Positions 1 to 64,000 of a stretch of DNA of 64,000 bases are shown here, piece by piece. Position 1 is the first letter of the stretch, and every line of letters starts with the position of its first letter. The notes under the pieces were generated by a model that searched no databases, was not told the DNA's origin, and saw only the letters and a program-made list of their open reading frames with translations. A program made the translations under genes and the position numbers. This stretch comes from Lachnospiraceae bacterium (GTDB lineage: Bacteria; Bacillota; Clostridia; Lachnospirales; Lachnospiraceae): positions 1-64,000 of the forward strand of contig CAJTGD010000014.1 in NCBI GenBank assembly GCA_910575475.1. Reading direction: 5' to 3'.

Positions 1-237
1 GCGTTCTACGGTGGTCTGGTTGTTGTACGCATCTTTCCTACATAAAACTTTTTCAAAAAATATTCAATTTTCTATTGACTTTTTATTTGCAGGCTTTTTT
101 GACCATAATTTTGACGGCAAATAAATTCCTTTTCGTAAAAAAATCATTTTATCACTAAAGAAATCAGAAGGAGAAGCCGATATGTATTATGAGTAGCAGT
201 GCTGAAAGGGAAAAAAATGTAAAATAAGTAAAACATA

Positions 238-266
238 TTGACAGTTTTTATACCTTTCCTTATAAT
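238..266 (+). promoter_or_regulatory. Consensus sigma-A promoter with no clear gene
   Basis: TTGACA at 238-243 and TATAAT at 261-266 are separated by exactly 17 bases, a perfect match to the housekeeping promoter. Transcription would start near 273 and run right to the terminator at 397-441. No gene with a ribosome binding site follows on this strand. What it drives is inferred only. Confidence 0.7.
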
Positions 267-272
267 GAATGA

Positions 273-441
273 GGTGTTTTCACAGAATTTGACTTTCGCA
301 GAATTTGATATTCTACGAAGATTCGACATAGAGAAATGCTCCTGATCACTAACCAGGATAGTTGTAGATCAGATAATTTGAATTGTTTTTCCAGACAAAA
401 AAGGGTTCCGGCTGAATCAAAACTGCCGGAACCCCTTTTTT
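273..441 (+). ncRNA. Candidate small RNA between promoter and terminator
   Basis: The span between the consensus promoter and the terminator would give a transcript of about 170 nt. It contains a possible stem (TGATC near 342 with GATCA near 367) and ends in a strong intrinsic terminator. The only reading frame is 26 codons beginning with an ATG inside the -10 box (265), which cannot be translated from this promoter's normal start and lacks a ribosome binding site; it reads MNEVFSQNLTFAEFDILRRF and could be the remnant of a lost regulator gene. Either a small RNA or the leftover 5' end of a deleted gene fits. Confidence 0.35.
397..441. terminator. Bidirectional intrinsic terminator
   Basis: GGGTTCCGGC (403-412) pairs with GCCGGAACCC (425-434). 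The hairpin is flanked by a run of A on the left and a run of T on the right, so it can end transcription from both sides: the short + strand unit and the minus-strand operon that finishes at 465. Confidence 0.9.
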
Positions 442-464
442 AAGAACTACTCTCTGTTGTATAC

Positions 465-1427
465 TCATCCCCGTGTCCACAAAACAACCCTATTGCTGTA
501 CAGATATCCGTCCGGCGCGTCCGCCATTTTTGAGATGCGTTCCAGAAATACGCTGGTATGCAGCGTCTGGCTGGCCTGCAGCTTTTCGGCCAGGGATGCC
601 AGGAAATTCTCCTTGCTGGAAGTGTCCGCTCTGGAAAATGTACTGTCCAGCTTTACCTCGTCCAGCTTTTTATACTTTTCATCCTGATGCTTCTTATACG
701 CCTGCTTATTGGCGATCACCAGATTATAATTCCCATGGCTCATCCAGTCCACAAGAAAGCGGGCAGCATCCAGGCCGGATTTCTTTTTATATTCCGCAAA
801 TGCCTTGGGATCGTCCTTTTCCATAGAAAACAGGTGCTCATTTGTAGGCTCTTCAAGGATTCGGTTATATCCATCTAGCATGCGTATCTTTTTCACACTG
901 TACTCCATCTCACATGCCCCGACCCGCTTTCCGGCGGCGCCGATCCTGGCGGTAGAACGGATGGCCTCCATGAAAGATGCCTTTGTCCTGTCATCCATGA
1001 ACTGATCCGCAAGATACTGCGCCTTCTCCACACCCAGGCTGATCATCGCCTGCCTGTCGTCCTCGGAAAGCCCGTGGACATTGTGTGGAAGAAGCTCCTT
1101 TCGGATCAGGTCGTATACATTATCCTTCACTTCCTGGCTCTGGCCGCTCAGGGCATTGATGATCGCGTTGTCAATCCTGGCATAACCGGTATTGTACTCA
1201 TACTCGGTCACCCTTAAAGGCGTGATCACGACCGGCCTGCGCTCATGCACCGGAGCCGCAGGGCCAGTGGCCGCATGCTCAGGAATAGCCAGCGGTTTTT
1301 CATTCATCGGCTTTACAGTGGGAAACTTTTTTCGTATCTGTTCGTCCTGGGCCGGCAAAAACTGCTCCGACAGGGGACGGATGACATTGCATTCTGTGGT
1401 GGAATGATAACAAGTACATTGATTCAT
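465..1427 (-). CDS. Hypothetical protein, last gene of the jetABC operon
   Basis: I do not recognise this 320-residue protein. The start at 1427 is chosen because AAGGAGG lies 7 bases upstream; the frame is open a little further but without a site. The N terminus carries three Cys (MNQCTCYHSTTEC), followed by a Pro-rich stretch to about residue 65 and then a mostly helical, charged region containing IDNAIINALSGQSQEVKDNV and AQYLADQFMDDRTKASFMEA. There is no signal peptide or membrane segment. It lies 170 bases after jetC on the same strand and before the shared terminator, i.e. where a jetD gene might be expected, but it shows no Toprim-like DxD motif. A role with the upstream SMC complex is inferred from position only. 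Confidence 0.7.
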   Translation of the reverse strand: MNQCTCYHSTTECNVIRPLSEQFLPAQDEQIRKKFPTVKPMNEKPLAIPEHAATGPAAPVHERRPVVITPLRVTEYEYNTGYARIDNAIINALSGQSQEVKDNVYDLIRKELLPHNVHGLSEDDRQAMISLGVEKAQYLADQFMDDRTKASFMEAIRSTARIGAAGKRVGACEMEYSVKKIRMLDGYNRILEEPTNEHLFSMEKDDPKAFAEYKKKSGLDAARFLVDWMSHGNYNLVIANKQAYKKHQDEKYKKLDEVKLDSTFSRADTSSKENFLASLAEKLQASQTLHTSVFLERISKMADAPDGYLYSNRVVLWTRG

Positions 1428-1597
1428 AAGGCACCTCCTTAGGAACATGCAGTTCCTTATCTACAACCGGACTGCGGAGCAGATTTATTGTCTGCATGCC
1501 GCATTTCAGCCGGTATTCTGAAAAAGTTACTGTAATGTATCTGCGAAAGTACTGAGCAGATACACCATAATAATTATTTCGGATGAAATATGGTATC

Positions 1598-4500
1598 TCA
1601 TAATGGATGTATGGCTTCATGCCTTTCCATCTCCGCACCATGTTCTTCATACTCCCCGGCATTTCTTCCGCCCCCGTCCATCAGCTCCAGATATTCCCCC
1701 TTGTCAATATGCATCATGGAAATCTGATTCTGATACCGCCGGAACCCATACACACTGTCCACATTGCGGATCAGCGACTGGAGACGTTCGTCCGGCACAC
1801 AGACGATGAGCTGCAGCTCCAATTCCCTCGCGTAGCGCAGGCAGACCTCGCTCCGCTCCTTATCCATCTTGGAAAATGCCTCATCCAATAGCACCAGGCG
1901 GATCTTGGAATCTCGGTTGCTCTGCTGCATATAGAGCATGGCGAACCCGGCCAGAAGCGCGACGTACTTGGGGTTCTGGCCTTCCCCGCCGGAATCCCGC
2001 CCGGCCATTTCATCCACCGCGTTTTTCTTCACATTTCCCTGGTCGTCCTCCACCCGCTCATACATGCTGAAGGTCAGATAATTGCGGTAATCCGCATAGC
2101 GTTCCATCTCCTGGTTATGGCGGGAACGATTGTCACCCTCCCCGTCCCTGGGGGGCATGAACTTTTCCGTCAGCCTCTGGATCTGCTGCTCGTATTTCTG
2201 GAAAAATGCGTCCTCACCGATGCTGAGCTGGCCTTCGAAGCCGTCATTGTCCAGCACCTTGCTGTCCAGCTCCGGCGCCATCAGCATTTCGTAAAATTGT
2301 CCGTTCTCGTTTTCGGCCGGCAGGATGTCGATCTGGTAGGTGCTGTCGGAAAACCGGATCCTGGACAGCATCCGGTTGATCTCCCGCCGGTGCCGGTATG
2401 CCGCCTTGATCTCGCCGTGGATGGTGGCGATCACATTTTCCCGGAGGGAATGGTAGACCTGCCGGTACTGGTTCTCAAAGTCCGCCTTGTACTGGGGCAC
2501 ATAATCCCGTTTCAGTTCTTCCCACAGCTTATCGTACACAGTATTCTCATGTTCTACCCCGGAAAATCCATAGGCCGGGTATTCCCTGTTGAAACGGTTC
2601 CGGGCCAGGATCCGCTGTTCTTCCTGCTCCTCCTCCTGCCCGGCAAGACGCTGGCACAGGTCATGCTGCTTTCTGCGGTATGCGGCCTCGCTCTGAATTT
2701 CCAGACCTTCCCGGACCTCCGCCAGCAGACGGTCATCCGCCCGAAAGCCCTCCTGCAGCGCGGACAGTCTATCCTGAAAATCTCCGTATTCCTTCTGCGC
2801 CGCCCGAAGATCGCCCTCCCGGCCGATCCGTTCCTGATTGACCCGTTCCTGTATGCGGGACAGCTCCGCGATTTCCTGCTCAAGCAGTTCTTTTTGTGCT
2901 TTCAGCTCTGCGGTCAGCGTACCGTCTTCCAGTTCTTTCAGTTCCTTCGCAAGCTGCTCCTGCTTATCCAGATAAACCTCCAACTCTCTGTGAGCCTTGG
3001 AAAGACGCAGAAGATGTTCCGAACTCTGGTTCAGCTGTTCCAGCTTCTTCGCCCGGTTCAGCGTTTCCCGCATCTGCAGATCCCCGATCTGCCGCTGTTC
3101 CAGTTGATTGATCTCTTCTTCCAGTTCCTTTAGCTTCGCCTTGGATACCCTGGTCCCGATGCAGGAAAATCGTCTGTAATCGTCCTCCCGCAGATGGCGG
3201 AATATATAATTGCTGTAGGAATAGCAGTCCGAAGTCACCCCGTCCCGGACTGCATGGAGCTCTTCCACGGTCTCGCATTTACAGATCCTTCCCAGATACC
3301 TTCTCAGGCACAGGTCCGCATAAGGCTCGCCAGCCCGGACGGCCTCATAAAGCGTACCGGCTTCGGCTGCGGGTTCGTCTCTTTTGATTGCCGCCGTATT
3401 AATCAGGTCCACTTCCTCGTATTCCTTCCGCTTCATCCTGCGGAAGATCCTGGCAGCGTCCAGGGCGTACTGAGGCTCGGTCACCAGGCTGTGCTTGATG
3501 CGGCCCAGCCTCCCCTCAACCGCATCCTTCCATTTTTCATCCACAATGTCAAACAGATCCGCAAAGATTTCCACATGGATGGTCCGGCCGTACTGGCTGC
3601 TCAGCTCGCTCTGGAGCTGTGCCCGGGCGCTTTTCAATTCCTTCCGGTAGGGCTTGCGGTCATTTTTCAGATCCTCCGCCATCTCCTTTTTTTCACTCAG
3701 CTCCCGGGCTGCGGCACGGATGCCGTCGTTGAGCTCTGCAAGCTCCTCCCCGATCATTTCCATTGCATTCTGGATACCAGCGCGCAGCTTGTCCAGGGCG
3801 GACTCCGATATCTCACCGTCCAGGATCTCCTCCAGGCACTGCAGGGTGGGGTTGCTGACGTAGCCGCTGATCTCCTCGTCCGTCTCCCATTCCTTCAGAT
3901 TCCGCAGGATCTCCTGCCACTGCCTGGCATTTCCTTTCAGAAGGCCGATGGTATTTTTCAGTTCTTCCATTTCCTTCTGCTTCACGCCGTAATCGCTGGA
4001 ATGAAGTTCTGCCTTAACCTCGATCAGCGCTTCCGTTTTTTCCTTCTTGTCCGCGTCCAGGGTTCCATACCGCTCCTCCAGCTCGGCGATTTTTACGGAA
4101 ATCGCTTCCAGATCCTCTTTTTTTGCTTCCAGCCGGGTCTTGCAGCTTTCGATATCCACGATCCGCAGGACTGTCTCTGCACGCATCCTGTCCGCCCGGA
4201 TCCGAACCAGCTCCTGGTTGGCGCTGTGAACCTCGTCCAGGATCTCGATCCGGTGCTCCAGATCGTCCACCTTTTCCTTGATCTCCCGGTACGCGCCAAG
4301 CTGCCGGCTGATGGCGGACACCGTGTCCTCCTTGCTCTTGGGGAACATATAATCCTTGATGAACTGCCCGGTGCCGTCCGCCATCCGGAGCGCAATAGCG
4401 CTTTTTTCCATGGTCATCAGCCGGCCCGGGTCAATGTATCCGAAAATGGAATCGTACAGGGTGCCCAGATAGGCTTCCCGGGAAGGGTACATCCGGTTTA

Positions 4501-5023
4501 CCTCCACCCGTCCCCGGTTGTCCTCGGAATGGCTCCGTGCCTCGATCAGCTTTTTCAGCTGGGCGGAGGTGTAGGGAATGCCCTGCTCCGTCAGATATCC
4601 GTCCTCCGGGAGCTGCCCCGAATGACTGAAAAAATGGTATTTCCGCAGCTCTGTGTCCTGGCTTCCCACCTCAAACACCGCGCCGATGCAGGTCATGAGC
4701 CGGCTTCCCGTATCCTCCAGCTCCAGCACGATCTGGGAGCAGAAGTCAACATTTTCCCGGTTCGAGGTTCCGTCCTTTTGGGCGCCCCGCAGATAGCTGA
4801 GGACACTTCTCTTGTTTTTCGCGTCGTCCGCCGCTTTATTCAAAAAGGCAGCCGACACGCTGCCGTAAAGGATCACCTGAATCGCATCCATGACCGTGGA
4901 TTTTCCGGAACCGCTCTTGCCGCTGAACAGGTTCACGTATTCGTGAAATTCCATGACCTTATGGCTGATACCTCCCCAGTTATTGATCAGCATCCGCCGG
5001 AAGATTTTCTTGGATTGCTTCAT
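1598..5023 (-). CDS. jetC: Wadjet-type SMC ATPase JetC (locus 1)
   Basis: SMC/MukB-like ATPase of 1141 residues, the motor of a Wadjet plasmid-defence complex. Walker A is GKSGSGKST at residues 35-43. Two long charged coiled-coil arms (about 260-470 and 660-830) flank a hinge-like globular region with few heptads. The ABC signature SGGEGQ and the Walker B segment RLVLLDEAF lie near the C terminus. Known Wadjet complexes extrude DNA loops and cleave small circular DNA through a separate nuclease, JetD. The start at 5023 has GGAGG just upstream and overlaps the end of jetB by 44 bases, indicating translational coupling. It differs strongly from the second JetC of this window (1484 residues), so the two loci are not a recent duplication. 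Confidence 0.9.
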   Translation of the reverse strand: MKQSKKIFRRMLINNWGGISHKVMEFHEYVNLFSGKSGSGKSTVMDAIQVILYGSVSAAFLNKAADDAKNKRSVLSYLRGAQKDGTSNRENVDFCSQIVLELEDTGSRLMTCIGAVFEVGSQDTELRKYHFFSHSGQLPEDGYLTEQGIPYTSAQLKKLIEARSHSEDNRGRVEVNRMYPSREAYLGTLYDSIFGYIDPGRLMTMEKSAIALRMADGTGQFIKDYMFPKSKEDTVSAISRQLGAYREIKEKVDDLEHRIEILDEVHSANQELVRIRADRMRAETVLRIVDIESCKTRLEAKKEDLEAISVKIAELEERYGTLDADKKEKTEALIEVKAELHSSDYGVKQKEMEELKNTIGLLKGNARQWQEILRNLKEWETDEEISGYVSNPTLQCLEEILDGEISESALDKLRAGIQNAMEMIGEELAELNDGIRAAARELSEKKEMAEDLKNDRKPYRKELKSARAQLQSELSSQYGRTIHVEIFADLFDIVDEKWKDAVEGRLGRIKHSLVTEPQYALDAARIFRRMKRKEYEEVDLINTAAIKRDEPAAEAGTLYEAVRAGEPYADLCLRRYLGRICKCETVEELHAVRDGVTSDCYSYSNYIFRHLREDDYRRFSCIGTRVSKAKLKELEEEINQLEQRQIGDLQMRETLNRAKKLEQLNQSSEHLLRLSKAHRELEVYLDKQEQLAKELKELEDGTLTAELKAQKELLEQEIAELSRIQERVNQERIGREGDLRAAQKEYGDFQDRLSALQEGFRADDRLLAEVREGLEIQSEAAYRRKQHDLCQRLAGQEEEQEEQRILARNRFNREYPAYGFSGVEHENTVYDKLWEELKRDYVPQYKADFENQYRQVYHSLRENVIATIHGEIKAAYRHRREINRMLSRIRFSDSTYQIDILPAENENGQFYEMLMAPELDSKVLDNDGFEGQLSIGEDAFFQKYEQQIQRLTEKFMPPRDGEGDNRSRHNQEMERYADYRNYLTFSMYERVEDDQGNVKKNAVDEMAGRDSGGEGQNPKYVALLAGFAMLYMQQSNRDSKIRLVLLDEAFSKMDKERSEVCLRYARELELQLIVCVPDERLQSLIRNVDSVYGFRRYQNQISMMHIDKGEYLELMDGGGRNAGEYEEHGAEMERHEAIHPL

Positions 5024-5615
5024 CGTCTGCCTCCTCCCTGTATTCTTCGATCAGTTCATTCATATCCGCCGCGCTCACGTAGAGGAGGATGGTGCTGTAC
5101 AGATAGATCGGCGTCTCGTCCTTCACGTCCCGGACCGCCGCCGGAAGCTCGATCATCTGGTGCCTGCTCATCAGGTACAGCGCCTCCCGCCACTCCGCTG
5201 CCGTCAGCTTCCGGTTCAGAAGCCCGGTATTGGCCCCGTATTCCCGGATCTCTCCCAGGCTTGTTACTGTTGCGCCCAGCCCCTCCCCCAGGATCTTGTC
5301 CCGGTAGATCATCCGCACGAGCAGGATGAGCATGGTGGTGGTCTGGCTGAACTTTTCCGTCTCCGCTCCTTCCCCTTTCAGCCGGAAAATGTGCTCCTGC
5401 GGGTCATGCTCCATCTCACACCCCAGCACGGCAAGATAATTTTCGATAAAATGCCTGTGGCGGACGCATATTTCATAGTCCGGATTATCCCTCGGCGTCA
5501 GCGTGACCGGATCATACCGCAGCTGCAGGATACAGGTCTGGCGGAATAATCTGGATATGGTCTTTTTCAGATTTTCCGCCTCGGACGCAGACAGTTCTTC
5601 CATGTATGTGATCAT
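4980..5615 (-). CDS. jetB: Wadjet-type MukE-like subunit JetB (locus 1)
   Basis: 211 residues resembling the DUF4194/JetB family, the MukE-like winged-helix (KITE) subunit that binds the kleisin and SMC heads. Family-like segments include LFRQTCILQLRYD near the N terminus, FIENYLAVLGCEMEHD in the middle and TTTMLILLVRMIYRDK before the C-terminal helices. An AGGAA site precedes the start. It lies 161 bases after jetA and its 3' end overlaps jetC, so the two are translated together. No catalytic residues are expected. Family assignment is by reading the sequence together with its position between jetA and jetC. Confidence 0.85.
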   Translation of the reverse strand: MITYMEELSASEAENLKKTISRLFRQTCILQLRYDPVTLTPRDNPDYEICVRHRHFIENYLAVLGCEMEHDPQEHIFRLKGEGAETEKFSQTTTMLILLVRMIYRDKILGEGLGATVTSLGEIREYGANTGLLNRKLTAAEWREALYLMSRHQMIELPAAVRDVKDETPIYLYSTILLYVSAADMNELIEEYREEADDEAIQENLPADADQ

Positions 5616-5776
5616 TTGTAGGATTCCTTTCTATATTAAATGTAAAAGTAACGATTCAAAACGGCAGACTATCCGATGATCTTTTCATATCGCTTCCGTT
5701 TCAGGTAGTTTGAACGATTCGACGGTTCCGTAATCATACGCGGTCTTCCTGAAAGCAGATGTGCCGCACGATTCCG

Positions 5777-7129
5777 TCATTCCTGAATCGTCAGCGCGGA
5801 GAAGCGACACCCTTCCCGGTTCTCCAGCTCCTCCCCGATCTCAATCTTTTTTGCATCGTCCGCGATCTCCACCGCATCCTGCCATACGAAAAATAATTTT
5901 TCCAGATCTTCCGTGGAACGCACGGTATCCTCCGTAACTGTAAATGCTCCGTTCCGTTCATTTTTTCTCCGAAACTCGGCAATCTCCTGTCTGGTGTAAA
6001 GGGGCTTCAGGACAAATTCATCCAGCCCTTCCTCCTGCCGTTCCGCATCCCGGACCACCGCCTGGGGGGCAAATGCTGTCTTTTCCATATTCCTTCGGTG
6101 GGCCAGGCTCTGTCCGGTGACCATACGGAAGGGCTCTGTCAGACGCATCCGGCCGGAGAGCTTTTCCAAAATCTCCGTGCTGCGTCTGCTCTGGTTCAAA
6201 AGCTTGACCAGCACCGCCGTGGGATCTTCTTCCAGTGCGCCCTCCATGAGGATGTATCGGATCCTTGCCGCCGCCCGGCTGGCAAACAGGGTCTTCTGCT
6301 CGATCAGCTTATTGTATCTGCGCTCAATGGCGTCAAATTCCCGTTCGATCAGAAGGATGATGTCCATCGCCTCATCGGCAAGCTCCCGCTGCCTCCCCTC
6401 CAGTTCCTGCTTCCTCGCCTCATTTTCACTGAGGTTCCGGTCGATCAGTTCCTTGACCGCCTCTTTATATCGGTAGAAGCTGTCTGTGGTAGTGAGGATC
6501 GCGTATTTCCTGCTCTCGTTGTTATTCATTTCCTTTACGAGAACTTCCTGGATCCCGAGAAAACTCCTCTGCCTGGACAGCTCGTCAAAGTACCCTCTCA
6601 TGCCCTCCTGCATGTTGGAAAGCATCTGCAGAAGGGAACGGGATGCCTGCAGCGCACTTTTCAGGATGTCATTATTTTTTTCGCTGTCAGAGCTGTAGGT
6701 GTACAGATAGCTGTAGACTGCCAGGACGCTTTCCCGCTCCCGGGTGTCCTCTTCGCTGTAAAGGCGCTGAAACAGTTCCACGAACAGCTGGCTGTATTCC
6801 GGAAAGGAGACCACATAGCTGTCCAGGACTTCATCATAGTCCCGTCTCAGCCATCCCCAGTCTTCCAGATGCTTCAGACAGATCGAGGCCATGTTGCTCC
6901 TTGTCAGAAGCTCGCCCTCCTCGTCAAACTGCTCCTCGCTCCAGTCCAGCGTCTCCGCAGCGATCTGTTCGTTCATGATCATGCGGCACTCCCGCTCTGT
7001 GAGGCCGAGCAGAGAGTAGGAACGGCCGGATTCCTCATAGATCGCGATCAGGAAACGCTGGTAATAGTCCATATATTTGCTTGCAAAAAGCTTGTAAAAA
7101 TCTTTTGGGATCTTGCTGATTAAATTCAT
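5777..7129 (-). CDS. jetA: Wadjet-type kleisin JetA (locus 1)
   Basis: 450 residues, MukF/kleisin-like. The N terminus (LISKIPKDFYKLFASKYMDY) matches my memory of the DUF5716 type of JetA found in Bacillota. It is followed by a winged-helix-like region (MASICLKHLEDWGWLRRD), a helical middle and a C-terminal tail that should contact the SMC head. An AAGGAG site precedes the start at 7129. It is the first gene of the defence operon, but lies only 46 bases after the lacI-family gene on the same strand with no terminator between, so it may also be read from the lacI promoter. In known systems JetA links the SMC heads and, with JetB, carries JetD. Confidence 0.85.
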   Translation of the reverse strand: MNLISKIPKDFYKLFASKYMDYYQRFLIAIYEESGRSYSLLGLTERECRMIMNEQIAAETLDWSEEQFDEEGELLTRSNMASICLKHLEDWGWLRRDYDEVLDSYVVSFPEYSQLFVELFQRLYSEEDTRERESVLAVYSYLYTYSSDSEKNNDILKSALQASRSLLQMLSNMQEGMRGYFDELSRQRSFLGIQEVLVKEMNNNESRKYAILTTTDSFYRYKEAVKELIDRNLSENEARKQELEGRQRELADEAMDIILLIEREFDAIERRYNKLIEQKTLFASRAAARIRYILMEGALEEDPTAVLVKLLNQSRRSTEILEKLSGRMRLTEPFRMVTGQSLAHRRNMEKTAFAPQAVVRDAERQEEGLDEFVLKPLYTRQEIAEFRRKNERNGAFTVTEDTVRSTEDLEKLFFVWQDAVEIADDAKKIEIGEELENREGCRFSALTIQE

Positions 7130-7175
7130 AAGGCTGCTCCTTGTGGTGTCTTTGTCTGAAACAGCAGCGTTTGAT

Positions 7176-8186
7176 TCAATGAGGACAGGAAGAAGTCCGA
7201 ATCACCAATGTTGGTTTTAAAAGAATTTTCTCCGTTACCGTTTCCAGGGAGGTGAGCTGATTGAGAAAAAGACTCACGGTCCGCTGACAGATCTGCTCCA
7301 GTGGCTGACGCACGGTAGTCAGCGGCGTTTCCAGCATGGAGGAATAGATCAGATCATCATATCCTGCAACAGAGATCTCCTTCGGAACCTGAATCTGATG
7401 TTCTTTCAGCGACTTCAGCACACCCATTGCCATAAAATCATTCGCTGTAATGATCGCATCCGGCTGGAATTTTTCGAGTAATTGTTCTGTTGCAGAGTAA
7501 CCGCCCTGCAGCGTCACCTTTGTGGTAACGATCCAGTCAGGCTGGCAGGGCAGCGCTTCTTCCCTGTAAGCAGAGATATACCCTTCCACACGCAGATTGG
7601 ACACCGGAACAGAAAGATTGCCAACCAGGTATGCAATATTGCGGTGTCCGTTTTTCAGCAGGTATTTGGTGAGCTGATAGGACCCGTCGCTTAAGTCTGT
7701 CATAACACAGGGCACTTCAATGCCAGGATAATAGGACGTAATAAAACATACCGGAAGCTTTAGCTTTTGCAGTTCCTGATAATGAAGCGTGTCCGACACC
7801 GGGTTATGAGACGGCACCGCGATCACCCCGTCTACATGCATGTCGATAAATTTTTGAACGATTCTTTTTTCTTCTGTAATACTCCCGCGCGAGATACCCA
7901 GCATGATATCATATCCGTGTTCTCCCAGATCCTGCTGGATGTAATTGATCAGATTTCCGAAAAACGGGTTGGTAATATCGGTAACGATCAGACCGATGAT
8001 ATTTGTTTTTTTGCTGGTGAGAAACCGGGCATAGGGATTCGGTTTATAATTAAGCTGCCGGGCTATTTGCAAAACACGTTCCCGAGTTTCTTCATTTACC
8101 CCAGGTTTCCCATTTAACGCCATTGATGCGGTGCCGACAGAAACCTTTGCAGCACGCGCAACATCTTTAATCGTGTTTCCGGACAT
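7176..8186 (-). CDS. LacI-family transcriptional regulator
   Basis: 336 residues. The N-terminal helix-turn-helix (TIKDVARAAKVSVGTASMAL) and hinge (QLNYKPNPYARFL) are classic LacI. The rest is a periplasmic-binding-protein fold for sugar sensing (NIIGLIVTDITNPFFGNL; IITANDFMAMGVLKSL). The ATG at 8186 is preferred over an in-frame TTG at 8201 because GAGG lies 9 bases before it. It is divergent from the mannoside operon, whose promoter holds a perfect-centre LacI operator, so it most likely represses that operon in response to a mannose-containing sugar. A second, weaker operator lies closer to its own promoter. The ligand is inferred. Confidence 0.93.
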   Translation of the reverse strand: MSGNTIKDVARAAKVSVGTASMALNGKPGVNEETRERVLQIARQLNYKPNPYARFLTSKKTNIIGLIVTDITNPFFGNLINYIQQDLGEHGYDIMLGISRGSITEEKRIVQKFIDMHVDGVIAVPSHNPVSDTLHYQELQKLKLPVCFITSYYPGIEVPCVMTDLSDGSYQLTKYLLKNGHRNIAYLVGNLSVPVSNLRVEGYISAYREEALPCQPDWIVTTKVTLQGGYSATEQLLEKFQPDAIITANDFMAMGVLKSLKEHQIQVPKEISVAGYDDLIYSSMLETPLTTVRQPLEQICQRTVSLFLNQLTSLETVTEKILLKPTLVIRTSSCPH

Positions 8187-8217
8187 AATTCCAAACCTCA
8201 ATTGATAATGGACGAGT

Positions 8218-8234
8218 TATTTTTCTACAGCTCC
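8218..8234 (-). repeat. 17-bp repeat GGAGCTGTAGAAAAATA
   Basis: This 17-mer in the lacI leader occurs identically at 59565-59581 and with one or two changes in both arms of the inverted repeat at 35976-36039. Here only a single arm is present. Confidence 0.55.
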
Positions 8235-8245
8235 TAATTTTATTG

Positions 8246-8274
8246 ATTATACCTTACTGAAATGAATATTTCAA
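8246..8274 (-). promoter_or_regulatory. Promoter of the lacI-family gene
   Basis: On the minus strand TTGAAA (8274-8269) and TATAAT (8251-8246) are 17 bases apart. The transcript would carry a leader of about 50 bases before the ATG at 8186 and could read through into jetA. Confidence 0.7.
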
Positions 8275-8331
8275 TACTCTGTTGTTCTTCCTTCTCCCCA
8301 AATAGTTATGAAATTCAATATTTTTACAGAA

Positions 8332-8347
8332 TTTAAAACGATTCATA
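8332..8347. promoter_or_regulatory. Second candidate LacI-family operator
   Basis: TTTAAAACGATTCATA matches the reverse complement of the main operator (TTTGAAACGGTTCAAA) at 13 of 16 positions and keeps the central CG. Lying about 60 bases upstream of the lacI -35 box and 140 bases from the main operator, it could support autoregulation or looping. Confidence 0.45.
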
Positions 8348-8476
8348 TTGTAAAAGCGTGAAATTTTTGAAATTTCTAAAATATTTTATATTCTTCCAAT
8401 AAATAATTGATACTTATTTAACATTTTTAGTTATTTTTCACATATTTTTTATCCATAAATTGTAGATTATGGCATA

Positions 8477-8505
8477 TTGACAATTTGAACCGTTTCAAAT
8501 ATAAT
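8477..8505 (+). promoter_or_regulatory. Mannoside operon promoter with LacI operator in the spacer
   Basis: TTGACA (8477-8482) and TATAAT (8500-8505) have 17-base spacing. The spacer contains TTTGAACCGTTTCAAA (8484-8499), a near-perfect palindrome with the central CG typical of LacI-family operators. A repressor bound there would block RNA polymerase directly. Transcription would start near 8512, about 100 bases before the first gene at 8609. Confidence 0.85.
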
Positions 8506-8608
8506 CAACTTATGCAAAACAAACAACTTAGATTTTTGATTTATGAAGCTCTACAATTCGGCAGTCTATTTGATGCGTAAGCCATTTACAGTGAAAGGGG
8601 TACAATCT

Positions 8609-9874
8609 ATGAACAAACAATCTTTGGCAGAGGCCCGGCAGGAAGTTCTATATACATTGCAGAAAAAGATCATCCCCTTCTGGCTCAAAAGAAGTATCGA
8701 TCAGGAATACGGCGGATACCTTACTTCATTTAACCAGGAAGGAATGTGGGGCGGAAATGATGCCAAGTATCTTGTCACACAAAGCCGGATGCTGTGGGGT
8801 TTTTCCCAGCTTTCCATTTTTGCGGAGGACAGTCAGAAGGAAGAGATGAAATACGCTGCGGATCAGGGATTCCATTTTATAGTCAGGCACTTTTGGGATA
8901 CAAAATACGGCGGATTTTTCTGGCAGGTTCACAGAGACGGAACTGCCGCAGACTCTTCTAAGCTTACCTACGGCGAAAGCTTTGCCATTTATGCCCTGAG
9001 CGAATATGCCCTGCGTTATCAAAACCAGGAAGCTTTAGATTATGCAGAGAAGACATTTGAACTGCTTCAATTATATGCAGCAGATACAAAATACGGCGGA
9101 TATTATGAAAATCTGGAAGCCGACTGGAGCGTCTCCCAGGGCGGGGCATGGGCAGGAGACAGAAAATCGCTTGATATCCATATGCATCTGATGGAAGCTT
9201 TTACCACCCTGTACGAAGCGACCGGAAAAGAAATCCACCGCCGGAAGCTGGAAGAATCGATCGGATTGATTTTAGATCATATGGTAAATACAGAGATCGG
9301 TTACGGATATAATCAATTTGACCTGCAGTTCCGGAAGATTCCCGCTATCAATATCATGCGTACCTGGAATGCAGAGCGTGAAACAAATAAAACGATCGAC
9401 ATTCCGACAGACACTACCTCCTACGGACATAACGTGGAATTAAGCTGGCTGTTGGACCATGCTTACAAGATCATGGGCGGCGAAGCAGAGGATCCCGCAC
9501 TGCTGCAAAAGCTTCTGGATCACTCCCTGCAATATGGATATGACTATCAGTACGGCGGAGTGTACCGGGACGGTATTGCTGATAAAGAGGTTTTAGTCAC
9601 GGACAAAGAATGGTGGCAGAATTTCGAATCCCTGGTAGGATATCTGAACGGATATGTAAAGTATAGGGATGAAAAATATTGGAAAGCATTTATTATGACC
9701 TGGGAATTTGTAAAAAACAAATTTATGAATATGGAGGTAGGGGAAAGCAGGCAGCTGCTGGATCGCAGCGGACAGCCTATTGTTTCCAATATGGGAAATC
9801 CCTGGAAAGGAATTTATCACACCGGCCGGGCACTTGGCGAATGTATAAAACGGTTCCATGTGCTGATGCAGTGA
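8609..9874 (+). CDS. AGE-family sugar 2-epimerase (cellobiose/mannobiose type)
   Basis: 421 residues of the N-acylglucosamine 2-epimerase superfamily, an (alpha/alpha)6 barrel. Motifs include WLKRSIDQEYGGYLTSF, WAGDRKSLDIHMHLMEA and TTSYGHNVELSWLL, matching the cellobiose 2-epimerase branch with its catalytic histidines. Such enzymes interconvert the reducing-end glucose and mannose of disaccharides. The start at 8609 follows AAAGGGG; an in-frame ATG at 8543 has no site. It is the first gene of the LacI-controlled operon and its neighbour is a GH38 alpha-mannosidase, so a mannose-containing substrate is likely. Exact substrate is inferred. Confidence 0.88.
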   Translation: MNKQSLAEARQEVLYTLQKKIIPFWLKRSIDQEYGGYLTSFNQEGMWGGNDAKYLVTQSRMLWGFSQLSIFAEDSQKEEMKYAADQGFHFIVRHFWDTKYGGFFWQVHRDGTAADSSKLTYGESFAIYALSEYALRYQNQEALDYAEKTFELLQLYAADTKYGGYYENLEADWSVSQGGAWAGDRKSLDIHMHLMEAFTTLYEATGKEIHRRKLEESIGLILDHMVNTEIGYGYNQFDLQFRKIPAINIMRTWNAERETNKTIDIPTDTTSYGHNVELSWLLDHAYKIMGGEAEDPALLQKLLDHSLQYGYDYQYGGVYRDGIADKEVLVTDKEWWQNFESLVGYLNGYVKYRDEKYWKAFIMTWEFVKNKFMNMEVGESRQLLDRSGQPIVSNMGNPWKGIYHTGRALGECIKRFHVLMQ

Positions 9875-9941
9875 TACTGTTACATGTCAAGGTGCGTCTT
9901 ATAACGTATACCGCGGCGCAAAATATTATGGGAGGATGCTT

Positions 9942-12722
9942 ATGGAAAAGATTACTGGATTTATCATAACTGCCGGACATCTGGATATTGAGTGGTATCA
10001 GCCACTGAATTCTTATCGTTTCTGGACTGTAGAGGCTCTGGAGGATCTGAAGCAAGCAGCAAAACGGTCTGATTTTAAAACCTATGTTTTAGATGGTCAG
10101 GTATTTCCGCTGGAGGAATATCTGGAAGTGGTTCCGGAAGATGAATGCGAGATGCGTGAACTGATCTGCAGCGGGAAGCTTGCCATCGGCCCCTTTTATA
10201 CCCAGTTTGACGAATGGATCCCAAGTGCGGAGAATATGATACGCAACTGTCTCTACGGGAAAAGAAAAGCAGAGCAATTCGGAGGTTATATGCGCGCCGG
10301 ATATCTGCCGGATAATTTTGGACATCCATTGCAGATGCCCCAGATCCTGAATAACTTTGGGATCGACAGCCTGCTGTTTATGCGCGGAATGCCTGAGATC
10401 CCCGGAGGGCATCCGGACGAATTTCTTTACCGGGGGATAGACGGCACTGAAGTCCTGGTAAGTCATTTTCGGGAAAGCTACAGCGGCGCGTTTGATATTT
10501 TTGACAAGGACAACGATCCCATACAGCCCAGGGAGGTTCCCTATTATGGGGAATATCTGTCTTATGAATATCACAGGGAGCTGGCCGAGCACGATGATCC
10601 CGAGCGCATTGCCAAAAATCTGATCGCAAATGTGCACAAAATAAAGGACCGCTATCCGTCTGATATCATCGCCCTGATCGCAGGATATGACCATCTGCCT
10701 CCGCAGATCAATATAGGCGAATCTGTGAAAAAAGCAAATGAACTGCAGGACCAGATCCAATTCATAATGGGAACGGCCGAAGACTACGTCCGTCTGGTGC
10801 AGGAGCAGATCCGGCAGCCTGCCATGTACAGCATGGAGCTGACCGGTTCCAGATATCAGAGCATACTTCTGGGTGCTTTGTCTACCAGAACTTATCTGAA
10901 ACGTCAGAATTTTGCCTGTGAAGCGCTGCTGGAGCGGTATGCAGAACCTCTTGACGCAATTGCTTCATGCTGGAATTATCCGGACAAACCGGCTCTTCTG
11001 GATGAAGCCTGGAAATATATGATGATCAACAGCGCCCACGATTCCATTCATGGATCCAGTACAGATGAGGTGCATGTCGAAATGGAAGCACGATTTGCAA
11101 AGACCCGCCAGATCGCGGCAGGCGTCATTCATGATGCAATGGCCTTTCTGGGGAAGCACGCGGTACGGTGGTGGGAATCCCTGCAGTCTGTCCCGGAGCT
11201 TCAGCGGCCGGTAGCTGGAATCTTTGCGAAAAATGACGGTCACATGCATCGGATCCTTCCAAAAGGTCTGCTGGCCTATGCACCGGTTTCTGCTGATTTT
11301 GCACAGCCGTCAGAGCTTTGGCTCCCCATAGGGGATCATCCGTGCTGTATATGTGACCGGGAGGGGACCCGTTATCCTACGCAGGTACTGGACAGGGAAG
11401 ATGCCGAAAGAAACGGAAAGGGTGAAGTCCGAAACAGTCTTTTCCCGGATCCGATCTATCGAAAAGTACTGTTTCTGCATCCGTACCAGGCAAGCGGTGT
11501 GAATACTCTTGCAGCCGTTCCCGGAATAGGATCAGAATATGAGCCTCTGCAAGCCGGAGATGATTTTCTGGAAAATGAATATTTACGTGTACAGGTAACA
11601 GGATCCTGCATTCAGATCACGGACAAGCCCGGGCAGAAAACCTATTATAATCTGAATCTGCTGGAGGAAGAGGCGGACGCAGGAGACGCGTGGGACTTTT
11701 CCCCGCCCTGGGTTCCCGGAAAGGTCGTCCGTTCCAGTTCATTTCCTTTTACCAGCAGGCTGGCAGAACAAGGCCCTGTCCGCGGAGTATTGGAGGTCAG
11801 CGGAACCATGCGCGTTCCCGCAGGTCTGAAAGGAGATATCCGCCTTGCACAGGAGGTCGATCTGCCTGTATCGTATCGGATTACTGTGTGGCGCGGGATC
11901 AAAAGAGCCGATATCAAGCTGACGATAGACAATACAGCAAAGGATCACCGGATCCGGCTTCGGATTCCGGCCGGCCTGAAGACAGATCATGTTCTGTCCC
12001 AGCAGCATCTGGCAGTCCTGAAGCGCCCCATAGAACGCCCGGCCGCTTCGGAAGCCTGGTATCAGCCTCCCACCCGCCTTCTTCCCTTCCGTGAGTGGAT
12101 CGCTGTGGAGGACGGCACGCACGGAATGGCCGTTGCCTTCAAAGGAATGTATGATTATGAAGCAGTCATGAGTCCGCTCAGCCAGGAGCCTGACCTGTAT
12201 GTAACTCTCGTGCGCGGTTTTGAAAAAATGGGCAGGATTCATATGATGCAGAGAGAATGGCCCGCATCCGAAGCGATCGAAACTCCAGGGGCACAGTGTC
12301 TTGGTATTCAGGAGATGGAATGGTCCTATATTCCGTATGAGACATCAGAAACTGACACGGCGCCGTTTTTACCTTTGGCACAGAGCTTTTTATATCCGCC
12401 TGTTATTCATGCTGTGCGTTCCAGAACCAAGGCCGAGTCCTTTGATTCACTTCCTCCTGCTTTCGGCTGGAATGAAAAGAATATCCAGTTTTCGGCATAT
12501 AAGCAATGTCATGACCGGGATGGATATATGCTCCGTTTCTTTGAAAATCAGGGAAAAAGGACGCGGGCAGACATCCGGATCGGCAATTTCCAAAAGGCCT
12601 GTCTCTCAAATATGAACGAGGAGACACTGGAGGAACTGGATGTATCGGACGGCTCTGTTGTGATAGACATCGCGCCCTATCAGGCGGTGAGCCTGAAATT
12701 AACTTCCCACGAGAGAAGGTGA
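9942..12722 (+). CDS. GH38-family alpha-mannosidase
   Basis: 926 residues, a retaining, zinc-dependent alpha-mannosidase of family GH38. The metal-binding H13-x-D15 sits in GHLDIEW; the expected nucleophile is D90 in GPFYTQFDEW; YLPDNFGH (D124, H128) is the second metal/active-site motif. The N-terminal catalytic barrel is followed by a helical domain and beta-sandwich domains (about residues 530-926). No signal peptide is present, so it acts in the cytoplasm on imported mannosides or N-glycan fragments. The start at 9942 is chosen because GGGAGG is 6 bases upstream; an ATG at 9936 would overlap that site. The next gene begins 5 bases after the stop. Confidence 0.93.
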   Translation: MEKITGFIITAGHLDIEWYQPLNSYRFWTVEALEDLKQAAKRSDFKTYVLDGQVFPLEEYLEVVPEDECEMRELICSGKLAIGPFYTQFDEWIPSAENMIRNCLYGKRKAEQFGGYMRAGYLPDNFGHPLQMPQILNNFGIDSLLFMRGMPEIPGGHPDEFLYRGIDGTEVLVSHFRESYSGAFDIFDKDNDPIQPREVPYYGEYLSYEYHRELAEHDDPERIAKNLIANVHKIKDRYPSDIIALIAGYDHLPPQINIGESVKKANELQDQIQFIMGTAEDYVRLVQEQIRQPAMYSMELTGSRYQSILLGALSTRTYLKRQNFACEALLERYAEPLDAIASCWNYPDKPALLDEAWKYMMINSAHDSIHGSSTDEVHVEMEARFAKTRQIAAGVIHDAMAFLGKHAVRWWESLQSVPELQRPVAGIFAKNDGHMHRILPKGLLAYAPVSADFAQPSELWLPIGDHPCCICDREGTRYPTQVLDREDAERNGKGEVRNSLFPDPIYRKVLFLHPYQASGVNTLAAVPGIGSEYEPLQAGDDFLENEYLRVQVTGSCIQITDKPGQKTYYNLNLLEEEADAGDAWDFSPPWVPGKVVRSSSFPFTSRLAEQGPVRGVLEVSGTMRVPAGLKGDIRLAQEVDLPVSYRITVWRGIKRADIKLTIDNTAKDHRIRLRIPAGLKTDHVLSQQHLAVLKRPIERPAASEAWYQPPTRLLPFREWIAVEDGTHGMAVAFKGMYDYEAVMSPLSQEPDLYVTLVRGFEKMGRIHMMQREWPASEAIETPGAQCLGIQEMEWSYIPYETSETDTAPFLPLAQSFLYPPVIHAVRSRTKAESFDSLPPAFGWNEKNIQFSAYKQCHDRDGYMLRFFENQGKRTRADIRIGNFQKACLSNMNEETLEELDVSDGSVVIDIAPYQAVSLKLTSHERR

Positions 12723-12727
12723 TCTGA

Positions 12728-13636
12728 TTGAAGAATCGCAAAAATCATCTGAAAGGACGCGCCTTGCGGCGTAATATTGCAGGGTATCTGTTTATCGCCC
12801 CGGCCATGGCAGGTTTCATTATTTTTATGCTGATACCGACCATTACCACCGTAGTGCTCAGTTTTTTTGAATGGAACGTTGTAACGGATCCGGTCTTTGC
12901 AGGTATTGAAAATTATACCGCTGTATTTGCAGACCCGCTGTTCTGGAACTCAATAAAAGTCACTTTACAGTATATGATCTATCATATACCGGCAAGCCTG
13001 ATCCTTGCATTTATCATGGCAATTGCCTTGAAGCAGAAGATCCGCGGCGTAGGGATATTCCGTACAGCCTTTGTACTTCCATGGATCACTACGCCGATCA
13101 TTATTTCCTTTATATGGAAATGGATCTTAGATCCGAATTTCGGAATATTAAACTATCTGGCAAAAAGCCTGGGGATGGATTTAAGCAATGTCATTAATTC
13201 AGAATGGTTTCCCATGGTATCGGTTGCCCTGATCAATATGTGGATCTTCTGCGGATATCATATGATGATCTTCACCGCAGGCCTGGGAAATATTCCAGAA
13301 ACCCTGTATGAGGCCGCTGAGATTGACGGTGCGAACAGCCTGCAGCGCACCTTTAAGATCACAGTCCCTCTGATGCGTCCCACGATCATGTTTGCCATGA
13401 TCACTTCTGTGATCGGCTCCTTCCAGATCTTTGATCTGATCTATGGGATGTATCAGGGCGGCCCAGGGGATACTACGCGTGTATACTATTACTATATTTA
13501 CGAAAATGCTTTCGTTTATTTTAAAATGGGATATGCCTGTACCTTATCCGTAATCTTATTTTTACTGCTGGTAGGCTTTACATTATTACAATACGTTTTG
13601 TTCCAGAAAAACATGGTTACTGATTATTCATCTTGA
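12728..13636 (+). CDS. Sugar ABC transporter permease, MalF/UgpA type
   Basis: 302 residues with six predicted membrane helices and the EAA loop (ETLYEAAEIDGANSLQRTFK) that contacts the ATPase. It forms half of the membrane channel of a CUT1 sugar importer. The start codon is TTG with AAGGTG upstream. It follows the mannosidase by 5 bases and overlaps the next gene's frame, so it belongs to the same operon. No ATPase gene is present in the locus, which is usual for CUT1 systems that share one MsmX-like ATPase. Likely substrate: a mannoside oligosaccharide. Confidence 0.93.
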   Translation: MKNRKNHLKGRALRRNIAGYLFIAPAMAGFIIFMLIPTITTVVLSFFEWNVVTDPVFAGIENYTAVFADPLFWNSIKVTLQYMIYHIPASLILAFIMAIALKQKIRGVGIFRTAFVLPWITTPIIISFIWKWILDPNFGILNYLAKSLGMDLSNVINSEWFPMVSVALINMWIFCGYHMMIFTAGLGNIPETLYEAAEIDGANSLQRTFKITVPLMRPTIMFAMITSVIGSFQIFDLIYGMYQGGPGDTTRVYYYYIYENAFVYFKMGYACTLSVILFLLLVGFTLLQYVLFQKNMVTDYSS

Positions 13637-13650
13637 CGGGAGGGATTCTG

Positions 13651-13944
13651 ATGTCACTAAAAAGAAATAAGCAGATCAAGCGTATCATAACCTATGCGTT
13701 TTGTATCACAGGACTTCTCATAGCCCTCTTTCCCCTGATATGGATATTACTGTCAGCATTAAAACCCTCTCAGGAAATGTTCGCTTATCCGCCTACTATA
13801 TTTCCTTCCAGGGTCACCTTCGAAAATTTTGCGGCTGCCTGGAACAAGGCATCCTTTGGACGGTACTTTTTGAATTCCATTTTTGTCACAGCAGTCGTCG
13901 TATGCGGACAGGTTTTCTTCAGCGCAATGACAGGCTTTAAATAA
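13651..13944 (+). pseudogene. Truncated sugar ABC permease, MalG type
   Basis: Only 97 residues of a protein that should be about 275. It begins normally (GGGAGG site, cytoplasmic tail, first membrane helix ITYAFCITGLLIALFPLIWI, external segment EMFAYPPTIFPS, start of helix 2) and stops with TAA straight after VFFSAMTGFK. The remaining helices and the EAA loop are missing; no continuation is readable in other frames before the binding-protein gene. The partner permease and binding protein are intact. Either the importer is dead, or another MalG protein replaces this one, or the assembly lost about 500 bases here. Confidence 0.85.
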
Positions 13945-13970
13945 AAGCAGTCATTGTATAAGAGAGCATA

Positions 13971-14028
13971 GTTACGGTTCGCCGGCTGTCCAGCGGATCG
14001 TAACGAGCAAGCTGCTGTGAACAGCAGC
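13971..14028 (+). promoter_or_regulatory. Two hairpins between permease and binding-protein genes
   Basis: GTTACGGTTCGCCGG (13971-13985) pairs with CCAGCGGATCGTAAC (13990-14004) with wobbles and one mismatch; GCTGCTGT pairs with ACAGCAGC at 14011-14028. There is no T run, so they are not terminators. Such hairpins could protect the downstream binding-protein mRNA and raise its level relative to the permeases. Function inferred. Confidence 0.45.
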
Positions 14029-14060
14029 AAAACAATCAATTCACCAAAGGAGGAATCAGT

Positions 14061-15425
14061 ATGAAAAAAGCAACTCGTTTTACAGCATTGGCATGTACCG
14101 TTCTGCTCGTCAGCAGTATGCTGGCTGCATGCGGTCCCAAGGACGCCGCAGAAAGCGGGCCGGAGGATCAGGACACTTCTCAAACTGCGTCTGAGGAAAG
14201 CACAGGTTCCGAAAAAGACATTGAAGGCAGCATCCGTTATTTTACATGGACAGAAGAGCAGGTGGACGGCATCAATGAGTCTATCCAGGCTTTCAACAAA
14301 GAATATCCCAATATCAAGGTGGATCTGCAGACCGCACCCTGGGATCAGTACTGGAGCAAGATGCAGACAGAGATCGCAGGCGGAACCTGTGCCGATGTCT
14401 TTATGAATCAGACCTGGTATTTTAAGACGCTGCAGGAATCCGGGGCAGCGGAGCCTTTAACACCCCTGATCGAGCGGGATGGATACTCTTTGGAAGGACA
14501 TAATCAAAAAGTAATCGATATCTACACAGAAGCAGATACGCTCTATGCAATGCCCCAGGACTGGGATTGCGAGTGTATCGTTTACAACAAGGATTTGTTT
14601 GACAAATATGATGTGCCCTACCCGGATGAAACATTACAGTGGAATCCAACTGACGGAGGCTCCTTTTTGGAACTGGCCCAGAAAATGACGATTGACAAAA
14701 ATGGGAAAAATGTTACGGAAGAAGGCTTTGATCCCGACAATATCGTAAGCTATGGATTTCTCGTACAAAATTCCAACAACGCATGCTACTGGAACTTTAT
14801 CGCTATGAACGGAAGAGATGTCAATAAATATGACGATCCGAAAACTGTAGAAGCCATGCAGTTTTTGCAGGACCTGATGTTCAAATATAAGGTAGCTCCG
14901 CAGATGGCTTCCGTTCAGTCCATGGGCGCTGATGCCATGTTTGCAAGCGGCAATGTCGCAATGTATACGACCGGCAACTGGGTACTCTCTACTCTGGGTA
15001 AAACTTGCGGCTTTGACTGGCAGACCGCACTGCTGCCGGAAGGACCGGAAGGCCGATGCACCCTGGTAAATGGGATCGGACAGTCTGTTTACAGCAAAAG
15101 CAAAAATAAAGAAGCTGCCTGGGAATTTGTAAAATGGCTGGGAAGCGACGGGCATCAGGAAATCATGGGGAGTACGGGCACTGTATTTCCATCCAAAAAT
15201 GATTACTGGGACAACTATATTGATTATTGGGCCGGTAAGGGCGTAGATGCGTCTCCATTTAGGGATATGTTTGATGTAGCCGAAGTATATACCGCTCCAA
15301 TGGTTCCCCACTGGAATGAAAAAAATGCCGCGATCACAAAAAATGTGGATCTGCTGTTGATGGATAAGATCAATGCCCAGGAAATGGGAGACGCGATCGC
15401 AGCAGAATATGCAAAACTAGAATAA
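14061..15425 (+). CDS. Sugar ABC transporter substrate-binding lipoprotein
   Basis: 454 residues, extracellular solute-binding protein of the CUT1 family. A lipoprotein signal ends in LAAC with the lipidated Cys24, followed by an acidic Ser/Glu linker to about residue 55 and the binding fold (IRYFTWTEEQVDGINES; GGTCADVFMNQTWYF; GNVAMYTTGNWVLSTL). AAGGAGG lies upstream. It is the last gene of the operon, an unusual place, since such genes normally come before the permeases; two hairpins separate it from the truncated permease. It should deliver a mannose-type oligosaccharide to the permeases. Confidence 0.93.
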   Translation: MKKATRFTALACTVLLVSSMLAACGPKDAAESGPEDQDTSQTASEESTGSEKDIEGSIRYFTWTEEQVDGINESIQAFNKEYPNIKVDLQTAPWDQYWSKMQTEIAGGTCADVFMNQTWYFKTLQESGAAEPLTPLIERDGYSLEGHNQKVIDIYTEADTLYAMPQDWDCECIVYNKDLFDKYDVPYPDETLQWNPTDGGSFLELAQKMTIDKNGKNVTEEGFDPDNIVSYGFLVQNSNNACYWNFIAMNGRDVNKYDDPKTVEAMQFLQDLMFKYKVAPQMASVQSMGADAMFASGNVAMYTTGNWVLSTLGKTCGFDWQTALLPEGPEGRCTLVNGIGQSVYSKSKNKEAAWEFVKWLGSDGHQEIMGSTGTVFPSKNDYWDNYIDYWAGKGVDASPFRDMFDVAEVYTAPMVPHWNEKNAAITKNVDLLLMDKINAQEMGDAIAAEYAKLE

Positions 15426-15440
15426 CCGATCCTTTTCCAC

Positions 15441-15474
15441 ACGGTCAGCGTCTGAAATGCGCTGACCGTTTTTT
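15441..15474 (+). terminator. Intrinsic terminator of the mannoside operon
   Basis: ACGGTCAGCG pairs with CGCTGACCGT and is followed by a run of T, 15 bases after the binding-protein stop. Confidence 0.9.
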
Positions 15475-15483
15475 ATACGATAC

Positions 15484-16191
15484 TCACGGCAGATTTATCT
15501 GGCGCGTATTAGAACTCTTCCCCTCCCGTTCAATCGCCTGGATGATCTGCTTCCGGTCAGCTTCATTGAGTTCTATGAACTGGCATCCGTACTCGAACAG
15601 CTCATCCTCTCTTTCGACAATGCGGCATACTTCTGTCAAGATAAGGGAGCTGTCTCTGTCCGGGTGCAGCTTCACCTGCAGAAAGAACCTGTCCCCCAGT
15701 TCCAATGCAGGCTCCGTCCTGATATATGCGCCGCCTACGCTGATATTGAGCAGCCTGCAGGGTTCCTTTTCTGTCTCTGCCCCTTCCGTCAGTATCATAC
15801 TGCCGTCCAGATCCGTATTCAAACGGTAAAAGGCGCGGTCATTGCCGGATTTGATAAATGTCAGTCCCTCCACCGGCCAGATGCTGCCCTTCCCCTGCTT
15901 CAGAGTTCCTTCCATGTGGATCACTTTTTTATCGATATCGCTGTAACCGCGGATCCTGATCTTCATTTCCTCTTCTTCAAATAAAAACTCTGATTCCGAA
16001 TACTGGTGCAGCTTTGCACTGTTCCCGTGCAGACTCATCAGCTTTGCGATGAAGATCAGCTGCTTCTTTTCGTCCATGATCTCGACACGCATGCCGGAAT
16101 AAGCTCCGCGCGCTTCCAATGTGAGTTCCTTTTCAGGCGCCTGAGCCGGCTCCTTTTTCGCAGATTTTCCAAATAAATGAAATAAGTTCAT
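15484..16191 (-). CDS. PilZ-domain c-di-GMP receptor
   Basis: 235 residues. The N-terminal half (about 25-110) resembles the YcgR-type flagellar-brake domain; the C-terminal half is a PilZ domain. Both c-di-GMP motifs are present: the RxxxR element in DRAFYRLN and the D/NxSxxG element as NISVGG. A predicted role is to alter motility or surface functions when c-di-GMP binds. The start has GGAGG eight bases upstream. A diguanylate cyclase with an I-site lies in the same window at 46.9-48.3 kb, so the bacterium makes this messenger. It stands alone, convergent with the binding-protein gene. Confidence 0.88.
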   Translation of the reverse strand: MNLFHLFGKSAKKEPAQAPEKELTLEARGAYSGMRVEIMDEKKQLIFIAKLMSLHGNSAKLHQYSESEFLFEEEEMKIRIRGYSDIDKKVIHMEGTLKQGKGSIWPVEGLTFIKSGNDRAFYRLNTDLDGSMILTEGAETEKEPCRLLNISVGGAYIRTEPALELGDRFFLQVKLHPDRDSSLILTEVCRIVEREDELFEYGCQFIELNEADRKQIIQAIEREGKSSNTRQINLP

Positions 16192-16227
16192 AAAATCCTC
16201 CTACCGGATATGTATACCTTTTGAAAT

Positions 16228-16262
16228 GGCCGGATGGCCATGATGGGATGCCCTCGGGTATA
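16228..16262 (+). repeat. 35-bp intergenic repeat, copy 1
   Basis: Copy 1 of a family found also at 19146-19180 (opposite strand, 32 of 35 identical) and 53364-53397. It contains GGCCGGATGGCCAT and GGGATGCCC. Here TATACC (16213-16218) upstream mirrors GGTATA at the right end, so the element may be about 50 bp with short terminal inverted repeats. Confidence 0.65.
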
Positions 16263-16384
16263 AGTATTAAAACATAAATACACTTTTAAAGCAAGAAAAA
16301 ACGCTAAACCTCTTTTAGTACATAGCCGGGCAGGAATTTAAAAAATAACAGGTTTTGAGATTGTTGAGTTGAAACAAATAGTGT

Positions 16385-16420
16385 AAAAAACGCACAGCAG
16401 ATCCGCCGCCATGCGTTTTT
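16385..16420. terminator. Intrinsic terminator
   Basis: AAAAACGCA and TGCGTTTTT pair around a 17-base loop. It lies 60 bases past the stop of the ferritin-like gene on the minus strand; A and T runs make it usable from both sides. Confidence 0.7.
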
Positions 16421-16481
16421 GCTTCAATTCCACTTTTGGATGCTCCTGTAACGGTATCCAGTCTATTTCAAGCCTCCTGTC

Positions 16482-17030
16482 CTACACTTCTCTTTCCAAT
16501 GCCTGCAGCAGCATCACATGGTATTCCTCATCCTGGATGATCCGTCTCAGCACTGTATTTACACAGTCGTCATCGATCATCTTGATATGCATCTGGTACT
16601 GGCTGATCGCATCCTTTTCCGCCGCAATGTCGGCCTGAAGCATTTTCCCCACATGTTCGGGGATGGTCAGGTATTCCGGCGTCCACATCCTGGGCCGTCC
16701 GTTATAGGGCCTTGCGATAAAATCCACCTTCCCGCCCAGCAGGCAGATCAGCTGGCCCAGCTTCTGCAGATGCATCATCTCCGCGATCCCAATTCCCAGA
16801 AGTGTCTTTGCCATGGCGCATTTTTCGTGAGAAATGCGGTTTTCGTTGTTGATGTACTGAGTGATTGCGGACAGCTCCGACACCGGCCCGCAGTAATCCA
16901 TGCCCAGCAGATTTGCATAGGCCGGATTCTCCCTCCTCACCTGGATTGGCGGATAAGGCAGATCGACCATGATCGGTTTTATGCCCGCAAAGCTGCAGGT
17001 ATTTGTCAGACATGCTTCGTTTCTTTCCAT
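16482..17030 (-). CDS. Ferritin-like di-metal protein (Mn-catalase/CotJC-like)
   Basis: 182 residues with the four-helix ferritin-like pattern: Glu in VSELSAITQY, ExxH in AEMMHLQ, Glu in AAEKDAISQY and ExxH in DEEYHVML, enough ligands for a two-metal site. It may be a manganese catalase relative or a spore-coat CotJC-type protein; the family cannot be fixed by eye. The start at 17030 follows AAGGAG by 11 bases; the frame upstream is open without a site. It is a single-gene unit. Function in peroxide or iron handling is inferred from the fold. Confidence 0.7.
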   Translation of the reverse strand: MERNEACLTNTCSFAGIKPIMVDLPYPPIQVRRENPAYANLLGMDYCGPVSELSAITQYINNENRISHEKCAMAKTLLGIGIAEMMHLQKLGQLICLLGGKVDFIARPYNGRPRMWTPEYLTIPEHVGKMLQADIAAEKDAISQYQMHIKMIDDDCVNTVLRRIIQDEEYHVMLLQALEREV

Positions 17031-17162
17031 ATTATGAAATGTTCTCCTTAAGCTCTTCCTTAGTTGATGATATGCCGGAGCAGTCATAACTATGAACCTA
17101 ACCTGGATAAACCAGAAAATAACAGCAAAACAGCGGCTCAGTTTCCCAAGCCGCACTCCCTT

Positions 17163-17594
17163 TTACTCGTCCCGCTTTTCCGTTTTCTCCAGTCTCAGAT
17201 AATCCGCATAGTATTTATAATATACATCCCGGATCACGGCGTTCGGCGTTTCCAGCACCACATCATAGACCGCCCCGTTTCCTTGCTTGCCGTAATCGCT
17301 CTTGATATTCACATCCGCCATCTGGCGGACTTCCCCCAACGCCAGAAAATACATCACCAGATTACTGTTCAGGATCCGCTCTGCCTGCTTTGGGTCATGG
17401 CAGAATACATATCCGTTGTAATACGCAGTCAGCCGGTTCAGGACAGCGTCCCAATCCGCGATTCCCAGCTCGCCCAGAACTTTTCTCGTCTCCGCTTCCG
17501 TAAATCCGGCCATCGCGTTTACCCTTGGATTCATGGAAATATTTTTGGCAATATTGAACCCGCTGGTCAGGCTGTCCAGAGTCATGCCGGTCAC
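17163..17594 (-). pseudogene. Fragment of AAA-ATPase-like/PD-(D/E)XK protein
   Basis: 143 codons matching the middle of the large AAA-ATPase-like proteins with a C-terminal nuclease domain that are common in gut anaerobes. The landmark is TGMTLDSLTSGFNIAKNIS, followed by MAGFTEAETRKVL and AYYNGYVFCH. Full-length members are about 520 or more residues; the N-terminal P-loop part and the C-terminal nuclease part are both absent. The frame starts (GTG at 17594) inside the stop codon of the short remnant before it, so this is a splice of two broken genes. Confidence 0.75.
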
Positions 17595-17692
17595 TCCTGT
17601 AGTCTTTCTTCTTCTCTTCCCTCTTGCCTTCCCTCTTCTCTGCCTTTATTTACCAGCTTTTGTCCAAGTCGCGTCAATCCGACCACCTCCAT
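17591..17692 (-). pseudogene. Remnant tail of an Rpn-type transposase/nuclease
   Basis: 33 codons ending in GREEGRQEGREEERLQE, the charged repeat tail typical of Rpn-family PD-(D/E)XK transposases. The catalytic part is missing. An ATG with GG-rich sequence before it exists at 17692, but translation is not assumed. Confidence 0.5.
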
Positions 17693-17871
17693 CAATAATT
17701 CCCCTGAATACCAGGAAAGATAAAACCAGATAATAGAATAAATGGATACTGATTGATCGGTGAATGTTCCAAAAGGTATGAAGTATAAAAATGGACGGTT
17801 TCTCTATATCAGATCACTGTCTGTAAAGAGAAATTTAATATAGCTCGAACAGAATGTCAATAAATAAAGAA

Positions 17872-17906
17872 AACAGCCGCAGACTTTTTTTGAATCTGCG
17901 GCTGTT
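17872..17906 (-). terminator. Intrinsic terminator after the anti-sigma remnant
   Basis: AACAGCCGCAGA pairs perfectly with TCTGCGGCTGTT. On the minus strand it is followed by TTTTCTTT, about 70 bases past the end of the frameshifted anti-sigma gene. Confidence 0.8.
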
Positions 17907-17977
17907 AAAGCTGCTTATTCCATTTTTATATTACGCTCTATATCTGTGTTATCCCTGATTGCCCTCACCACTCTTAG

Positions 17978-18705
17978 TCAAGATTTCTCCCAGATCAGCT
18001 CCGCCTCACTGAACATCTCATCATACCCGTCATATCCCATCATCTCATCCGAATCGAAAATCCCATTTCCATTATAATCCACCGGATCAGAATGAAGTTG
18101 GTCAGGAAGATCACCTGGTCCGTAGTAGATTCGGTCGATTTCTTCCCTGTCTCCCAAGTAGAACGTATGTCTGTCATCATGTACGTTATCACGGCTTGAA
18201 AATACAGGCGCGATATATTTCGACCAAAGGGTTTCATAATAGCAGACGACAGCCGCCTTTTTTCTTCCCCGTCGATCTCCATGTCAAACGGATGCGTGCC
18301 GAAGGTCATATCCAGGTTGTCTCCCTCGTAGCTGGCATAGAGCTTTCCGTCCGTCTCCTCTATGCTGATCCTTGCGCTGTCATAGGGAATAAAAATTTTC
18401 GGCAGAGTCAGGATGCAGTACACTCCGAATATCACTGCGGCAGCCGCGGCAGCTGAGAGGATCGCTGTGACTGCTTTTCTCTTGAATAACCGTTTCTTCA
18501 GATTTTTCAGGATCCTTGCGTCCAGGAACTTCGTGCTTCTGTCTGCCGGCAGTGCAATACTGCTTTTTAAAACGCATGCTTCCTTTCTGCAGGCATCGCA
18601 GGATTCCAGATGCTCCTCCACCATTTCCCTGGTGTCCTGGCTGACCACATCATCCAGATAAAGCGGAAGAATATCTTTTATGACATTACAGCTGATCTGT
18701 TTCAT
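17978..18705 (-). pseudogene. Anti-sigma factor (zf-HC2), frameshifted
   Basis: The N terminus is an anti-sigma zinc finger (CDACRKEAC, with His at HLESCDAC), then a basic stretch, one membrane helix (AVTAILSAAAAAAVIFGVYC) and an extracytoplasmic domain. After EIDGEE at 18255-18262 the protein sense moves to another frame: it continues as KKAAVVCYYETLWSKYIAPV and ends WEKS at 17978, whereas the zero frame runs on in nonsense to 18040. The shift falls on a run of six A where seven would restore the gene. This is a one-base indel, real or from sequencing. It overlaps the sigma gene's end by 20 bases. Confidence 0.85.
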
Positions 18706-19076
18706 TTTCCATCGCCTCCATATATTCTATGATCTGTTTTTTTGCACGGTAGTACGTAACCCTCGCCCAGCCGGAGCTTTTTCCGAAGATCGCGCCGATT
18801 TTTTCAAAAGACAGCTCTCCGAATACCCGCAGATTCAACACCTCCTTGTATGGCTCCTCCATGCTGTGAAGAAACCGGTGAATGAGAAAGGCGCTTTCTT
18901 CGTCCGCGAACCGTTCCGTCAAATGTGCCGATCGATCTCAATGCTTTTACAAATGTTTCCTGTGTGATCTCCTCCGCAATATCTTCATTTGCCGACAGGC
19001 TACACATGTACAGGAAAACGTCCTTGAAATAGGAACGATATATTCCGTCAAAGTCCACGTCTCTCACCCCCTTCAC
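18686..19076 (-). pseudogene. ECF sigma factor with internal deletion and frameshift
   Basis: Region 2 is readable in one frame (YRSYFKDVFLYMCSLSANED, EEITQETFVKALRSIGTF, ending near 18905) and region 4 in another (FLIHRFLHSMEEPYKEV, LSFEKIGAIFGKSSGWARVT, ending at 18686). The join lies about 18900-18925. The usual segment between them, with the WL..IA.N motif and the linker, about 40-50 residues, is absent. Both a deletion and a frame change are needed to explain this, so the gene cannot make a normal sigma factor. Its partner anti-sigma gene overlaps downstream and is also broken. Confidence 0.85.
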
Positions 19077-19145
19077 TTTATTAACTGCCGAGATTGCAAA
19101 ATGTTACAGATCTTATGTGAAAAAGTTTCACATCATCCGATAAAA

Positions 19146-19180
19146 TATACCCCGGGGCATCCCATTATGGCCATCCGGCC
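19146..19180 (-). repeat. 35-bp intergenic repeat, copy 2
   Basis: Second copy of the family at 16228 and 53364, in reverse orientation. It forms the last codons and the stop of the nucleotidyltransferase gene at 19165, suggesting that its insertion clipped that gene. Confidence 0.65.
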
Positions 19181-19464
19181 GTATCACAGGATATAAAAAT
19201 GCGGAATATATCGCTTTTAACCTGCCTTTTTTCAAAATACTCTTCAATATAAAGCGATATCTTCTTATACAGATCAAAATCCTCCGTATATACTGCTACA
19301 TCTATATCACTCACTCCTTCAATATAGTTCACCGTAATATAGCTGCCAAATACAAATATATTATATTGATTCGGATCAAATCTTTGCTCCAGATCTTTTT
19401 GAAGTTCCAGTAATCCATATAGCCTCTTCATGGCTTGTTCCCTGGCTTTCACCATAGTTTTCAT
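19165..19464 (-). CDS. Small nucleotidyltransferase (MNT-like), 3' end in a repeat
   Basis: 99 residues with the minimal nucleotidyltransferase motif: VFGSYITVNYIEGVSDIDVA gives the GS and DxD metal residues. Such proteins usually pair with a HEPN partner as toxin-antitoxin modules. An AGGAAA site precedes the start. The last four residues (AGWP) and the stop come from the 35-bp repeat, so the C terminus is probably clipped. It follows a second nucleotidyltransferase pair on the same strand. Confidence 0.65.
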   Translation of the reverse strand: MKTMVKAREQAMKRLYGLLELQKDLEQRFDPNQYNIFVFGSYITVNYIEGVSDIDVAVYTEDFDLYKKISLYIEEYFEKRQVKSDIFRIFISCDTAGWP

Positions 19465-19559
19465 AACTTGGATTTCCTTTCCTTATACTGCATGCAGTCT
19501 GCTCTTCCACTGCCGCAATGTGTTTCAGGTTTTCTTGATTCATAGCTCACGTTCACGGT

Positions 19560-19688
19560 TTATAGCTGCTTCTTAAAGATACTGTAATAACAATTCCACT
19601 CAAAATCTTCCTGCTCATAAAATTTCAAAAGATTTGCAGCAACATCATAGCAATGATACGCTGATTTAAAAAATCGGATATCGCACAT
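19560..19688 (-). CDS. 42-residue partner of the nucleotidyltransferase
   Basis: A short frame starting 5 bases after the stop of the gene at 19693: it opens MCDIRFFKSAYHCYDVAANL and ends KKQL. The size, helical character and position suggest the start of a HEPN-type partner, perhaps truncated. The sequence before it has GGCGGTGAAGG as a possible site. Not recognised with certainty. Confidence 0.45.
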   Translation of the reverse strand: MCDIRFFKSAYHCYDVAANLLKFYEQEDFEWNCYYSIFKKQL

Positions 19689-19692
19689 GCCT

Positions 19693-20067
19693 TCACCGCC
19701 TGAATACGACCACGCCTGTACGTTGAATCTCTTTTTTCAAACGCTCTCCCAATTTGGAATGAAATATAAGGTCAAGCTCACTCTGAATATTCGACAGGGA
19801 TGCGTCAATCCGAATCTGTTGGTCGTCACGCACGATCAAAACATCCAGGTCGCTCATGGAATGGCAGTCAAAGCGCACTGCACTCCCGAATACAATCATG
19901 CCTGTAATGTGAGGATCGCTTTTGGCATCCTGTATCAGCAGAGCAACATCCCTCTGCTTCAGCGGATGGATACGGTTCACATTCTCATACGGTATGTCAG
20001 ATATAACTTCAAAATCCCATAAGTTGTCCCCATTATGAGAAACAAATGCGTCTACTGTAGTCAGCAT
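19693..20067 (-). CDS. Nucleotidyltransferase-domain protein (MNT-like)
   Basis: 124 residues with the Pol-beta-type motif MIVFGSAVRFDCHSMSDLDV (GS plus DxD) in the middle and a further acidic residue in SELDLIFH. Proteins of this size commonly AMPylate a HEPN toxin. A promoter (TTGTTT, 18 bases, TACTAT on the minus strand at 20136-20107) and an AGGAAA site precede it. The next small ORF starts 5 bases after its stop, forming a likely two-gene unit. Confidence 0.7.
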   Translation of the reverse strand: MLTTVDAFVSHNGDNLWDFEVISDIPYENVNRIHPLKQRDVALLIQDAKSDPHITGMIVFGSAVRFDCHSMSDLDVLIVRDDQQIRIDASLSNIQSELDLIFHSKLGERLKKEIQRTGVVVFRR

Positions 20068-20106
20068 ATTACGGATTTCCTTTCTTTACAGTTCCTTATA
20101 CTGACT

Positions 20107-20136
20107 ATAGTATACGTTCTCAGAATAAAAAAACAA
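20107..20136 (-). promoter_or_regulatory. Promoter of the nucleotidyltransferase pair
   Basis: TTGTTT and TACTAT on the minus strand with 18-base spacing, upstream of the start at 20067. The -10 region overlaps the palindrome ACTATAGT. Confidence 0.45.
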
Positions 20137-20189
20137 TAGATTACCTTCATTTTGCCTGGAGAGATCGCTAGCAGAAGAGCCTTCCATAT

Positions 20190-21317
20190 CTACATCCCTG
20201 CAACCGCCCCTGCCAGCAGCATCACCACTGGTACAATATATTTCCGCGGATGATGCCACAGGTCATTTTCGATCTTCCAGTCCCGGATGGGATGTCTCCA
20301 TTCCAGATATACCGACAGAGCGGCGCTGGCGGCGGCAAACCCCGCTGCTGTCAGAACTTCCGCAATTCCGATCCCCCCATGGATCACCTGCCAGCTGACC
20401 AGATACACACTGCTTCCTGTAAAATTTACCAGGGCAATGAACAGGCCGTATGCTCCGCAGAAACGGACGGACTGTCCGGGCAGGAGACGCACTGCCTGCT
20501 CCAGATCCGGATCGCATGACAGCAGGATACAGATCGGAGTATTCATACAGAGGATCGCAAAGCCCATGGGCAGCGTGTTCAGTCCGTCAAACTGCCCCAG
20601 CATCAGCGGAAGGAGACCGGCGATCAGCCAGAGGCCGGCGGTATTTACCAGATAATTTTTATTCGATGTGATATACCGCAGGAGATAACGGAGAATATAG
20701 CCCTTTCTCCCGGTATGTCTCTTTTTTCCATACGATATGGATGGCTGGTAAAATACGTAGGCATCGAGTCTTTTTCGGAGACTGTGTTCTCCTGCTTTCG
20801 GTTCCGGCACTTTTCCATGGAATGCATTCCATAGATTGGATTCCCGGCCTTCCTTATATAAATGTATCGCTGCATACCATCCGGCTGACACCACACATCC
20901 CAGACAGGCCAGCAGGACCGCCGCCCCGATCTCCGCCGCACTCCACTGCGCCGCCGCGAAAAACAGCGCAAGAACCACAGCCGTTTTCGTGATCAGAGTA
21001 TAGCCGCCGAATGCCGCCGCATACGAAATCATCATTTCTCTGTCGTCAAAAGGCAGCATGAACAGCCCCATAAATATTTCCGCATTTTGTGCGGAATTTA
21101 ATGCACGCCACATAATCCCCGCTGAAAATACGGCTGCCGTCAGATACAGGACCGCAGGGGACACCTGTACCCGAAGCTCCGACGCGTAAACCGCAAGGAA
21201 CAGAATCAGGCACAGCATCAGGCTGCGGGAAATCCGCTCATACTTCCTTCCGAATAATTGTTTTGCGACTGCATAAAACGGTGTGTTTTTTCCGTATTTT
21301 TCACAAAATGATCTCAT
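20190..21317 (-). CDS. ABC exporter membrane protein
   Basis: 375 residues with about eight to ten hydrophobic segments (LMLCLILFLAVYASEL; AVLYLTAAVFSAGIMW; LVNTAGLWLIAGLLPLML; YIVPVVMLLAGAVAGM). No EAA loop or catalytic motif; it is the membrane half of an exporter whose ATPase is at 21578. The start ATG at 21317 has GGAGG upstream and lies within a sequence that is a second copy of the ATPase gene's last codons. An AAA-ATPase remnant now separates the two genes. Substrate unknown; the adjacent GHKL/LytTR system suggests peptide or lantibiotic response. Confidence 0.75.
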   Translation of the reverse strand: MRSFCEKYGKNTPFYAVAKQLFGRKYERISRSLMLCLILFLAVYASELRVQVSPAVLYLTAAVFSAGIMWRALNSAQNAEIFMGLFMLPFDDREMMISYAAAFGGYTLITKTAVVLALFFAAAQWSAAEIGAAVLLACLGCVVSAGWYAAIHLYKEGRESNLWNAFHGKVPEPKAGEHSLRKRLDAYVFYQPSISYGKKRHTGRKGYILRYLLRYITSNKNYLVNTAGLWLIAGLLPLMLGQFDGLNTLPMGFAILCMNTPICILLSCDPDLEQAVRLLPGQSVRFCGAYGLFIALVNFTGSSVYLVSWQVIHGGIGIAEVLTAAGFAAASAALSVYLEWRHPIRDWKIENDLWHHPRKYIVPVVMLLAGAVAGM

Positions 21318-21550
21318 GTTCTGTAAGCACCTCCTGAATGATAAGAGCATCTTCATAATCCCGAAAACGTGCACCTTTTTCAACGTCTGACAACTTGTAC
21401 TTTTTCTCAGCCTTAGACAGCTGAGACGGTATTTCATCAAAAATTGCCAATACTTTTGACTCATATCCCCTGGCAAACTTTGTCACGTCCTCCCGGTACA
21501 AAGTCAATATCCGCTTTTTGATCCGATCCGCATTGTGTGTAAATCTTGCG
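21301..21550 (-). pseudogene. C-terminal remnant of a COG1373-type AAA ATPase
   Basis: An open stretch reading NADRIKKRILTLYREDVTKF, FARGYESKVLAIFDEIPSQL and SDVEKGARFRDYEDALI, typical of the C-terminal half of DUF4143-type AAA ATPases. The P-loop half is missing. It sits between an ABC ATPase gene and its permease and runs on into EVLTEHEIIL, which copies the ABC ATPase's own C terminus (EVLTEKENVL). It looks inserted by recombination within the operon. Confidence 0.75.
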
Positions 21551-21577
21551 CTTCATAAGATCACTTTTTATTTTCTG

Positions 21578-22324
21578 TCACAAGACATTTTCCTTTTCCG
21601 TCAGCACCTCCCGGATCGTATCCGCCTGGATCTCCTGCCCGGTGAAGCTCCGGGAGATCCGTCCATGCTCCAAAACCAATACCCTGTCAGAGGTCAGGCA
21701 GATGCTTTCCAGAATGTGGGAGGAAAACAGGATCGTACCGTACTGCCGATATCCGCTGATCAGCCGGTAAAGGTATTCGGTGCTCTGAAAGTCCAGCCCG
21801 TTGACCGGTTCGTCCAGCAGCAGAAGCTCCGGACGCAGCGCAAATGCCGTGATCAGATATACTTTTTTCAGATTGCCTGTGGACAGTTCTTTGAGAAGCA
21901 CATCCGTATATTCTTCAAAATGAAATCCCCGGATCAGCTCCGAAAGATCCGGCAGCTTCTTCCCGTAGGACGCGGCCGCATAGGAAATATATTCGCGGAA
22001 GGTAAAGTATTGAAACGAACGGTCTTCCGCGAATACCGTGTAGCGACTCTGCTTGAACGCCTGATCCCGGAAGGAAAGCTTCTGTCCCTTCCAAAGGGCT
22101 GTTTCCGCGTGAAAATGCCTGTTCAGGCCGGAAAGTGTCTTTAAAAATGTAGTCTTTCCGGCTCCGTTCAAGCCGATCAGCCCAACGACTTCATTTGCGT
22201 TCAGGTCAAGGGAAAAATCGGAAAGGACGTCTGTTCCCGGTGTATACCATGCACGCAGATTTTTTAATACAAGAAGCTGTTCTGCATTCTCTGGCGCATG
22301 AAGCTTATTTGAAAAAATATTCAT
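21578..22324 (-). CDS. ABC exporter ATPase
   Basis: 248 residues. Walker A is GLNGAGKTT, the signature-like segment is KELSTGNLKKVYL (LSTGN replaces LSGGQ), Walker B is LLLLDEPVNG and the switch His is in FSSHILES. The start at 22324 follows GAGGG; a longer frame upstream overlaps the small membrane protein gene. With the small protein at 22335 and the permease at 20190 it forms an exporter operon. The weak signature motif is common in bacitracin/lantibiotic-type exporter ATPases of this group. Substrate unknown. Confidence 0.88.
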   Translation of the reverse strand: MNIFSNKLHAPENAEQLLVLKNLRAWYTPGTDVLSDFSLDLNANEVVGLIGLNGAGKTTFLKTLSGLNRHFHAETALWKGQKLSFRDQAFKQSRYTVFAEDRSFQYFTFREYISYAAASYGKKLPDLSELIRGFHFEEYTDVLLKELSTGNLKKVYLITAFALRPELLLLDEPVNGLDFQSTEYLYRLISGYRQYGTILFSSHILESICLTSDRVLVLEHGRISRSFTGQEIQADTIREVLTEKENVL

Positions 22325-22334
22325 GTCGTGTCCC

Positions 22335-22505
22335 TCATTTCCTCTCATTCTTCTCTTTCTCCCGGATCGCAATGGCCGAATGGAAAAATCGGATTCCCAA
22401 CACAAGATACAGGATCAGGCATGGTATGTTCATTGTCAGTAAGGAAACCGCCGCCGCGATCAGCCAGATCACTCCCATGATAAGACGAATATAAAAATGA
22501 CGCAT
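22335..22505 (-). CDS. Small membrane protein (56 residues)
   Basis: A short gene with a very strong AAGGAGG site. The protein starts MRHFYIRLIMGVIWLIAAAV and has two hydrophobic segments (IMGVIWLIAAAVSLLTM and IPCLILYLVLGIRFFH), then a charged tail REKEKNERK. Its stop is 10 bases before the ABC ATPase start, so it is the first gene of that operon. It may be an accessory subunit of the exporter; not a family I can name. Confidence 0.75.
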   Translation of the reverse strand: MRHFYIRLIMGVIWLIAAAVSLLTMNIPCLILYLVLGIRFFHSAIAIREKEKNERK

Positions 22506-22780
22506 AAATTTGTACCTCCTTCGTTATAAGAGCACTGCATAAGTATCGGTAAATGTCGTGTCAGATTTTGCCTTCTGCAACTCCTTGCAGTGTGTTCTTT
22601 GTTTGATTACATTTACAGGATAATACAAATTCATGGCTTCTGCCGTTTTGTCCGTAAACGGCAGGTTTTTGTCCGTGGGAGAAGATCTGCGGCTGTTCTT
22701 TGGCAGAAAAAAGCCGCTGCTGTTTACACATTTCCAGAGTATACAGCAAACGGCATCATTGTCTATTCCATATTGACCGC

Positions 22781-24223
22781 TTAAAAAGACAGCGTGACCA
22801 CCGCCCGGAATACGTGATCTTCGTACATGGTCTCCACGATCCCGTCATATTTTTCCGCCGCGGCGCGGACGCTTTTCAGCCCCCAGCCGTGCAGTCCGCC
22901 CTCCGTCTTAGATGTGATCAGTTCCCCCTGCTTCGAAACGGGCGGGGACTCGCATCCATTTTCCACCTTGATCACAAGCATGTTGTTGATCCGGCGGACC
23001 GTCAGACGGATAAAGCGCCGATCCCCCTGCGCTTTCTTTGCCGCTTCCAGCGCATTGTCCAACAGATTTCCCAGGATCGCGGTCAGGTCGGCGCTCCGGA
23101 TGTTGGTATGCCGGGGAAATTCCATGTTGACCTCTGCGGCAATCTGCTGCTCCTGTGCAGCGGCGATTTTATTTCCAATCAGATAATCCACCGCCTCATC
23201 TCCCGTCCAGCCGGAGTTCGTGATCTCCCGGACCGGCCCCCGCAGATCCTCCAGATACTCCACGGCCTCGTTGACATTTCCATGGGTCAGATGACGGTGC
23301 AGAAGCTCGATGTGGTTGTGCAGGTCGTGGAACAGTCTGGCATTTTCCGAATACAGGCGGTTCAGGCTCTGGTAATCGCGATCCAGCAGCTCCGCCTGCT
23401 CCTCCTTTAACCGGACGATCTCCTTCTCCGCTTCATAATGGCGGTTCAGATTGTAGACCAGAACCGAAAACATCAGGATCACGGAAAGCAGATTCCACAT
23501 CGCCAGTTCGTCCTCCGGGATCGCGATCATGGTCTGCGATCCAAGAGTCACAGTGCAGATCATTCCCGCCAACGCGATGGCCGATGCCGTGCGGAATACA
23601 TCCAGTTCTCTCCCGCCGCGCTTTTTCACAGCCGATATCAGGATCACCAGCATAAGCAGGCGGACCGTCCAGACCGCCAGAAGATGTTCTGGCGCTCCGC
23701 TGTCCAGAAAACGCATCCAGAGCTGCTCCTCCTGAAAAGCGGCGCCGACCGGTCCATTCAGATACCCCTCCGTCATTGCTTCCATTCCCCGCACCATTGC
23801 GGCGGAAGATTCCTGTCCGGTCAGGCAGGGCCAGAACGCATCCATCGCCTGATGGGAGACACACCATCTTGCCAGATATCCCATGCGGAACGCGATGGCA
23901 AACAGACAGGATATGATAAATTCCCACAGCGCCGCCGCGATTTCATAAAAGAAAAGTATAAACAGGCTCATCCGTGTCTGCTCCCGGGTCAGATATACCC
24001 GGGATGCTGCGGCAAGAAGAATGATCTCCGCCCCGAGCACGCCTGCGCCGGAAACAGAAAGCAACGGCAATGCCGTTATAGCCGCCGCTGCTGCCGCTGA
24101 TATCATAACGATCCTGCGCAGCTCCATCCGGGCCGAAAGCAGTCCGCATACAAGGTACAGCCCCAGAAATCCCCGGATACTGTTTGTCAGAAAATAAGAA
24201 AGGATCTGGTACCATTCCATCAT
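22781..24223 (-). CDS. GHKL-type sensor histidine kinase (AgrC/NatK-like)
   Basis: 480 residues. Six or seven hydrophobic helices fill residues 1-250 (sensor), then a dimerisation helix with the phospho-acceptor His in ARLFHDLHNHIELL, the N box ILGNLLDNALEAAKKA and the G box GLHGWGLKSV. The start ATG overlaps the stop of the response regulator by 4 bases (ATGA), the mark of coupled translation. It should sense an extracellular signal, often a peptide, and phosphorylate the LytTR regulator. The exporter operon directly downstream is a likely target. Confidence 0.9.
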   Translation of the reverse strand: MMEWYQILSYFLTNSIRGFLGLYLVCGLLSARMELRRIVMISAAAAAAITALPLLSVSGAGVLGAEIILLAAASRVYLTREQTRMSLFILFFYEIAAALWEFIISCLFAIAFRMGYLARWCVSHQAMDAFWPCLTGQESSAAMVRGMEAMTEGYLNGPVGAAFQEEQLWMRFLDSGAPEHLLAVWTVRLLMLVILISAVKKRGGRELDVFRTASAIALAGMICTVTLGSQTMIAIPEDELAMWNLLSVILMFSVLVYNLNRHYEAEKEIVRLKEEQAELLDRDYQSLNRLYSENARLFHDLHNHIELLHRHLTHGNVNEAVEYLEDLRGPVREITNSGWTGDEAVDYLIGNKIAAAQEQQIAAEVNMEFPRHTNIRSADLTAILGNLLDNALEAAKKAQGDRRFIRLTVRRINNMLVIKVENGCESPPVSKQGELITSKTEGGLHGWGLKSVRAAAEKYDGIVETMYEDHVFRAVVTLSF

Positions 24224-24996
24224 ATGTGCGCCCCCCAAAACCGATTGATCTGCAGCTTCACTTCCTGTAAATGGGCACGGCTTATGGGCAGCTTTGCACC
24301 GTTTTTCAGGACAGCCGTTCCGTCGCTGACCTTCATGATCTGAATGATATTTACAATGTAGCTTCGGTCAATAAAAAGGAACTCCGGCGAGTCCAGTTCC
24401 GAGCAAATCTGCTGCAGAGACTTCCGGACCTTTGCCGTCGCCATCCCCGCCGACGCTGACGTTGAAGCGCCCTCCATCCCGCCTGCGGCGGATAAGCATT
24501 GAAAATGGATCAGCGAATTTTTCCCGCCGTCACGCTCGATATAGAAAATGCTTTTATATGGTATTTTTTCCATCCGGTGGCTGGTCTGAATGATGTATTC
24601 CTGCCCTGCCTCCAGTTCGATCAGCTTTGCGGCATCCGCAACGGCGGCGGAAAGCCGCCTCTCCGGATGATCCTTCGGAACGTAGCGGAAGATGGACAGC
24701 TCATAGGCGTCGATCGCATATTCCAGATGCGAGGTGATAAAAATGATCTTTACATTGGGCAGAAAGGGCTTAATCTTTTCCGGAAGCTCCATCCCGGTGA
24801 ACCCGGGCATTTCGATATCCAGCAGGAGCAGGTCGTAAAAAAAATGATCGTCCGTGATGTCGTACAGCAGGTTGCTGCTCTTGGTGTAGGTTGTAATCTC
24901 GTATCCGATGCCAAGCTTCTGCAGGCTTGTCCTTACGATTTTTTCATGCAGGGCGACCGACTCCCGCTCGTCGTCGCAGATTGCAATCTGTATCAT
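24220..24996 (-). CDS. LytTR-family response regulator
   Basis: 258 residues: an N-terminal receiver (D8, D9 and phospho-acceptor D60 in DLLLLDIEMPG) and a C-terminal LytTR DNA-binding domain (IFYIERDGGKNSLIHF; FLFIDRSYIVNIIQI; LPISRAHLQEVKLQI). The linker carries a Ser/Ala/Gly-rich insert (EGASTSASAGMATAK) inside the LytTR part, unusual for the family. AGGAGG precedes the start. It is followed by the kinase gene with overlapping ATGA. Confidence 0.92.
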   Translation of the reverse strand: MIQIAICDDERESVALHEKIVRTSLQKLGIGYEITTYTKSSNLLYDITDDHFFYDLLLLDIEMPGFTGMELPEKIKPFLPNVKIIFITSHLEYAIDAYELSIFRYVPKDHPERRLSAAVADAAKLIELEAGQEYIIQTSHRMEKIPYKSIFYIERDGGKNSLIHFQCLSAAGGMEGASTSASAGMATAKVRKSLQQICSELDSPEFLFIDRSYIVNIIQIMKVSDGTAVLKNGAKLPISRAHLQEVKLQINRFWGAHI

Positions 24997-25049
24997 AGTG
25001 GTGCCTCCTAAAATGCAATTTTATAGGGATGTTGGAAACTCTATGGTAT

Positions 25050-25793
25050 CTATTTTTGATCCAGCACCAGCCGTGCCCTCCGGATCTCCTCTTTATCCGT
25101 CCGGAATATATCAAATTCCCCAATCCCCGGAACTCCCATATGGACCTGCCGGTTCCGGTAAGCCATGCCGCTGCTGATCATTTTCTTTCCGGACATATGG
25201 AAGCTGGATGCGCCGATCTCCTCCATGAGCTGCCGGATGACCTCCGCATTAACCCCGCTTCCCACAAGGATCTCGATCCTGCCGTCAGCCTGCCGGATCA
25301 GCTTCTTTAACGTCTCTTTTCCGCCAAGGCAGTCGGCCGCCTGTCCGGAGGTCAGGACCGTATCTACTCCCAGTGACACAGCCTCCTCCAATGCCTGGCC
25401 GGGATCCCGGCATACATCAAATGCCCGGTGCAGCGTCATCTGCAATGGACCGGCCTGCTCCCGGAGTGCTCCCATCCTGTCCGAATCCAGGCTGCCGTCT
25501 GCTTTCAGACAGCCGACCACCACACCGTCTGCCCCCAGCTCCCGGAACATCCGGATATCCTCGGAGATCATCTGAAATTCCGCATCTGTATATAAGAAGT
25601 CTCCGAACCGCGGGCGGATCAGGACATTCAGATCGATATCACATGCCTTGCGGATCTGCTTAAACTGGCTTACCCCAGGCGTCGTCCCTCCGATGACCAG
25701 ATTGGCACAGACCTCCAGACGGTCCGCACCAGCCTCCTGGGCTATGATCGCAGATTCCACGGAATCTATACAAACCTCTAATCTTCTCTTCAT
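25050..25793 (-). CDS. cutC: CutC family protein
   Basis: 247 residues, a TIM barrel of the CutC family: RRLEVCIDSVESAIIAQEAG at the start, ADRLEVCANLVIGGTTP, VLIRPRFGDFLY and MTLHRAFDVCRDP are hallmark segments. CutC was linked to copper homeostasis, but a direct role is doubtful and the reaction is unknown. The start at 25793 has AGGAGG and overlaps the last codon of the ABC permease gene, so it is the last gene of that operon. Confidence 0.93.
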   Translation of the reverse strand: MKRRLEVCIDSVESAIIAQEAGADRLEVCANLVIGGTTPGVSQFKQIRKACDIDLNVLIRPRFGDFLYTDAEFQMISEDIRMFRELGADGVVVGCLKADGSLDSDRMGALREQAGPLQMTLHRAFDVCRDPGQALEEAVSLGVDTVLTSGQAADCLGGKETLKKLIRQADGRIEILVGSGVNAEVIRQLMEEIGASSFHMSGKKMISSGMAYRNRQVHMGVPGIGEFDIFRTDKEEIRRARLVLDQK

Positions 25794-25795
25794 TT

Positions 25796-27994
25796 TTATT
25801 CCTCCTGCGAATAACAATTCACATGAATCACCGAATTTGCCGTTTCATCCAGAACTTCGACCCGGATCTCCTTCGAATAATCCAGCGGATAAAAGAGCGG
25901 CTGCAGGTCAAATTCCTTCGGAACCGCTTTCTGCATCCACTTTGCGATTTCCTCCGGGTCATCCAGATATTCGGAGCTTCGTTTTCCCCTGCCGTTTTCA
26001 TTTCTTGTACTCACGCTGACCGAACGCACGGAATAGTCCGAGAGTGTCCTGCCTGTCTGCACGCCGTATGCTTCCAGCAGACTGCAGGTCCGTGCAAAAA
26101 ACGGATAGACGGGAATGCTGCCCGGAAGCATGGGGCCGTCCGAAACAAGCTCTACGAATCCCAATGGGAGCGCCTTTCTGAGGTCGTCCATTTTCATGTC
26201 CCTGATATCCTTTTGGCAGGCATCCAGAAGCGCCTCTTTCTCGCTTTCCTCCAGCTTCATCACCGTATCCGTCACCCCGTCGGACCAGGTGAAACGTGCA
26301 TCCACTGCAAAGCCGCTGTTGTCCACAGGGTATGCGATCTGTTTATACTCGTCCGTCTCGAATACTGTGGAAAAAGCCTGCAGCCGTTCTTCGTCTACCG
26401 GGTAAAACCGATAGACCTCTCTTCCATTTTTCATATGGCAGCAGATGACCGCATAGGTTACTTCTGACTGTACTTCGGAAGCTGTACCGCGATCTGATAA
26501 ACCGCCTTCTTCTGAATTTTCATTCCCTGCAATCTCCATACCCGAATCCGGGCAATTATTTTTTTCAACCAGTAATTTGATCCATGCCGCAGCCGCACTC
26601 TTTCCTTCTCCGGCAAGAAGATAGCGCTCCAGCTGCTGTGGCGTTTCATATCTCTCCCCGCCCGAACGGGTCTGAGTATAACTCTCATTGTTCATTCCAA
26701 TGCCGCCGATGCTGACTCCGATCTTCTCAACTTCCCCTTCCTTCGGTAGGAATGCATCAAATGCAGATGCCCCCAACAGAAATACCAGCCCCGATGCAAT
26801 GACCGCCGCGCACTCCGCGGCAAGCTGCCATTTCCGCCGGAAGATTCCCCGGTGCAAAGCACATGTTCCGCAATGCTTTCCTCCTGCCCGGTGAACCATA
26901 CCAGAATCTCCGCGCTCCGCGAGCGTTCCATTTATCATTGCTTCATTTATCGTTGCTTCATTTATCGTCGCTTCATCCGCCCGCATTTTCCAGCCGCATC
27001 CCACGCCCAGTTCCAGCAGGAAATGCACTGCGGCCGCGGCAGCAATCCCCGCCAGGATGCTCAACGCGCCGCAAAGTCCAGGTGATTTCATGGCAAGTCC
27101 GGTCAGCGCAGCCAGAAAGCTTCCCATCCACACCCCGGCCAAAAAGGAGAGCAGACCTTCCGCCGCCCGTTCCGCCATGGGGATGGCAAACCATTTCCCG
27201 ACCCGCTCCGTCCTTCTCCTTTTCTGCGCCGCGGCAAATAAAAGGAACGGAAGGACGATCCATTCGGTTGCCGCAAGAATGCTGCTCCCGGACGGTACAT
27301 ACCCGAACACTTCCCATTTGTCAAACAGATTGCTTCCCGCCAGATCCCGGGCCAGGGAGAGGGGAGCCGTCAGGATATCCAGCTTCTCGAACACCGGAAT
27401 CCTGTAGTAGGTCCGGAAATAATCCGCCGCCCATGCGGCCCATACATTTCCCACCAGAATATGTCCGTAGAGCAGACAGAGTGCATACCCCAGGATTGCC
27501 GGAAGGACCGTTCCGCAGACAGTAAGCAGCAGGATCCCTATATGATAAAATATCAAAAATATTCCTGCAGACACCAAGATGCTGCGCCCTGTATAGCCGG
27601 CTGAAAAGGGAAAGAAATCCATGTCGAAGCTGCTTTCATACAGACCGCAGCCTGTGACCACCAGGCACAGCGGCATCAGGAAATGCACCAGCCCATGCAC
27701 ATATCTTCCCCAGAATATGGTACTTTTTCTCACCGGAAGGCTGTAATAAAAATCCAGTTTTTTCGGCTGAAGCAGATAGAAAAATTCCAGAAAAGAGAGG
27801 ACGGCGCCGAGCCCCGCGCAGATCCACAATAGTTCCCCGCTGCCGATGCCGAAAAAGGAGTAGTCCGACTTGAAACGCAGCTGCACCGCGGTGATCATCC
27901 CATAGGTCAGCAGGCATCCCCAGGACAGGAGAGCAGCGATATGCCCTCTCCCCGCTTCCCTGACCCATTTATGGAAGTACTTTTCTGATGTCAT
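25796..27994 (-). CDS. Large ABC transporter membrane protein
   Basis: 732 residues. The N-terminal part (1-330) has about six membrane helices with the PVRKSTIFWGRYVHGLVHFL segment typical of ABC-2-like subunits in Lachnospiraceae; another helix (AECAAVIASGLVFLLGASAF) precedes a large extracytoplasmic C-terminal domain. Between them is a short in-frame tandem repeat (EATINEATINEAMIN). The ATG at 27994 is chosen over 28018 because GGAGG is nine bases before it; it overlaps the ATPase gene by 26 bases. It pairs with that ATPase as an exporter; substrate unknown. Confidence 0.82.
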   Translation of the reverse strand: MTSEKYFHKWVREAGRGHIAALLSWGCLLTYGMITAVQLRFKSDYSFFGIGSGELLWICAGLGAVLSFLEFFYLLQPKKLDFYYSLPVRKSTIFWGRYVHGLVHFLMPLCLVVTGCGLYESSFDMDFFPFSAGYTGRSILVSAGIFLIFYHIGILLLTVCGTVLPAILGYALCLLYGHILVGNVWAAWAADYFRTYYRIPVFEKLDILTAPLSLARDLAGSNLFDKWEVFGYVPSGSSILAATEWIVLPFLLFAAAQKRRRTERVGKWFAIPMAERAAEGLLSFLAGVWMGSFLAALTGLAMKSPGLCGALSILAGIAAAAAVHFLLELGVGCGWKMRADEATINEATINEAMINGTLAERGDSGMVHRAGGKHCGTCALHRGIFRRKWQLAAECAAVIASGLVFLLGASAFDAFLPKEGEVEKIGVSIGGIGMNNESYTQTRSGGERYETPQQLERYLLAGEGKSAAAAWIKLLVEKNNCPDSGMEIAGNENSEEGGLSDRGTASEVQSEVTYAVICCHMKNGREVYRFYPVDEERLQAFSTVFETDEYKQIAYPVDNSGFAVDARFTWSDGVTDTVMKLEESEKEALLDACQKDIRDMKMDDLRKALPLGFVELVSDGPMLPGSIPVYPFFARTCSLLEAYGVQTGRTLSDYSVRSVSVSTRNENGRGKRSSEYLDDPEEIAKWMQKAVPKEFDLQPLFYPLDYSKEIRVEVLDETANSVIHVNCYSQEE

Positions 27995-28871
27995 AGCCTG
28001 CGCCCTCCATTTCCGCAATAAATGTTTCCTCCAGACTTAACGGGACCTCGCACTGAAAGATTGGTTCCAGCTCCTCCAGTGCCTTTCGGATCTCTTCCGC
28101 ATTTCCCCGGGTGACCAGCGTGATAAAGCGGACGTCTTCATGGAAACGCACGACCGACGGGTGCTGTCTCAGGCTGTCCAGATCCGCCTCCAGTGGGAAC
28201 ACGCACTGAAACTTTCGGACATTTTCCGCACGCTCCCGGAAGTCTCCGGCGGTCACCACGCCGCCCTTGTGGAGAATGGCGATATTTCCGCAGATGTCCT
28301 CCAGGTCCTGAAGCTTGTGGGAAGCCACAAGGATCGTAAAGTCACGGGACTCCATTTCCTGGCGGAACAGATTTTTCATGATCTCCGCCGCGATCGGGTC
28401 CAGACCGTCGAACACCTCATCGCAGAAAAGGTATTTTGTCCGGGAGCACAGCGCCAGGATCAAAAATGCCTGCCGCTTCATTCCCTTCGAAAATGTCCGG
28501 ATAGGGCGATCCATGTCCAGGTTGAGGGATTCCGCCATATAGGCGGCGGAATCTGCATCCAGCGCCGGATACTGTTTTTTATAAAAATCCAGCATGGTCT
28601 GGATAGACGCGTTCGGAAAATAATAGGGATCATCGGGCAGATAAAAGAGCTTTTCCTTGCACTGCGGCGAAAAAGGATTCTCCTCCCCGTCCATCTGGAT
28701 CTCCCCGGAGTCCGCCTCGATAATGCCCGCCAGCATCCGCAGCAGCGTGGTCTTGCCCGCGCCGTTCGTGCCCAGCAGGCCGAACATGGTGCCGTCCGGA
28801 ATCTCCAGGGACACATGATCGACCGCGCAGATGTCATCGAAATATTTTGTCAGGCTGCTGATTGTGACCAT
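27969..28871 (-). CDS. ABC transporter ATPase
   Basis: 300 residues. Walker A GTNGAGKTT, signature FSKGMKRQ, Walker B KYLFCDEVFDGLD (Cys-Asp-Glu in place of the usual Leu-Asp-Glu) and switch His in VASHKLQD. A C-terminal extension of about 90 residues follows, as in YtrB/EcsA-type exporter ATPases. An AGAGGAA site precedes the start, and the membrane gene overlaps its end. First gene of the ATPase-permease-cutC operon. Confidence 0.92.
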   Translation of the reverse strand: MVTISSLTKYFDDICAVDHVSLEIPDGTMFGLLGTNGAGKTTLLRMLAGIIEADSGEIQMDGEENPFSPQCKEKLFYLPDDPYYFPNASIQTMLDFYKKQYPALDADSAAYMAESLNLDMDRPIRTFSKGMKRQAFLILALCSRTKYLFCDEVFDGLDPIAAEIMKNLFRQEMESRDFTILVASHKLQDLEDICGNIAILHKGGVVTAGDFRERAENVRKFQCVFPLEADLDSLRQHPSVVRFHEDVRFITLVTRGNAEEIRKALEELEPIFQCEVPLSLEETFIAEMEGAGYDIRKVLP

Positions 28872-28883
28872 AATTTTTTCCTC

Positions 28884-29747
28884 TCATCGATAAACTTCAT
28901 ATGCCGTATATTCGTGATCCAAATGGTAACCCAGCTTTTGGGCCAGTGCCGCCGACCCTGGATTCTGGGCATCCCAGCTCGGATACCAGCCCCGCTCCAG
29001 GCATTCCAGGATCAGCTTTGCCCCGCAGATATAGGCAAGCCCCTGCCTTCGGTAATCCTCCCGGGTATCGATCTGGATTTCAATCCCGCCTCTGTAGCTG
29101 GTATAGGAGGAAGCACCGGAAACCAGTTCTCCGTCCTTGAATATCGCCGCGCCCAGGCCGTATTTCCGGTACATGGCGTAATCCGCAAAATTGGCTGTCC
29201 AGTCCCGGCACCAGGAGATTTCCCGGCATTGCAGATACAGCGTTTCATCGATCATTTTTAATGTAAAGCCGTCAGGCAGAGCCAAGACTGCCGCCTGCAG
29301 CTTTTCTCGGTCAAAAGTATCCGGTTCTTTTTTTATCGCAAAGCGGGTGACCTTTTTGGCTTTGTCTTTATAGCAACTCTCGATCCGTTCTCCCCAGGCA
29401 CGGCTGCGGGGTACCATGATGATGCCCCGGGTCCCAGAATCATCCGGGACGTCGGGCGGCGCGCAAGGCATATCTCCTGGTACTTCCGCGGAACCCATCC
29501 TCTGCGCTGTCCTGTCAGACGCCGAATCCGGCATGTGCAGACCAGCCCAATACCGGACAAGCTCTGCGTCCGGCTTCCCAGCAAAAAAGCAGAAGTCAGC
29601 CAGCAATGCCATGGCAGAAGCCGGATGCTCCGGAGAGTCTGTGTAGATCTTTCCCATGATCTTCTGCAGGCAGGACCAGATCATGGACTCCTGCCAGCCT
29701 TCAAAGAGCGGGGCTGCTTTTTCTGCATCCTTCAATTCATAAACCAT
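28884..29747 (-). CDS. GNAT-family acetyltransferase
   Basis: 287 residues of the two-part GNAT type (ZmaR-like, PF12746): an N-terminal half with YWAGLHMPD and a C-terminal GNAT core with the acetyl-CoA loop REDYRRQGLAYICGA (RxxGxA), then NPGSAALAQKLGYHLDHEY. AGGAGG lies before the ATG at 29747. It may acetylate a small molecule; the family includes an antibiotic-resistance protein but that function should not be assumed. It lies 12 bases before the ABC ATPase start and could share its transcript. Confidence 0.85.
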   Translation of the reverse strand: MVYELKDAEKAAPLFEGWQESMIWSCLQKIMGKIYTDSPEHPASAMALLADFCFFAGKPDAELVRYWAGLHMPDSASDRTAQRMGSAEVPGDMPCAPPDVPDDSGTRGIIMVPRSRAWGERIESCYKDKAKKVTRFAIKKEPDTFDREKLQAAVLALPDGFTLKMIDETLYLQCREISWCRDWTANFADYAMYRKYGLGAAIFKDGELVSGASSYTSYRGGIEIQIDTREDYRRQGLAYICGAKLILECLERGWYPSWDAQNPGSAALAQKLGYHLDHEYTAYEVYR

Positions 29748-29802
29748 GCGTTGTCCTCCTGGGCGCACTGCCATTATGTGTAAGAAAGTGTTTTTAACCG
29801 GC

Positions 29803-31131
29803 CTAAAATGCCCCATACTTCCTGTAAATCAGATACCCCGCCCCTGCCGTCACAAATTCGGTAAAGCAGAACGCGGTCCACACCCCGTTCACTCCCATCA
29901 GCCTGCTGAACAGAAATGCCGCGGGCATGATCACGATCACGTACCGGAACAGGGATATGTACAGCGAAGGCTTTCCCTTTCCCAGTCCTTCCAGCGCCCC
30001 GCAGCAGCTGACCGAAACTGCCGACACCACGAAGCCAAGGCTGATGATATGCAACGCGGTCACTCCGCTTTGGATGGTCTGCGGGTTCGCGGTAAATAAT
30101 CCGATCAGATAATTAGGGATCAGCCAGGACAAAGCTGTCCCGACTGCCATCACGCCCGCGGTGAGCATCAGGGTCGTCCGGAAGATCTGCTTCACCCGTT
30201 CCTTCTCGCCTGCGCCGTAATTGTAGCCCATCAGCGGACGGATGCCCTGTATGATACCGTTTGCCGTCAGATAGATGAAGGTCTGCAGCTTATAATATAC
30301 TCCCAGCACGAGGACGTATTTTTCTGAAAAGCCTGCCAGGATTCCATTGAGCACGGAGATCAGAAGGGACGGCAGCGCCAGGCTCAGCGTGGCGGAAAGC
30401 CCCACGGAATACATCCTGGCCGCCACATCCCGCTGGGGCCGCAGATATTTCCGCGTGATCTTCAGGGGCAGCGGATCGATTTTACAGAAGATCAGATATA
30501 CCACAAGGGTGAGCACCTGCCCGATCCCGGTGGCGTAGGCCGCCCCGGCGATCCCCATGGCCGGGAAAATGCCGATGCCGAAGATCATCAGCGGATCCAG
30601 GATGATATTTGCCGCAAATCCGCACATCATGCTGAACATGGAGACCTTCATCTTGCCTACGGCCTGAAATACCTTTTCGTAGACCAGAGTCATGGCGATG
30701 ACCACGGCAAATAAAAATGCCCGGTTGGAATATTCCAGCGCCATCCGGATGACCGTTTCGTCCGTGGAGAACATCCGCAGGAACGCAGGCATCACGGCAA
30801 TGCAGATCACCATCAGCACCGCCCCGTGAAGCATATTTAAAACCATCCCCTGGGTGGCCGCCTTGTCCGCCCGTTCCTGGTCGCCGGCTCCCAGATAATA
30901 GGCCACGCTGGAATTGATCCCAATGGCAAAGCCGATGGCAATGGCATTAATCATATTCTGCACCGGGTACACCAGGGACAATGCCGTCATGGCATCTTCG
31001 CTTAATTTTGCAACAAAATAACTGTCCACAATGTTGTAGAGTGAGTTCACCGCCATGGAAATAACCATGGGCAGGGACATGGACAGCACAAGGGGCAGTA
31101 TCTTTTTTTCTTTCATAAATGTTTGTTCCAT
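29803..31131 (-). CDS. MATE-family efflux transporter
   Basis: 442 residues with twelve membrane helices. NSLYNIVDSYFVAKLSEDAM near the N terminus and the repeated GxxPLMGYNYGAGEKERV in the second half are typical of MATE/DinF proteins that exchange Na+ or H+ for drugs or metabolites. The start at 31131 follows TTGAGG; the frame runs open upstream only because it overlaps a broken methyltransferase gene. Substrate unknown. Confidence 0.93.
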   Translation of the reverse strand: MEQTFMKEKKILPLVLSMSLPMVISMAVNSLYNIVDSYFVAKLSEDAMTALSLVYPVQNMINAIAIGFAIGINSSVAYYLGAGDQERADKAATQGMVLNMLHGAVLMVICIAVMPAFLRMFSTDETVIRMALEYSNRAFLFAVVIAMTLVYEKVFQAVGKMKVSMFSMMCGFAANIILDPLMIFGIGIFPAMGIAGAAYATGIGQVLTLVVYLIFCKIDPLPLKITRKYLRPQRDVAARMYSVGLSATLSLALPSLLISVLNGILAGFSEKYVLVLGVYYKLQTFIYLTANGIIQGIRPLMGYNYGAGEKERVKQIFRTTLMLTAGVMAVGTALSWLIPNYLIGLFTANPQTIQSGVTALHIISLGFVVSAVSVSCCGALEGLGKGKPSLYISLFRYVIVIMPAAFLFSRLMGVNGVWTAFCFTEFVTAGAGYLIYRKYGAF

Positions 31132-31361
31132 AGATTCCTCAATTCTATCATGGCAGCATAGTGCCTGATCGTAAATTTCTCCGGCGCGGTCTCCGCCAGG
31201 AGCCCTTGGTGCTCCTCTTCCCATGCATTCACCTCTTCCGGCGTCAGGGAGGCGCCGATCCCCCGGCAGGCCTTCATCCTTCCGTTCCATGTTTCCCTTG
31301 TGAAGGGCACATCTATCTCGTATTCTTCATGGTAAACAGCCTCCAGTCCTTCGGTAATCTG
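31113..31361 (-). pseudogene. C-terminal remnant of a methyltransferase
   Basis: About 80 codons: EEYEIDVPFTRETWNGRMKA, GIGASLTPEEVNAWEEEH and FTIRHYAAMIEL resemble the end of class I SAM-dependent methyltransferases. A stop lies just upstream, and the SAM-binding part is missing. The remnant overlaps the MATE start by 19 bases and now acts as its leader. GTG at 31310 could still start translation of 65 residues. Confidence 0.65.
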
Positions 31362-31454
31362 TTAAAAAAATCATAACTCCATTTTTTCACCTCTAACTCA
31401 CATCATATTCCATTTTCCGGTGAAAATCCAGCATTTTTTAACCGGCCGGACCTA

Positions 31455-31497
31455 TGGAACCGTCCCTAAATAACTTGCTATTTTGTGGCAGTTCCTA
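31455..31497. repeat. Inverted repeat related to the 54.65-kb element
   Basis: GGAACCGTCC pairs with GGCAGTTCC across the end of the TetR gene. The right arm read on the minus strand (AGGAACTGCCACAAAATAG) matches the arm of the element at 54649-54714 at 17 of 19 positions. It supplies the last residues (GTATK) and stop of the TetR protein. Confidence 0.55.
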
Positions 31498-32035
31498 TGA
31501 ATTTTAAAAGAGCCTGGCTGACCGCCTGTGCGTACTGCTCCGCCGGCTTCTCCATCCCCTCTGCGATCCAGCGCTGAAGCAGCAGGGAAAATCCGCCGGT
31601 AGAATACTCCGCAAAATATTCCGTCTCCCTGTCATTTTCCCGGACTCTGCCGCTGATCCTGGCTTTCACTACCGCGCCGGACGCGCGGCTGAGTTCGAAG
31701 TACAGCATCTGGTCCAGGCCGCATCGATGCATGAGCAGCAATGTGTCCCGGTATCGTCCCCAAAAGGTAAAATATTCCTGCGCGATCCGGCGGATATCGT
31801 AATGCTCAAGTGCCGCGTTCTGGCCGCGGTATTCCCGGCACAGCCTTTCAAAATAGCAATGGAGCACCTCATCCTTTTCATGATACATTCTGTAAAATGT
31901 CCGCCTGGATACATCTGCCCTCTTTGCGATTTCAGACACGGTGATCTGAGCGTAGGGCTTCTCTTCCATGATAAGAAATAGCGCGTCCTCTATCATCATG
32001 CGGGACTGCTCTTTCTGCTTTTGATGACCATTCAT
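31478..32035 (-). CDS. TetR/AcrR-family regulator
   Basis: 185 residues. The N-terminal helix-turn-helix is clear (ITVSEIAKRADVSRRTFYRM YHEKDE); the C-terminal ligand domain is of the short type with LLQRWIAEGMEKPAEQYAQA. AGGAGG precedes the ATG at 32035. The MATE gene downstream on the same strand is a possible target. A 66-bp hairpin lies directly upstream at 32052-32117 and includes no obvious promoter. Confidence 0.9.
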   Translation of the reverse strand: MNGHQKQKEQSRMMIEDALFLIMEEKPYAQITVSEIAKRADVSRRTFYRMYHEKDEVLHCYFERLCREYRGQNAALEHYDIRRIAQEYFTFWGRYRDTLLLMHRCGLDQMLYFELSRASGAVVKARISGRVRENDRETEYFAEYSTGGFSLLLQRWIAEGMEKPAEQYAQAVSQALLKFIGTATK

Positions 32036-32051
32036 CCTGCTTTCCTCCTGG

Positions 32052-32117
32052 GAAATATTTCCACCTGTACGGTTGGATGATCTTTAGATCCTCCAACCGT
32101 ACAGGTGGAAATATTTC
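32052..32117. repeat. 66-bp near-perfect hairpin element
   Basis: Arms of 26 bases (32052-32077 and 32092-32117) are perfectly complementary, continue with one mismatch into GATC/GATC and close on a TTTA loop. There is no T run, so it is not a simple terminator. The arm contains TTCCACCTGTACGGTT, also found at 59645-59660. Its 66-bp size equals the hairpin at 54649-54714, whose sequence differs. Confidence 0.75.
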
Positions 32118-32305
32118 TGCGGCTCAAATCCGCCGTTCTGTAGCACTTTCGGCATGCGCCTTGATTTTCTGCTTCATACAGTATACTATAAAAAAAGATC
32201 TGTCACAAGTGTAACATATTTTTTGTTTTCAGTGGCAAAGAGGAACTGTAACATAAGGAACAAAAAGCCAAATTGTAATTGTATTTTTCAGAAGGGAGTT
32301 TTTTT

Positions 32306-32860
32306 ATGAATCGGATCGTTGTAATACATGAGTCAAAATACGGTTATACCAAACGTTATGCCGAGTGGCTCGGGGAGGCGCTGTCCTGCCCGGTCTTTGA
32401 ACGGAAAACCTTCCGTCCCCGGGACCTTTCCAGATACGAAACTGTGATCTACGGCGGAGGAATCTATGCAGGCGGGATCAGCGGCATCCAGTTTCTGCGC
32501 CGAAATGGAATGCTTCTGTCCGGAAAAAAGGTGCTTCTGTTTACCTGCGGACTTGCAGACCCAGACAATCCCGACAACATTTCCAATATCCGAAGCTCCG
32601 TGGAAAAGGCTTTTTCAGGGAAGATTCCGGAGCAGATCCGGCTCTTTCATCTGCGGGGCGGGATGGATTATTCCCGGCTGACTTTTGTACACAGGTCCAT
32701 GATGTCCATGCTCCGGAAAATGCTGCTCAAGAAGGAGGACAGCGAGCGAAGCTGGGAGGACCGGCAGATTTTGGAGACTTATGGGCAGTGCCTAGATTTT
32801 ACCGACCGGGAAAGTATTCGGCCTTTGGTGGAATATGCGGGATGTGAATCGTCGTTATAG
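32306..32860 (+). CDS. Flavodoxin-domain protein (HemG-like)
   Basis: 184 residues with a flavodoxin fold: the FMN phosphate loop is SKYGYTKRYA, and YGGGIYAGGISG forms a second flavin contact. The C-terminal part (LTFVHRSMMSMLRKMLLKKE) is basic and helical, as in menaquinone-dependent protoporphyrinogen oxidase-like proteins. It is probably an electron carrier or small oxidoreductase. GAAGGGAG lies before the ATG at 32306; an upstream in-frame start has no site. Confidence 0.85.
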   Translation: MNRIVVIHESKYGYTKRYAEWLGEALSCPVFERKTFRPRDLSRYETVIYGGGIYAGGISGIQFLRRNGMLLSGKKVLLFTCGLADPDNPDNISNIRSSVEKAFSGKIPEQIRLFHLRGGMDYSRLTFVHRSMMSMLRKMLLKKEDSERSWEDRQILETYGQCLDFTDRESIRPLVEYAGCESSL

Positions 32861-32907
32861 TTAGAGCCCAACCGGCCGCAAACTGCAGCGTTCAGTACAA
32901 ATTTAGC

Positions 32908-32963
32908 TTGACAAAACAGACCACATACTGTAGTCTTTGATTAGAGACTATAGTATATGGTCT
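32908..32963 (+). promoter_or_regulatory. blaI-type promoter and 46-bp operator dyad
   Basis: TTGACA at 32908-32913 is followed by an inverted repeat at 32918-32963 whose halves agree at 18 of 22 positions. Each half itself holds a smaller dyad (ACTGTAGT; ACTATAGT), the arrangement expected for two BlaI dimers. The -10 box (TAGTCT at 32931) lies inside the operator. Repression of the blaI-blaR1 pair by BlaI is inferred from this and position. Confidence 0.75.
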
Positions 32964-33087
32964 ATGTTTTTTCAAATAAGGAACTGCAGAAAAAGAACTT
33001 GTGCCTCTCGATTTTTATGTAGCTGTGAAGGTAAGTTATTTTGTGCTAGTATAACGATAGATTACAAATAGGAGGAGGATACGAAAA

Positions 33088-33453
33088 ATGGCGGATATTC
33101 AATTAGGAGTGATTGAGGCACGTTATGCAGATATGATCTGGGAACGCGAACCGGTTACCTCCTCCGAGCTGGTAAAGCTGACCGCGGCGGAATTTCACTG
33201 GAAACGCACGACAGCCCACAATGTACTGCGGCGGCTCTGCGATAAGGGCCTGTTCCGCAATGAAAAGGGAACTGTGACTTCCCTGATCACGCGCCAGGAA
33301 TTTTATGCCATGCAGAGCAGAAAATTTGTGGAGGATTCCTTTGCGGGTTCCCTTCCGGCATTCATTGCGGCCTTTACAAAAAATACATCTTTGTCGCCGG
33401 AGGAAGCGGCGGAAATCCGTAAAATGATCGACCAGGCAGTAGAAGAAACGTAA
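33088..33453 (+). CDS. blaI: BlaI/MecI/CopY-family repressor
   Basis: 121 residues. Winged helix: ARYADMIWEREPVTSSELVK, then FHWKRTTAHNVLRRLCDKGL and NEKGTVTSLI; the C-terminal part (about 75-121) dimerises. GGAGGAGG precedes the start. It is 13 bases before the M56 protease gene, the usual BlaI-BlaR1 arrangement, in which the protease inactivates the repressor after an extracellular signal. An operator with two dyads lies upstream. No beta-lactamase gene is nearby, so the target may be the operon itself or genes elsewhere. Confidence 0.9.
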   Translation: MADIQLGVIEARYADMIWEREPVTSSELVKLTAAEFHWKRTTAHNVLRRLCDKGLFRNEKGTVTSLITRQEFYAMQSRKFVEDSFAGSLPAFIAAFTKNTSLSPEEAAEIRKMIDQAVEET

Positions 33454-33466
33454 GGGAGGCACGACT

Positions 33467-34552
33467 ATGGATCTGATTTTTTTGAAGCTTCTGAATATGA
33501 GTATTGCGGCTGGCTGGCTGATCTGCGTAGTTCTGCTGCTAAGGCCATTTTTGAAAAAGACACCGAAACGGACTCTCTGCGTACTGTGGGAAATCGCCGC
33601 TGTCCGGCTGGTCTGCCCCATTTCTTTGAATGCGCCTTTCAGCCTGATCCCCAGCTCGGAAGTATTGGATCCCCATGTGGTCCAATATGCGCAGAAGCCT
33701 ACAGTCAATACCGGGGTTCTATTTCTCAACCGCACCCTGAATCCTCTGATCAGCCAGACCTTCTCACCTGCTCCCGGAGCCAGTGCGAATCCTCTGCATA
33801 TCTGGGTGTATATCGCGGGGATTGTATGGGCCATAGGAGCAGTCCTTTTGCTGGGCTATGGGGTATTCCGCTATATCCGGCTCTGCGACGCGGTTACATC
33901 GCCGTTTATCCTTGGCCTCCTGAAGCCCCGGATCTATCTGCCCTCCGGAATCAGCGAAATGGAACTGAGGTATGTGATCGCCCACGAGCAGGCACATTTA
34001 CAGAGAAACGACCACTGGCGGAAATTGCTGGGGTATTTCCTGCTGTCGGTTTACTGGTTCCATCCGCTGGTATGGGCGGCTTATCTTCTGTTTTGCCGTG
34101 ATCTGGAGCTGGCCTGCGATGAACATGTGATCCGCGGCTTTGATCTGGCTGAACGAAAAGCCTACGCCAACGCGCTTGTTTCCTGCGGCATGCAGCGGAG
34201 AATGGTGCTGGCCTGCCCCCTTGCTTTCGGTGAGATTGATATCAAAGAACGGGTAGATACCGTCTTGCACTACAGGGAGCCTGCGCTTTGGAAAACCGCT
34301 GCAGCGGCAGCCTGCTGTATCGTCCTGGCAGTCTGCTTCCTGACAGATCCCCCTGTGTCCGAATTTAGCGGAAGCAGAACGGGAAATGACAGTGAATTTA
34401 TCATGGAATTTCAGAAGCTCAACACTGCGGATTCCCAGGAACTAACCCTGAAAGCAGGGGATGTCCTGCATGCCGTCATCGCCGTTGATGACGGTCGTAT
34501 CGCGGTCACGATCCGGAAAGGCGATGAGATTGCTCGCTGCAATGTTCTGTGA
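33467..34552 (+). CDS. M56-family membrane metalloprotease (BlaR1-like)
   Basis: 361 residues. Membrane helices near 8-28, 110-135, 198-215 and 290-310; the zinc site HEQAH (173-177) and the downstream Glu/Asp segment DLELACDEH are present. After the last helix only about 50 residues follow (TADSQELTLKAGDVLHAVIA), so the penicillin-binding sensor domain of true BlaR1 is missing. It either senses something else with this short domain or is truncated. GGGAGG precedes the start. Confidence 0.85.
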   Translation: MDLIFLKLLNMSIAAGWLICVVLLLRPFLKKTPKRTLCVLWEIAAVRLVCPISLNAPFSLIPSSEVLDPHVVQYAQKPTVNTGVLFLNRTLNPLISQTFSPAPGASANPLHIWVYIAGIVWAIGAVLLLGYGVFRYIRLCDAVTSPFILGLLKPRIYLPSGISEMELRYVIAHEQAHLQRNDHWRKLLGYFLLSVYWFHPLVWAAYLLFCRDLELACDEHVIRGFDLAERKAYANALVSCGMQRRMVLACPLAFGEIDIKERVDTVLHYREPALWKTAAAAACCIVLAVCFLTDPPVSEFSGSRTGNDSEFIMEFQKLNTADSQELTLKAGDVLHAVIAVDDGRIAVTIRKGDEIARCNVL

Positions 34553-34598
34553 CGAAACCGTATTTTCCTGCACCCCCGTTTTCTGATCTATGATCCGC

Positions 34599-34622
34599 CC
34601 GTCAAATGAGAACTTTTGACGG
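34599..34622. terminator. Probable terminator hairpin
   Basis: CCGTCAAA and TTTGACGG pair between the convergent M56 and hydrogenase-like genes. There is no long T run, so strength is uncertain. Confidence 0.5.
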
Positions 34623-34642
34623 ACGAATCATCTGTATCCTTC

Positions 34643-35875
34643 TCAGGAAAAATCCCGTACCAGAAGTTCATCCTCTGTCAGCAGTTCTTCCACCGTTCCC
34701 AGTCCCAATTCCTCCAGCACCTTCCGGACATAAGGATTTTCCAGCGGTGTATTGTAAGGAGCTTTTCCTGCATAGGCATCTACATAGCCGGTTCCTTCTT
34801 CCACACCCAGAATTGCTTTCGGACCGCCCACACAGCCGCCCACGCAGCCCATTCCCTCGAAGAAATTCGCATCTGTCTTCCCTTCTTTGATCCTGCGGAT
34901 CATTTCCATACAGGCTTTGGTTCCGTCTGCCTGCTCGGCACGGACCTGGATCTCCCGGTCCGGGTGCAGCTGATATACCATCTCAGTGACCGCATGGCTC
35001 ACCCCTCCGGTTCTGGCGTATAGCCGTCCTGCCTTGGATGCGTGCTCTTTCTCAAGATCCGCAAGCTCCTCCGGATGGATATCCGCTGCCCTGAAAATGT
35101 CCTGCAATTCCTGAAATGTCAGCACATAATCCACCGCATCTGCAATGTCCGGCTCCCGTGCCTCCTTCTTTTTTGCCAGACAGGGTCCGGCAAAGACCGT
35201 TACCGCATCCGGATGGATCCGTTTGATCATGCGTCCGCAGGCGACCATGGGGGAGACCGCGCCGGGCACATGTGGCATCAGCTCATGATAGATCTTGCGG
35301 ATCATGGAGATCCAGATCGGACAGCAACAGCTTGTCAGCTGATAGTCCCCGATATGCTGTACATGCCGGTCAAATTCCAGCGCTTCTTTCAGGGTCAGGA
35401 TGTCCGCAAACAGAGCCACCTCCACCATTCCGGTAAAACCCAGCGCTTTAAAAGCCGTGCGGAGCTGCCCGGGAGTCACATGCTCACTGAACTGGCCGAA
35501 AAAAGCCGGGGCTACCATCATGTAGGCCGGACCCTTTGCCTCCCGAACTGCCTTCATCGCCGGAAGCACGTCCCGGCTTGCCGTCAGCCGGCCGTCCCTG
35601 CATGCCTCAATGCAGGCCTCACAGCCGGCGCAGAGTTCCGGGTTGATCGTCAGCTTCCCATCTTCGTCCGGACGGATTGCGTCAAAGATGCAGCTGTTCT
35701 GGCAGGCCCGCTCGTATGCGCACTCCTGGCATTCATCAATGTGCAGGACCGGCGCGTACTGTTCCGGATGGAGCAGGCAGTTCAGATGGTATGGATCGTA
35801 ATCCGAGGGCAATGGCTCGTCCAAATTGATTTTTCGTTCCAGAATATCCTGGTATAATTCATCAAATGTCTTCAT
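34643..35875 (-). CDS. [FeFe]-hydrogenase-like iron-sulfur protein
   Basis: 410 residues. The N-terminal part holds Cys clusters (CQECAYERACQNSC, and the ferredoxin-type CAGCEACIEACR), the rest the H-cluster domain: L1 TSCCCPIW, L2 GPCLAKKKEA and L3 FFEGMGCVGGCVGGP. The cysteines for the cluster are all present, but L2 has Gly-Pro-Cys instead of the Met-Pro-Cys of catalytic enzymes. It resembles the monomeric groups of unclear function in Clostridia, not the bifurcating HydABC type. AGAGGAA precedes the start. It stands alone, with no maturase genes nearby. Confidence 0.85.
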   Translation of the reverse strand: MKTFDELYQDILERKINLDEPLPSDYDPYHLNCLLHPEQYAPVLHIDECQECAYERACQNSCIFDAIRPDEDGKLTINPELCAGCEACIEACRDGRLTASRDVLPAMKAVREAKGPAYMMVAPAFFGQFSEHVTPGQLRTAFKALGFTGMVEVALFADILTLKEALEFDRHVQHIGDYQLTSCCCPIWISMIRKIYHELMPHVPGAVSPMVACGRMIKRIHPDAVTVFAGPCLAKKKEAREPDIADAVDYVLTFQELQDIFRAADIHPEELADLEKEHASKAGRLYARTGGVSHAVTEMVYQLHPDREIQVRAEQADGTKACMEMIRRIKEGKTDANFFEGMGCVGGCVGGPKAILGVEEGTGYVDAYAGKAPYNTPLENPYVRKVLEELGLGTVEELLTEDELLVRDFS

Positions 35876-35975
35876 AGATTCCTCTTTCTTCCATAAAATA
35901 ATTTATGCTTACAGCCAATCAATATATATTATGGACCTGTTTGAAGAATTCTATTGCCTGAAATGCATCTTTTTC

Positions 35976-36039
35976 GGAGTTGTAGGAAAATAGCTGATAC
36001 AGATTGCCCAGGATGTGTCCGTTATTTTTCTACAACTCC
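35976..36039. repeat. 64-bp inverted repeat with GGAG-TGTAG arms
   Basis: The arms GGAGTTGTAGGAAAATA (35976-35992) and its near-perfect complement (36023-36039) enclose a 30-base loop. The left arm and loop align with 59565-59605. It abuts the stop codon of the Panacea protein gene at 36040 and could act as an RNA hairpin after it. Confidence 0.65.
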
Positions 36040-37050
36040 TTATACCGCATTCCCGAGCATATCCGCTATATATCTCCTGATTCCTTCCTCGGAGCCAATC
36101 CCGTATGTTTTGTCTACAGCCACGTAATATTCTCTGATACTGTCCTTCGTAAGCGTTTTATTGGAAGGGATCTGATCGTCATATCCGCTGCGGGCATTCT
36201 GCCAGGGAGCTTCCTGATGCGTGATCCGCTCCATAGCCTTGCCCCCGTAAATCCCAAAGGTGTTAATGACCAGATCGGCAGCCCTTCTCTCGTCAGCCGT
36301 CAGTTGTTCCGCGCTTCCTTCAAAGACAGCGAAGCGCGGATCGTCAATCGGATTGTATTTAAAATCCCGGAACAGGTCGTAAACCTTCGGATATACGGGT
36401 CCATGAACCCAGGCCCGGCAGTCCTCTTCAAAAATCGGCCTGCCGTACAATGCCGAATAGACCCCCTGGATAAAGTAGATCAGCTTCTGCAGCATCAGAG
36501 GCGTCACCTCTTCCAGCCTTTCGAAAACGTATGCGATCACCCGGAGCATATTGTCCGACACGGAAAACAGCTCCTCCAGGCCGTCTGCCGCGTCCATTGC
36601 CTTATGATACGCGGTATCCGCGATCTTTTCCCGGTTTTCATTCAGCAGCTTTTTCATAAAAGCCGGGGACGTGAGCGCGGCACGCATGATATCGGAATAT
36701 TCCTTAGACGGCACCTGGCCGGACAGGTATCTGGATACCGTCACTTCACCGAATCCGAGGGCGAATGACAGCGGAGCCTTCCCGATCTTGTAGATCTTCA
36801 TCAGCTTCTCAATGTCATCCACCGTCACAAGCCCCTCGGCAGCCCTGTACTGTTCGTCTACCTCCCGGACATTCTGATCCATAAGTCCGGGAATCCCCAT
36901 CTCTTCGCCGCACTCCGGGCATACTGCTGTTGTGATCACAAACTGGTAAGCTTTGTCCCGGATTGTTTTTGTAATGGTCTTCTTCTGCAATACGTATTCT
37001 GTGTCTTTTCTGCACTCCACACAAAAATCCATTCTTCTTTTCTCTGCCAT
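36040..37050 (-). CDS. Panacea-domain antitoxin with zinc finger and HTH
   Basis: 336 residues. The N terminus is an MqsA-like zinc-binding part (CVECRK, then CPECGEE), the middle a helix-turn-helix (APLSFALGFGEVTVSRYLSG), the C terminus a Panacea (DUF4065/SocA-like) domain with LMLQKLIYFIQGVYSALYG and EDCRAWVHGPVYPKVYDLFR. Panacea proteins are versatile antitoxins. GGAGG lies eight bases before the ATG at 37050. It follows a 128-residue gene by 15 bases, and a strong palindrome lies before that gene, so a self-regulated toxin-antitoxin operon is likely. Confidence 0.88.
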   Translation of the reverse strand: MAEKRRMDFCVECRKDTEYVLQKKTITKTIRDKAYQFVITTAVCPECGEEMGIPGLMDQNVREVDEQYRAAEGLVTVDDIEKLMKIYKIGKAPLSFALGFGEVTVSRYLSGQVPSKEYSDIMRAALTSPAFMKKLLNENREKIADTAYHKAMDAADGLEELFSVSDNMLRVIAYVFERLEEVTPLMLQKLIYFIQGVYSALYGRPIFEEDCRAWVHGPVYPKVYDLFRDFKYNPIDDPRFAVFEGSAEQLTADERRAADLVINTFGIYGGKAMERITHQEAPWQNARSGYDDQIPSNKTLTKDSIREYYVAVDKTYGIGSEEGIRRYIADMLGNAV

Positions 37051-37065
37051 GATAGCCACCTCCAT

Positions 37066-37452
37066 CTATTGAAAGCAATATGTAAGCGGATGCCTCTGTC
37101 TGTGAAAAGAGATCACAATGACAAAACCGGTTTCCAGATTGTTCATCTTAATGTATAATGGGACAACCGTTTCCTCTGTTCCATTCCTCTCCAAAAGCGA
37201 TACCTCCTTGCCGAAAACGTATAATCGTTCCTGCTCAAATCCTTTATGTTCGTTCTGCAATATGCATGAAAAATCAATCGACTCCAGGCTCAATAGAATC
37301 TCCCTGGCCCCTGCTTCGTCTATCACATAATCCAGAAATAAGTCTATATTATCCTGCCGCTTCGAATTCCTCGCAATTCTGTATCTGCCTTTTTTTACTG
37401 CATCCTTCACCTCCGAAAGATATGCTTCGATGTCCTTCCATGTAATGATCAA
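37066..37452 (-). CDS. Probable toxin partner of the Panacea antitoxin
   Basis: 128 residues with a TTG start and GAGGAG upstream. It reads as alternating helices and strands (ITWKDIEAYLSEVKDAV; RRYRIAR-type basic patch GRYRIARNSKRQDN; VPLYIKMNNLETGFVIVISF; HRQRHPLTYCFQ). The C-terminal basic HRQRH resembles small RNase toxins but I cannot name the family. The toxin role is inferred from size and its place immediately before a Panacea antitoxin and behind a palindromic operator. Confidence 0.65.
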   Translation of the reverse strand: MIITWKDIEAYLSEVKDAVKKGRYRIARNSKRQDNIDLFLDYVIDEAGAREILLSLESIDFSCILQNEHKGFEQERLYVFGKEVSLLERNGTEETVVPLYIKMNNLETGFVIVISFHRQRHPLTYCFQ

Positions 37453-37494
37453 TATATTCTCCTCTTTAGGATATGATTGGATTTTTGATTTTCT

Positions 37495-37531
37495 CTATCA
37501 TTAGGTTAACCCAATGATAGGATTTTGTCAA
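37495..37531 (-). promoter_or_regulatory. Toxin-antitoxin promoter and palindromic operator
   Basis: On the minus strand TTGACA (37531-37526) is followed by a 26-bp palindrome at 37495-37520: CTATCATT and AATGATAG arms around GGTTAACC, with one mismatched pair. It covers the likely -10 region, so the antitoxin's helix-turn-helix bound there would shut off the operon. Confidence 0.8.
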
Positions 37532-37882
37532 TACCCTATCAATACTATTTTTCTTTCTTCCATTTGATCCTTAGATCTTTGCAGCTCCGCTTTTATTTTC
37601 TCGATCAATTCCAGATCTGCCGGCAGCCAGTCTACACTGTCCATTTCATCCCTGGTAAGCCATTTTGCAGCCTCCTCCGTTTGAACCGTTGCAAATTTTG
37701 CAACAGTTGCCTCCTGTCTTAGTTCTCCCTCCGAAAAAATATTTTTTATGTGCCTGGATATCGTTGATTTATCTCGCTGGAACAACTCTGCTATCTGATC
37801 AACCGTATCCTCATCAAAGGTGACTTCTATTTTTGTGAGGTCCATCTTCGGTGGTATACATGATAATATTGGAGTTATTCAT
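37528..37882 (-). pseudogene. RhuM-type gene remnant fused to a Nudix-hydrolase tail
   Basis: The N-terminal sense MNNSNIIMYTTEDG (from 37882) changes frame to LTKIEVTFDEDTV and continues DQIAELFQRDKSTISRHIKN, IFSEGELRQEATVAKFATVQ, which is the start of RhuM family proteins with the usual WLTQ.QM segment deleted. After about 37680 the sense switches to EEAAKWLTRDEMDSVDWLPA, the C terminus of a MutT/Nudix hydrolase. So at least one frameshift, one deletion and one gene join are seen. A 105-codon frame from 37845 remains open. Confidence 0.8.
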
Positions 37883-38024
37883 TTGCTTCACGCTCCTTAC
37901 AAATATTCTCATGCCGGATATAATACTTCAAAAGACGAAGCACATATTCCAGTGCATGTCGGTTGTCCAGTTTCCAATCCGTTATATGCCTTACCCGTCC
38001 AATGAGAAAGCTCAGCAGCCCATC
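37875..38024 (-). pseudogene. Unidentified gene fragment before the RhuM remnant
   Basis: About 50 codons (DGLLSFLIGRVRHITDWKLD; HALEYVLRLLKYYIRHENIC) ending in a stop that overlaps the RhuM remnant's ATG. No ribosome binding site or start is seen. I do not recognise the parent protein. Confidence 0.4.
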
Positions 38025-38082
38025 TATTTTTAACCGCCTCGGATTGCACACGGTTAAAATCCGGATTATGCAATTTCCTCAT

Positions 38083-38742
38083 TTATAAATTTTTCCTTTC
38101 CATCCGGTCCAGAATCCCGTCCACATCCACCCCCGGATGCGTCAGATACATCCTGCTCACCTGCTCCGCAAATCTCTCGTCGATATGATTCCGGGCGGCG
38201 ATCTCCGCAATCCTTCTTCCGGCGTCAACCTCCTTCATGATCTGCCGGACCAGCCTGTATATATCCTGTTTCGGAATCTTCATTTCTTCATCTGTGTCCA
38301 ATGTTCCCTTTCCCATTGCAGGTATGTCCAGGCAGTCAATCCTCTCCGTTTCCAGCCGATGCTCAGCCGGATACAGCGTGAGAAGCATCATCGTGACCGG
38401 CAGGTGAAATCTCCTCGGCCCGCAGCTTCCCGGATTCAGGCAGACTGTATTTCCCAGGCGGCCCACCTCATATTTATGGGAATGTCCGCAGATGATAAGA
38501 TCCACTCCCGGCAAATTCTTCCGGATCTGTTTTTTGTCATGGATCATATAAATACGGAATCCGAAGAGTTCTATTTCCAGCTCTTCCGGCAAATGCTCCG
38601 GCAGTTCCGCCCGTCCGGCTTCAAATTTATCTGCCCGAGCTTCAAATTTTACCTCCTGCCGCTTTCTTCTCCCTACATTTCTCGGTCTGCTCACAAACTG
38701 CTTTTCCCTACTGCGCGGACAGCGTTTTTCATTATTATACAA
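38083..38742 (-). pseudogene. Metallophosphoesterase lacking its N-terminal half
   Basis: 219 codons. The C-terminal part of a YfcE-like phosphoesterase is clear: VDLIICGHSHKYEVGRLGNT and CLNPGSCGPRRFHLPV, then a helical tail. The metal-binding N-terminal motifs (DTHG, GD and GNHD) are absent; instead there is a basic, charged stretch (RPRNVGRRKRQEVKFEARAD). The only starts are a TTG without a clear site and internal ATGs. Probably inactive. Confidence 0.75.
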
Positions 38743-38864
38743 TTTTTCGCCAGATAAATCTTCCGCTCAGTTTCATATAATGCGCACAGCCGCATGAAGA
38801 ATTATGCCGCTGTGTGGTTAGCGCAGCACTCACGGCGGATTTCATCGGCTGTGAGTATCACGGT

Positions 38865-41800
38865 TCAGAACACCAATTCCTGCTGCTCCATCACCTCAAT
38901 CTGCGACACCACCATGGTCTCCGGTTCATTTCCCCGCAGATGATTGGCCCGGAGGTACTGCATGCCGCTGCGCAGACTTGCCGCGATCAGATTGAGCACG
39001 TAGATATTGTCAAATCGATTGTAAATGCTGTCCCCGCCAAGCCCGGTCAGGCAGATGAGCTGGGTGTTGGTCTTTTTCGCCACATCCATGAGCGGCTTCA
39101 ACAGATGGGACGCATTGGTCTGGGCAAATGGGTTGTCCATGAGCAGCACCTTTCCTTCGTTGCGGTCCGCAAAAATGTCCGTCTCATCCCTGCGCATGTA
39201 GTACAGCAGACTGGACAGGATCACGAATGCCGACAAAAATCCTTCCCCGCCGGAGTTTTTTGCCACCTCGGCCCAGGTGATGGGATATTCCCGCTGGGCT
39301 TCGATCTTGTAGAGGCGGATCTGTACATTACCGATGCCCACCACCGTATCGTACAGATTTCTCGTGGTCATGCGGGTGCCGAAATATTCCTGGGCATTTT
39401 CATTTCGCTCAAAGATATCGATTCCTTTCTGGGTCAGCTCGTCGATCAGATCCTGCAGCCGGATGTGGTACAGATTTTCATTTTCCTCCCATGCCGGAAG
39501 CTGGATCTTCAGCATCTTGATTGCCCGCTCCCGAACCGTGATGGTAGAGTTCTGATCGATCCTGCCGAGGTTGCGGTGAACCTCCTGGAGATAATCCTCC
39601 AAAAGCTCCGCGATCTTCTGCTTTTCTTTCTCCACCACGGAAATATCCACTTCCAGTTTTTCCATCAGGCTGTCATAGGACTGGATGGTGGTTTCCATCT
39701 GGCGCCGCACCTGCCCCGCATCGTCGGACAGCTCCAGCATGGCCTCCAGCGGCTTCTTATAATAATCCTCCTGGAAATGCTCATCCCGCACGGTCTGGTT
39801 CAGCACGCGGACCAGCTGCTCCTTCGCATCCTGCCTGGATTTCATGCACTGGTTGTAGTCCCGGATGAGGATGCCTTTGAAATTCCGCAGCTCCTTCGCA
39901 TTCATTTCCAAAAAATCCTGCTCCCAGACGATCGGTTCTTTTTTCTCAAATTCACTGTATTCCGCCAGCGCGGTCAGATTTTCGTCCAGACTGTGGAGAC
40001 GCTTCTGCAGCTTGTCCGCGGTACTTTTCAATTCCTTTTCCTGATATTTCAGCTGGTTCTTCCGGGACTCAAAATTCTGGTTCTGGATCTCGGCTTTGGG
40101 TAGTGGCTCCTCCTGGCCGCACTCTGTCCGCATCCGTTTCAGAAGGTCCGCCTTCTGCTGGGTGATGACGGCAATCCGCTTATCTTCCTCGTTCCAAAGG
40201 GACTGCTTGGTTTGAATCTTCATCCGGCGGTCTTCCAGAAGGATCTCCTGATGGGATTCCTCTTTTCGGTTATAGTGAGTCTCCTGCCATGCATTCTCTG
40301 CCAGACCGTATTTCTTCTGTAAATGTCTCAATTCCTGGTCCGCGTCCTTGTATCGCCTGCTGCTGAGCTGCTCCTGACGCTCCAATTCCTGTATCTCCAG
40401 CGAAACCACCGCAGTAACCGCCGCGTATCTGGCTTCCATATCTGCCACGATCCTCCGCAGATCCAGCCGAATCTGAGCCGCTTCCCACACCCCGCGCCAG
40501 TCCTCCCCGGCTTCCTTCTCCGCCGGCTCCGTATATTCCTCATACCTCCGGTACTTCCGCACCGCCTCCTGCTGTTCCTCTTCCTCCCGGAGCAGCGCAT
40601 CCCTCTCAGCCTCCAGCGACTTCTGCCGGTCCTGCAGTTTTTCCAGTTTTTCCCTGGACAGCTTCTGCTGATCGGAGAGCCTGCCCATTTCCTTCCTGCA
40701 CAGCTCCAGCTCCTGCCGGAAACGCACATATTCCTCATACGCGCCCCGCAGTTCCTGAAAATCTTCCGCTTTCCGCCGCTGCCGTTCCAGCTCCTGATCC
40801 GTCCTGCGGATGTCCTGCTCCTGGCGTTCCATCTGCTCTTTCCGTTCCGTCAGTTCCTGGGAAGCCGCCCGGATCTCCTCGTCCGTCTCCCGGATCTGAT
40901 CCGCCAGCTCTGCAAGCTGCTTCTCATTTTCCTCATAGCTTTCCCGGCTCACCGACTGGTTTTTCACCTGCTCCTGCCGCTCAAAATACTGCTGGTATTC
41001 TTCCTGGCGAATCCGGATTGCCTCCTGCTTCCGCCTGATCTGCTGCTCCTTTTCCGCGACCAGATCCCGAAGCTTTTCTTCATCCAGAAGATTCTCATTG
41101 AACAAGACATAGAAGCTGACATCCCCGAACCTGCGGACATTTCCCGGCTCTTTCCCGTCCCGCTTTTCCAGATGCTCCCGCAGGATGATGGGGATCGGGA
41201 ACGATGTGCAGATATTTCCCGTATGACGGGACAGCTTTTCCAGCTCCTGCTTCGACAGGATCAACCCATAGGGTAAAAATGGATGGCTGCGGACCAGCTC
41301 CTGATTTTCTTTTTCCGGATATCCGTTCTTTTTCAGCCATTCCATCCCGTATACGACATGGATTCCAAGCCCCGCAAGCTCTGCCTCCAGCTCCTGGGAC
41401 AGCTCCAATACCTGGCCCTTTGTCAGCCGCTGGTATTCCTTCTGCAAGCAGTCCTCTTCCTTTTCCAGATTTCGGCGGAAGTTGGCGATCTCCGCCAATT
41501 TCCGCCCGGATGCGTGAAGGATCTTTTCCCTGTCAAACAATTCCTTCTCGTCCAGATCCAGATATTTCAGGATCACCCTCCGGACTTCCAGCTCTTCCTC
41601 ATACAGGCTCCGTGTCCGGCTCTGCAGCTCCTGCCTGGCCCTCCTGCGGATCTGCTCCTCCCGCATGTCCGTCAGCTTCCGCTCCCGGCTCCGCTGGGTT
41701 TCCTTCGCCATCTCCAAAGCCTTTTTCGTTTTCAGGCGTTCCCGCCCCAGCTCCTCCATCCGGTTTTCCTGGGCTTCCTGAAAGATTTCCATCGTTCCCG

Positions 41801-43319
41801 GCTCATATTCACCGAGAATATTGCGTACAAAATGCTCCTGATACCGGGTGTTGAACTGCTCCTCCTTCCGGTCATAGGACTGCACCTGGCTTTTCAGCGC
41901 GCCTTCTGCCGATACCCGCTCCCGAAGCCGCTCTTCCAGATCGGACTGGGTCTGCTTTTCCCGGGAAATGTTTTCTTCTGTCTCTGCAATGTTCCGGCTG
42001 TTTTCCTGCTGCCTTTTCCCGTTCTCCTCCAGTTCCCTCTCATAATGACAGCGCAGCACATAGCCCAGGCGGTTCCGCTCCGGCTCCAGGTTCACATTTT
42101 TCTCCTGCGCCACACGGAGCCGCTGCAGGGCCTCGTCCCACTCCGCCTTTTCCTCATCAACAAGCCGCTGCTGCTTCGCGCAGGCCAGCAGATGGAGCCG
42201 ATGGGTGATCTCCTCCGCTTCCCGCTCCAGCGCTTCCTTTTCCATGGAGACCATGTCCCGGTTACTCAGATGAAAGCGCATCTGCTCTTCCAGCTGATGG
42301 ATCTCTCCTGACAGCTTTTCATATTCAATATGGGCGATCTCCGCAAGTACCTGTTCCATCTGCGACAGGATCTCCTCCTGCTCCTCCTTTGTCACGGCCT
42401 GCAGGCGTTCCAGCTCCCCGATAAAATGAGCCACCAGATTTTCCTGTTCCCTCTCCTTCTGCTCCCCTTCCCGGTAAACGGACATCTTCTCCTGGATCCT
42501 CTGCGCCTCCTGCTTAAACAGGCGGATGGTATCCCGGCGCTGGATCTTGGAACGGTTGTCCTTATACTGGCCCACATATTTTTCCAGAATACTCTGAAAT
42601 TCCTTCATCCGGTTCCGCTCTTTATTCAGCTTGCTCTCCACCGCGTCCAGAAACCATTTTTCCACCAGCCCCTTCTCGTCCCGGCAGTCGGAAAACAGCT
42701 CGGAAAGGCCGGACTCCTTCAGATTCACCTTTTTGATGATGCTTTCCCACTCCTTATAGTGAATCTGGTATTCCTGCAATTTATCAAAATACTGTCTGGA
42801 CTGCGCCCCGTTGTTCATATCGTAATAGAAAAACTGCTGGGAGCGGTCCCGTTTATACCCCTCGAACAGCTGTCGGCAGGCCGAAAAATTTTTCAGGGTC
42901 ATTTCCTTTTTTCCCTTTTCCACCACCGGGAGATGGTGGATGTCCTGCAGGCAGGAGGCCCGGTATTCGCAGATAAAATTGACCATCTCCAGCTCTTCCC
43001 CGCTGTCGCTGTCCTGGCTTCGGCGCACCATCATCCCGGTCAGCACGAAGCCCGCGTTCTGATCCAGGGCCCACTCTACCAGGATAAAGGAGGGCTTGCT
43101 GGTGGTGAAATAGCTCTCAAAGGGGCGGTCCTTAGCGTCCCGGTAGCGTTTGTGGACAAAAGGAGCGGTCAGCATCTGGACCAGGACGGATTTTCCCCCG
43201 CCGTTGCGCAGGGAGATCAGCGTGCTTTCGCCGTTGAAATGAAAGGTCTCGTCACTGATCCGGATGGCGTTGTTGTTGTAATTGATATTGATCAGACGGG
43301 CTGCGTTTATTTTGCTCAT
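38865..43319 (-). CDS. jetC: Wadjet-type SMC ATPase JetC (locus 2)
   Basis: 1484 residues, MukB-like. It starts SKINAARLININYNNNAIRI with Walker A RNGGGKS (38-44); very long Gln/Glu/Arg-rich coiled coils fill about 280-640 and 800-1230 around a hinge-like centre (GIHVVYGMEWLKKNGYPEKE). The signature NSGGEG and the Walker B segment VLLMDNPFAQTN are near the C terminus; Asn after Asp replaces the usual Glu, as in several SMC-like defence proteins of this lineage. It is the last gene of the jetD-A-B-C operon, 70 bases after jetB. Its low similarity to the 1141-residue JetC at 1598 shows a separate origin. Confidence 0.88.
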   Translation of the reverse strand: MSKINAARLININYNNNAIRISDETFHFNGESTLISLRNGGGKSVLVQMLTAPFVHKRYRDAKDRPFESYFTTSKPSFILVEWALDQNAGFVLTGMMVRRSQDSDSGEELEMVNFICEYRASCLQDIHHLPVVEKGKKEMTLKNFSACRQLFEGYKRDRSQQFFYYDMNNGAQSRQYFDKLQEYQIHYKEWESIIKKVNLKESGLSELFSDCRDEKGLVEKWFLDAVESKLNKERNRMKEFQSILEKYVGQYKDNRSKIQRRDTIRLFKQEAQRIQEKMSVYREGEQKEREQENLVAHFIGELERLQAVTKEEQEEILSQMEQVLAEIAHIEYEKLSGEIHQLEEQMRFHLSNRDMVSMEKEALEREAEEITHRLHLLACAKQQRLVDEEKAEWDEALQRLRVAQEKNVNLEPERNRLGYVLRCHYERELEENGKRQQENSRNIAETEENISREKQTQSDLEERLRERVSAEGALKSQVQSYDRKEEQFNTRYQEHFVRNILGEYEPGTMEIFQEAQENRMEELGRERLKTKKALEMAKETQRSRERKLTDMREEQIRRRARQELQSRTRSLYEEELEVRRVILKYLDLDEKELFDREKILHASGRKLAEIANFRRNLEKEEDCLQKEYQRLTKGQVLELSQELEAELAGLGIHVVYGMEWLKKNGYPEKENQELVRSHPFLPYGLILSKQELEKLSRHTGNICTSFPIPIILREHLEKRDGKEPGNVRRFGDVSFYVLFNENLLDEEKLRDLVAEKEQQIRRKQEAIRIRQEEYQQYFERQEQVKNQSVSRESYEENEKQLAELADQIRETDEEIRAASQELTERKEQMERQEQDIRRTDQELERQRRKAEDFQELRGAYEEYVRFRQELELCRKEMGRLSDQQKLSREKLEKLQDRQKSLEAERDALLREEEEQQEAVRKYRRYEEYTEPAEKEAGEDWRGVWEAAQIRLDLRRIVADMEARYAAVTAVVSLEIQELERQEQLSSRRYKDADQELRHLQKKYGLAENAWQETHYNRKEESHQEILLEDRRMKIQTKQSLWNEEDKRIAVITQQKADLLKRMRTECGQEEPLPKAEIQNQNFESRKNQLKYQEKELKSTADKLQKRLHSLDENLTALAEYSEFEKKEPIVWEQDFLEMNAKELRNFKGILIRDYNQCMKSRQDAKEQLVRVLNQTVRDEHFQEDYYKKPLEAMLELSDDAGQVRRQMETTIQSYDSLMEKLEVDISVVEKEKQKIAELLEDYLQEVHRNLGRIDQNSTITVRERAIKMLKIQLPAWEENENLYHIRLQDLIDELTQKGIDIFERNENAQEYFGTRMTTRNLYDTVVGIGNVQIRLYKIEAQREYPITWAEVAKNSGGEGFLSAFVILSSLLYYMRRDETDIFADRNEGKVLLMDNPFAQTNASHLLKPLMDVAKKTNTQLICLTGLGGDSIYNRFDNIYVLNLIAASLRSGMQYLRANHLRGNEPETMVVSQIEVMEQQELVF

Positions 43320-43389
43320 TCTGTTTACCTCGACTTTTTCGTATTCCTATTGAACCTGGCGGATTGCCTGGACTGGGGACAACTTTTAA

Positions 43390-44106
43390 TCAAGCTTCCT
43401 TATGCGCCCCAAGAACCCGCAGCACCCGCTTATAGTTGTTCTGGTTCAGCAGGTTCCAGTCCATAAAGTTGTCCAGCTTCTTTGTCGTTTTGATCATCTC
43501 GTCCTGCTCCACATATTCGATCAGTCCCTGCTTCTGCAGAAATGTCAGGATATGGTGAAGGAATCCTTCCTTCGTGGTCCTGGCGCGCGACCCCTTCTCA
43601 TCGGATTTCAGCGCTTCGTAAGCCTCCAGCATATTGGAAAATGCAATCCCCGCCTGTTCCTCCTGATCCTCCGGCACATTTTCCGCGCCTTCCTTCAATC
43701 TCCGGGAAATGCAGTTCTGCAGCTCGCCCACACGCATATATTCCCGTGCCTTACTGCTGCTCCCCTGCCCGTCGAAAAATTCCACAAGAAGGGTCAGGAT
43801 CACAAACTGGGATAAATAATAATCCTTATCCGTGGAATTGGATTTGCAGAGCACGTTTTTCAGCTGGGCCTTGGAAAAGCCGAGGAAATGATTCTCTTCC
43901 TTCGGGATCAGATAGATCACGTTACCGTAGCGCTCGACCGTGCTCTGAGCCGCCTCCCCCTGGGACTTGACCAGGTTCTGGATCTCCTCCTGCTCCGCGT
44001 ATGCCTTGAACAGCAGGGCTTCCTCATCCTCCCGCAGCTCGTGGTGTTCCAGAAGATAATAGAAAATCTCCTGGCTAATCCTGATATCTCCAAATTCATA
44101 TGCCAT
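43390..44106 (-). CDS. jetB: Wadjet-type MukE-like subunit JetB (locus 2)
   Basis: 238 residues, probably the DUF6063-type MukE analogue. It begins AYEFGDIRISQEIFYYLLEH, has YYLSQFVILTLLVEFFDGQG in the middle and a winged-helix-like end (GFLHHILTFLQKQGLIEYVE). A GAGAGG site precedes the ATG at 44106; the frame extends upstream without one. Located between jetA and jetC in the expected kleisin-KITE-SMC order. Assignment rests mainly on this position. Confidence 0.75.
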   Translation of the reverse strand: MAYEFGDIRISQEIFYYLLEHHELREDEEALLFKAYAEQEEIQNLVKSQGEAAQSTVERYGNVIYLIPKEENHFLGFSKAQLKNVLCKSNSTDKDYYLSQFVILTLLVEFFDGQGSSSKAREYMRVGELQNCISRRLKEGAENVPEDQEEQAGIAFSNMLEAYEALKSDEKGSRARTTKEGFLHHILTFLQKQGLIEYVEQDEMIKTTKKLDNFMDWNLLNQNNYKRVLRVLGAHKEA

Positions 44107-44168
44107 GAAAATCACCTCTCTCTTTCTTCTCCCAGTCATCCTTCTGCACAAATGACATCACAAATCTC

Positions 44169-45800
44169 CTATGCCCCTTCTTTCAGATCCACACAGATCC
44201 GCACATTCGAACACCGGATATCCTTCCGCTCCCCGTTTTCATTCCGGATCCCCGCAAAGGTCACTGTCCCGGCCTTTTCCAGCCGTTCCACCCGAATCCG
44301 CCGGACATCCGCCAGCTCCGGATTTTCCTCGGTCAGCTGCAGCAGCATCTCATTGAGCTGAAATTCCCTCTGCTGGTCCTGGATGAACTGGCTCCGTTCC
44401 TTCCTGAGCACATCCAGCTCCATTTCCCGGTTCTTGATCAGCTCCACCATGATCTCCTTGAAGATCTCCACATTGGGGATCAGACGGTCGCGGATCTCCG
44501 TCTGTTCCCGAACCTGCTCCTCCACCTGTTCCAGGGTGATCTCCCCCTTCTCCGCGCGGACAGCCTGTTCCAGCAGTCCGGTCAGGCTCTGCTCATAGCG
44601 TTTCAGCTTTTCCCTCCGGAGGCGTTCCTGTTCCTGCTCCCATGCTTCCTCGTCAAAATCGATCTGCTCCCGGATATCCTCCTCTGTCTGCCTGCGCACC
44701 GGGCGCTGCAGCTGGAACGCCTTGTTCAGGTTATAGACCTTCTCCGCGTCCTGATTGAACAGGGGCCGCAGAAAATATTCCAGTTCCTCCAGAGCGGCCG
44801 GATTTTCCAGAAGCTTATCATATAATTCTGTCCGCAGGGAAAACCGCCGGATCAGTGACATCCGGGTCAGGTCTTCCAGTTCCTGGGTGTACAATGCTTT
44901 CAGGTCCAAATGGCTTCCCAGGATCTTCTGGTGCTCGTCGATGGTGCGGTTCAGATACCACTCGATCTCCCGCAGATGCCAGAGTTTTTCCTCCTCCTTC
45001 GGGCTGAGCCGCCGGACGTTGATGTTGGTCTCTTCCAGCTCCTGAACGCGGCTTTTTACCATTTCCCGGTAGTTCTGAAATTTTTTCTTGGTATCGTCGA
45101 TGGTCTCCAGATTTTCATGAAGGATCTGCTCATAGTCACGGATCGAATAATTCAATGCATTTCTCCGGATCTTCCCCATGGCCTCCTGGATCTTCTGGAG
45201 CTGGATCCGAAGCAGGTTGAACACGTTCTTGATCTCATCCGCGGCTTTGTCATAGCTCTGCTTTTCCAGGTGCATCTGGAAGATCATCTCGTGGATGGTC
45301 AGCTTCATATTATTCTCGATCTCCAGGGTTGCCAGCAACAGATTGTATCCGTCATCTGTAAGGTAATAAGACGTGCGCTTGAAATCCTGATCCACATAGA
45401 CGATCCGGTTCGCCACGTAGCTGATGTGCATGCTCTGATATGCGTTCTCTTCGAAGTCATAGCCGTCAAAATGCATGACCCTTCCCTCGTTGGAAAGGAT
45501 CACATTGACGATAAAATCCCCCAGTCCGCGGCAGTCCTCGTAGGACATGTCTTTCCGGAAATACTGGACGTTGATCGTGTCGATATAGGCGCCGATATCG
45601 TCCATGGTGCAGTTCTCCTCCTTCAGCGACTGCTCCATGATGTAGAGCATCACGGCGAAGATCAGGTTGAACTGCTCGTCCGTTTTCTGAAATCCGTGCT
45701 GCTTCCAGGTCGTTTTCTGCAGGCTGTTCTGGATCAGGACCGTGTACAGCCCCACATTTTTCATCCTTCTCGGAAAATGCTTTAAAAATTCATACTGCAT
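44169..45800 (-). CDS. jetA: Wadjet-type kleisin JetA (locus 2)
   Basis: 543 residues, MukF-like. The N-terminal winged-helix region (MQYEFLKHFPRRMKNVGLYT; YYLTDDGYNLLLATLEIENN) is followed by a long helical bundle (about 190-300) and a Glu/Gln/Arg-rich coiled coil near 390-480, ending in a beta-rich tail (AGTVTFAGIRNENGERKDIR). GAGGAAG precedes the start. It comes 70 bases after jetD and 62 before jetB. It is longer than, and not clearly similar to, the 450-residue JetA at 5777. Confidence 0.8.
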   Translation of the reverse strand: MQYEFLKHFPRRMKNVGLYTVLIQNSLQKTTWKQHGFQKTDEQFNLIFAVMLYIMEQSLKEENCTMDDIGAYIDTINVQYFRKDMSYEDCRGLGDFIVNVILSNEGRVMHFDGYDFEENAYQSMHISYVANRIVYVDQDFKRTSYYLTDDGYNLLLATLEIENNMKLTIHEMIFQMHLEKQSYDKAADEIKNVFNLLRIQLQKIQEAMGKIRRNALNYSIRDYEQILHENLETIDDTKKKFQNYREMVKSRVQELEETNINVRRLSPKEEEKLWHLREIEWYLNRTIDEHQKILGSHLDLKALYTQELEDLTRMSLIRRFSLRTELYDKLLENPAALEELEYFLRPLFNQDAEKVYNLNKAFQLQRPVRRQTEEDIREQIDFDEEAWEQEQERLRREKLKRYEQSLTGLLEQAVRAEKGEITLEQVEEQVREQTEIRDRLIPNVEIFKEIMVELIKNREMELDVLRKERSQFIQDQQREFQLNEMLLQLTEENPELADVRRIRVERLEKAGTVTFAGIRNENGERKDIRCSNVRICVDLKEGA

Positions 45801-45870
45801 CTGATGCTTCCTCTTTTATGAAAATCAATATTATTCACGGTGTCTTGCCTTTGCGGAAATAAAACGGCGG

Positions 45871-46851
45871 TTAAAAGTCCGAAATATTCAATATTTCCTG
45901 CGGAACGTACTTCCCCTCCACCAGGATCCGGCGCATGGCCCCCGCGCATTCCGGTGTAAAATACGAAAAGAAAACCTCACGGATATTCCGGTTCTGCATT
46001 TCCTTCGTCTCCGGCAGGTCTTCCCTCTGTCCGGCCTTTTTCAGCATGGCCTCATATGCCGGAACGAAGGGGATGATCTCATGGAAATCCCGGCAGAGCT
46101 CCGCCAGGCTTTCATAGATCCCGATCCCCTCGTAGTCCAGGTCCCCGAAATAGAATATCCGGTTCCCCTCCGCCTTCATATAGGGCTCCACACAGAGTTC
46201 AAAGTCCTGAAAGGATCTCCAGATCCTTTTCCCCGCGCCATAGACCAAAGTTTGAATCCGCTCCCCCAGGATCGTTTCATTTCCTTCCTGCAAATGCCGG
46301 CGCATGCTGTAGAAGGTATCTTTATTTTCCAGGATCAGCAGCTTCTGGGGCACGTCCCTGGTGTGGGAATAGTAAGAAAGCGGCTCCGAAGTCCCGTACA
46401 CATTCAGAAAATCCAGTTCCAGCCCGCAGCGCTTCAAAATCTTTTTTCCCTGCTCCCTGGACAGAAATTTTTCCCGGTTCCAGATCTCGAAGCTGCGCTC
46501 ATTGACCGATTCCTGATGCTCCAAAAGCTCCCGCCGTTCTTTCAGATAGGTGTTCAGCAGCAGGATCCATTTCCTGTCCTGCTCGTAGATCGAAAGGTGA
46601 TTTAGATAATAATCCACGGAAAGAAGCGGGACCAGCTGATACATCAGCTCTTCCCGCAGCTCTTCGTAGTTCTTCTGTTCCTCCATAAGCCAGTACTCCC
46701 GGTACAGGGCCGGGGTCTTGCCGTTGGTGCCGGACGCCTTCACCGGACGGATCCTTCCGGAATCCAGCAGGCCGCAGATGCGGCGGCACTGGCCGGCGTA
46801 GTTTTCATTTTGGTATGATCTCAGCAATTGCTCCAGAGAGATTCGCTTCAC
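45871..46851 (-). CDS. jetD: Wadjet nuclease subunit JetD (DUF2220/Toprim)
   Basis: 326 residues. The C-terminal Toprim-like nuclease domain is clear: the catalytic Glu175 in LLILENKDTF and the DxD pair D237/D239 in IFYFGDLDYEGIGIYE. The N-terminal part is a winged-helix/arm domain (IRPVKASGTNGKTPALYREY). In known Wadjet systems JetD, related to topoisomerase VI, cleaves the DNA that the SMC complex has extruded. The start is GTG with AAGGAGG upstream. It is the first gene of its operon, not the last as in the classic JetABCD order. It is the only JetD in the window. Confidence 0.88.
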   Translation of the reverse strand: MKRISLEQLLRSYQNENYAGQCRRICGLLDSGRIRPVKASGTNGKTPALYREYWLMEEQKNYEELREELMYQLVPLLSVDYYLNHLSIYEQDRKWILLLNTYLKERRELLEHQESVNERSFEIWNREKFLSREQGKKILKRCGLELDFLNVYGTSEPLSYYSHTRDVPQKLLILENKDTFYSMRRHLQEGNETILGERIQTLVYGAGKRIWRSFQDFELCVEPYMKAEGNRIFYFGDLDYEGIGIYESLAELCRDFHEIIPFVPAYEAMLKKAGQREDLPETKEMQNRNIREVFFSYFTPECAGAMRRILVEGKYVPQEILNISDF

Positions 46852-46877
46852 CGGCCGCCTCCTTCCCGATCTGCCTC

Positions 46878-46939
46878 AGTGCTCCATCCGGCCGGAACCT
46901 GAAAGCTCATAAGCTTCATTTCCGGCTGGATGGAGCGCT
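46878..46939. promoter_or_regulatory. Long hairpin between diguanylate cyclase and jetD
   Basis: AGTGCTCCATCC-GGCCGGAA and TTCCGGC-TGGATGGAGCGCT pair over about 19 bases with a bulge; the loop holds a smaller AAGCTT/AAGCTT-like stem. No T run follows on either strand. It begins at the cyclase stop codon and ends 27 bases before jetD, so it may be an attenuator, processing site or mobile hairpin. Confidence 0.55.
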
Positions 46940-48302
46940 ACAGCTCATCGTAGAATTTGTATCCGCTCCGGCTGTATTCTTTCACATAGCACAGCGCCCT
47001 GTCCGCCTTCTGATAGGTCGAGTCATCCATCCCGGCAGGGGAGAATGCGATCCCGGTGCTGATCGTCACCTTCGGGAACCCGTCCCTGGTCTTCCCAAGT
47101 TCCGTACCGATGGAAACGAGCTTATTGACAATCGCGTCTTTGAGCTCCGGAGTAATGTCTGTCATGATCACGGCAAATTCATCCCCGCCGATACGCGCGA
47201 TATAGTCGCTGGTTCGGAACTGATCCTGCAGGATCTTTGCCACCTTCTTCAGAACCAAATCTCCGGTATCGCGGCCGTATCCGTCATTGATCTTTCTATA
47301 TTCATCCACATCCATCAAAAGCAGCGCCACCGGGGTCGTACCGGACTTCATGATCTCCCGCAGCCGGTCAAAGGAATCCCGGTTGGAGATTCCGGTGAGC
47401 GTGTCATGCTCGGCCCTGTACCGCAGCAGTTCCTGACTGGTCGCATTGGCCTCGAAAATGTCGTTATAGGTCAGAGCAAGATACCGGAACTCGTAGGAAC
47501 CGACGGCCTCCATCAGCCGGCCTTCTTTGATGCAGCTGATGAAATGCCGCAGCGGCCGCATAACCAGCGCGATGATCATAATGAACACCAGGATATTCAG
47601 TACAAACAGAATGCTGATATACCCTCTCTGCTGTGCGATCATGCTCTGCAGGGAATCCACGCTGACCGACTGTCTCTGCCCTGTCTCCGCCACGATATCA
47701 TCCAGAAACAGGCCGATATCCTCCATGATCCCCGCCTTGGCTTCCTGATAGGTATCGTTGAACACCATGTCCTGCCCCTTGCTGAACATCTCCTCCTCAG
47801 AAAGCTCGCTGTCCTCCGCCGTAAGCTGGATATCCTTTACTTCTCCGGGAAGGTTCTTCTCGGCTACCCCTTTTGCGGAGGAGACCAGCTTCATCGCATA
47901 AAGCTCTCTGGAGATCAATTTGTTGGAATTGAAAAGTGCTGCCTCCAGGTATTCGCTCGCTTTCTGGCTGAAGGAAAACTTGCCGAGCTCGTCCAGAGCC
48001 CTCTCCCGGCGCCTTGTCTCGTTCACTTCCTTCAGATAGGCGTCTATATACTGGAGGTCCGAAGTGACGGCGTACAGCCGCACCTCCTCCGTAAGATAAT
48101 CGGAACCCTCCCGCACAAGCGCCGCATTTTTTTCGCAGGCAATATAGTCGTTGGTCGCGACGATCAGCTCGTCATACCGGAGAGAAACCTGTATCGTCGC
48201 GTAAATGACCAATATATATAATACACATGCCATCAGGATCATCACGCCGTTGATGGTGCGGATCCTGATCCCTTTGACCGTTTTCTGCTTTTCGATTTCC
48301 AT
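46938..48302 (-). CDS. Membrane diguanylate cyclase (GGDEF)
   Basis: 454 residues. Two membrane helices (GVMILMACVLYILVIYATI at about 20-38, and ISILFVLNILVFIMIIALVM at about 226-246) frame an extracytoplasmic helical sensor domain; the C-terminal GGDEF domain has an intact RIGGDEFAVIM and an upstream product-inhibition site RTSD. It makes c-di-GMP; the PilZ protein at 15.5 kb is a possible receptor. AAGGGGG precedes the start. It lies 86 bases before jetD on the same strand with a hairpin between. Confidence 0.93.
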   Translation of the reverse strand: MEIEKQKTVKGIRIRTINGVMILMACVLYILVIYATIQVSLRYDELIVATNDYIACEKNAALVREGSDYLTEEVRLYAVTSDLQYIDAYLKEVNETRRRERALDELGKFSFSQKASEYLEAALFNSNKLISRELYAMKLVSSAKGVAEKNLPGEVKDIQLTAEDSELSEEEMFSKGQDMVFNDTYQEAKAGIMEDIGLFLDDIVAETGQRQSVSVDSLQSMIAQQRGYISILFVLNILVFIMIIALVMRPLRHFISCIKEGRLMEAVGSYEFRYLALTYNDIFEANATSQELLRYRAEHDTLTGISNRDSFDRLREIMKSGTTPVALLLMDVDEYRKINDGYGRDTGDLVLKKVAKILQDQFRTSDYIARIGGDEFAVIMTDITPELKDAIVNKLVSIGTELGKTRDGFPKVTISTGIAFSPAGMDDSTYQKADRALCYVKEYSRSGYKFYDEL

Positions 48303-48401
48303 AGAATATCCCCCTTTGTTTACTGCTGATCCTGATCTGCTTCTGTTTTTGGCCTGACAGCTTTACAGCATGTACAGCAGCAATCGTAGAAAACTATTTT
48401 A

Positions 48402-48600
48402 TTATACCAGATATTTTGGGAAAATGCGAAAAATTTTCGTAGAAACTTCAATTCCTTTCAGCAGGCGGCGCACGATCATCAGCTCTGTTCCCTTTTCCTT
48501 TATTGCAGCTTCCATATCAGAGGTTAATGCCGCGTCAGTAATGATCATGTCAACATCCTCTAATTTACAGATTTTTACCAGGCTGCCCTTCCCAAACTTG
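48402..48600 (-). pseudogene. C-terminal remnant of a DeoR-family regulator
   Basis: The minus strand reads SKFGKGSLVKICKLEDVDMI and ITDAALTSDMEAAIKEKGTE, then LMIV, the end of the ligand domain of DeoR-type regulators. Everything before it, including the helix-turn-helix, is missing; the longer open frame to 49010 is out-of-sense sequence opposite other fragments. Confidence 0.7.
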
Positions 48601-48985
48601 CTAAAGGCGATCCGGCTGCTTGGAGATGAAAAAAACCAGGGCAGAATGTTTGGATTTCTGGAAATAGGACGGGGGATTGTAGATGTGATCGTAGCTTCCG
48701 GCGCACTTACCGTATTTCGTCTTATGGGCGAAGATGCCGCGGCGCTCAGAGGAGGGCTGATCTTCTTATCGGTCGTTACCGCTTCAGCCGGGGTGTCTGC
48801 CTGATCTTCGTTCCAAACGATGAAAAGCGTGTAGGTGAAAATGGAAAGGAAGTAAACAAGGCACAGGCAGCCTTCAGCGGAATGATCCAGGCGGTCAAAA
48901 ATATAGATATCTGGGCGGTCGGCATGTATGGAATCGCAAATCAGTATGGACTGAAAATGATCGGCGGGCCGATCGGCGCAGCTTG
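48597..48985 (+). pseudogene. MFS transporter fragment with frameshift and deletion
   Basis: The + strand reads LLKAIRLLGDEKNQGRMFGF and LEIGRGIVDVIVASGALTVF, then after 48795 in another frame CLIFVPNDEKRVGENGKEVN, IDIWAVGMYGIANQYGLKMI, GGPIG. This is the middle of a sugar-type MFS permease. The N-terminal part is absent, one frame change is needed near 48795, and the helices between MYGI and NQYG are deleted. Confidence 0.75.
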
Positions 48986-49345
48986 TACCCTGGGCTTCGG
49001 TTATGATCAATCTGATCAGAGACTACAATCTGGATCCCGAATGGGGAACCCTAGAAAGCGCAGATGCACAGCATTTGCAAAGGGTAAAAGCGCTTCTTGA
49101 CAACTACAATATGTATGCGGAATTCGCCACAAAGGGGCTGGATTATGAACATCTGCTCAAGGTGATCAAGGTTGCTGATCATCTCGGCGTTGATATCATT
49201 CGGACCTATATCCCGATCACTTTGAACAGCATCGAGGAGCGCAGAACAGGCGGCGAAGGAAAATATGATCTCGGTAAGATCCGTCTTGATTTTGACCCGG
49301 CTGTATTTGATGAGGCAGTTGTTTCTCTGCAGCAGATCATACCCG
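48986..49345 (+). pseudogene. Fragment of a TIM-barrel sugar-phosphate isomerase/epimerase
   Basis: Reads INLIRDYNLDPEWGTLESAD, YAEFATKGLDYEHLLKVIKV and LGVDIIRTYIPITLNS, part of an AP-endonuclease-2-type sugar isomerase barrel. The start and the C-terminal metal-binding half are missing; it is joined at both ends to unrelated gene fragments (MFS, symporter). Confidence 0.65.
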
Positions 49346-49379
49346 TACTGAAAAAAACGCTCTGGGAACCCATCCGCTG

Positions 49380-50423
49380 CAGCAAAAAAATCCCGAGGAC
49401 GGCGATAAGGTTTCCTCCTTCCAGGCACTATGCATGGCAGTAGCCTCCTGCGTCGGCAGCGGAAATATCGTGGGTGTTTCTACTGCGGTTCTCGTAGGCG
49501 GTCTGGGTGCGATATTCTGGATGTGGGCTACCGCATTATGCGCCTGGTTTATGATCCTTCAGATCATAGGCGGGAACTTTATCCAATCCAATACCGTAAG
49601 CGGTGTCCTGAAAGAAAATTTTGGTATGCCGCAAACGGTATCCGGAATTCTTCTTGTGATCACAATCTTTATCGTCGCCCTCGGCGGTTTGAAGCGGCTT
49701 GCACATGTTACGCAGAAGCTTGTACCGATAATGGCCTGCATTTACGTAGTCGGAGGAATCTTTATCATCCTTGCAAATATCACCGCGGTTCCTGGAGTGC
49801 TCAGAGAAATTTTCCTCGGCGCCTTCGGGCTGCCCGCCGTGTCAGGAGGAATTACAGGAAGTATGATCGCAGCCATGCAAAACGGCGTTGCAAGGGGGCT
49901 TTATTCTCATGAAGCCGGAGAATGCTCCGCGCCCGTCATTCATTCGACCGCAAACGTAAACCACCCGGTTGAACAGGGGATCGTCGGAGTGACAGAAGTA
50001 TTTCTGGACACTTTTATCATATGTACTATTACGGGATTGGTACTTGGCGTCACGGGCGTTCTTGACTCCGGTGCTCCTGGAAATGTTCTCGTAATCTACG
50101 CTTTTGCCAATGTGTGGGAACCACTGCGTTATATCGTTGCTGTCAGTCTTTTGCTCTTTTGTATTTCTACACTTATGAGTCAGTGGTACTTTGGATTTGT
50201 AGGACTTAATTATCTGTTCCGAAAATCTGCTGCTGAAAAGTTTAAATATATTTTCCCGTGCTTCTGCATGATCGGAGCACTCACAGAAATAGAATTCGTA
50301 TGGACCTTACAGGACATTGCGCTGGGATTATTAACAATTCCAAATCTTGTCGCTATGATCGTGCTATTTCCAAAGGTAAGAAAAGCGTCAAAAGACTTTT
50401 TTTCCAGCCAGCGCCTCCTCTGA
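49380..50423 (+). pseudogene. Sodium:alanine symporter (AGCS) with deletions
   Basis: From 49380 the sense is QQKNPEDGDKVSSFQALCMA, VASCVGSGNIVGVSTAVLVG, and the rest is the AGCS family to the natural C terminus. The first helices are gone. After GGLGAIFWMW the sequence jumps to MILQIIGGNFIQSNTVSGVL, so about 60-70 residues including the GGPMYY motif are deleted. The remaining 329 codons from ATG 49434 are open, but no functional carrier is expected. Confidence 0.8.
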
Positions 50424-50507
50424 TTCCTTTTACTTGCGCCGGACTTCATCCAATGGTATGATAGGAATGTATTTTTTCAAAAACCAGAGGAATGGAGATC
50501 AAACAGT

Positions 50508-52355
50508 TTGCGTACAAGAAAACAGATTCGAAAAGATTTAAAGGCACGCGCCAAAAAAGTATTAAAAAAGCACTACCGCCTGTTCCTGCTGCTCTGTGTC
50601 ATATCATCCATACTCGGCGGACAGTCCGTCATGTCGGGATCCGGTATGAATATCCAGGAAGCGGATGTATCACAGGCAAGCGTTACATTTACCAACACCA
50701 TCATCAATTCCTTCCTGAATTATACCATGGAGATCGCGGAGGACAACTTTGCGGATCAAAAGCAGCAGGTCCGAGAAACGGAAAAGCGGTATGTGGAGGA
50801 TTCGCTGGTCAATCCGGGCGCTGCCCTTGGGCGGAGCCGCGGCGTATTTGCTTCTGTTGTCAATAAGCTGTCCTCCGGAGCGTATCTTCTGACCCTGACG
50901 GTGGGCATCCGCTCCCTGGCCGGAACCGACAGCGGCGCCATTGTGATCATGCTTCTGGGAGCGCTTCTCCTGGTGTTCCTGATCCAGATCTTTGTGGTCG
51001 GAGTGTACCGGACCGTGATGCTGCGGATGTTTCTGGAGGGCCGCTGCTATGAAAAGGTGCCGGCCCAGCGGGTGTGGTTTCTGCTGCGGGTGAAAAAATG
51101 GTGCCACGTGGGAATCGCGCATTTTGTGACGGGCCTTTTGAACACCCTCTGGTCTCTGACCATCGTGGGCGGCATCATCAAGACTTATTCCTATTATCTG
51201 GTGCCCTGTATCCTGGCGGAAAATCCGGGCATCCGGACCATGGATGCCATCACCCTGTCGCGGAAGCTGATGCACGGCCATAAGTGGGAATGCTTTGTGC
51301 TGGAGCTCTCCCTCCTTGGCTGGGAAATGCTCGGGATCCTGACCTTCGGCCTTTCCAATATCTTCTTTACCGTTCCGTATAAGACCGCGGTGCTGGCAGA
51401 ATACTATGCAGAGCTCCGCCGCCTGGGCTGTGAGCGCGAGATTGAGCGGACAGAGCTTTTGAATGATACATATTTATTTGAAAATGCGGATCCTCTGATG
51501 CTGGAATTTACTTATTCCGATGTGTATGAGGAGTACGGCAGAAAATTGCCGGAGGCCGCGAAGCTGGGAGGCATTCAGAGAGTTTTGGCAGATGTGTTCG
51601 GAGTCACGTTCCGGCGGAACAAAGCGATCGAGGTACTGGAGGAGGAGCAGAGTCTCCGCTTCCAGCTGGAATACGACAAAAAGGCGGCGGAAGGGCTGGT
51701 ATATCCCACCAGGCTGTACCCCATCCCGGAGCATAAAAAACGGAAATGGATCGCCAGTCAGAATTATCTCCGGTACTATTCCATCTGGTCCGTGATCCTG
51801 ATCTTTTTCACGCTGTCCTTTGCCGGATGGCTGTGGGAGGTGAGCCTTCACCTGATCACGGACGGAGAATTTGCCAACCGCGGAGTCATGCACGGACCCT
51901 GGCTTCCGATCTATGGATGCGGAAGCGTCATGATCCTGCTGCTGTTAAATAAATTCCGCAGAAAGCCGGCAGCGGAATTTGTCCTTGCCATCATCCTCTG
52001 CGGATGCGTGGAATATTTTACGTCCCTTTTCCTGGAATCCCTCCACGGCGGTACAAGATGGTGGGATTATACCGGGTACTTCCTCAATCTGCACGGCAGG
52101 ATCTGCGCGGAAGGGCTGCTCACCTTCGGCATCGGCGGCATGGCGGTGGTGTATGTGCTGGTGCCCTTCCTGGACGGAGTATTCCGGAAGCTTCCCGCCA
52201 GAACCCTGATGGTGACCGCATGTATCCTGGTGGCGGTCTTTGCGGCGGATCAGCTGTATTCGGTGAAATATCCCAATGAAGGGAAGGGGATCACGGATTT
52301 TCAGGAGGTAACGGTGGGGAAAGGAACGTTTGCCGGAAGGCAGATTGTTATGTAA
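50508..52355 (+). CDS. DUF975-like and CmpB-domain membrane protein
   Basis: 615 residues in two parts. Residues 1-300 resemble the DUF975 family (RTRKQIRKDLKARAKKVLKK start; SYYLVPCILAENPGIRTMDA; several membrane helices). Residues 415-590 match the putative ABC permease CmpB domain (FAGWLWEVSLHLITDGEFAN; RGVMHGPWLPIYGCGSVMIL; RWWDYTGYFLNLHGRICAEG). The fusion is known in Lachnospiraceae but its function is not. The start is TTG with GGAG upstream. Single-gene unit ended by the terminator at 52371. Confidence 0.8.
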   Translation: MRTRKQIRKDLKARAKKVLKKHYRLFLLLCVISSILGGQSVMSGSGMNIQEADVSQASVTFTNTIINSFLNYTMEIAEDNFADQKQQVRETEKRYVEDSLVNPGAALGRSRGVFASVVNKLSSGAYLLTLTVGIRSLAGTDSGAIVIMLLGALLLVFLIQIFVVGVYRTVMLRMFLEGRCYEKVPAQRVWFLLRVKKWCHVGIAHFVTGLLNTLWSLTIVGGIIKTYSYYLVPCILAENPGIRTMDAITLSRKLMHGHKWECFVLELSLLGWEMLGILTFGLSNIFFTVPYKTAVLAEYYAELRRLGCEREIERTELLNDTYLFENADPLMLEFTYSDVYEEYGRKLPEAAKLGGIQRVLADVFGVTFRRNKAIEVLEEEQSLRFQLEYDKKAAEGLVYPTRLYPIPEHKKRKWIASQNYLRYYSIWSVILIFFTLSFAGWLWEVSLHLITDGEFANRGVMHGPWLPIYGCGSVMILLLLNKFRRKPAAEFVLAIILCGCVEYFTSLFLESLHGGTRWWDYTGYFLNLHGRICAEGLLTFGIGGMAVVYVLVPFLDGVFRKLPARTLMVTACILVAVFAADQLYSVKYPNEGKGITDFQEVTVGKGTFAGRQIVM

Positions 52356-52361
52356 TGTATT

Positions 52362-52616
52362 TCACTGGAACAGGGCTGTCATCCGACAGCCCTGCTTTCT
52401 ATTTAAGCGCAGGATATCCAGCCCGGCCATATCCAGCTCATAGATGTTCGCATAGCCGTCATTCGCCCTGGAGCATGCCCATTCCTTTGCAAGCTCTATG
52501 CTTTCCGTACAATAAAATCCCCGGCCATAATCATTTGTAGTCTTTCCCTTTCCAAACTCCGGTTTTTCAATGATATTTTCCGAGCCATGACAGATTCTGA
52601 TCATATTTGTATCCAT
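52362..52616 (-). pseudogene. DUF3990-type gene, C-terminally truncated
   Basis: 84 codons with a good GGGGAG site. IRICHGSENIIEKPEFGKGK and DYGRGFYCTESIELAKEWAC mark the start of DUF3990 proteins, which resemble ADP-ribosyltransferase folds. Members are about twice as long; here the frame ends in the neighbouring terminator stem (RKQGCRMTALFQ), so the second half is lost. Confidence 0.65.
52371..52400 (+). terminator. Intrinsic terminator of the CmpB-domain gene
   Basis: CAGGGCTGTC and GACAGCCCTG pair around a 4-base loop, followed by CTTTCTATTT, 16 bases after the stop. Confidence 0.85.
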
Positions 52617-52768
52617 AACGTCTCCCCTAAAAAATTTTTATCTGTGCGGTTTTTGCGAATGGATAAGTGGGCTGGATGCTCTAAAGAGCCGTAATCATGG
52701 TGGCAGCGTTTTTGACTGCCGCCATGCACGTTTCACAGAGTCCTCGCCCCGAAAACAGGATCGGCCGT

Positions 52769-53146
52769 TTAGTCCTCCTCTTCATATAAAAGCGTGATCA
52801 GATTCAGCAATTTATCGAGTGTGATCCCGCTTACCCGGGCAATCTCTATTGCTTCTGAAAACTTTTCTTCAATTTTCTTCTGCTGTTCTTCCAGATAAAA
52901 ATCCTGATTCTGCGCCGATACATAGCATCCTTTTCCGGCCGTGGTCTCAATAAAGCCGTCCTCCTGCAGCGTGGAATATGCTTTTTGGACAGTCAAAATG
53001 CTGATATGCAGAGATTTTGCCATCGCCCGCACAGAAGGGATCGCTTCGCCGGCCTTCAATTCCCCGCTCATAATTGCCGATTTGATCTGTGTGGCAATCT
53101 GCTCGTATAAGGGGCGGCTTGCCTTATTGCTCACTACAATCTCCAA
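52769..53146 (-). CDS. GntR-family regulator, YtrA type
   Basis: 125 residues: a GntR winged helix (PLYEQIATQIKSAIMSGELK; GEAIPSVRAMAKSLHISILT; VQKAYSTLQEDGFIETTAGK) and the short YtrA-type C-terminal tail. Two starts are possible: TTG at 53146, or GTG at 53134, which has GGAG six bases before it and gives the usual N terminus. YtrA proteins normally control an ABC exporter encoded next to them; none is present here. Whether its target was lost or lies elsewhere is unknown. Confidence 0.88.
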   Translation of the reverse strand: MEIVVSNKASRPLYEQIATQIKSAIMSGELKAGEAIPSVRAMAKSLHISILTVQKAYSTLQEDGFIETTAGKGCYVSAQNQDFYLEEQQKKIEEKFSEAIEIARVSGITLDKLLNLITLLYEEED

Positions 53147-53363
53147 ATCCTCACCGCCATTCTGTTTTATGGTGTGTTGTCAACGTAAGCACAGTATAAG
53201 ACATAAGAACTTTCTTGTCAATAGCGGTGCAGGCTACGCGGCTCAAGAAGCGCACATTCTTGTTACATGTCACACCCCGGCCAGTAACATATTCTTTTTA
53301 AACCGTCTTTGCTCCTGTCATATACTTGCCGGAGAGCCGCTTTTTTCGTATACTTTATAAAAC

Positions 53364-53397
53364 GGCCGAATGGCATAATGGGATGCCCTTGGGTATA
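53364..53397 (+). repeat. 35-bp intergenic repeat, copy 3
   Basis: Third copy of the family at 16228 and 19146, with one base deleted. As in copy 1, GTATAC lies about 15 bases to the left, supporting a longer element with short terminal inverted repeats. The rest of the 358-base gap between 53147 and 53505 shows no gene. Confidence 0.65.
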
Positions 53398-53505
53398 CTT
53401 TTGCACACAGGTAAACATCTGCTTTTCCATTTTCGAAGAAGCAGGCTAATGGATTCTATGAGCATGCTCGAGAGTGCTCGCTATTGATGGGAGGTTATTC
53501 GAAAA

Positions 53506-54642
53506 ATGACAGCGTTTTCTCATACAAATGGTTCTTTGAGGACGGGATTGCCAAGGTTCCAGACAATAAATATGTATAAAATGAAAAATGGAGGCGCAAA
53601 GCACAGCACCTCTTCCAAGTCCGGCAAAACTGCCGGAACCAGCGGTTATTCCGGACTGAACGGAATTTCTTCCCTTGCCGGGCTGACCCGATTCAGCAGC
53701 GCAATGGCAGCCGCAGGATCTGGCGGGCTGATCAACTCCGCAGCGCTTGGAAGCCTTGCCGGAATGAACAGCCTCTCGGCTCTTGGCTGCTTTACCGGAA
53801 TGAACAGTCTCTCGGCTCTTAGCAGCCTTGCCGGGCTTTATGGTTCTGCTGTACTGGGCGGCCTCACAGGAGTAAATGCGTATTCCGGGTCAAATGGACT
53901 GGCAGGTTTAAACAGCTATGCCGGACTGGCTGCATCACGGACAGCCGGAACGTCCGGAGGGAGATGGAGTTCATATTCCTCACTGCCGCCCGGCGATGCT
54001 TCGGAGACAACCTGGCTGGGCTATACGATCGATGTCGATGAAGATGTGTTCGGCGAGACGTGGGAGCAGGTAGATAAACTGCCCGGATACTATGAACTGA
54101 AAGACAATAGCCCCCTTTCCTGGATGGGGATTGACCCCGATCTGGAATTTCGTTTTTACCATGCAGCCGAATCCACGGAGGACGATCCGGTTCTGGTCGC
54201 AAGAGGTGCTGACGGACAAGGAAGGGTATTTGAGCAGAAGATTCATCTGAACAGAATCAATCCCTACAATGCCACCCGAATGGAAATGAAAGCGCTGACA
54301 ACTTATTATAATCCAGAAAATAAAGATATCTCGATTCCGTTTCTTGACTATTACGAGAATCCAAAAATGGATGACCGGTTTGATTACATCAGCAGCCTGC
54401 GCTCCGCGATCTTAGCCAGCAGGACACTCGGATTTGTGCGGCAGGCCAGGCAGTATGAGGACGATATTAATTTTTTGCTCCGAGTCACTAAAAACCAGGC
54501 TTCCCCGAATACAGCAGGACTCAATGCGGCAAAGGATAAGCGAAACCTGGAACTTTGCACCAGCGCTGCCCGGGAACGCTTTTTATCCAATTTGTCCAGG
54601 AAGTGTTCGGACGAGGATCTATTAGAGCAGTTTTGGTCTTAA
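53506..54642 (+). CDS. Hypothetical protein with Leu/Gly/Ser/Asn repeats
   Basis: 378 residues; not recognised. Residues 45-145 are a low-complexity repeat of about 8-16 residues (SSLAGLTRF, GSLAGMNSLSAL, SSLAGLYGS, NGLAGLNSYAGL). The rest (150-378) is an ordinary globular sequence with TIDVDEDVFGETWEQVDKLP, DPDLEFRFYHAAESTEDDPV and a helical end (YISSLRSAILASRTLGFVRQ). There is no signal peptide. GGGAGG lies about 12 bases before the ATG. The repeats may form a regular beta or helical stack. It is flanked by the 35-bp repeat and a 66-bp hairpin. Confidence 0.75.
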   Translation: MTAFSHTNGSLRTGLPRFQTINMYKMKNGGAKHSTSSKSGKTAGTSGYSGLNGISSLAGLTRFSSAMAAAGSGGLINSAALGSLAGMNSLSALGCFTGMNSLSALSSLAGLYGSAVLGGLTGVNAYSGSNGLAGLNSYAGLAASRTAGTSGGRWSSYSSLPPGDASETTWLGYTIDVDEDVFGETWEQVDKLPGYYELKDNSPLSWMGIDPDLEFRFYHAAESTEDDPVLVARGADGQGRVFEQKIHLNRINPYNATRMEMKALTTYYNPENKDISIPFLDYYENPKMDDRFDYISSLRSAILASRTLGFVRQARQYEDDINFLLRVTKNQASPNTAGLNAAKDKRNLELCTSAARERFLSNLSRKCSDEDLLEQFWS

Positions 54643-54648
54643 AAAGGA

Positions 54649-54714
54649 AGGAACTGTCTTAAAATAATGTATATAGATCGTGCAGGATCTACATACTATT
54701 TTGAGACAGTTCCT
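54649..54714. repeat. 66-bp inverted repeat
   Basis: Ends AGGAACTGTCTT and AGACAGTTCCT pair, the stem continues with AAAATA/TATTTT and TAGATC/GATCTA, with few mismatches. It starts 7 bases after the stop codon at 54642. Its arms match the inverted repeat at 31455-31497 (AGGAACTGYCWCAAAATAG). Confidence 0.7.
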
Positions 54715-54718
54715 AAAC

Positions 54719-54749
54719 TCCCCCGCAGTATATATTGCACTGCGGGGGA
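54719..54749. terminator. GC-rich hairpin between convergent genes
   Basis: TCCCCCGCAGT pairs with ACTGCGGGGGA. It lies 85 bases past the kinase stop on the minus strand and 77 past the repeat-protein stop on the plus strand. No good T run, so termination may be weak. Confidence 0.55.
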
Positions 54750-54834
54750 ATCTCATTGTCACGGTTCACTGGCCAGCCAGAGTAGTATATACTCGCGGCC
54801 TGTGAAATCTGGCGCGCAGTATAACATCTCATTT

Positions 54835-55923
54835 CTATCGCTTGATATCAAAGTTCATATTCATCAGGTTCCGGATCGCGGCCGCGTCATCCGTGATGTT
54901 GGCATCCCCCCGGATCGTGTGCTTTAACGCGCTGCTTGCGACCGCAAAATTCACCATATCCATCGGCTTGTAATCGTTCATCATGGCGTAGATCAGGCCG
55001 CTGGCAAACGCGTCTCCGCCGCCTACCCGGTCCAGGATGTTGAATGTAAACTGCTTACTCTCGAAGGTATGCCCTTCGTACCACATGTATGCTTTCAGGC
55101 TGTTTTCACTGCCGCTGTGAGCATAGCGGACATGCCGCGCGATACATTTCAGGTTGGGGAATCTCCTGATAAATGCCCGAAACACCTCGTCCTGCTGCTC
55201 ATAACCCGGCTGGAGCGGCACACCGTCCTTCCAGTCTCCTTTGCTGTGATCCGACTCATCCCGCCACAAATGGTAGGGCTCGATTCCAAACAACACGTCT
55301 ACATACGGCAGACATTCCGTACAGAAGTCCCTTGCCTCCTCCCACGACCAGAGCGTACTTCGGAAATTTCCATCAAAGCTGATGATCATATTTTTTTCCC
55401 TTGCCGCTTTCAGGCACTGCAGGATCATTTTTTTGCAGTTTTCTCCAAGGGCAGGGGTGACGCCGCTTAAATGCAGCCATGTAAAGCCTTCCAGCAGCGC
55501 GTCAAAGTCATAGGAATCAAAGTCGTATTCCGTGATCGCGCTGTGCTTGCGGTCATAGGTCACCTTGCTGGCGCGGATTCCAAACCCGGTCTCCAGGTAG
55601 TAGGTCCCCAGCCGGTGTGTGGGGGTCTGCTCCGGAGTGCTTAAGATTACGGGCGTGCAGTGTACATCGTTGCTCCGCAGCATCCGGATCGCGCTTTTTC
55701 CTAGGCTGTTGTTCGGCACGACCGTAAAAAATGTACTGTCGATCCCCAGGTTTGCCAGCGCCAGGGCAATGTTTGCCTCGCTTCCGCCATAGCTGGCCTC
55801 AAAAGCGGATGCCATCCGGACCTTTTCGTAGCTCGGCGGCGTCAGGCGCAGCATGATCTCACCAATCGTAATAAACCTGTGTTCGTTCTGATTTTCTGAT
55901 AATAACGGGTTGTTGTGTTCCAT
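54835..55923 (-). CDS. kdgK: PfkB-family sugar kinase, probably 2-keto-3-deoxygluconate kinase
   Basis: 362 residues, ribokinase/PfkB fold. FEASYGGSEANIALALANLG is the first PfkB signature and ILDRVGGGDAFASGL the second, with the catalytic Asp in GGGD. KDG-kinase-like traits are the start FITIGEIMLRLTPP and the pattern ISFDGNFRSTLW. It should phosphorylate the 2-keto-3-deoxy sugar acid made by the dehydratase upstream. AGGAGG precedes the ATG at 55923. Third and last gene of the permease-dehydratase-kinase operon; the aldolase for the final step is not in the window. Confidence 0.85.
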   Translation of the reverse strand: MEHNNPLLSENQNEHRFITIGEIMLRLTPPSYEKVRMASAFEASYGGSEANIALALANLGIDSTFFTVVPNNSLGKSAIRMLRSNDVHCTPVILSTPEQTPTHRLGTYYLETGFGIRASKVTYDRKHSAITEYDFDSYDFDALLEGFTWLHLSGVTPALGENCKKMILQCLKAAREKNMIISFDGNFRSTLWSWEEARDFCTECLPYVDVLFGIEPYHLWRDESDHSKGDWKDGVPLQPGYEQQDEVFRAFIRRFPNLKCIARHVRYAHSGSENSLKAYMWYEGHTFESKQFTFNILDRVGGGDAFASGLIYAMMNDYKPMDMVNFAVASSALKHTIRGDANITDDAAAIRNLMNMNFDIKR

Positions 55924-56036
55924 GGAAATCCCTCCTACTACAATATTGATAAACATACCAGAAAAAACAGGCTTTTGCAGATAAAGTAATCTGCACAGTC
56001 TGTTTTTTCTGACCGCTGCTGCTTCTCAACTGGTTC

Positions 56037-57782
56037 TTAATACTCCAGATAAGCCCCCTTCATCGGGCTTGCCGCATGTTCGCTGAACAGGCGGAGCACG
56101 CCCTTTTTGTACTTCGGCTCACGAGGCTTCCAGTTTTTGCGACGCTCCTCCAGCACCGCCGCCACTTCCTCCATGGTCCTGCGCTCTCCCGCGATCCCTA
56201 TGATATTCAGCTTCCGCTCTTCCACATCAATCTCGATCAGATCTCCTTCCTCTACAAGAGCGATGGGGCCGCCGTCCACAGCCTCCGGGCTGCAGTGTCC
56301 GATCACCGGACCTGTAGATGCTCCGGAAAACCGTCCGTCGGTGATCAATGCAATGCTTTTTCCCAGCTCCTTGTCGCTGCTGATCGCTTCGGATGTGTAG
56401 AACATCTCCGGCATGCCGCTGCCCTTAGGTCCTTCGTAACGGATGAATACGGCATCCCCTTTTTCGACCTTGTGCTTCAATACTGCGTCCAGGCATTCCT
56501 CCTCACTGTCAAATGGCCTTGCCCTGAGAACGGCCTTGAACATTTCCTTCGGACATGCGGTGTGCTTGATGACCGCGCCCTCGGGAGCCAGATTTCCTCT
56601 CAGGATGGCAATGCTTCCGTCTGTTCCGATAGCCTTCTCATAAGGCCGGATGATGTCCTCTTTTTTCAGGGAAACATGATAGCGGGCGTTGAAATCCTGG
56701 AGCCACGTTTCACATCTCTCATAGAATCCGTTTTTCTTTAACTCCTCCAGATTTTCTCCCAGCGTCTTTCCGGTCACGGTCATCACATCCAGATGCAGAT
56801 GGCCTTTGATCTCCTCCATGATCGCCGGTACGCCGCCCGCATAGTAGAAGCATTCCGCCGGCCACCGCCCTGCCGGACGGACATCCAGAAGATAACGGGC
56901 ATTCCGGTGCAGCCGGTCGAAGGTGTCCCCGGTGATCTCAATGCCGAATTCATGCGCGATCGCCGGAATGTGCAGCAGGCAGTTTGTACTTCCGGAAACC
57001 GCCGCGTGCACCAGGATCGCATTTTCAAAGCTGTCCATGGTCACGATGCCGCTGGGGCACATATTGGGCATGGCTGCAAGCTTTACCGCCTGTGCGCCCG
57101 CTTCCCTGGCAAATGTGAGCAGGTCCGGGCTGGTGGCGGGCATCAGCGCGCTTCCCGGAAGTGCCAGTCCCAGGGCCTCGGCCATAATCTGCATGGTGGA
57201 AGCCGTTCCGATAAAGGAGCAGGCGCCGCAGCTTGGGCAGGCATTGCATTTCGCCCAGTTCAGCTTTTCCTCGTCAATCTCGCCCCGCTGGTATTTTGCG
57301 CTGTACATCCCAAGCTGCTCCAGCGTGAGCATTTCCGGGCCCGCGTTCATCGTACCTCCGGGCACCACCACAGCGGGCACATCCACCCTTGCCAGCCCCA
57401 TCAGGTTGCCGGGCAGTCCCTTGTCGCAGCTTGCCAGATAGACGCCCGCGTCAAAGGGGGTCGCATTGGCGTGGATCTCGATCATGTTAGCGATCATCTC
57501 CCGGCTTGCCAGACTGTAGTTGATGCCGTCGGTTCCCTGGCTTTCCCCGTCGCAGATGTCTGTGCAGTAATACCGCGCGCCGTGTCCTCCGGCTTCTTCG
57601 ATTCCTTTGCGCACTTCCTCCACCAGGATATCCAGATGGCCGCTGCCCGGATGGCTGTCCCCGAAGGTGCTCTCGATCATCACCTGGGGCTTCGACAGAT
57701 CCTCCGGCTTCCATCCGGTTCCGATCCGCAGCGGATCCAGTTCCGGCGCGTTTTTACGCATTTCCTGACTTCTCAGTTCCAT
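56037..57782 (-). CDS. Sugar-acid dehydratase, IlvD/Edd family
   Basis: 581 residues. Iron-sulfur cysteines lie in CDKGLPG and CNACPSCGACSFIGTA; GRFSGAS and GPKGSGMPEM are C-terminal family motifs. The family contains dihydroxy-acid dehydratase and gluconate/xylonate/arabinonate-type dehydratases; the GntP permease before it and the KDG-type kinase after it favour a sugar acid such as gluconate, giving 2-keto-3-deoxygluconate. GAGGAGG precedes the ATG at 57782. Same operon as its neighbours. The exact substrate cannot be read from the sequence. Confidence 0.85.
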   Translation of the reverse strand: MELRSQEMRKNAPELDPLRIGTGWKPEDLSKPQVMIESTFGDSHPGSGHLDILVEEVRKGIEEAGGHGARYYCTDICDGESQGTDGINYSLASREMIANMIEIHANATPFDAGVYLASCDKGLPGNLMGLARVDVPAVVVPGGTMNAGPEMLTLEQLGMYSAKYQRGEIDEEKLNWAKCNACPSCGACSFIGTASTMQIMAEALGLALPGSALMPATSPDLLTFAREAGAQAVKLAAMPNMCPSGIVTMDSFENAILVHAAVSGSTNCLLHIPAIAHEFGIEITGDTFDRLHRNARYLLDVRPAGRWPAECFYYAGGVPAIMEEIKGHLHLDVMTVTGKTLGENLEELKKNGFYERCETWLQDFNARYHVSLKKEDIIRPYEKAIGTDGSIAILRGNLAPEGAVIKHTACPKEMFKAVLRARPFDSEEECLDAVLKHKVEKGDAVFIRYEGPKGSGMPEMFYTSEAISSDKELGKSIALITDGRFSGASTGPVIGHCSPEAVDGGPIALVEEGDLIEIDVEERKLNIIGIAGERRTMEEVAAVLEERRKNWKPREPKYKKGVLRLFSEHAASPMKGAYLEY

Positions 57783-57807
57783 GATTTTTTCCTCCTCTAT
57801 GATTAGC

Positions 57808-59166
57808 TTACGCAAAAAATGATATGATCAGCGCCACAACAAATCCCGTTCCGCCTACCAGTGTTTCCATGATCGTCCAGGTCTTTAATGTGGTCTTTTC
57901 ATCCATCCCGACCAGAGACTTCACCAGCCAGAAGCCGGAGTCGTTAAAGTGTGAGCATACGGTCGCCCCGCCTGCCACTGCCGCCGTCGTGCAGGCCAGA
58001 TACAGGGGAGACAGATCCGCGATCCCCGGCATGGCGGCGATAATGCCTGCTGCCATCGTCATTGCGACGGTTGCGGAGCCGACACAGATCCGGACCAGGG
58101 CGGCTACGATAAACGCGACTACTACGATCGGAAGGTTTGCGGAGGAGACCGCATTTCCGATCAGGTCGCCCAGGCCGGAATACTGGAGCATGTAGCGGAG
58201 CACGCCGCCGCATGCGGTTACCAGCAGGATCAGCCCGGTGGGTTCCAGTGATTTTGTCATGATCTTTTCCAGCTGGTCCATATTATAACCATGTTTCAGC
58301 CCCAAGATCAGCATGGCCGCGATGGTCGCGATGAGCAGTGCCACAAACGGCTCTCCCAAAAATCCGAAGATCGGCGCCAGTCCGGCAAGTGCCGGGATCA
58401 CCCCTGCCATGGAATCCAGAATGATCAATACCAGCGGGATTAGGATGATGCCTACGATGGTCCAGAAATTCGGAAGCTTGGATTCATCAAAATCTTCCTG
58501 CTTTGCCACATGCTCCGGAACCGGAACCATATATTTGTTTCCGCAGATGGATCCCCATACCGGGCCTGCTACGATCATGGAGCAGATCCCGCAGAAGATC
58601 CCTACCAGGATCACCCATCCCAGCTCTACCTCCAGCATGGTCGCTACCAGCACCGGCCCCGGTGTGGGAGGGATGAACGCATGCCCCACCGCAAGTCCGG
58701 CCAGAAGCGGGATCGCGTAAAACAGGGAGGACCGGTTTGTCCTCTTTGCAAGAGAAAACGCAAGCGGGATCAGGATGATCAGTCCCGCGTCGAAGAATAC
58801 CGGCATCGCAATGACCAGGCCCGTGATTCCCAGCGCCCAGGCCGCCTTCTTGTCGCCGAACCATTTTACCATGCTGACGGCCAGCGTCTGCGCGCCTCCC
58901 GATGCCTCCAGGATGGCGCCGAACATGGAGCCAAGCCCTACCAGCAATGCGATTCCTTTTAATGTGTTGCCGATGCCGTCGTTCACGGCTGTTACAATAT
59001 TTTCAAAGGGCATGCCCGCCCCAAGGCCGATCACGATCGCTCCTATCAGGATGGAAACCATTGCCTGTACCTTAAATTTGATGATCAATAAAAGTAATAC
59101 CGCCAGCCCTATGATTGCGGCCAGAACCAATCTGGTCGGATTCAATTCCAATGCCTCACCAGCCAT
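57808..59166 (-). CDS. gntP: GntP-family gluconate/sugar-acid permease
   Basis: 452 residues with about 12-14 membrane helices. The family is marked by GLGSMFGAILEASGGAQTLA, AMPVFFDAGLIILIPLAFSL, HAFIPPTPGPVLVATML and CSHFNDSGFWLVKSL. It imports gluconate or a related aldonate with protons. GAGGAGG precedes the start. It is the first gene of the sugar-acid operon, 25 bases before the dehydratase, under a promoter flanked by several GntR-type operators. Confidence 0.93.
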   Translation of the reverse strand: MAGEALELNPTRLVLAAIIGLAVLLLLIIKFKVQAMVSILIGAIVIGLGAGMPFENIVTAVNDGIGNTLKGIALLVGLGSMFGAILEASGGAQTLAVSMVKWFGDKKAAWALGITGLVIAMPVFFDAGLIILIPLAFSLAKRTNRSSLFYAIPLLAGLAVGHAFIPPTPGPVLVATMLEVELGWVILVGIFCGICSMIVAGPVWGSICGNKYMVPVPEHVAKQEDFDESKLPNFWTIVGIILIPLVLIILDSMAGVIPALAGLAPIFGFLGEPFVALLIATIAAMLILGLKHGYNMDQLEKIMTKSLEPTGLILLVTACGGVLRYMLQYSGLGDLIGNAVSSANLPIVVVAFIVAALVRICVGSATVAMTMAAGIIAAMPGIADLSPLYLACTTAAVAGGATVCSHFNDSGFWLVKSLVGMDEKTTLKTWTIMETLVGGTGFVVALIISFFA

Positions 59167-59283
59167 AATGTGTACCTCCTCAATTCTCTTATATTCTTTT
59201 TCTAAATTTGATGCCGGGCGAAACGCCCCTAGCCCGCAGATAAATCTGAAATCTGCCTCTCATTCATTGCATTTACACTTTAC

Positions 59284-59360
59284 ATAACATCTGACGTCTT
59301 ATGTTATCGTGGGTACATCATATCATTTCAAGTTTTCTCTTTCAATACATCTGATGTATT
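59284..59360 (-). promoter_or_regulatory. gntP promoter with two flanking GntR operators
   Basis: On the minus strand TTGAAA (59345-59340) and TATGAT (59322-59317) are 17 bases apart. AATACATCTGATGTATT (59344-59360), a perfect palindrome, overlaps the upstream edge of the -35 box. ATAACAT and ATGTTAT (59284-59307) frame CTGACGTCTT just past the start point. The shared core is CATCTGAYGT. The FadR-type GntR protein encoded at 59642 is the obvious ligand; release by a sugar acid is inferred. Confidence 0.8.
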
Positions 59361-59449
59361 TCTTTCCATTTCTATCAATTTCACAAAAAAAGAATGGTTT
59401 CCGTATCTCAGATTCCATCTTTTTTGTGCATTATATCCATTTGATTTTA

Positions 59450-59483
59450 TCAGACGTCTGAACGATTTCGGATTCATCTGATG
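59450..59483. promoter_or_regulatory. Two further operator-like palindromes
   Basis: TCAGACGTCTGA (59450-59461) and CATCTGATG (59475-59483) share the CATCTGA/TCAGACG core with the sites around the gntP promoter, about 100-130 bases upstream of it. They could support looping or cooperative binding. Confidence 0.6.
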
Positions 59484-59564
59484 TTTTCTCCATTTCATGC
59501 GGAGGCAGGCCATGCAGATATCCTGTCCGATCCAGAGCTGTAATATACGGCATTTCCGTATTTT

Positions 59565-59613
59565 GGAGCTGTAGAAAAATAACCGGTACAGACTGCGCGG
59601 GATGTGCTTCTAC
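59565..59613 (+). repeat. Repeat related to the 35.98-kb inverted repeat
   Basis: GGAGCTGTAGAAAAATA followed by a segment (GGTACAGA, TGC, GGATGTG) that aligns with the arm and loop at 35976-36017. The right arm is degenerate (CTTCTACA only). Confidence 0.6.
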
Positions 59614-59641
59614 ATATGCTGAGGAACCGCACTGCTGGAAA

Positions 59642-60370
59642 TTATTCCACCTGTACGGTTCCTGAATCCCGGTCACGTTCTTCCATGATCCGCAGAATCG
59701 TCTGACGATTATAGGTCAGGTGCATCATCATAGCACATCTGGCTCCCACGGAATCCCGCTTCAAGATCGCATTGGTGATGGCCCGGTGGGTTTCCAGTGT
59801 CTCTTCCTTCAGCAGACGGTGGGTCAGATTCGCAAAGGTGAATACCGCCGTATTGATGACCGGAACCAGGGTTTCCACGACCTGATTCCTGCTGCAGTGC
59901 GCAATGCAGGTATGAAACTCGATGTCCTTATTGATGTGGTTGCTGCCACCCACATACAGGCGCTCCGTTTCATCGCATAAGCGCTTCAGCTTTTTCAGAT
60001 CTTCTTCCGCGGCATTTCTGCAGGCCAGGGCGGCAATCTCCGGCTCGATCATCAGCCGCACATCAAACAGATCCAGCGCCAGCTTATATTTGTCCTCAAT
60101 CTTCCCGAAACCCAGCGGATCCTCATCCACGGAACTGGTATTGATCACATAGGTTCCCGATCCCCTGCGGACTTCCAGGATTCCCCGGGAGACCAGTCCC
60201 TTCACGGCTTCCCGGATGGTACTTCGGCCGACGCCGAACTTTTCCGCCAGTTCAAATTCATTTGGAATCTTCTGCCCGGGTTCCACAGGCTCCTGAAGGA
60301 TGTAGCGCATCAGCTCATCCTCGATCCTGGCCCCGAGAGGCTTTTTTGCCATTTTATCAATATTATACAT
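59642..60370 (-). CDS. GntR-family regulator, FadR subfamily
   Basis: 242 residues. N-terminal winged helix (DELMRYILQEPVEPGQKIPN; ELAEKFGVGRSTIREAVKGL; GILEVRRGSGTYVI), C-terminal FCD ligand domain with its metal-site pattern (DVRLMIEPEIAALACRNAAE; FHTCIAHCSRN; THRAITNAILKRD). GGAGGG precedes the start. It is co-directional with the PucR gene (22-base gap) and the gntP operon and probably represses gntP through the palindromes at 59284-59483. The C-terminal codons lie in the TTCCACCTGTACGGTT motif shared with the 32-kb hairpin. Confidence 0.92.
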   Translation of the reverse strand: MYNIDKMAKKPLGARIEDELMRYILQEPVEPGQKIPNEFELAEKFGVGRSTIREAVKGLVSRGILEVRRGSGTYVINTSSVDEDPLGFGKIEDKYKLALDLFDVRLMIEPEIAALACRNAAEEDLKKLKRLCDETERLYVGGSNHINKDIEFHTCIAHCSRNQVVETLVPVINTAVFTFANLTHRLLKEETLETHRAITNAILKRDSVGARCAMMMHLTYNRQTILRIMEERDRDSGTVQVE

Positions 60371-60391
60371 GTTTTTGCTCCCTCCGCCTTC

Positions 60392-61543
60392 TCACATTGC
60401 CCTGATATAATACGCGATCTGATATGGTATCCGCTCTTCTGTCTCCTCCAGGTTCGTTCCCAGCAGCTCCCTGATCTTGTTCATCCGGTAGATCACCGTA
60501 TTCCTGTGGGTAAACATTTCCTCGGAGACGGCCTGGATGCTGCCATTGTGCTTCAAGTACAATTCCAGTGTGTCCACATAATTTGCATGGCGCTCCCGGT
60601 CATATTCCAGCAGCGGCTTCAGCGGCTCCTCCGCCATCTCTTTCAGAAGACGGCTGTCGTCCACCATATAGAGCAGGCGGTACAGACCCATCCTGTCAAA
60701 ATAGAACAGGTCCCGCTTCCGTTTCTTTGCCATCTGCACCGCAGCCTTTGCCCGGGCATACCCCGTATGCAGGTTGGAAATATCGTTTATGCAGCTTCCG
60801 ACCCCGACGTAAAGCGGGATCTCCGGCATCCGGCGCTTTGCCCGGCGCACCATGCCTGTGACGATCTCATCCAGCACTTCCCCTGTGATGTCGTTGACCA
60901 CCAGCATAAAGTCGGAATCGTAGTACATAAAATTCCCGTTGTGGGTGATCTGCTCCAGATAAACCTGCACCCGGTAGGATAATTTTTGCCGCTCCACGGT
61001 GTCCATCTCGTCCAGATGATCCGTGGTGATCAGCACCACCTGAAACGTCCCGTCCTCGTCAAAATAGGGCAGCAGCTTTTGTCTGTATTCCTCCTGGTTG
61101 GCCGGCTGCTCAATGGCCTGGATCAAAGCCCCGGAGATCTCATTATCCGCGGTTCCCTGCATGAAGATCCGGATACTGAAGTCCTTGATCACATCCGTCA
61201 GATGGATCTCCCAGGGGATGGTCAGGAGCGGAAAATCATTTTCATTGCAGTAGTCGATCAGGTGCCGCGGGATTTCAAAAATATAGTTTCCCGTATTGAT
61301 AATCAGCCCGGCCGCATGCTTTCGGATCAAATCTTCAATCAGCTTCTGCAGCTTCTCCGTGGTATCAAAGCCAAGGCCGGTAGTGACCGCCAGCTCTTTC
61401 CCCCAAAAATACTGAATGATCACTGTATCTTCTACCATATGGACCCAGCTGATGGAATTGGACCAGCCCTGTTCACCGGCAATAAAACGCATCCTGTATT
61501 GTTCCTGGGAGATGAGCATCATATCCTGTATTGTAAAACCCAT
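60392..61543 (-). CDS. PucR-family transcriptional regulator
   Basis: 383 residues. An N-terminal PucR domain (WVHMVEDTVIIQYFWGKELA), a central GGDEF-like fold (LLPYFDEDGTFQVVLITTDH; PLYVGVGSCINDISNLHTGY) and a C-terminal helix-turn-helix of the PucR/CdaR type (YLKHNGSIQAVSEEMFTHRN; TVIYRMNKIRELLGTNL). Relatives respond to purine breakdown products or sugar diacids. The start at 61543 follows AAGGAG. It is co-transcribed with the GntR gene; together they probably tune the sugar-acid operon. Confidence 0.88.
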   Translation of the reverse strand: MGFTIQDMMLISQEQYRMRFIAGEQGWSNSISWVHMVEDTVIIQYFWGKELAVTTGLGFDTTEKLQKLIEDLIRKHAAGLIINTGNYIFEIPRHLIDYCNENDFPLLTIPWEIHLTDVIKDFSIRIFMQGTADNEISGALIQAIEQPANQEEYRQKLLPYFDEDGTFQVVLITTDHLDEMDTVERQKLSYRVQVYLEQITHNGNFMYYDSDFMLVVNDITGEVLDEIVTGMVRRAKRRMPEIPLYVGVGSCINDISNLHTGYARAKAAVQMAKKRKRDLFYFDRMGLYRLLYMVDDSRLLKEMAEEPLKPLLEYDRERHANYVDTLELYLKHNGSIQAVSEEMFTHRNTVIYRMNKIRELLGTNLEETEERIPYQIAYYIRAM

Positions 61544-61629
61544 TTTATCCACTCCTTTCCTTGGATTGTAATCCTGCTTCCATCCGGCAGCCATATAGGG
61601 TATCTGCCATAGATCATATATTTTACCTG

Positions 61630-61658
61630 ATTATAACACTTTTTGTGCTCAGAGCACA
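61630..61658 (-). promoter_or_regulatory. pucR promoter region with 15-bp palindrome
   Basis: A perfect palindrome TGTGCTCAGAGCACA (61644-61658) lies 8 bases upstream of TATAAT (minus strand 61635-61630) and replaces a normal -35 box, a layout suited to an activator or autoregulator such as the PucR protein itself. Confidence 0.6.
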
Positions 61659-61776
61659 TATTTTTATTCTTTTTTTAGATTTATAATCCATTGGAAAATT
61701 TTGTGATTATGATATGATACAGATAACAGAAGGAACGGAAAAGAAACAAAAATTCTATCAAAAGGAGGCGTTTTTT

Positions 61777-61935
61777 ATGATCACATTTAGTGCGGCAATG
61801 GAAACAACAACACGTAGTGAGATTCCGGAATGGATGCGTGAAGAGCGCTACATGTACTGCGACCAGTCAGCGGCTGAGCAGTACTCCGTCAGGAATTTCA
61901 GGATTTTGGAGAGATTGAAAAAGATATTTTCGTAA
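61777..61935 (+). CDS. Small protein (52 residues), unknown
   Basis: A short gene with AAAAGGAGG eight bases before the ATG and a terminator 20 bases after the stop. The protein opens MITFSAAMETTTRSEIPEWM and ends RILERLKKIFS; polar, with a basic amphipathic tail and no membrane helix. It is divergent from pucR; a TATGAT-type -10 lies near 61711. Not recognised. Confidence 0.6.
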   Translation: MITFSAAMETTTRSEIPEWMREERYMYCDQSAAEQYSVRNFRILERLKKIFS

Positions 61936-61955
61936 AATTGAGCGCGTGAAAAAAG

Positions 61956-61983
61956 GGAGCTGCCGGAGGGCGGCTTCTTTTTT
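61956..61983 (+). terminator. Intrinsic terminator after the 52-residue gene
   Basis: GGAGCTGCC pairs with GGCGGCTTC (one G-U pair), followed by six T. Confidence 0.75.
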
Positions 61984-62205
61984 GCTATAAATCTTACTCC
62001 TCTAAGCGTGAACGGATCATATCCTCTCACAGTCACATGTTTCCAGCGGCCCTGCGACGGTAGATGTTCTTGATAAATTAATCCGCTTACGAGTTCCAAA
62101 ATAAATTGGTGTAAAATTGAAACAATCGTTGCTTTTTCCTCCCTTCTGTGGTACACTCACATAGTCGAAAGTCCTAGTAAATACTGGCTTTTCGGCAAAT
62201 CAATT

Positions 62206-62246
62206 CGAGTGTTCGAGACCTTCCACTCGTAAAACAAAACTAAAGG
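62206..62246 (+). ncRNA. preQ1-I riboswitch-like leader
   Basis: The stem CGAGTG/CACTCG encloses TTCGAGACCTTC, and is followed by an A-rich tail ending AAAACTAAAGGAG, which runs into the ribosome binding site of queT. This matches the preQ1-I H-type pseudoknot: small stem, UUCNAG loop start, and a 3' A-rich strand with ACUAA. Ligand binding would hide the Shine-Dalgarno sequence and reduce translation. The QueT gene 12 bases further supports it. Confidence 0.8.
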
Positions 62247-62257
62247 AGAACGAAACA

Positions 62258-62758
62258 ATGAAAGAAACCAAAACCCTCAGTGTGCAGTTTGTCGCACAGG
62301 CGGCCGTGATCGCCGCCATCTATGTGGTGCTGACCCTTCTGTTCGCGCCATTTTCCTATGGAGAAGTACAGGTACGTCTCTCGGAGGCGCTGACCATCCT
62401 TCCGGTATTCACCCCGGCTGCTGTTCCGGGCCTGTTCGTGGGATGCCTGCTCAGCAACATCCTGGGCGGATGCATCGTGCCGGACATTATTTTCGGAAGC
62501 CTTGCTACGCTGACCGGCGCTGTATTTACTTACCTGCTTCGCAATCAGAGCCGATTTCTGGCGCCGCTTCCGCCGATCCTGGCCAATGCCCTGATCGTGC
62601 CTTTTGTCCTGAGATTTGGGTATCAGGTACCCCTGCCGATCCCGTTCATGATGCTGACAGTGGGAATCGGAGAAGTCATTTCCTGCGGGGTACTCGGAAT
62701 GATCCTGTACGCGGCCCTGTATCGATATAAGAATCTGATCTTCAAACCCGTATCCTGA
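62258..62758 (+). CDS. queT: QueT-family queuosine precursor transporter
   Basis: 166 residues with five or six membrane helices and family motifs FAPFSYGEVQVRLSEALTIL and GCLLSNILGGCIVPDIIFGS. It is the substrate-specific S component of an ECF transporter that takes up a queuosine precursor such as preQ1. Preceded by AAAGGAG and a preQ1-I-like riboswitch that overlaps this site; followed by a strong terminator. The shared ECF energising module is not in the window. Confidence 0.93.
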   Translation: MKETKTLSVQFVAQAAVIAAIYVVLTLLFAPFSYGEVQVRLSEALTILPVFTPAAVPGLFVGCLLSNILGGCIVPDIIFGSLATLTGAVFTYLLRNQSRFLAPLPPILANALIVPFVLRFGYQVPLPIPFMMLTVGIGEVISCGVLGMILYAALYRYKNLIFKPVS

Positions 62759-62790
62759 GCCGTCAGGTTTTACGCAGACAGTGATATTAC

Positions 62791-62829
62791 AAAACGGGAC
62801 AGGTGCTCTCAACACCTGCCCCGTTTTTT
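62791..62829. terminator. Intrinsic terminator of queT
   Basis: AAAACGGGACAGGTG pairs with CACCTGCCCCGTTTT, followed by T; A and T flanks allow use from both sides. Confidence 0.9.
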
Positions 62830-62928
62830 ATTCCACAACAGAATACCCCAGACCTCTTCGTAACTGCCGCCTCCTAATCCGGTTCAATAGCCCTCCGAAA
62901 TATCCCGCACAATCTGTACTTGTGTAAC

Positions 62929-64000
62929 TCACTTCACGAATCCGATAAACGTATTCCCTCCGCCGGCCGCGGCCGCGTCCATCTGCTCCATACTCACCGT
63001 AAGCTCCTGCCCGTTGTCCGGATCTATATAAGTCACCGTATCGTAGTCATATCCGGTCAGCAGGACCGCATGGCCGGGATCCGGCATCATGATCACCGGC
63101 ATTCCCTTGCTGATAATATACAGCACCTGGTTCAGCGTACACCCGGTCAGATCGATCCGCTTTGCCCCAGGTACATACTGCGCCGCATATCCTTCCAGAT
63201 ACTGCATGCAGGCCTCGGTCGAGGACTGTCCTTCCGCCTTCTGAAATGCCGCCGCTTCGGTATAGTACACCAGATCCCGGTTTCCCTTCTCCCAGACGTA
63301 GGACTGCTCCGAGGAGATCACCACACCGGAGATCTGCTCGGCCTTCTGGATCGCGTAGGCCGCCTTGTCATAGATCGCCGCCAGCTTTCCGACGCCGTAT
63401 ACATAGAACTTATCCGTCTTCACCTTATCATCGAAGGAAATGGTGATCGGCTGGGTTTCCATCACCTTTTTCGGCCGCAGGATTCTGGGCGAAAAGTCCT
63501 TGATCTCATCGGCAAAGGTCAGGCGCATCTGCTTTTCCTTCAAAACCGTGGAAAATGCCTCCGCCGTCACCTTGGATTCCTTGCGTTCCTCGTTGTTGGT
63601 CACATAATCCTGCGGGATCCCTGTGTAAACGCCGTCATTTTTTGACAGGCGGTTCAGCGTCATGAACCCTTTTTCAATCAGCACATCGGAGATGAATACC
63701 CCGTCCTGCTTATAATTCTTCTTCACCTTGTTGGAGGTATCCCGGATCTCCAGCTCATACATGGGAGAAATGGCATCGCCCGCGATGGTCGTTCCCTGGT
63801 CCTCCGCGCGAAGATAGCCGCAGACAAAGTCATTGTACACAAAACCCAGCGGACGCACTGCCTCGGCCGGTGTCTCTTCCTTTTTATCCTTGCCGCCGAA
63901 GCCGGAAAAATGCCATCCCTTGTCCTCCGTCTCTTCTTCCTCCCGGGAAGCGTTCACGGTGTAGGATTCTCCATTTGCCAGATTCAGCACGCAGACCTCC
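62929..64000 (-). CDS. C39-like peptidase-domain protein, N terminus outside the window
   Basis: At least 357 residues; the frame is open to the window edge (EVCVLNLANGESYTV), so the start lies beyond 64000. The C-terminal 150 residues resemble the C39-like papain fold: a Cys at CTLNQVLYIISKGMPVIMM, the His motif PGHAVLLTGYDYD and the Asp in YIDPDNG. This Cys lies in a position more like the substrate-loop than a usual QxxxxC motif, so activity is uncertain. The preceding part is an extracytoplasmic-type region with charged KDKKEETPAEA. Probably a secreted or surface protein. Confidence 0.65.
   Translation of the reverse strand, partial: EVCVLNLANGESYTVNASREEEETEDKGWHFSGFGGKDKKEETPAEAVRPLGFVYNDFVCGYLRAEDQGTTIAGDAISPMYELEIRDTSNKVKKNYKQDGVFISDVLIEKGFMTLNRLSKNDGVYTGIPQDYVTNNEERKESKVTAEAFSTVLKEKQMRLTFADEIKDFSPRILRPKKVMETQPITISFDDKVKTDKFYVYGVGKLAAIYDKAAYAIQKAEQISGVVISSEQSYVWEKGNRDLVYYTEAAAFQKAEGQSSTEACMQYLEGYAAQYVPGAKRIDLTGCTLNQVLYIISKGMPVIMMPDPGHAVLLTGYDYDTVTYIDPDNGQELTVSMEQMDAAAAGGGNTFIGFVK

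Follow-up and report, generated by a model that had tools for sequence, protein, structure and literature searches.

The window analysed here is a stretch of 64,000 nucleotides from a Lachnospiraceae bacterium (assembly GCA_910575475.1, contig CAJTGD010000014.1, positions 1 to 64,000). Between 46851 and 38865 it carries four genes in the order jetD-jetA-jetB-jetC, all on the minus strand and with open frames (Table 1). The gaps between successive genes were 70, 62 and 70 bases when the ATG start was taken for jetB. This ATG, at 44106, was favoured by the relatives and by the PADLOC model; the listed TTG at 44151, giving 253 aa, is a less likely alternative. A GGAGG stretch resembling a ribosome site was read directly in the sequence upstream of the jetD GTG. 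One DNA motif pattern search gave 0 matches. The coordinates, order, lengths and residue numbers of the four genes in a preliminary description of the window were all correct.

Table 1. Features of the window
Feature	Coordinates	Strand	Details
jetD type III, Toprim nuclease subunit	45871-46851	-	326 aa, GTG start; E175, D237, D239 catalytic-type; PADLOC JetD3 426 bits
jetA type III, kleisin-position subunit	44169-45800	-	543 aa; PADLOC JetA3 899 bits
jetB type III, KITE subunit, DUF6063	43390-44106	-	238 aa from likely ATG; PADLOC JetB3 443 bits
jetC type III, SMC ATPase	38865-43319	-	1484 aa; PADLOC JetC3 2201 bits over 1-1484
Metallophosphoesterase	38083-38742	-	C-terminal part of Pfam model only
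Panacea-domain (SocA-like) antitoxin gene and small neighbour	36040-37452	-	
Locus 1, type I JetABC	1598-7129	-	PADLOC type I models for A, B, C

The proteins were assigned to Wadjet types with the PADLOC models, by which all four fall in type III, each over approximately its full length. The A, B and C proteins gave no PADLOC match to any other Wadjet type, and JetD gave weak cross-matches (best 29.5 bits for the type I models and 13.6 bits for type II). Pfam identified JetD_C in JetD (27 bits against a cut-off of 22) and DUF6063 in JetB; NCBIfam gave no match for any of the four. The preliminary description had proposed that this Wadjet-type operon is complete and its Toprim nuclease intact, and the four type III matches and the JetD residues bear this out. 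We therefore regard the 38.9-46.9 kb locus as very probably a complete type III Wadjet (JetDABC) operon. A chance origin is excluded because the PADLOC matches are long and the same operon occurs in Schaedlerella arabinosiphila. A new kind of system was considered and rejected.

JetD has a Toprim fold with the E and DxD acidic residues, as judged from alignments and a predicted structure. E175 was invariant in the 26 covering rows of the family set (27 rows including the window, one truncated), and E175, D237 and D239 were all invariant in the 34 rows of the phylum set, the window included. Among Foldseek's 1000 best chains, the best match to the predicted JetD fold was MksG, and the best matches to that of JetB were chains of solved Wadjet JetABC structures; the predicted folds of the two proteins are thus JetD-like and JetB-like. 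JetB is also identified as a KITE protein, as expected in Wadjet type III. A single-sequence search of the PDB with JetD returned one match, GDP-L-fucose synthase (E 0.00052), which was taken as chance, and comparison of the JetB profile with PDB sequences gave nothing relevant. Profile similarity between types III and I was not significant in the alignments used, either for JetB or for JetA, the latter being placed as the putative kleisin by its PADLOC JetA3 match.

The order jetD-jetA-jetB-jetC had at first been thought peculiar, an idea that was dropped because this order is the norm among the type III loci examined. In the phylum sample (JetC3 match in 45 of 398 genomes, 37 loci fetched) it was found in 30 of the 37 loci; three had A-B-C-D (L285, L287 and L288) and four A-B-C, two of these being cut by contig ends. 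Among close relatives on named genome contigs (the top 80 from a set of at least 559, some of them in genomes shared with the family sample), 68 had D-A-B-C, counting 67 with whole genes and one (L211) in which jetB is spread over two frames (9283-10001) in an otherwise complete jetDABC. In eight of the other 12 the contig ended too soon for jetD to fit; in the remaining four (L145, L147, L168 and L213) there was space and no adjacent jetD. In the family sample 78 of 397 genomes had a JetC3 match; the loci fetched there (60 of the 80 matches besides the window) comprised 26 D-A-B-C, 33 A-B-C and one with jetC only, at a contig end. All but two of these 34 D-less loci fall into one separate branch of the JetC tree. 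Two further arrangements were observed: in L220 (554-12501) approximately 9 kb holding frames of 2433 and 381 aa lies between jetD and jetA, an apparent insertion into the operon, and L283 and L284, from two large genomes of another family, have a type III JetABC with no adjacent JetD and the signature GSGGQ. Two publications, in the parts that were available, state no more than that operon organisation differs between Wadjet types (PMC12647877, PMC10586767).

JetC contains a Walker A motif (NGGGKS, 39-44), a signature motif (NSGGEG, 1355-1360) and a Walker B motif (VLLMDNPF) in which D1395 is followed by N1396, asparagine occupying the usual position of the Walker B glutamate. In SMC ATPases this glutamate is the catalytic residue that helps to split ATP, and it is the residue usually mutated to freeze SMC motors. 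The window JetC thus departs from the canonical SMC ATPase pattern of a Walker B Asp followed by Glu. The full-length profile comparison aligned the N-terminal lobe only, so the C-terminal parts were compared separately, and MDNPF aligned onto the type I LDEAF (probability 86.6, E 4.5e-6). The D-N pair was present in 61/61 JetC3 proteins of the family set (window included), in 79/80 of the named set, the exception (L187) ending before the motif, and in 37/37 of the phylum set, one of which has DNL instead of DNP. These sets overlap and together contain 167 distinct C-terminal ends apart from the window; 166 carry D-N and the remaining one is truncated. In the controls D-E was found in 21/21 type I JetC, in 2/2 housekeeping SMC proteins and, as SLDEAF, in all 12 of the type II loci retrieved; type II matches had been obtained in 46 of 299 genomes. 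Since D-N is type-wide and D-E is found in types I and II and in SMC, the change is a mark of type III in the phylum sampled and no sign that the window copy has decayed. The signature departs from SGGE in some JetC3 proteins of the D-less branch and of parts of the phylum set.

A JetC without the canonical glutamate may hydrolyse ATP slowly, use a different residue instead or obtain the group from a partner. E82 was examined as a possible catalytic replacement and rejected, as the aligned residue is invariant in the type I alignment too. A sequence search of the PDB with JetC gave no match, and a profile search gave three coiled-coil-like matches. No mention of D-N in type III JetC was found in the part of the literature that was accessible, which does not prove the observation to be unpublished.

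The operon was compared with two syntenic loci, that of S. arabinosiphila (L134) and L135. In L134 all four genes recur in unchanged order, at approximately 84% nucleotide identity and in the same neighbourhood as in the window (GGDEF gene, jetDABC, phosphoesterase, Panacea gene, hydrogenase). The dN/dS values for D, A, B and C were 0.16, 0.11, 0.05 and 0.12 against L134 and 0.11, 0.09, 0.04 and 0.11 against L135; all four genes are under purifying selection. Synteny in both loci indicates that the window locus was likely to have been inherited vertically over this range. Of the two downstream features in Table 1, the Panacea-domain gene and its small neighbour aligned in L134 and not in L135, and the metallophosphoesterase is perhaps shortened or frameshifted. 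The partial phosphoesterase and the absence of jetD from the neighbouring type I locus would fit a decayed, silent remnant. With four open frames, intact nuclease and P-loop motifs and dN/dS between 0.04 and 0.16, such a remnant is most improbable; to judge from its sequence, the jetDABC copy is probably in working order and ordinary for its family. The window genome (G000) measures 6.06 Mb with 7.5% contamination and encodes a separate housekeeping SMC (1113 bits); that of the same-genus G322 measures 3.0 Mb.

The D-less branch was defined in a midpoint-rooted tree of 61 JetC heads, built from joined head pieces, in which 32 rows without JetD formed one group with support 100/100. The remaining 29 rows hold all 27 with adjacent JetD and include the window's JetC. 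Of the two others in the window's branch, one (L051) has JetD approximately 9 kb upstream with two frames between, and the other (L061) has none. JetD3 was matched in 28 of the 29 genomes of the window's branch. By the JetD3 model, JetD was absent from 45 of the 46 genomes (30 represented in the tree) that gave JetC3 matches of the weaker kind; in the last genome the model matched a frame of 42 aa on a different contig. The JetD-free loci (L072-L103) come from Lachnospiraceae-family genomes. Upstream of 12 of the 32 are two clusters of genes whose typed member, in L088, is dnaX and recR, a TPR-type cluster (two members typed) lies downstream of 25, and a housekeeping SMC was present in all 30 genomes tested. 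A likeness to MksBEF beside MksBEFG among type I suggests a chromosomal role for this branch. Calls of 'Wadjet III' made from JetC alone would take in these possibly non-defence loci.

The same data bear on whether the window locus is itself a non-defence chromosomal condensin of the MksBEF kind with a Toprim gene beside it by chance. That the same JetC family includes a well supported JetD-free branch (32 rows, 100/100), that 12 of the 34 D-less loci sit behind the clusters typed as dnaX and recR and that the window locus is syntenic in L134 and L135, as if vertically inherited, would agree with such a condensin. The window JetC, however, lies in the other branch, in which JetD3 accompanies it in 28/29 genomes, and its JetD matches both the JetD3 models and the MksG fold. 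The profile check for a non-defence MukBEF or MksBEF system with an unrelated Toprim gene was negative. A condensin is accordingly a very unlikely reading, and the type III Wadjet assignment was retained.

The D-N pair is fixed in both the JetD-bearing and the JetD-free type III branches among the sequences sampled across the phylum. We tentatively propose, at somewhat less than even likelihood, that type III motors run or are gated without the Walker B glutamate, that catalysis differs throughout the lineage, coming from another residue or from JetA, JetB or DNA, and that the lineage has split into a plasmid-cutting and a JetD-free, possibly chromosomal, branch. As type III JetC lacks the usual glutamate, mechanistic conclusions from types I and II may not transfer to type III.

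Locus 1 lies on the same contig, of 127,764 bases. The preliminary description took the window to hold two divergent SMC defence loci with strongly different proteins, the second of them a complete Wadjet-type operon. The difference is confirmed by the matches to type I and type III models and by the lack of significant profile similarity for JetA and JetB; the A, B and C proteins of locus 1 matched no type III model in PADLOC (for JetC, among the 25 of 41 matches listed). Of the two, the type III operon is complete, and in locus 1, a type I JetABC, jetD is missing: the frame at 465-1448 behind its jetC had no match in PADLOC or Pfam, and the single JetD_C match genome-wide was the type III JetD. 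As a control, the same search gave a match in the genome of C. glutamicum, which carries a type I Wadjet according to the available part of PMC10123090. In the stretches fetched around the type I loci of two near relatives (L218, and L219, which ends approximately 3 kb behind jetC) no frame with JetD motifs was seen, and a downstream frame with both motifs was found in eight of the 20 type I loci fetched, by the motif test only. A JetD-less Wadjet I has been published for Stenotrophomonas (PMC11680222, available in part).

The type III JetD might also serve the JetD-less type I JetABC approximately 32 kb away, the two being on one contig in a genome with one JetD_C match. Type I JetABC without jetD, however, also occurs far from type III, as in S. 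arabinosiphila (approximately 1.7 Mb on one contig), and the same-genus G322 has a type I JetC but lacks JetD3 and, at 1e-20, also a type III JetC. A shared nuclease therefore has very little probability.

The preliminary description had also called two divergent SMC defence loci within 46 kb unusual. Of the 397 genomes of the family sample, 107 had type I JetC and 29 the window's type III clade (G233 and G074, with JetC fragments only, being left out); both were found in eight against 7.8 expected, a chance-level count limited, like the others, by the detection thresholds and by the scoring of two candidates per genome. An enrichment of type I with type III was rejected on this basis. With any type III JetC, co-occurrence was lower than expected (14 observed against 21.0, Fisher p 0.047). 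Among these 14 genomes the window genome is the only one with both types within 46 kb on one contig; in two more they share a contig more than 1 Mb apart, and in the rest they lie on separate contigs. Conserved closeness of the two loci was rejected, given the distance in S. arabinosiphila. A strain with type II and type III Wadjets has been published (PMC8954581, available in part). It is plausible that the two loci do not compete for partners, because their JetA and JetB families are unlike each other.

To the gene set, family, nuclease residues, predicted folds, purifying selection and operon order observed at the locus, a mechanism can be added by analogy with other Wadjet types. JetA, JetB and JetC would act together as an SMC motor that reels DNA in by loop extrusion; once a small circle had been extruded completely, JetD, the Toprim nuclease, would be switched on and would cut it, so that small and medium plasmids would be kept out. 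Systems of the Wadjet kind can block plasmid transfer in their host, as shown for a Clostridium Wadjet in the available part of PMC12287153. A target other than or besides plasmids, such as circular phage intermediates or particular plasmid classes, would set type III apart from types I and II. It would be in keeping with JetA and JetB being unlike type I by profile, with the statement in the available part of a review that most work concerns type I and that types II and III may recognise different substrates (PMC10586767), and with the reported lack of a hinge channel in type III (PMC12647877, likewise available in part). The nuclease fold and overall composition are, however, the same and there is no direct evidence for another target, which makes it unlikely, although less so than the condensin. 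With plasmid restriction as the preferred function, the locus is one more type III Wadjet, useful mainly for annotation; the points worth follow-up are that the whole type lacks the Walker B glutamate and that a JetD-free branch exists.

Compared with known systems, the window operon shares with Wadjet type III four approximately full-length subunits and the usual D-A-B-C order, and no feature peculiar to the window copy was found. With Wadjet type I (JetABCD; MksBEFG of C. glutamicum) it shares the four-part composition and the predicted folds of JetD and JetB. The type I loci fetched, in contrast, have jetA-jetB-jetC with jetD, if present, behind jetC; JetC has 1484 aa in the window operon and 1141 aa in the type I locus 1, with Walker B D-N in the former and D-E in type I; and the window A, B and C proteins match none of the type I models, JetD reaching 29.5 bits against 426. 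Wadjet type II, of which that of Neobacillus vireti is an example, has SLDEAF at the JetC Walker B in the 12 loci fetched, where the window JetC has MDNPF. The MksBEF and MukBEF condensins are without JetD, whereas the window operon has a conserved one.
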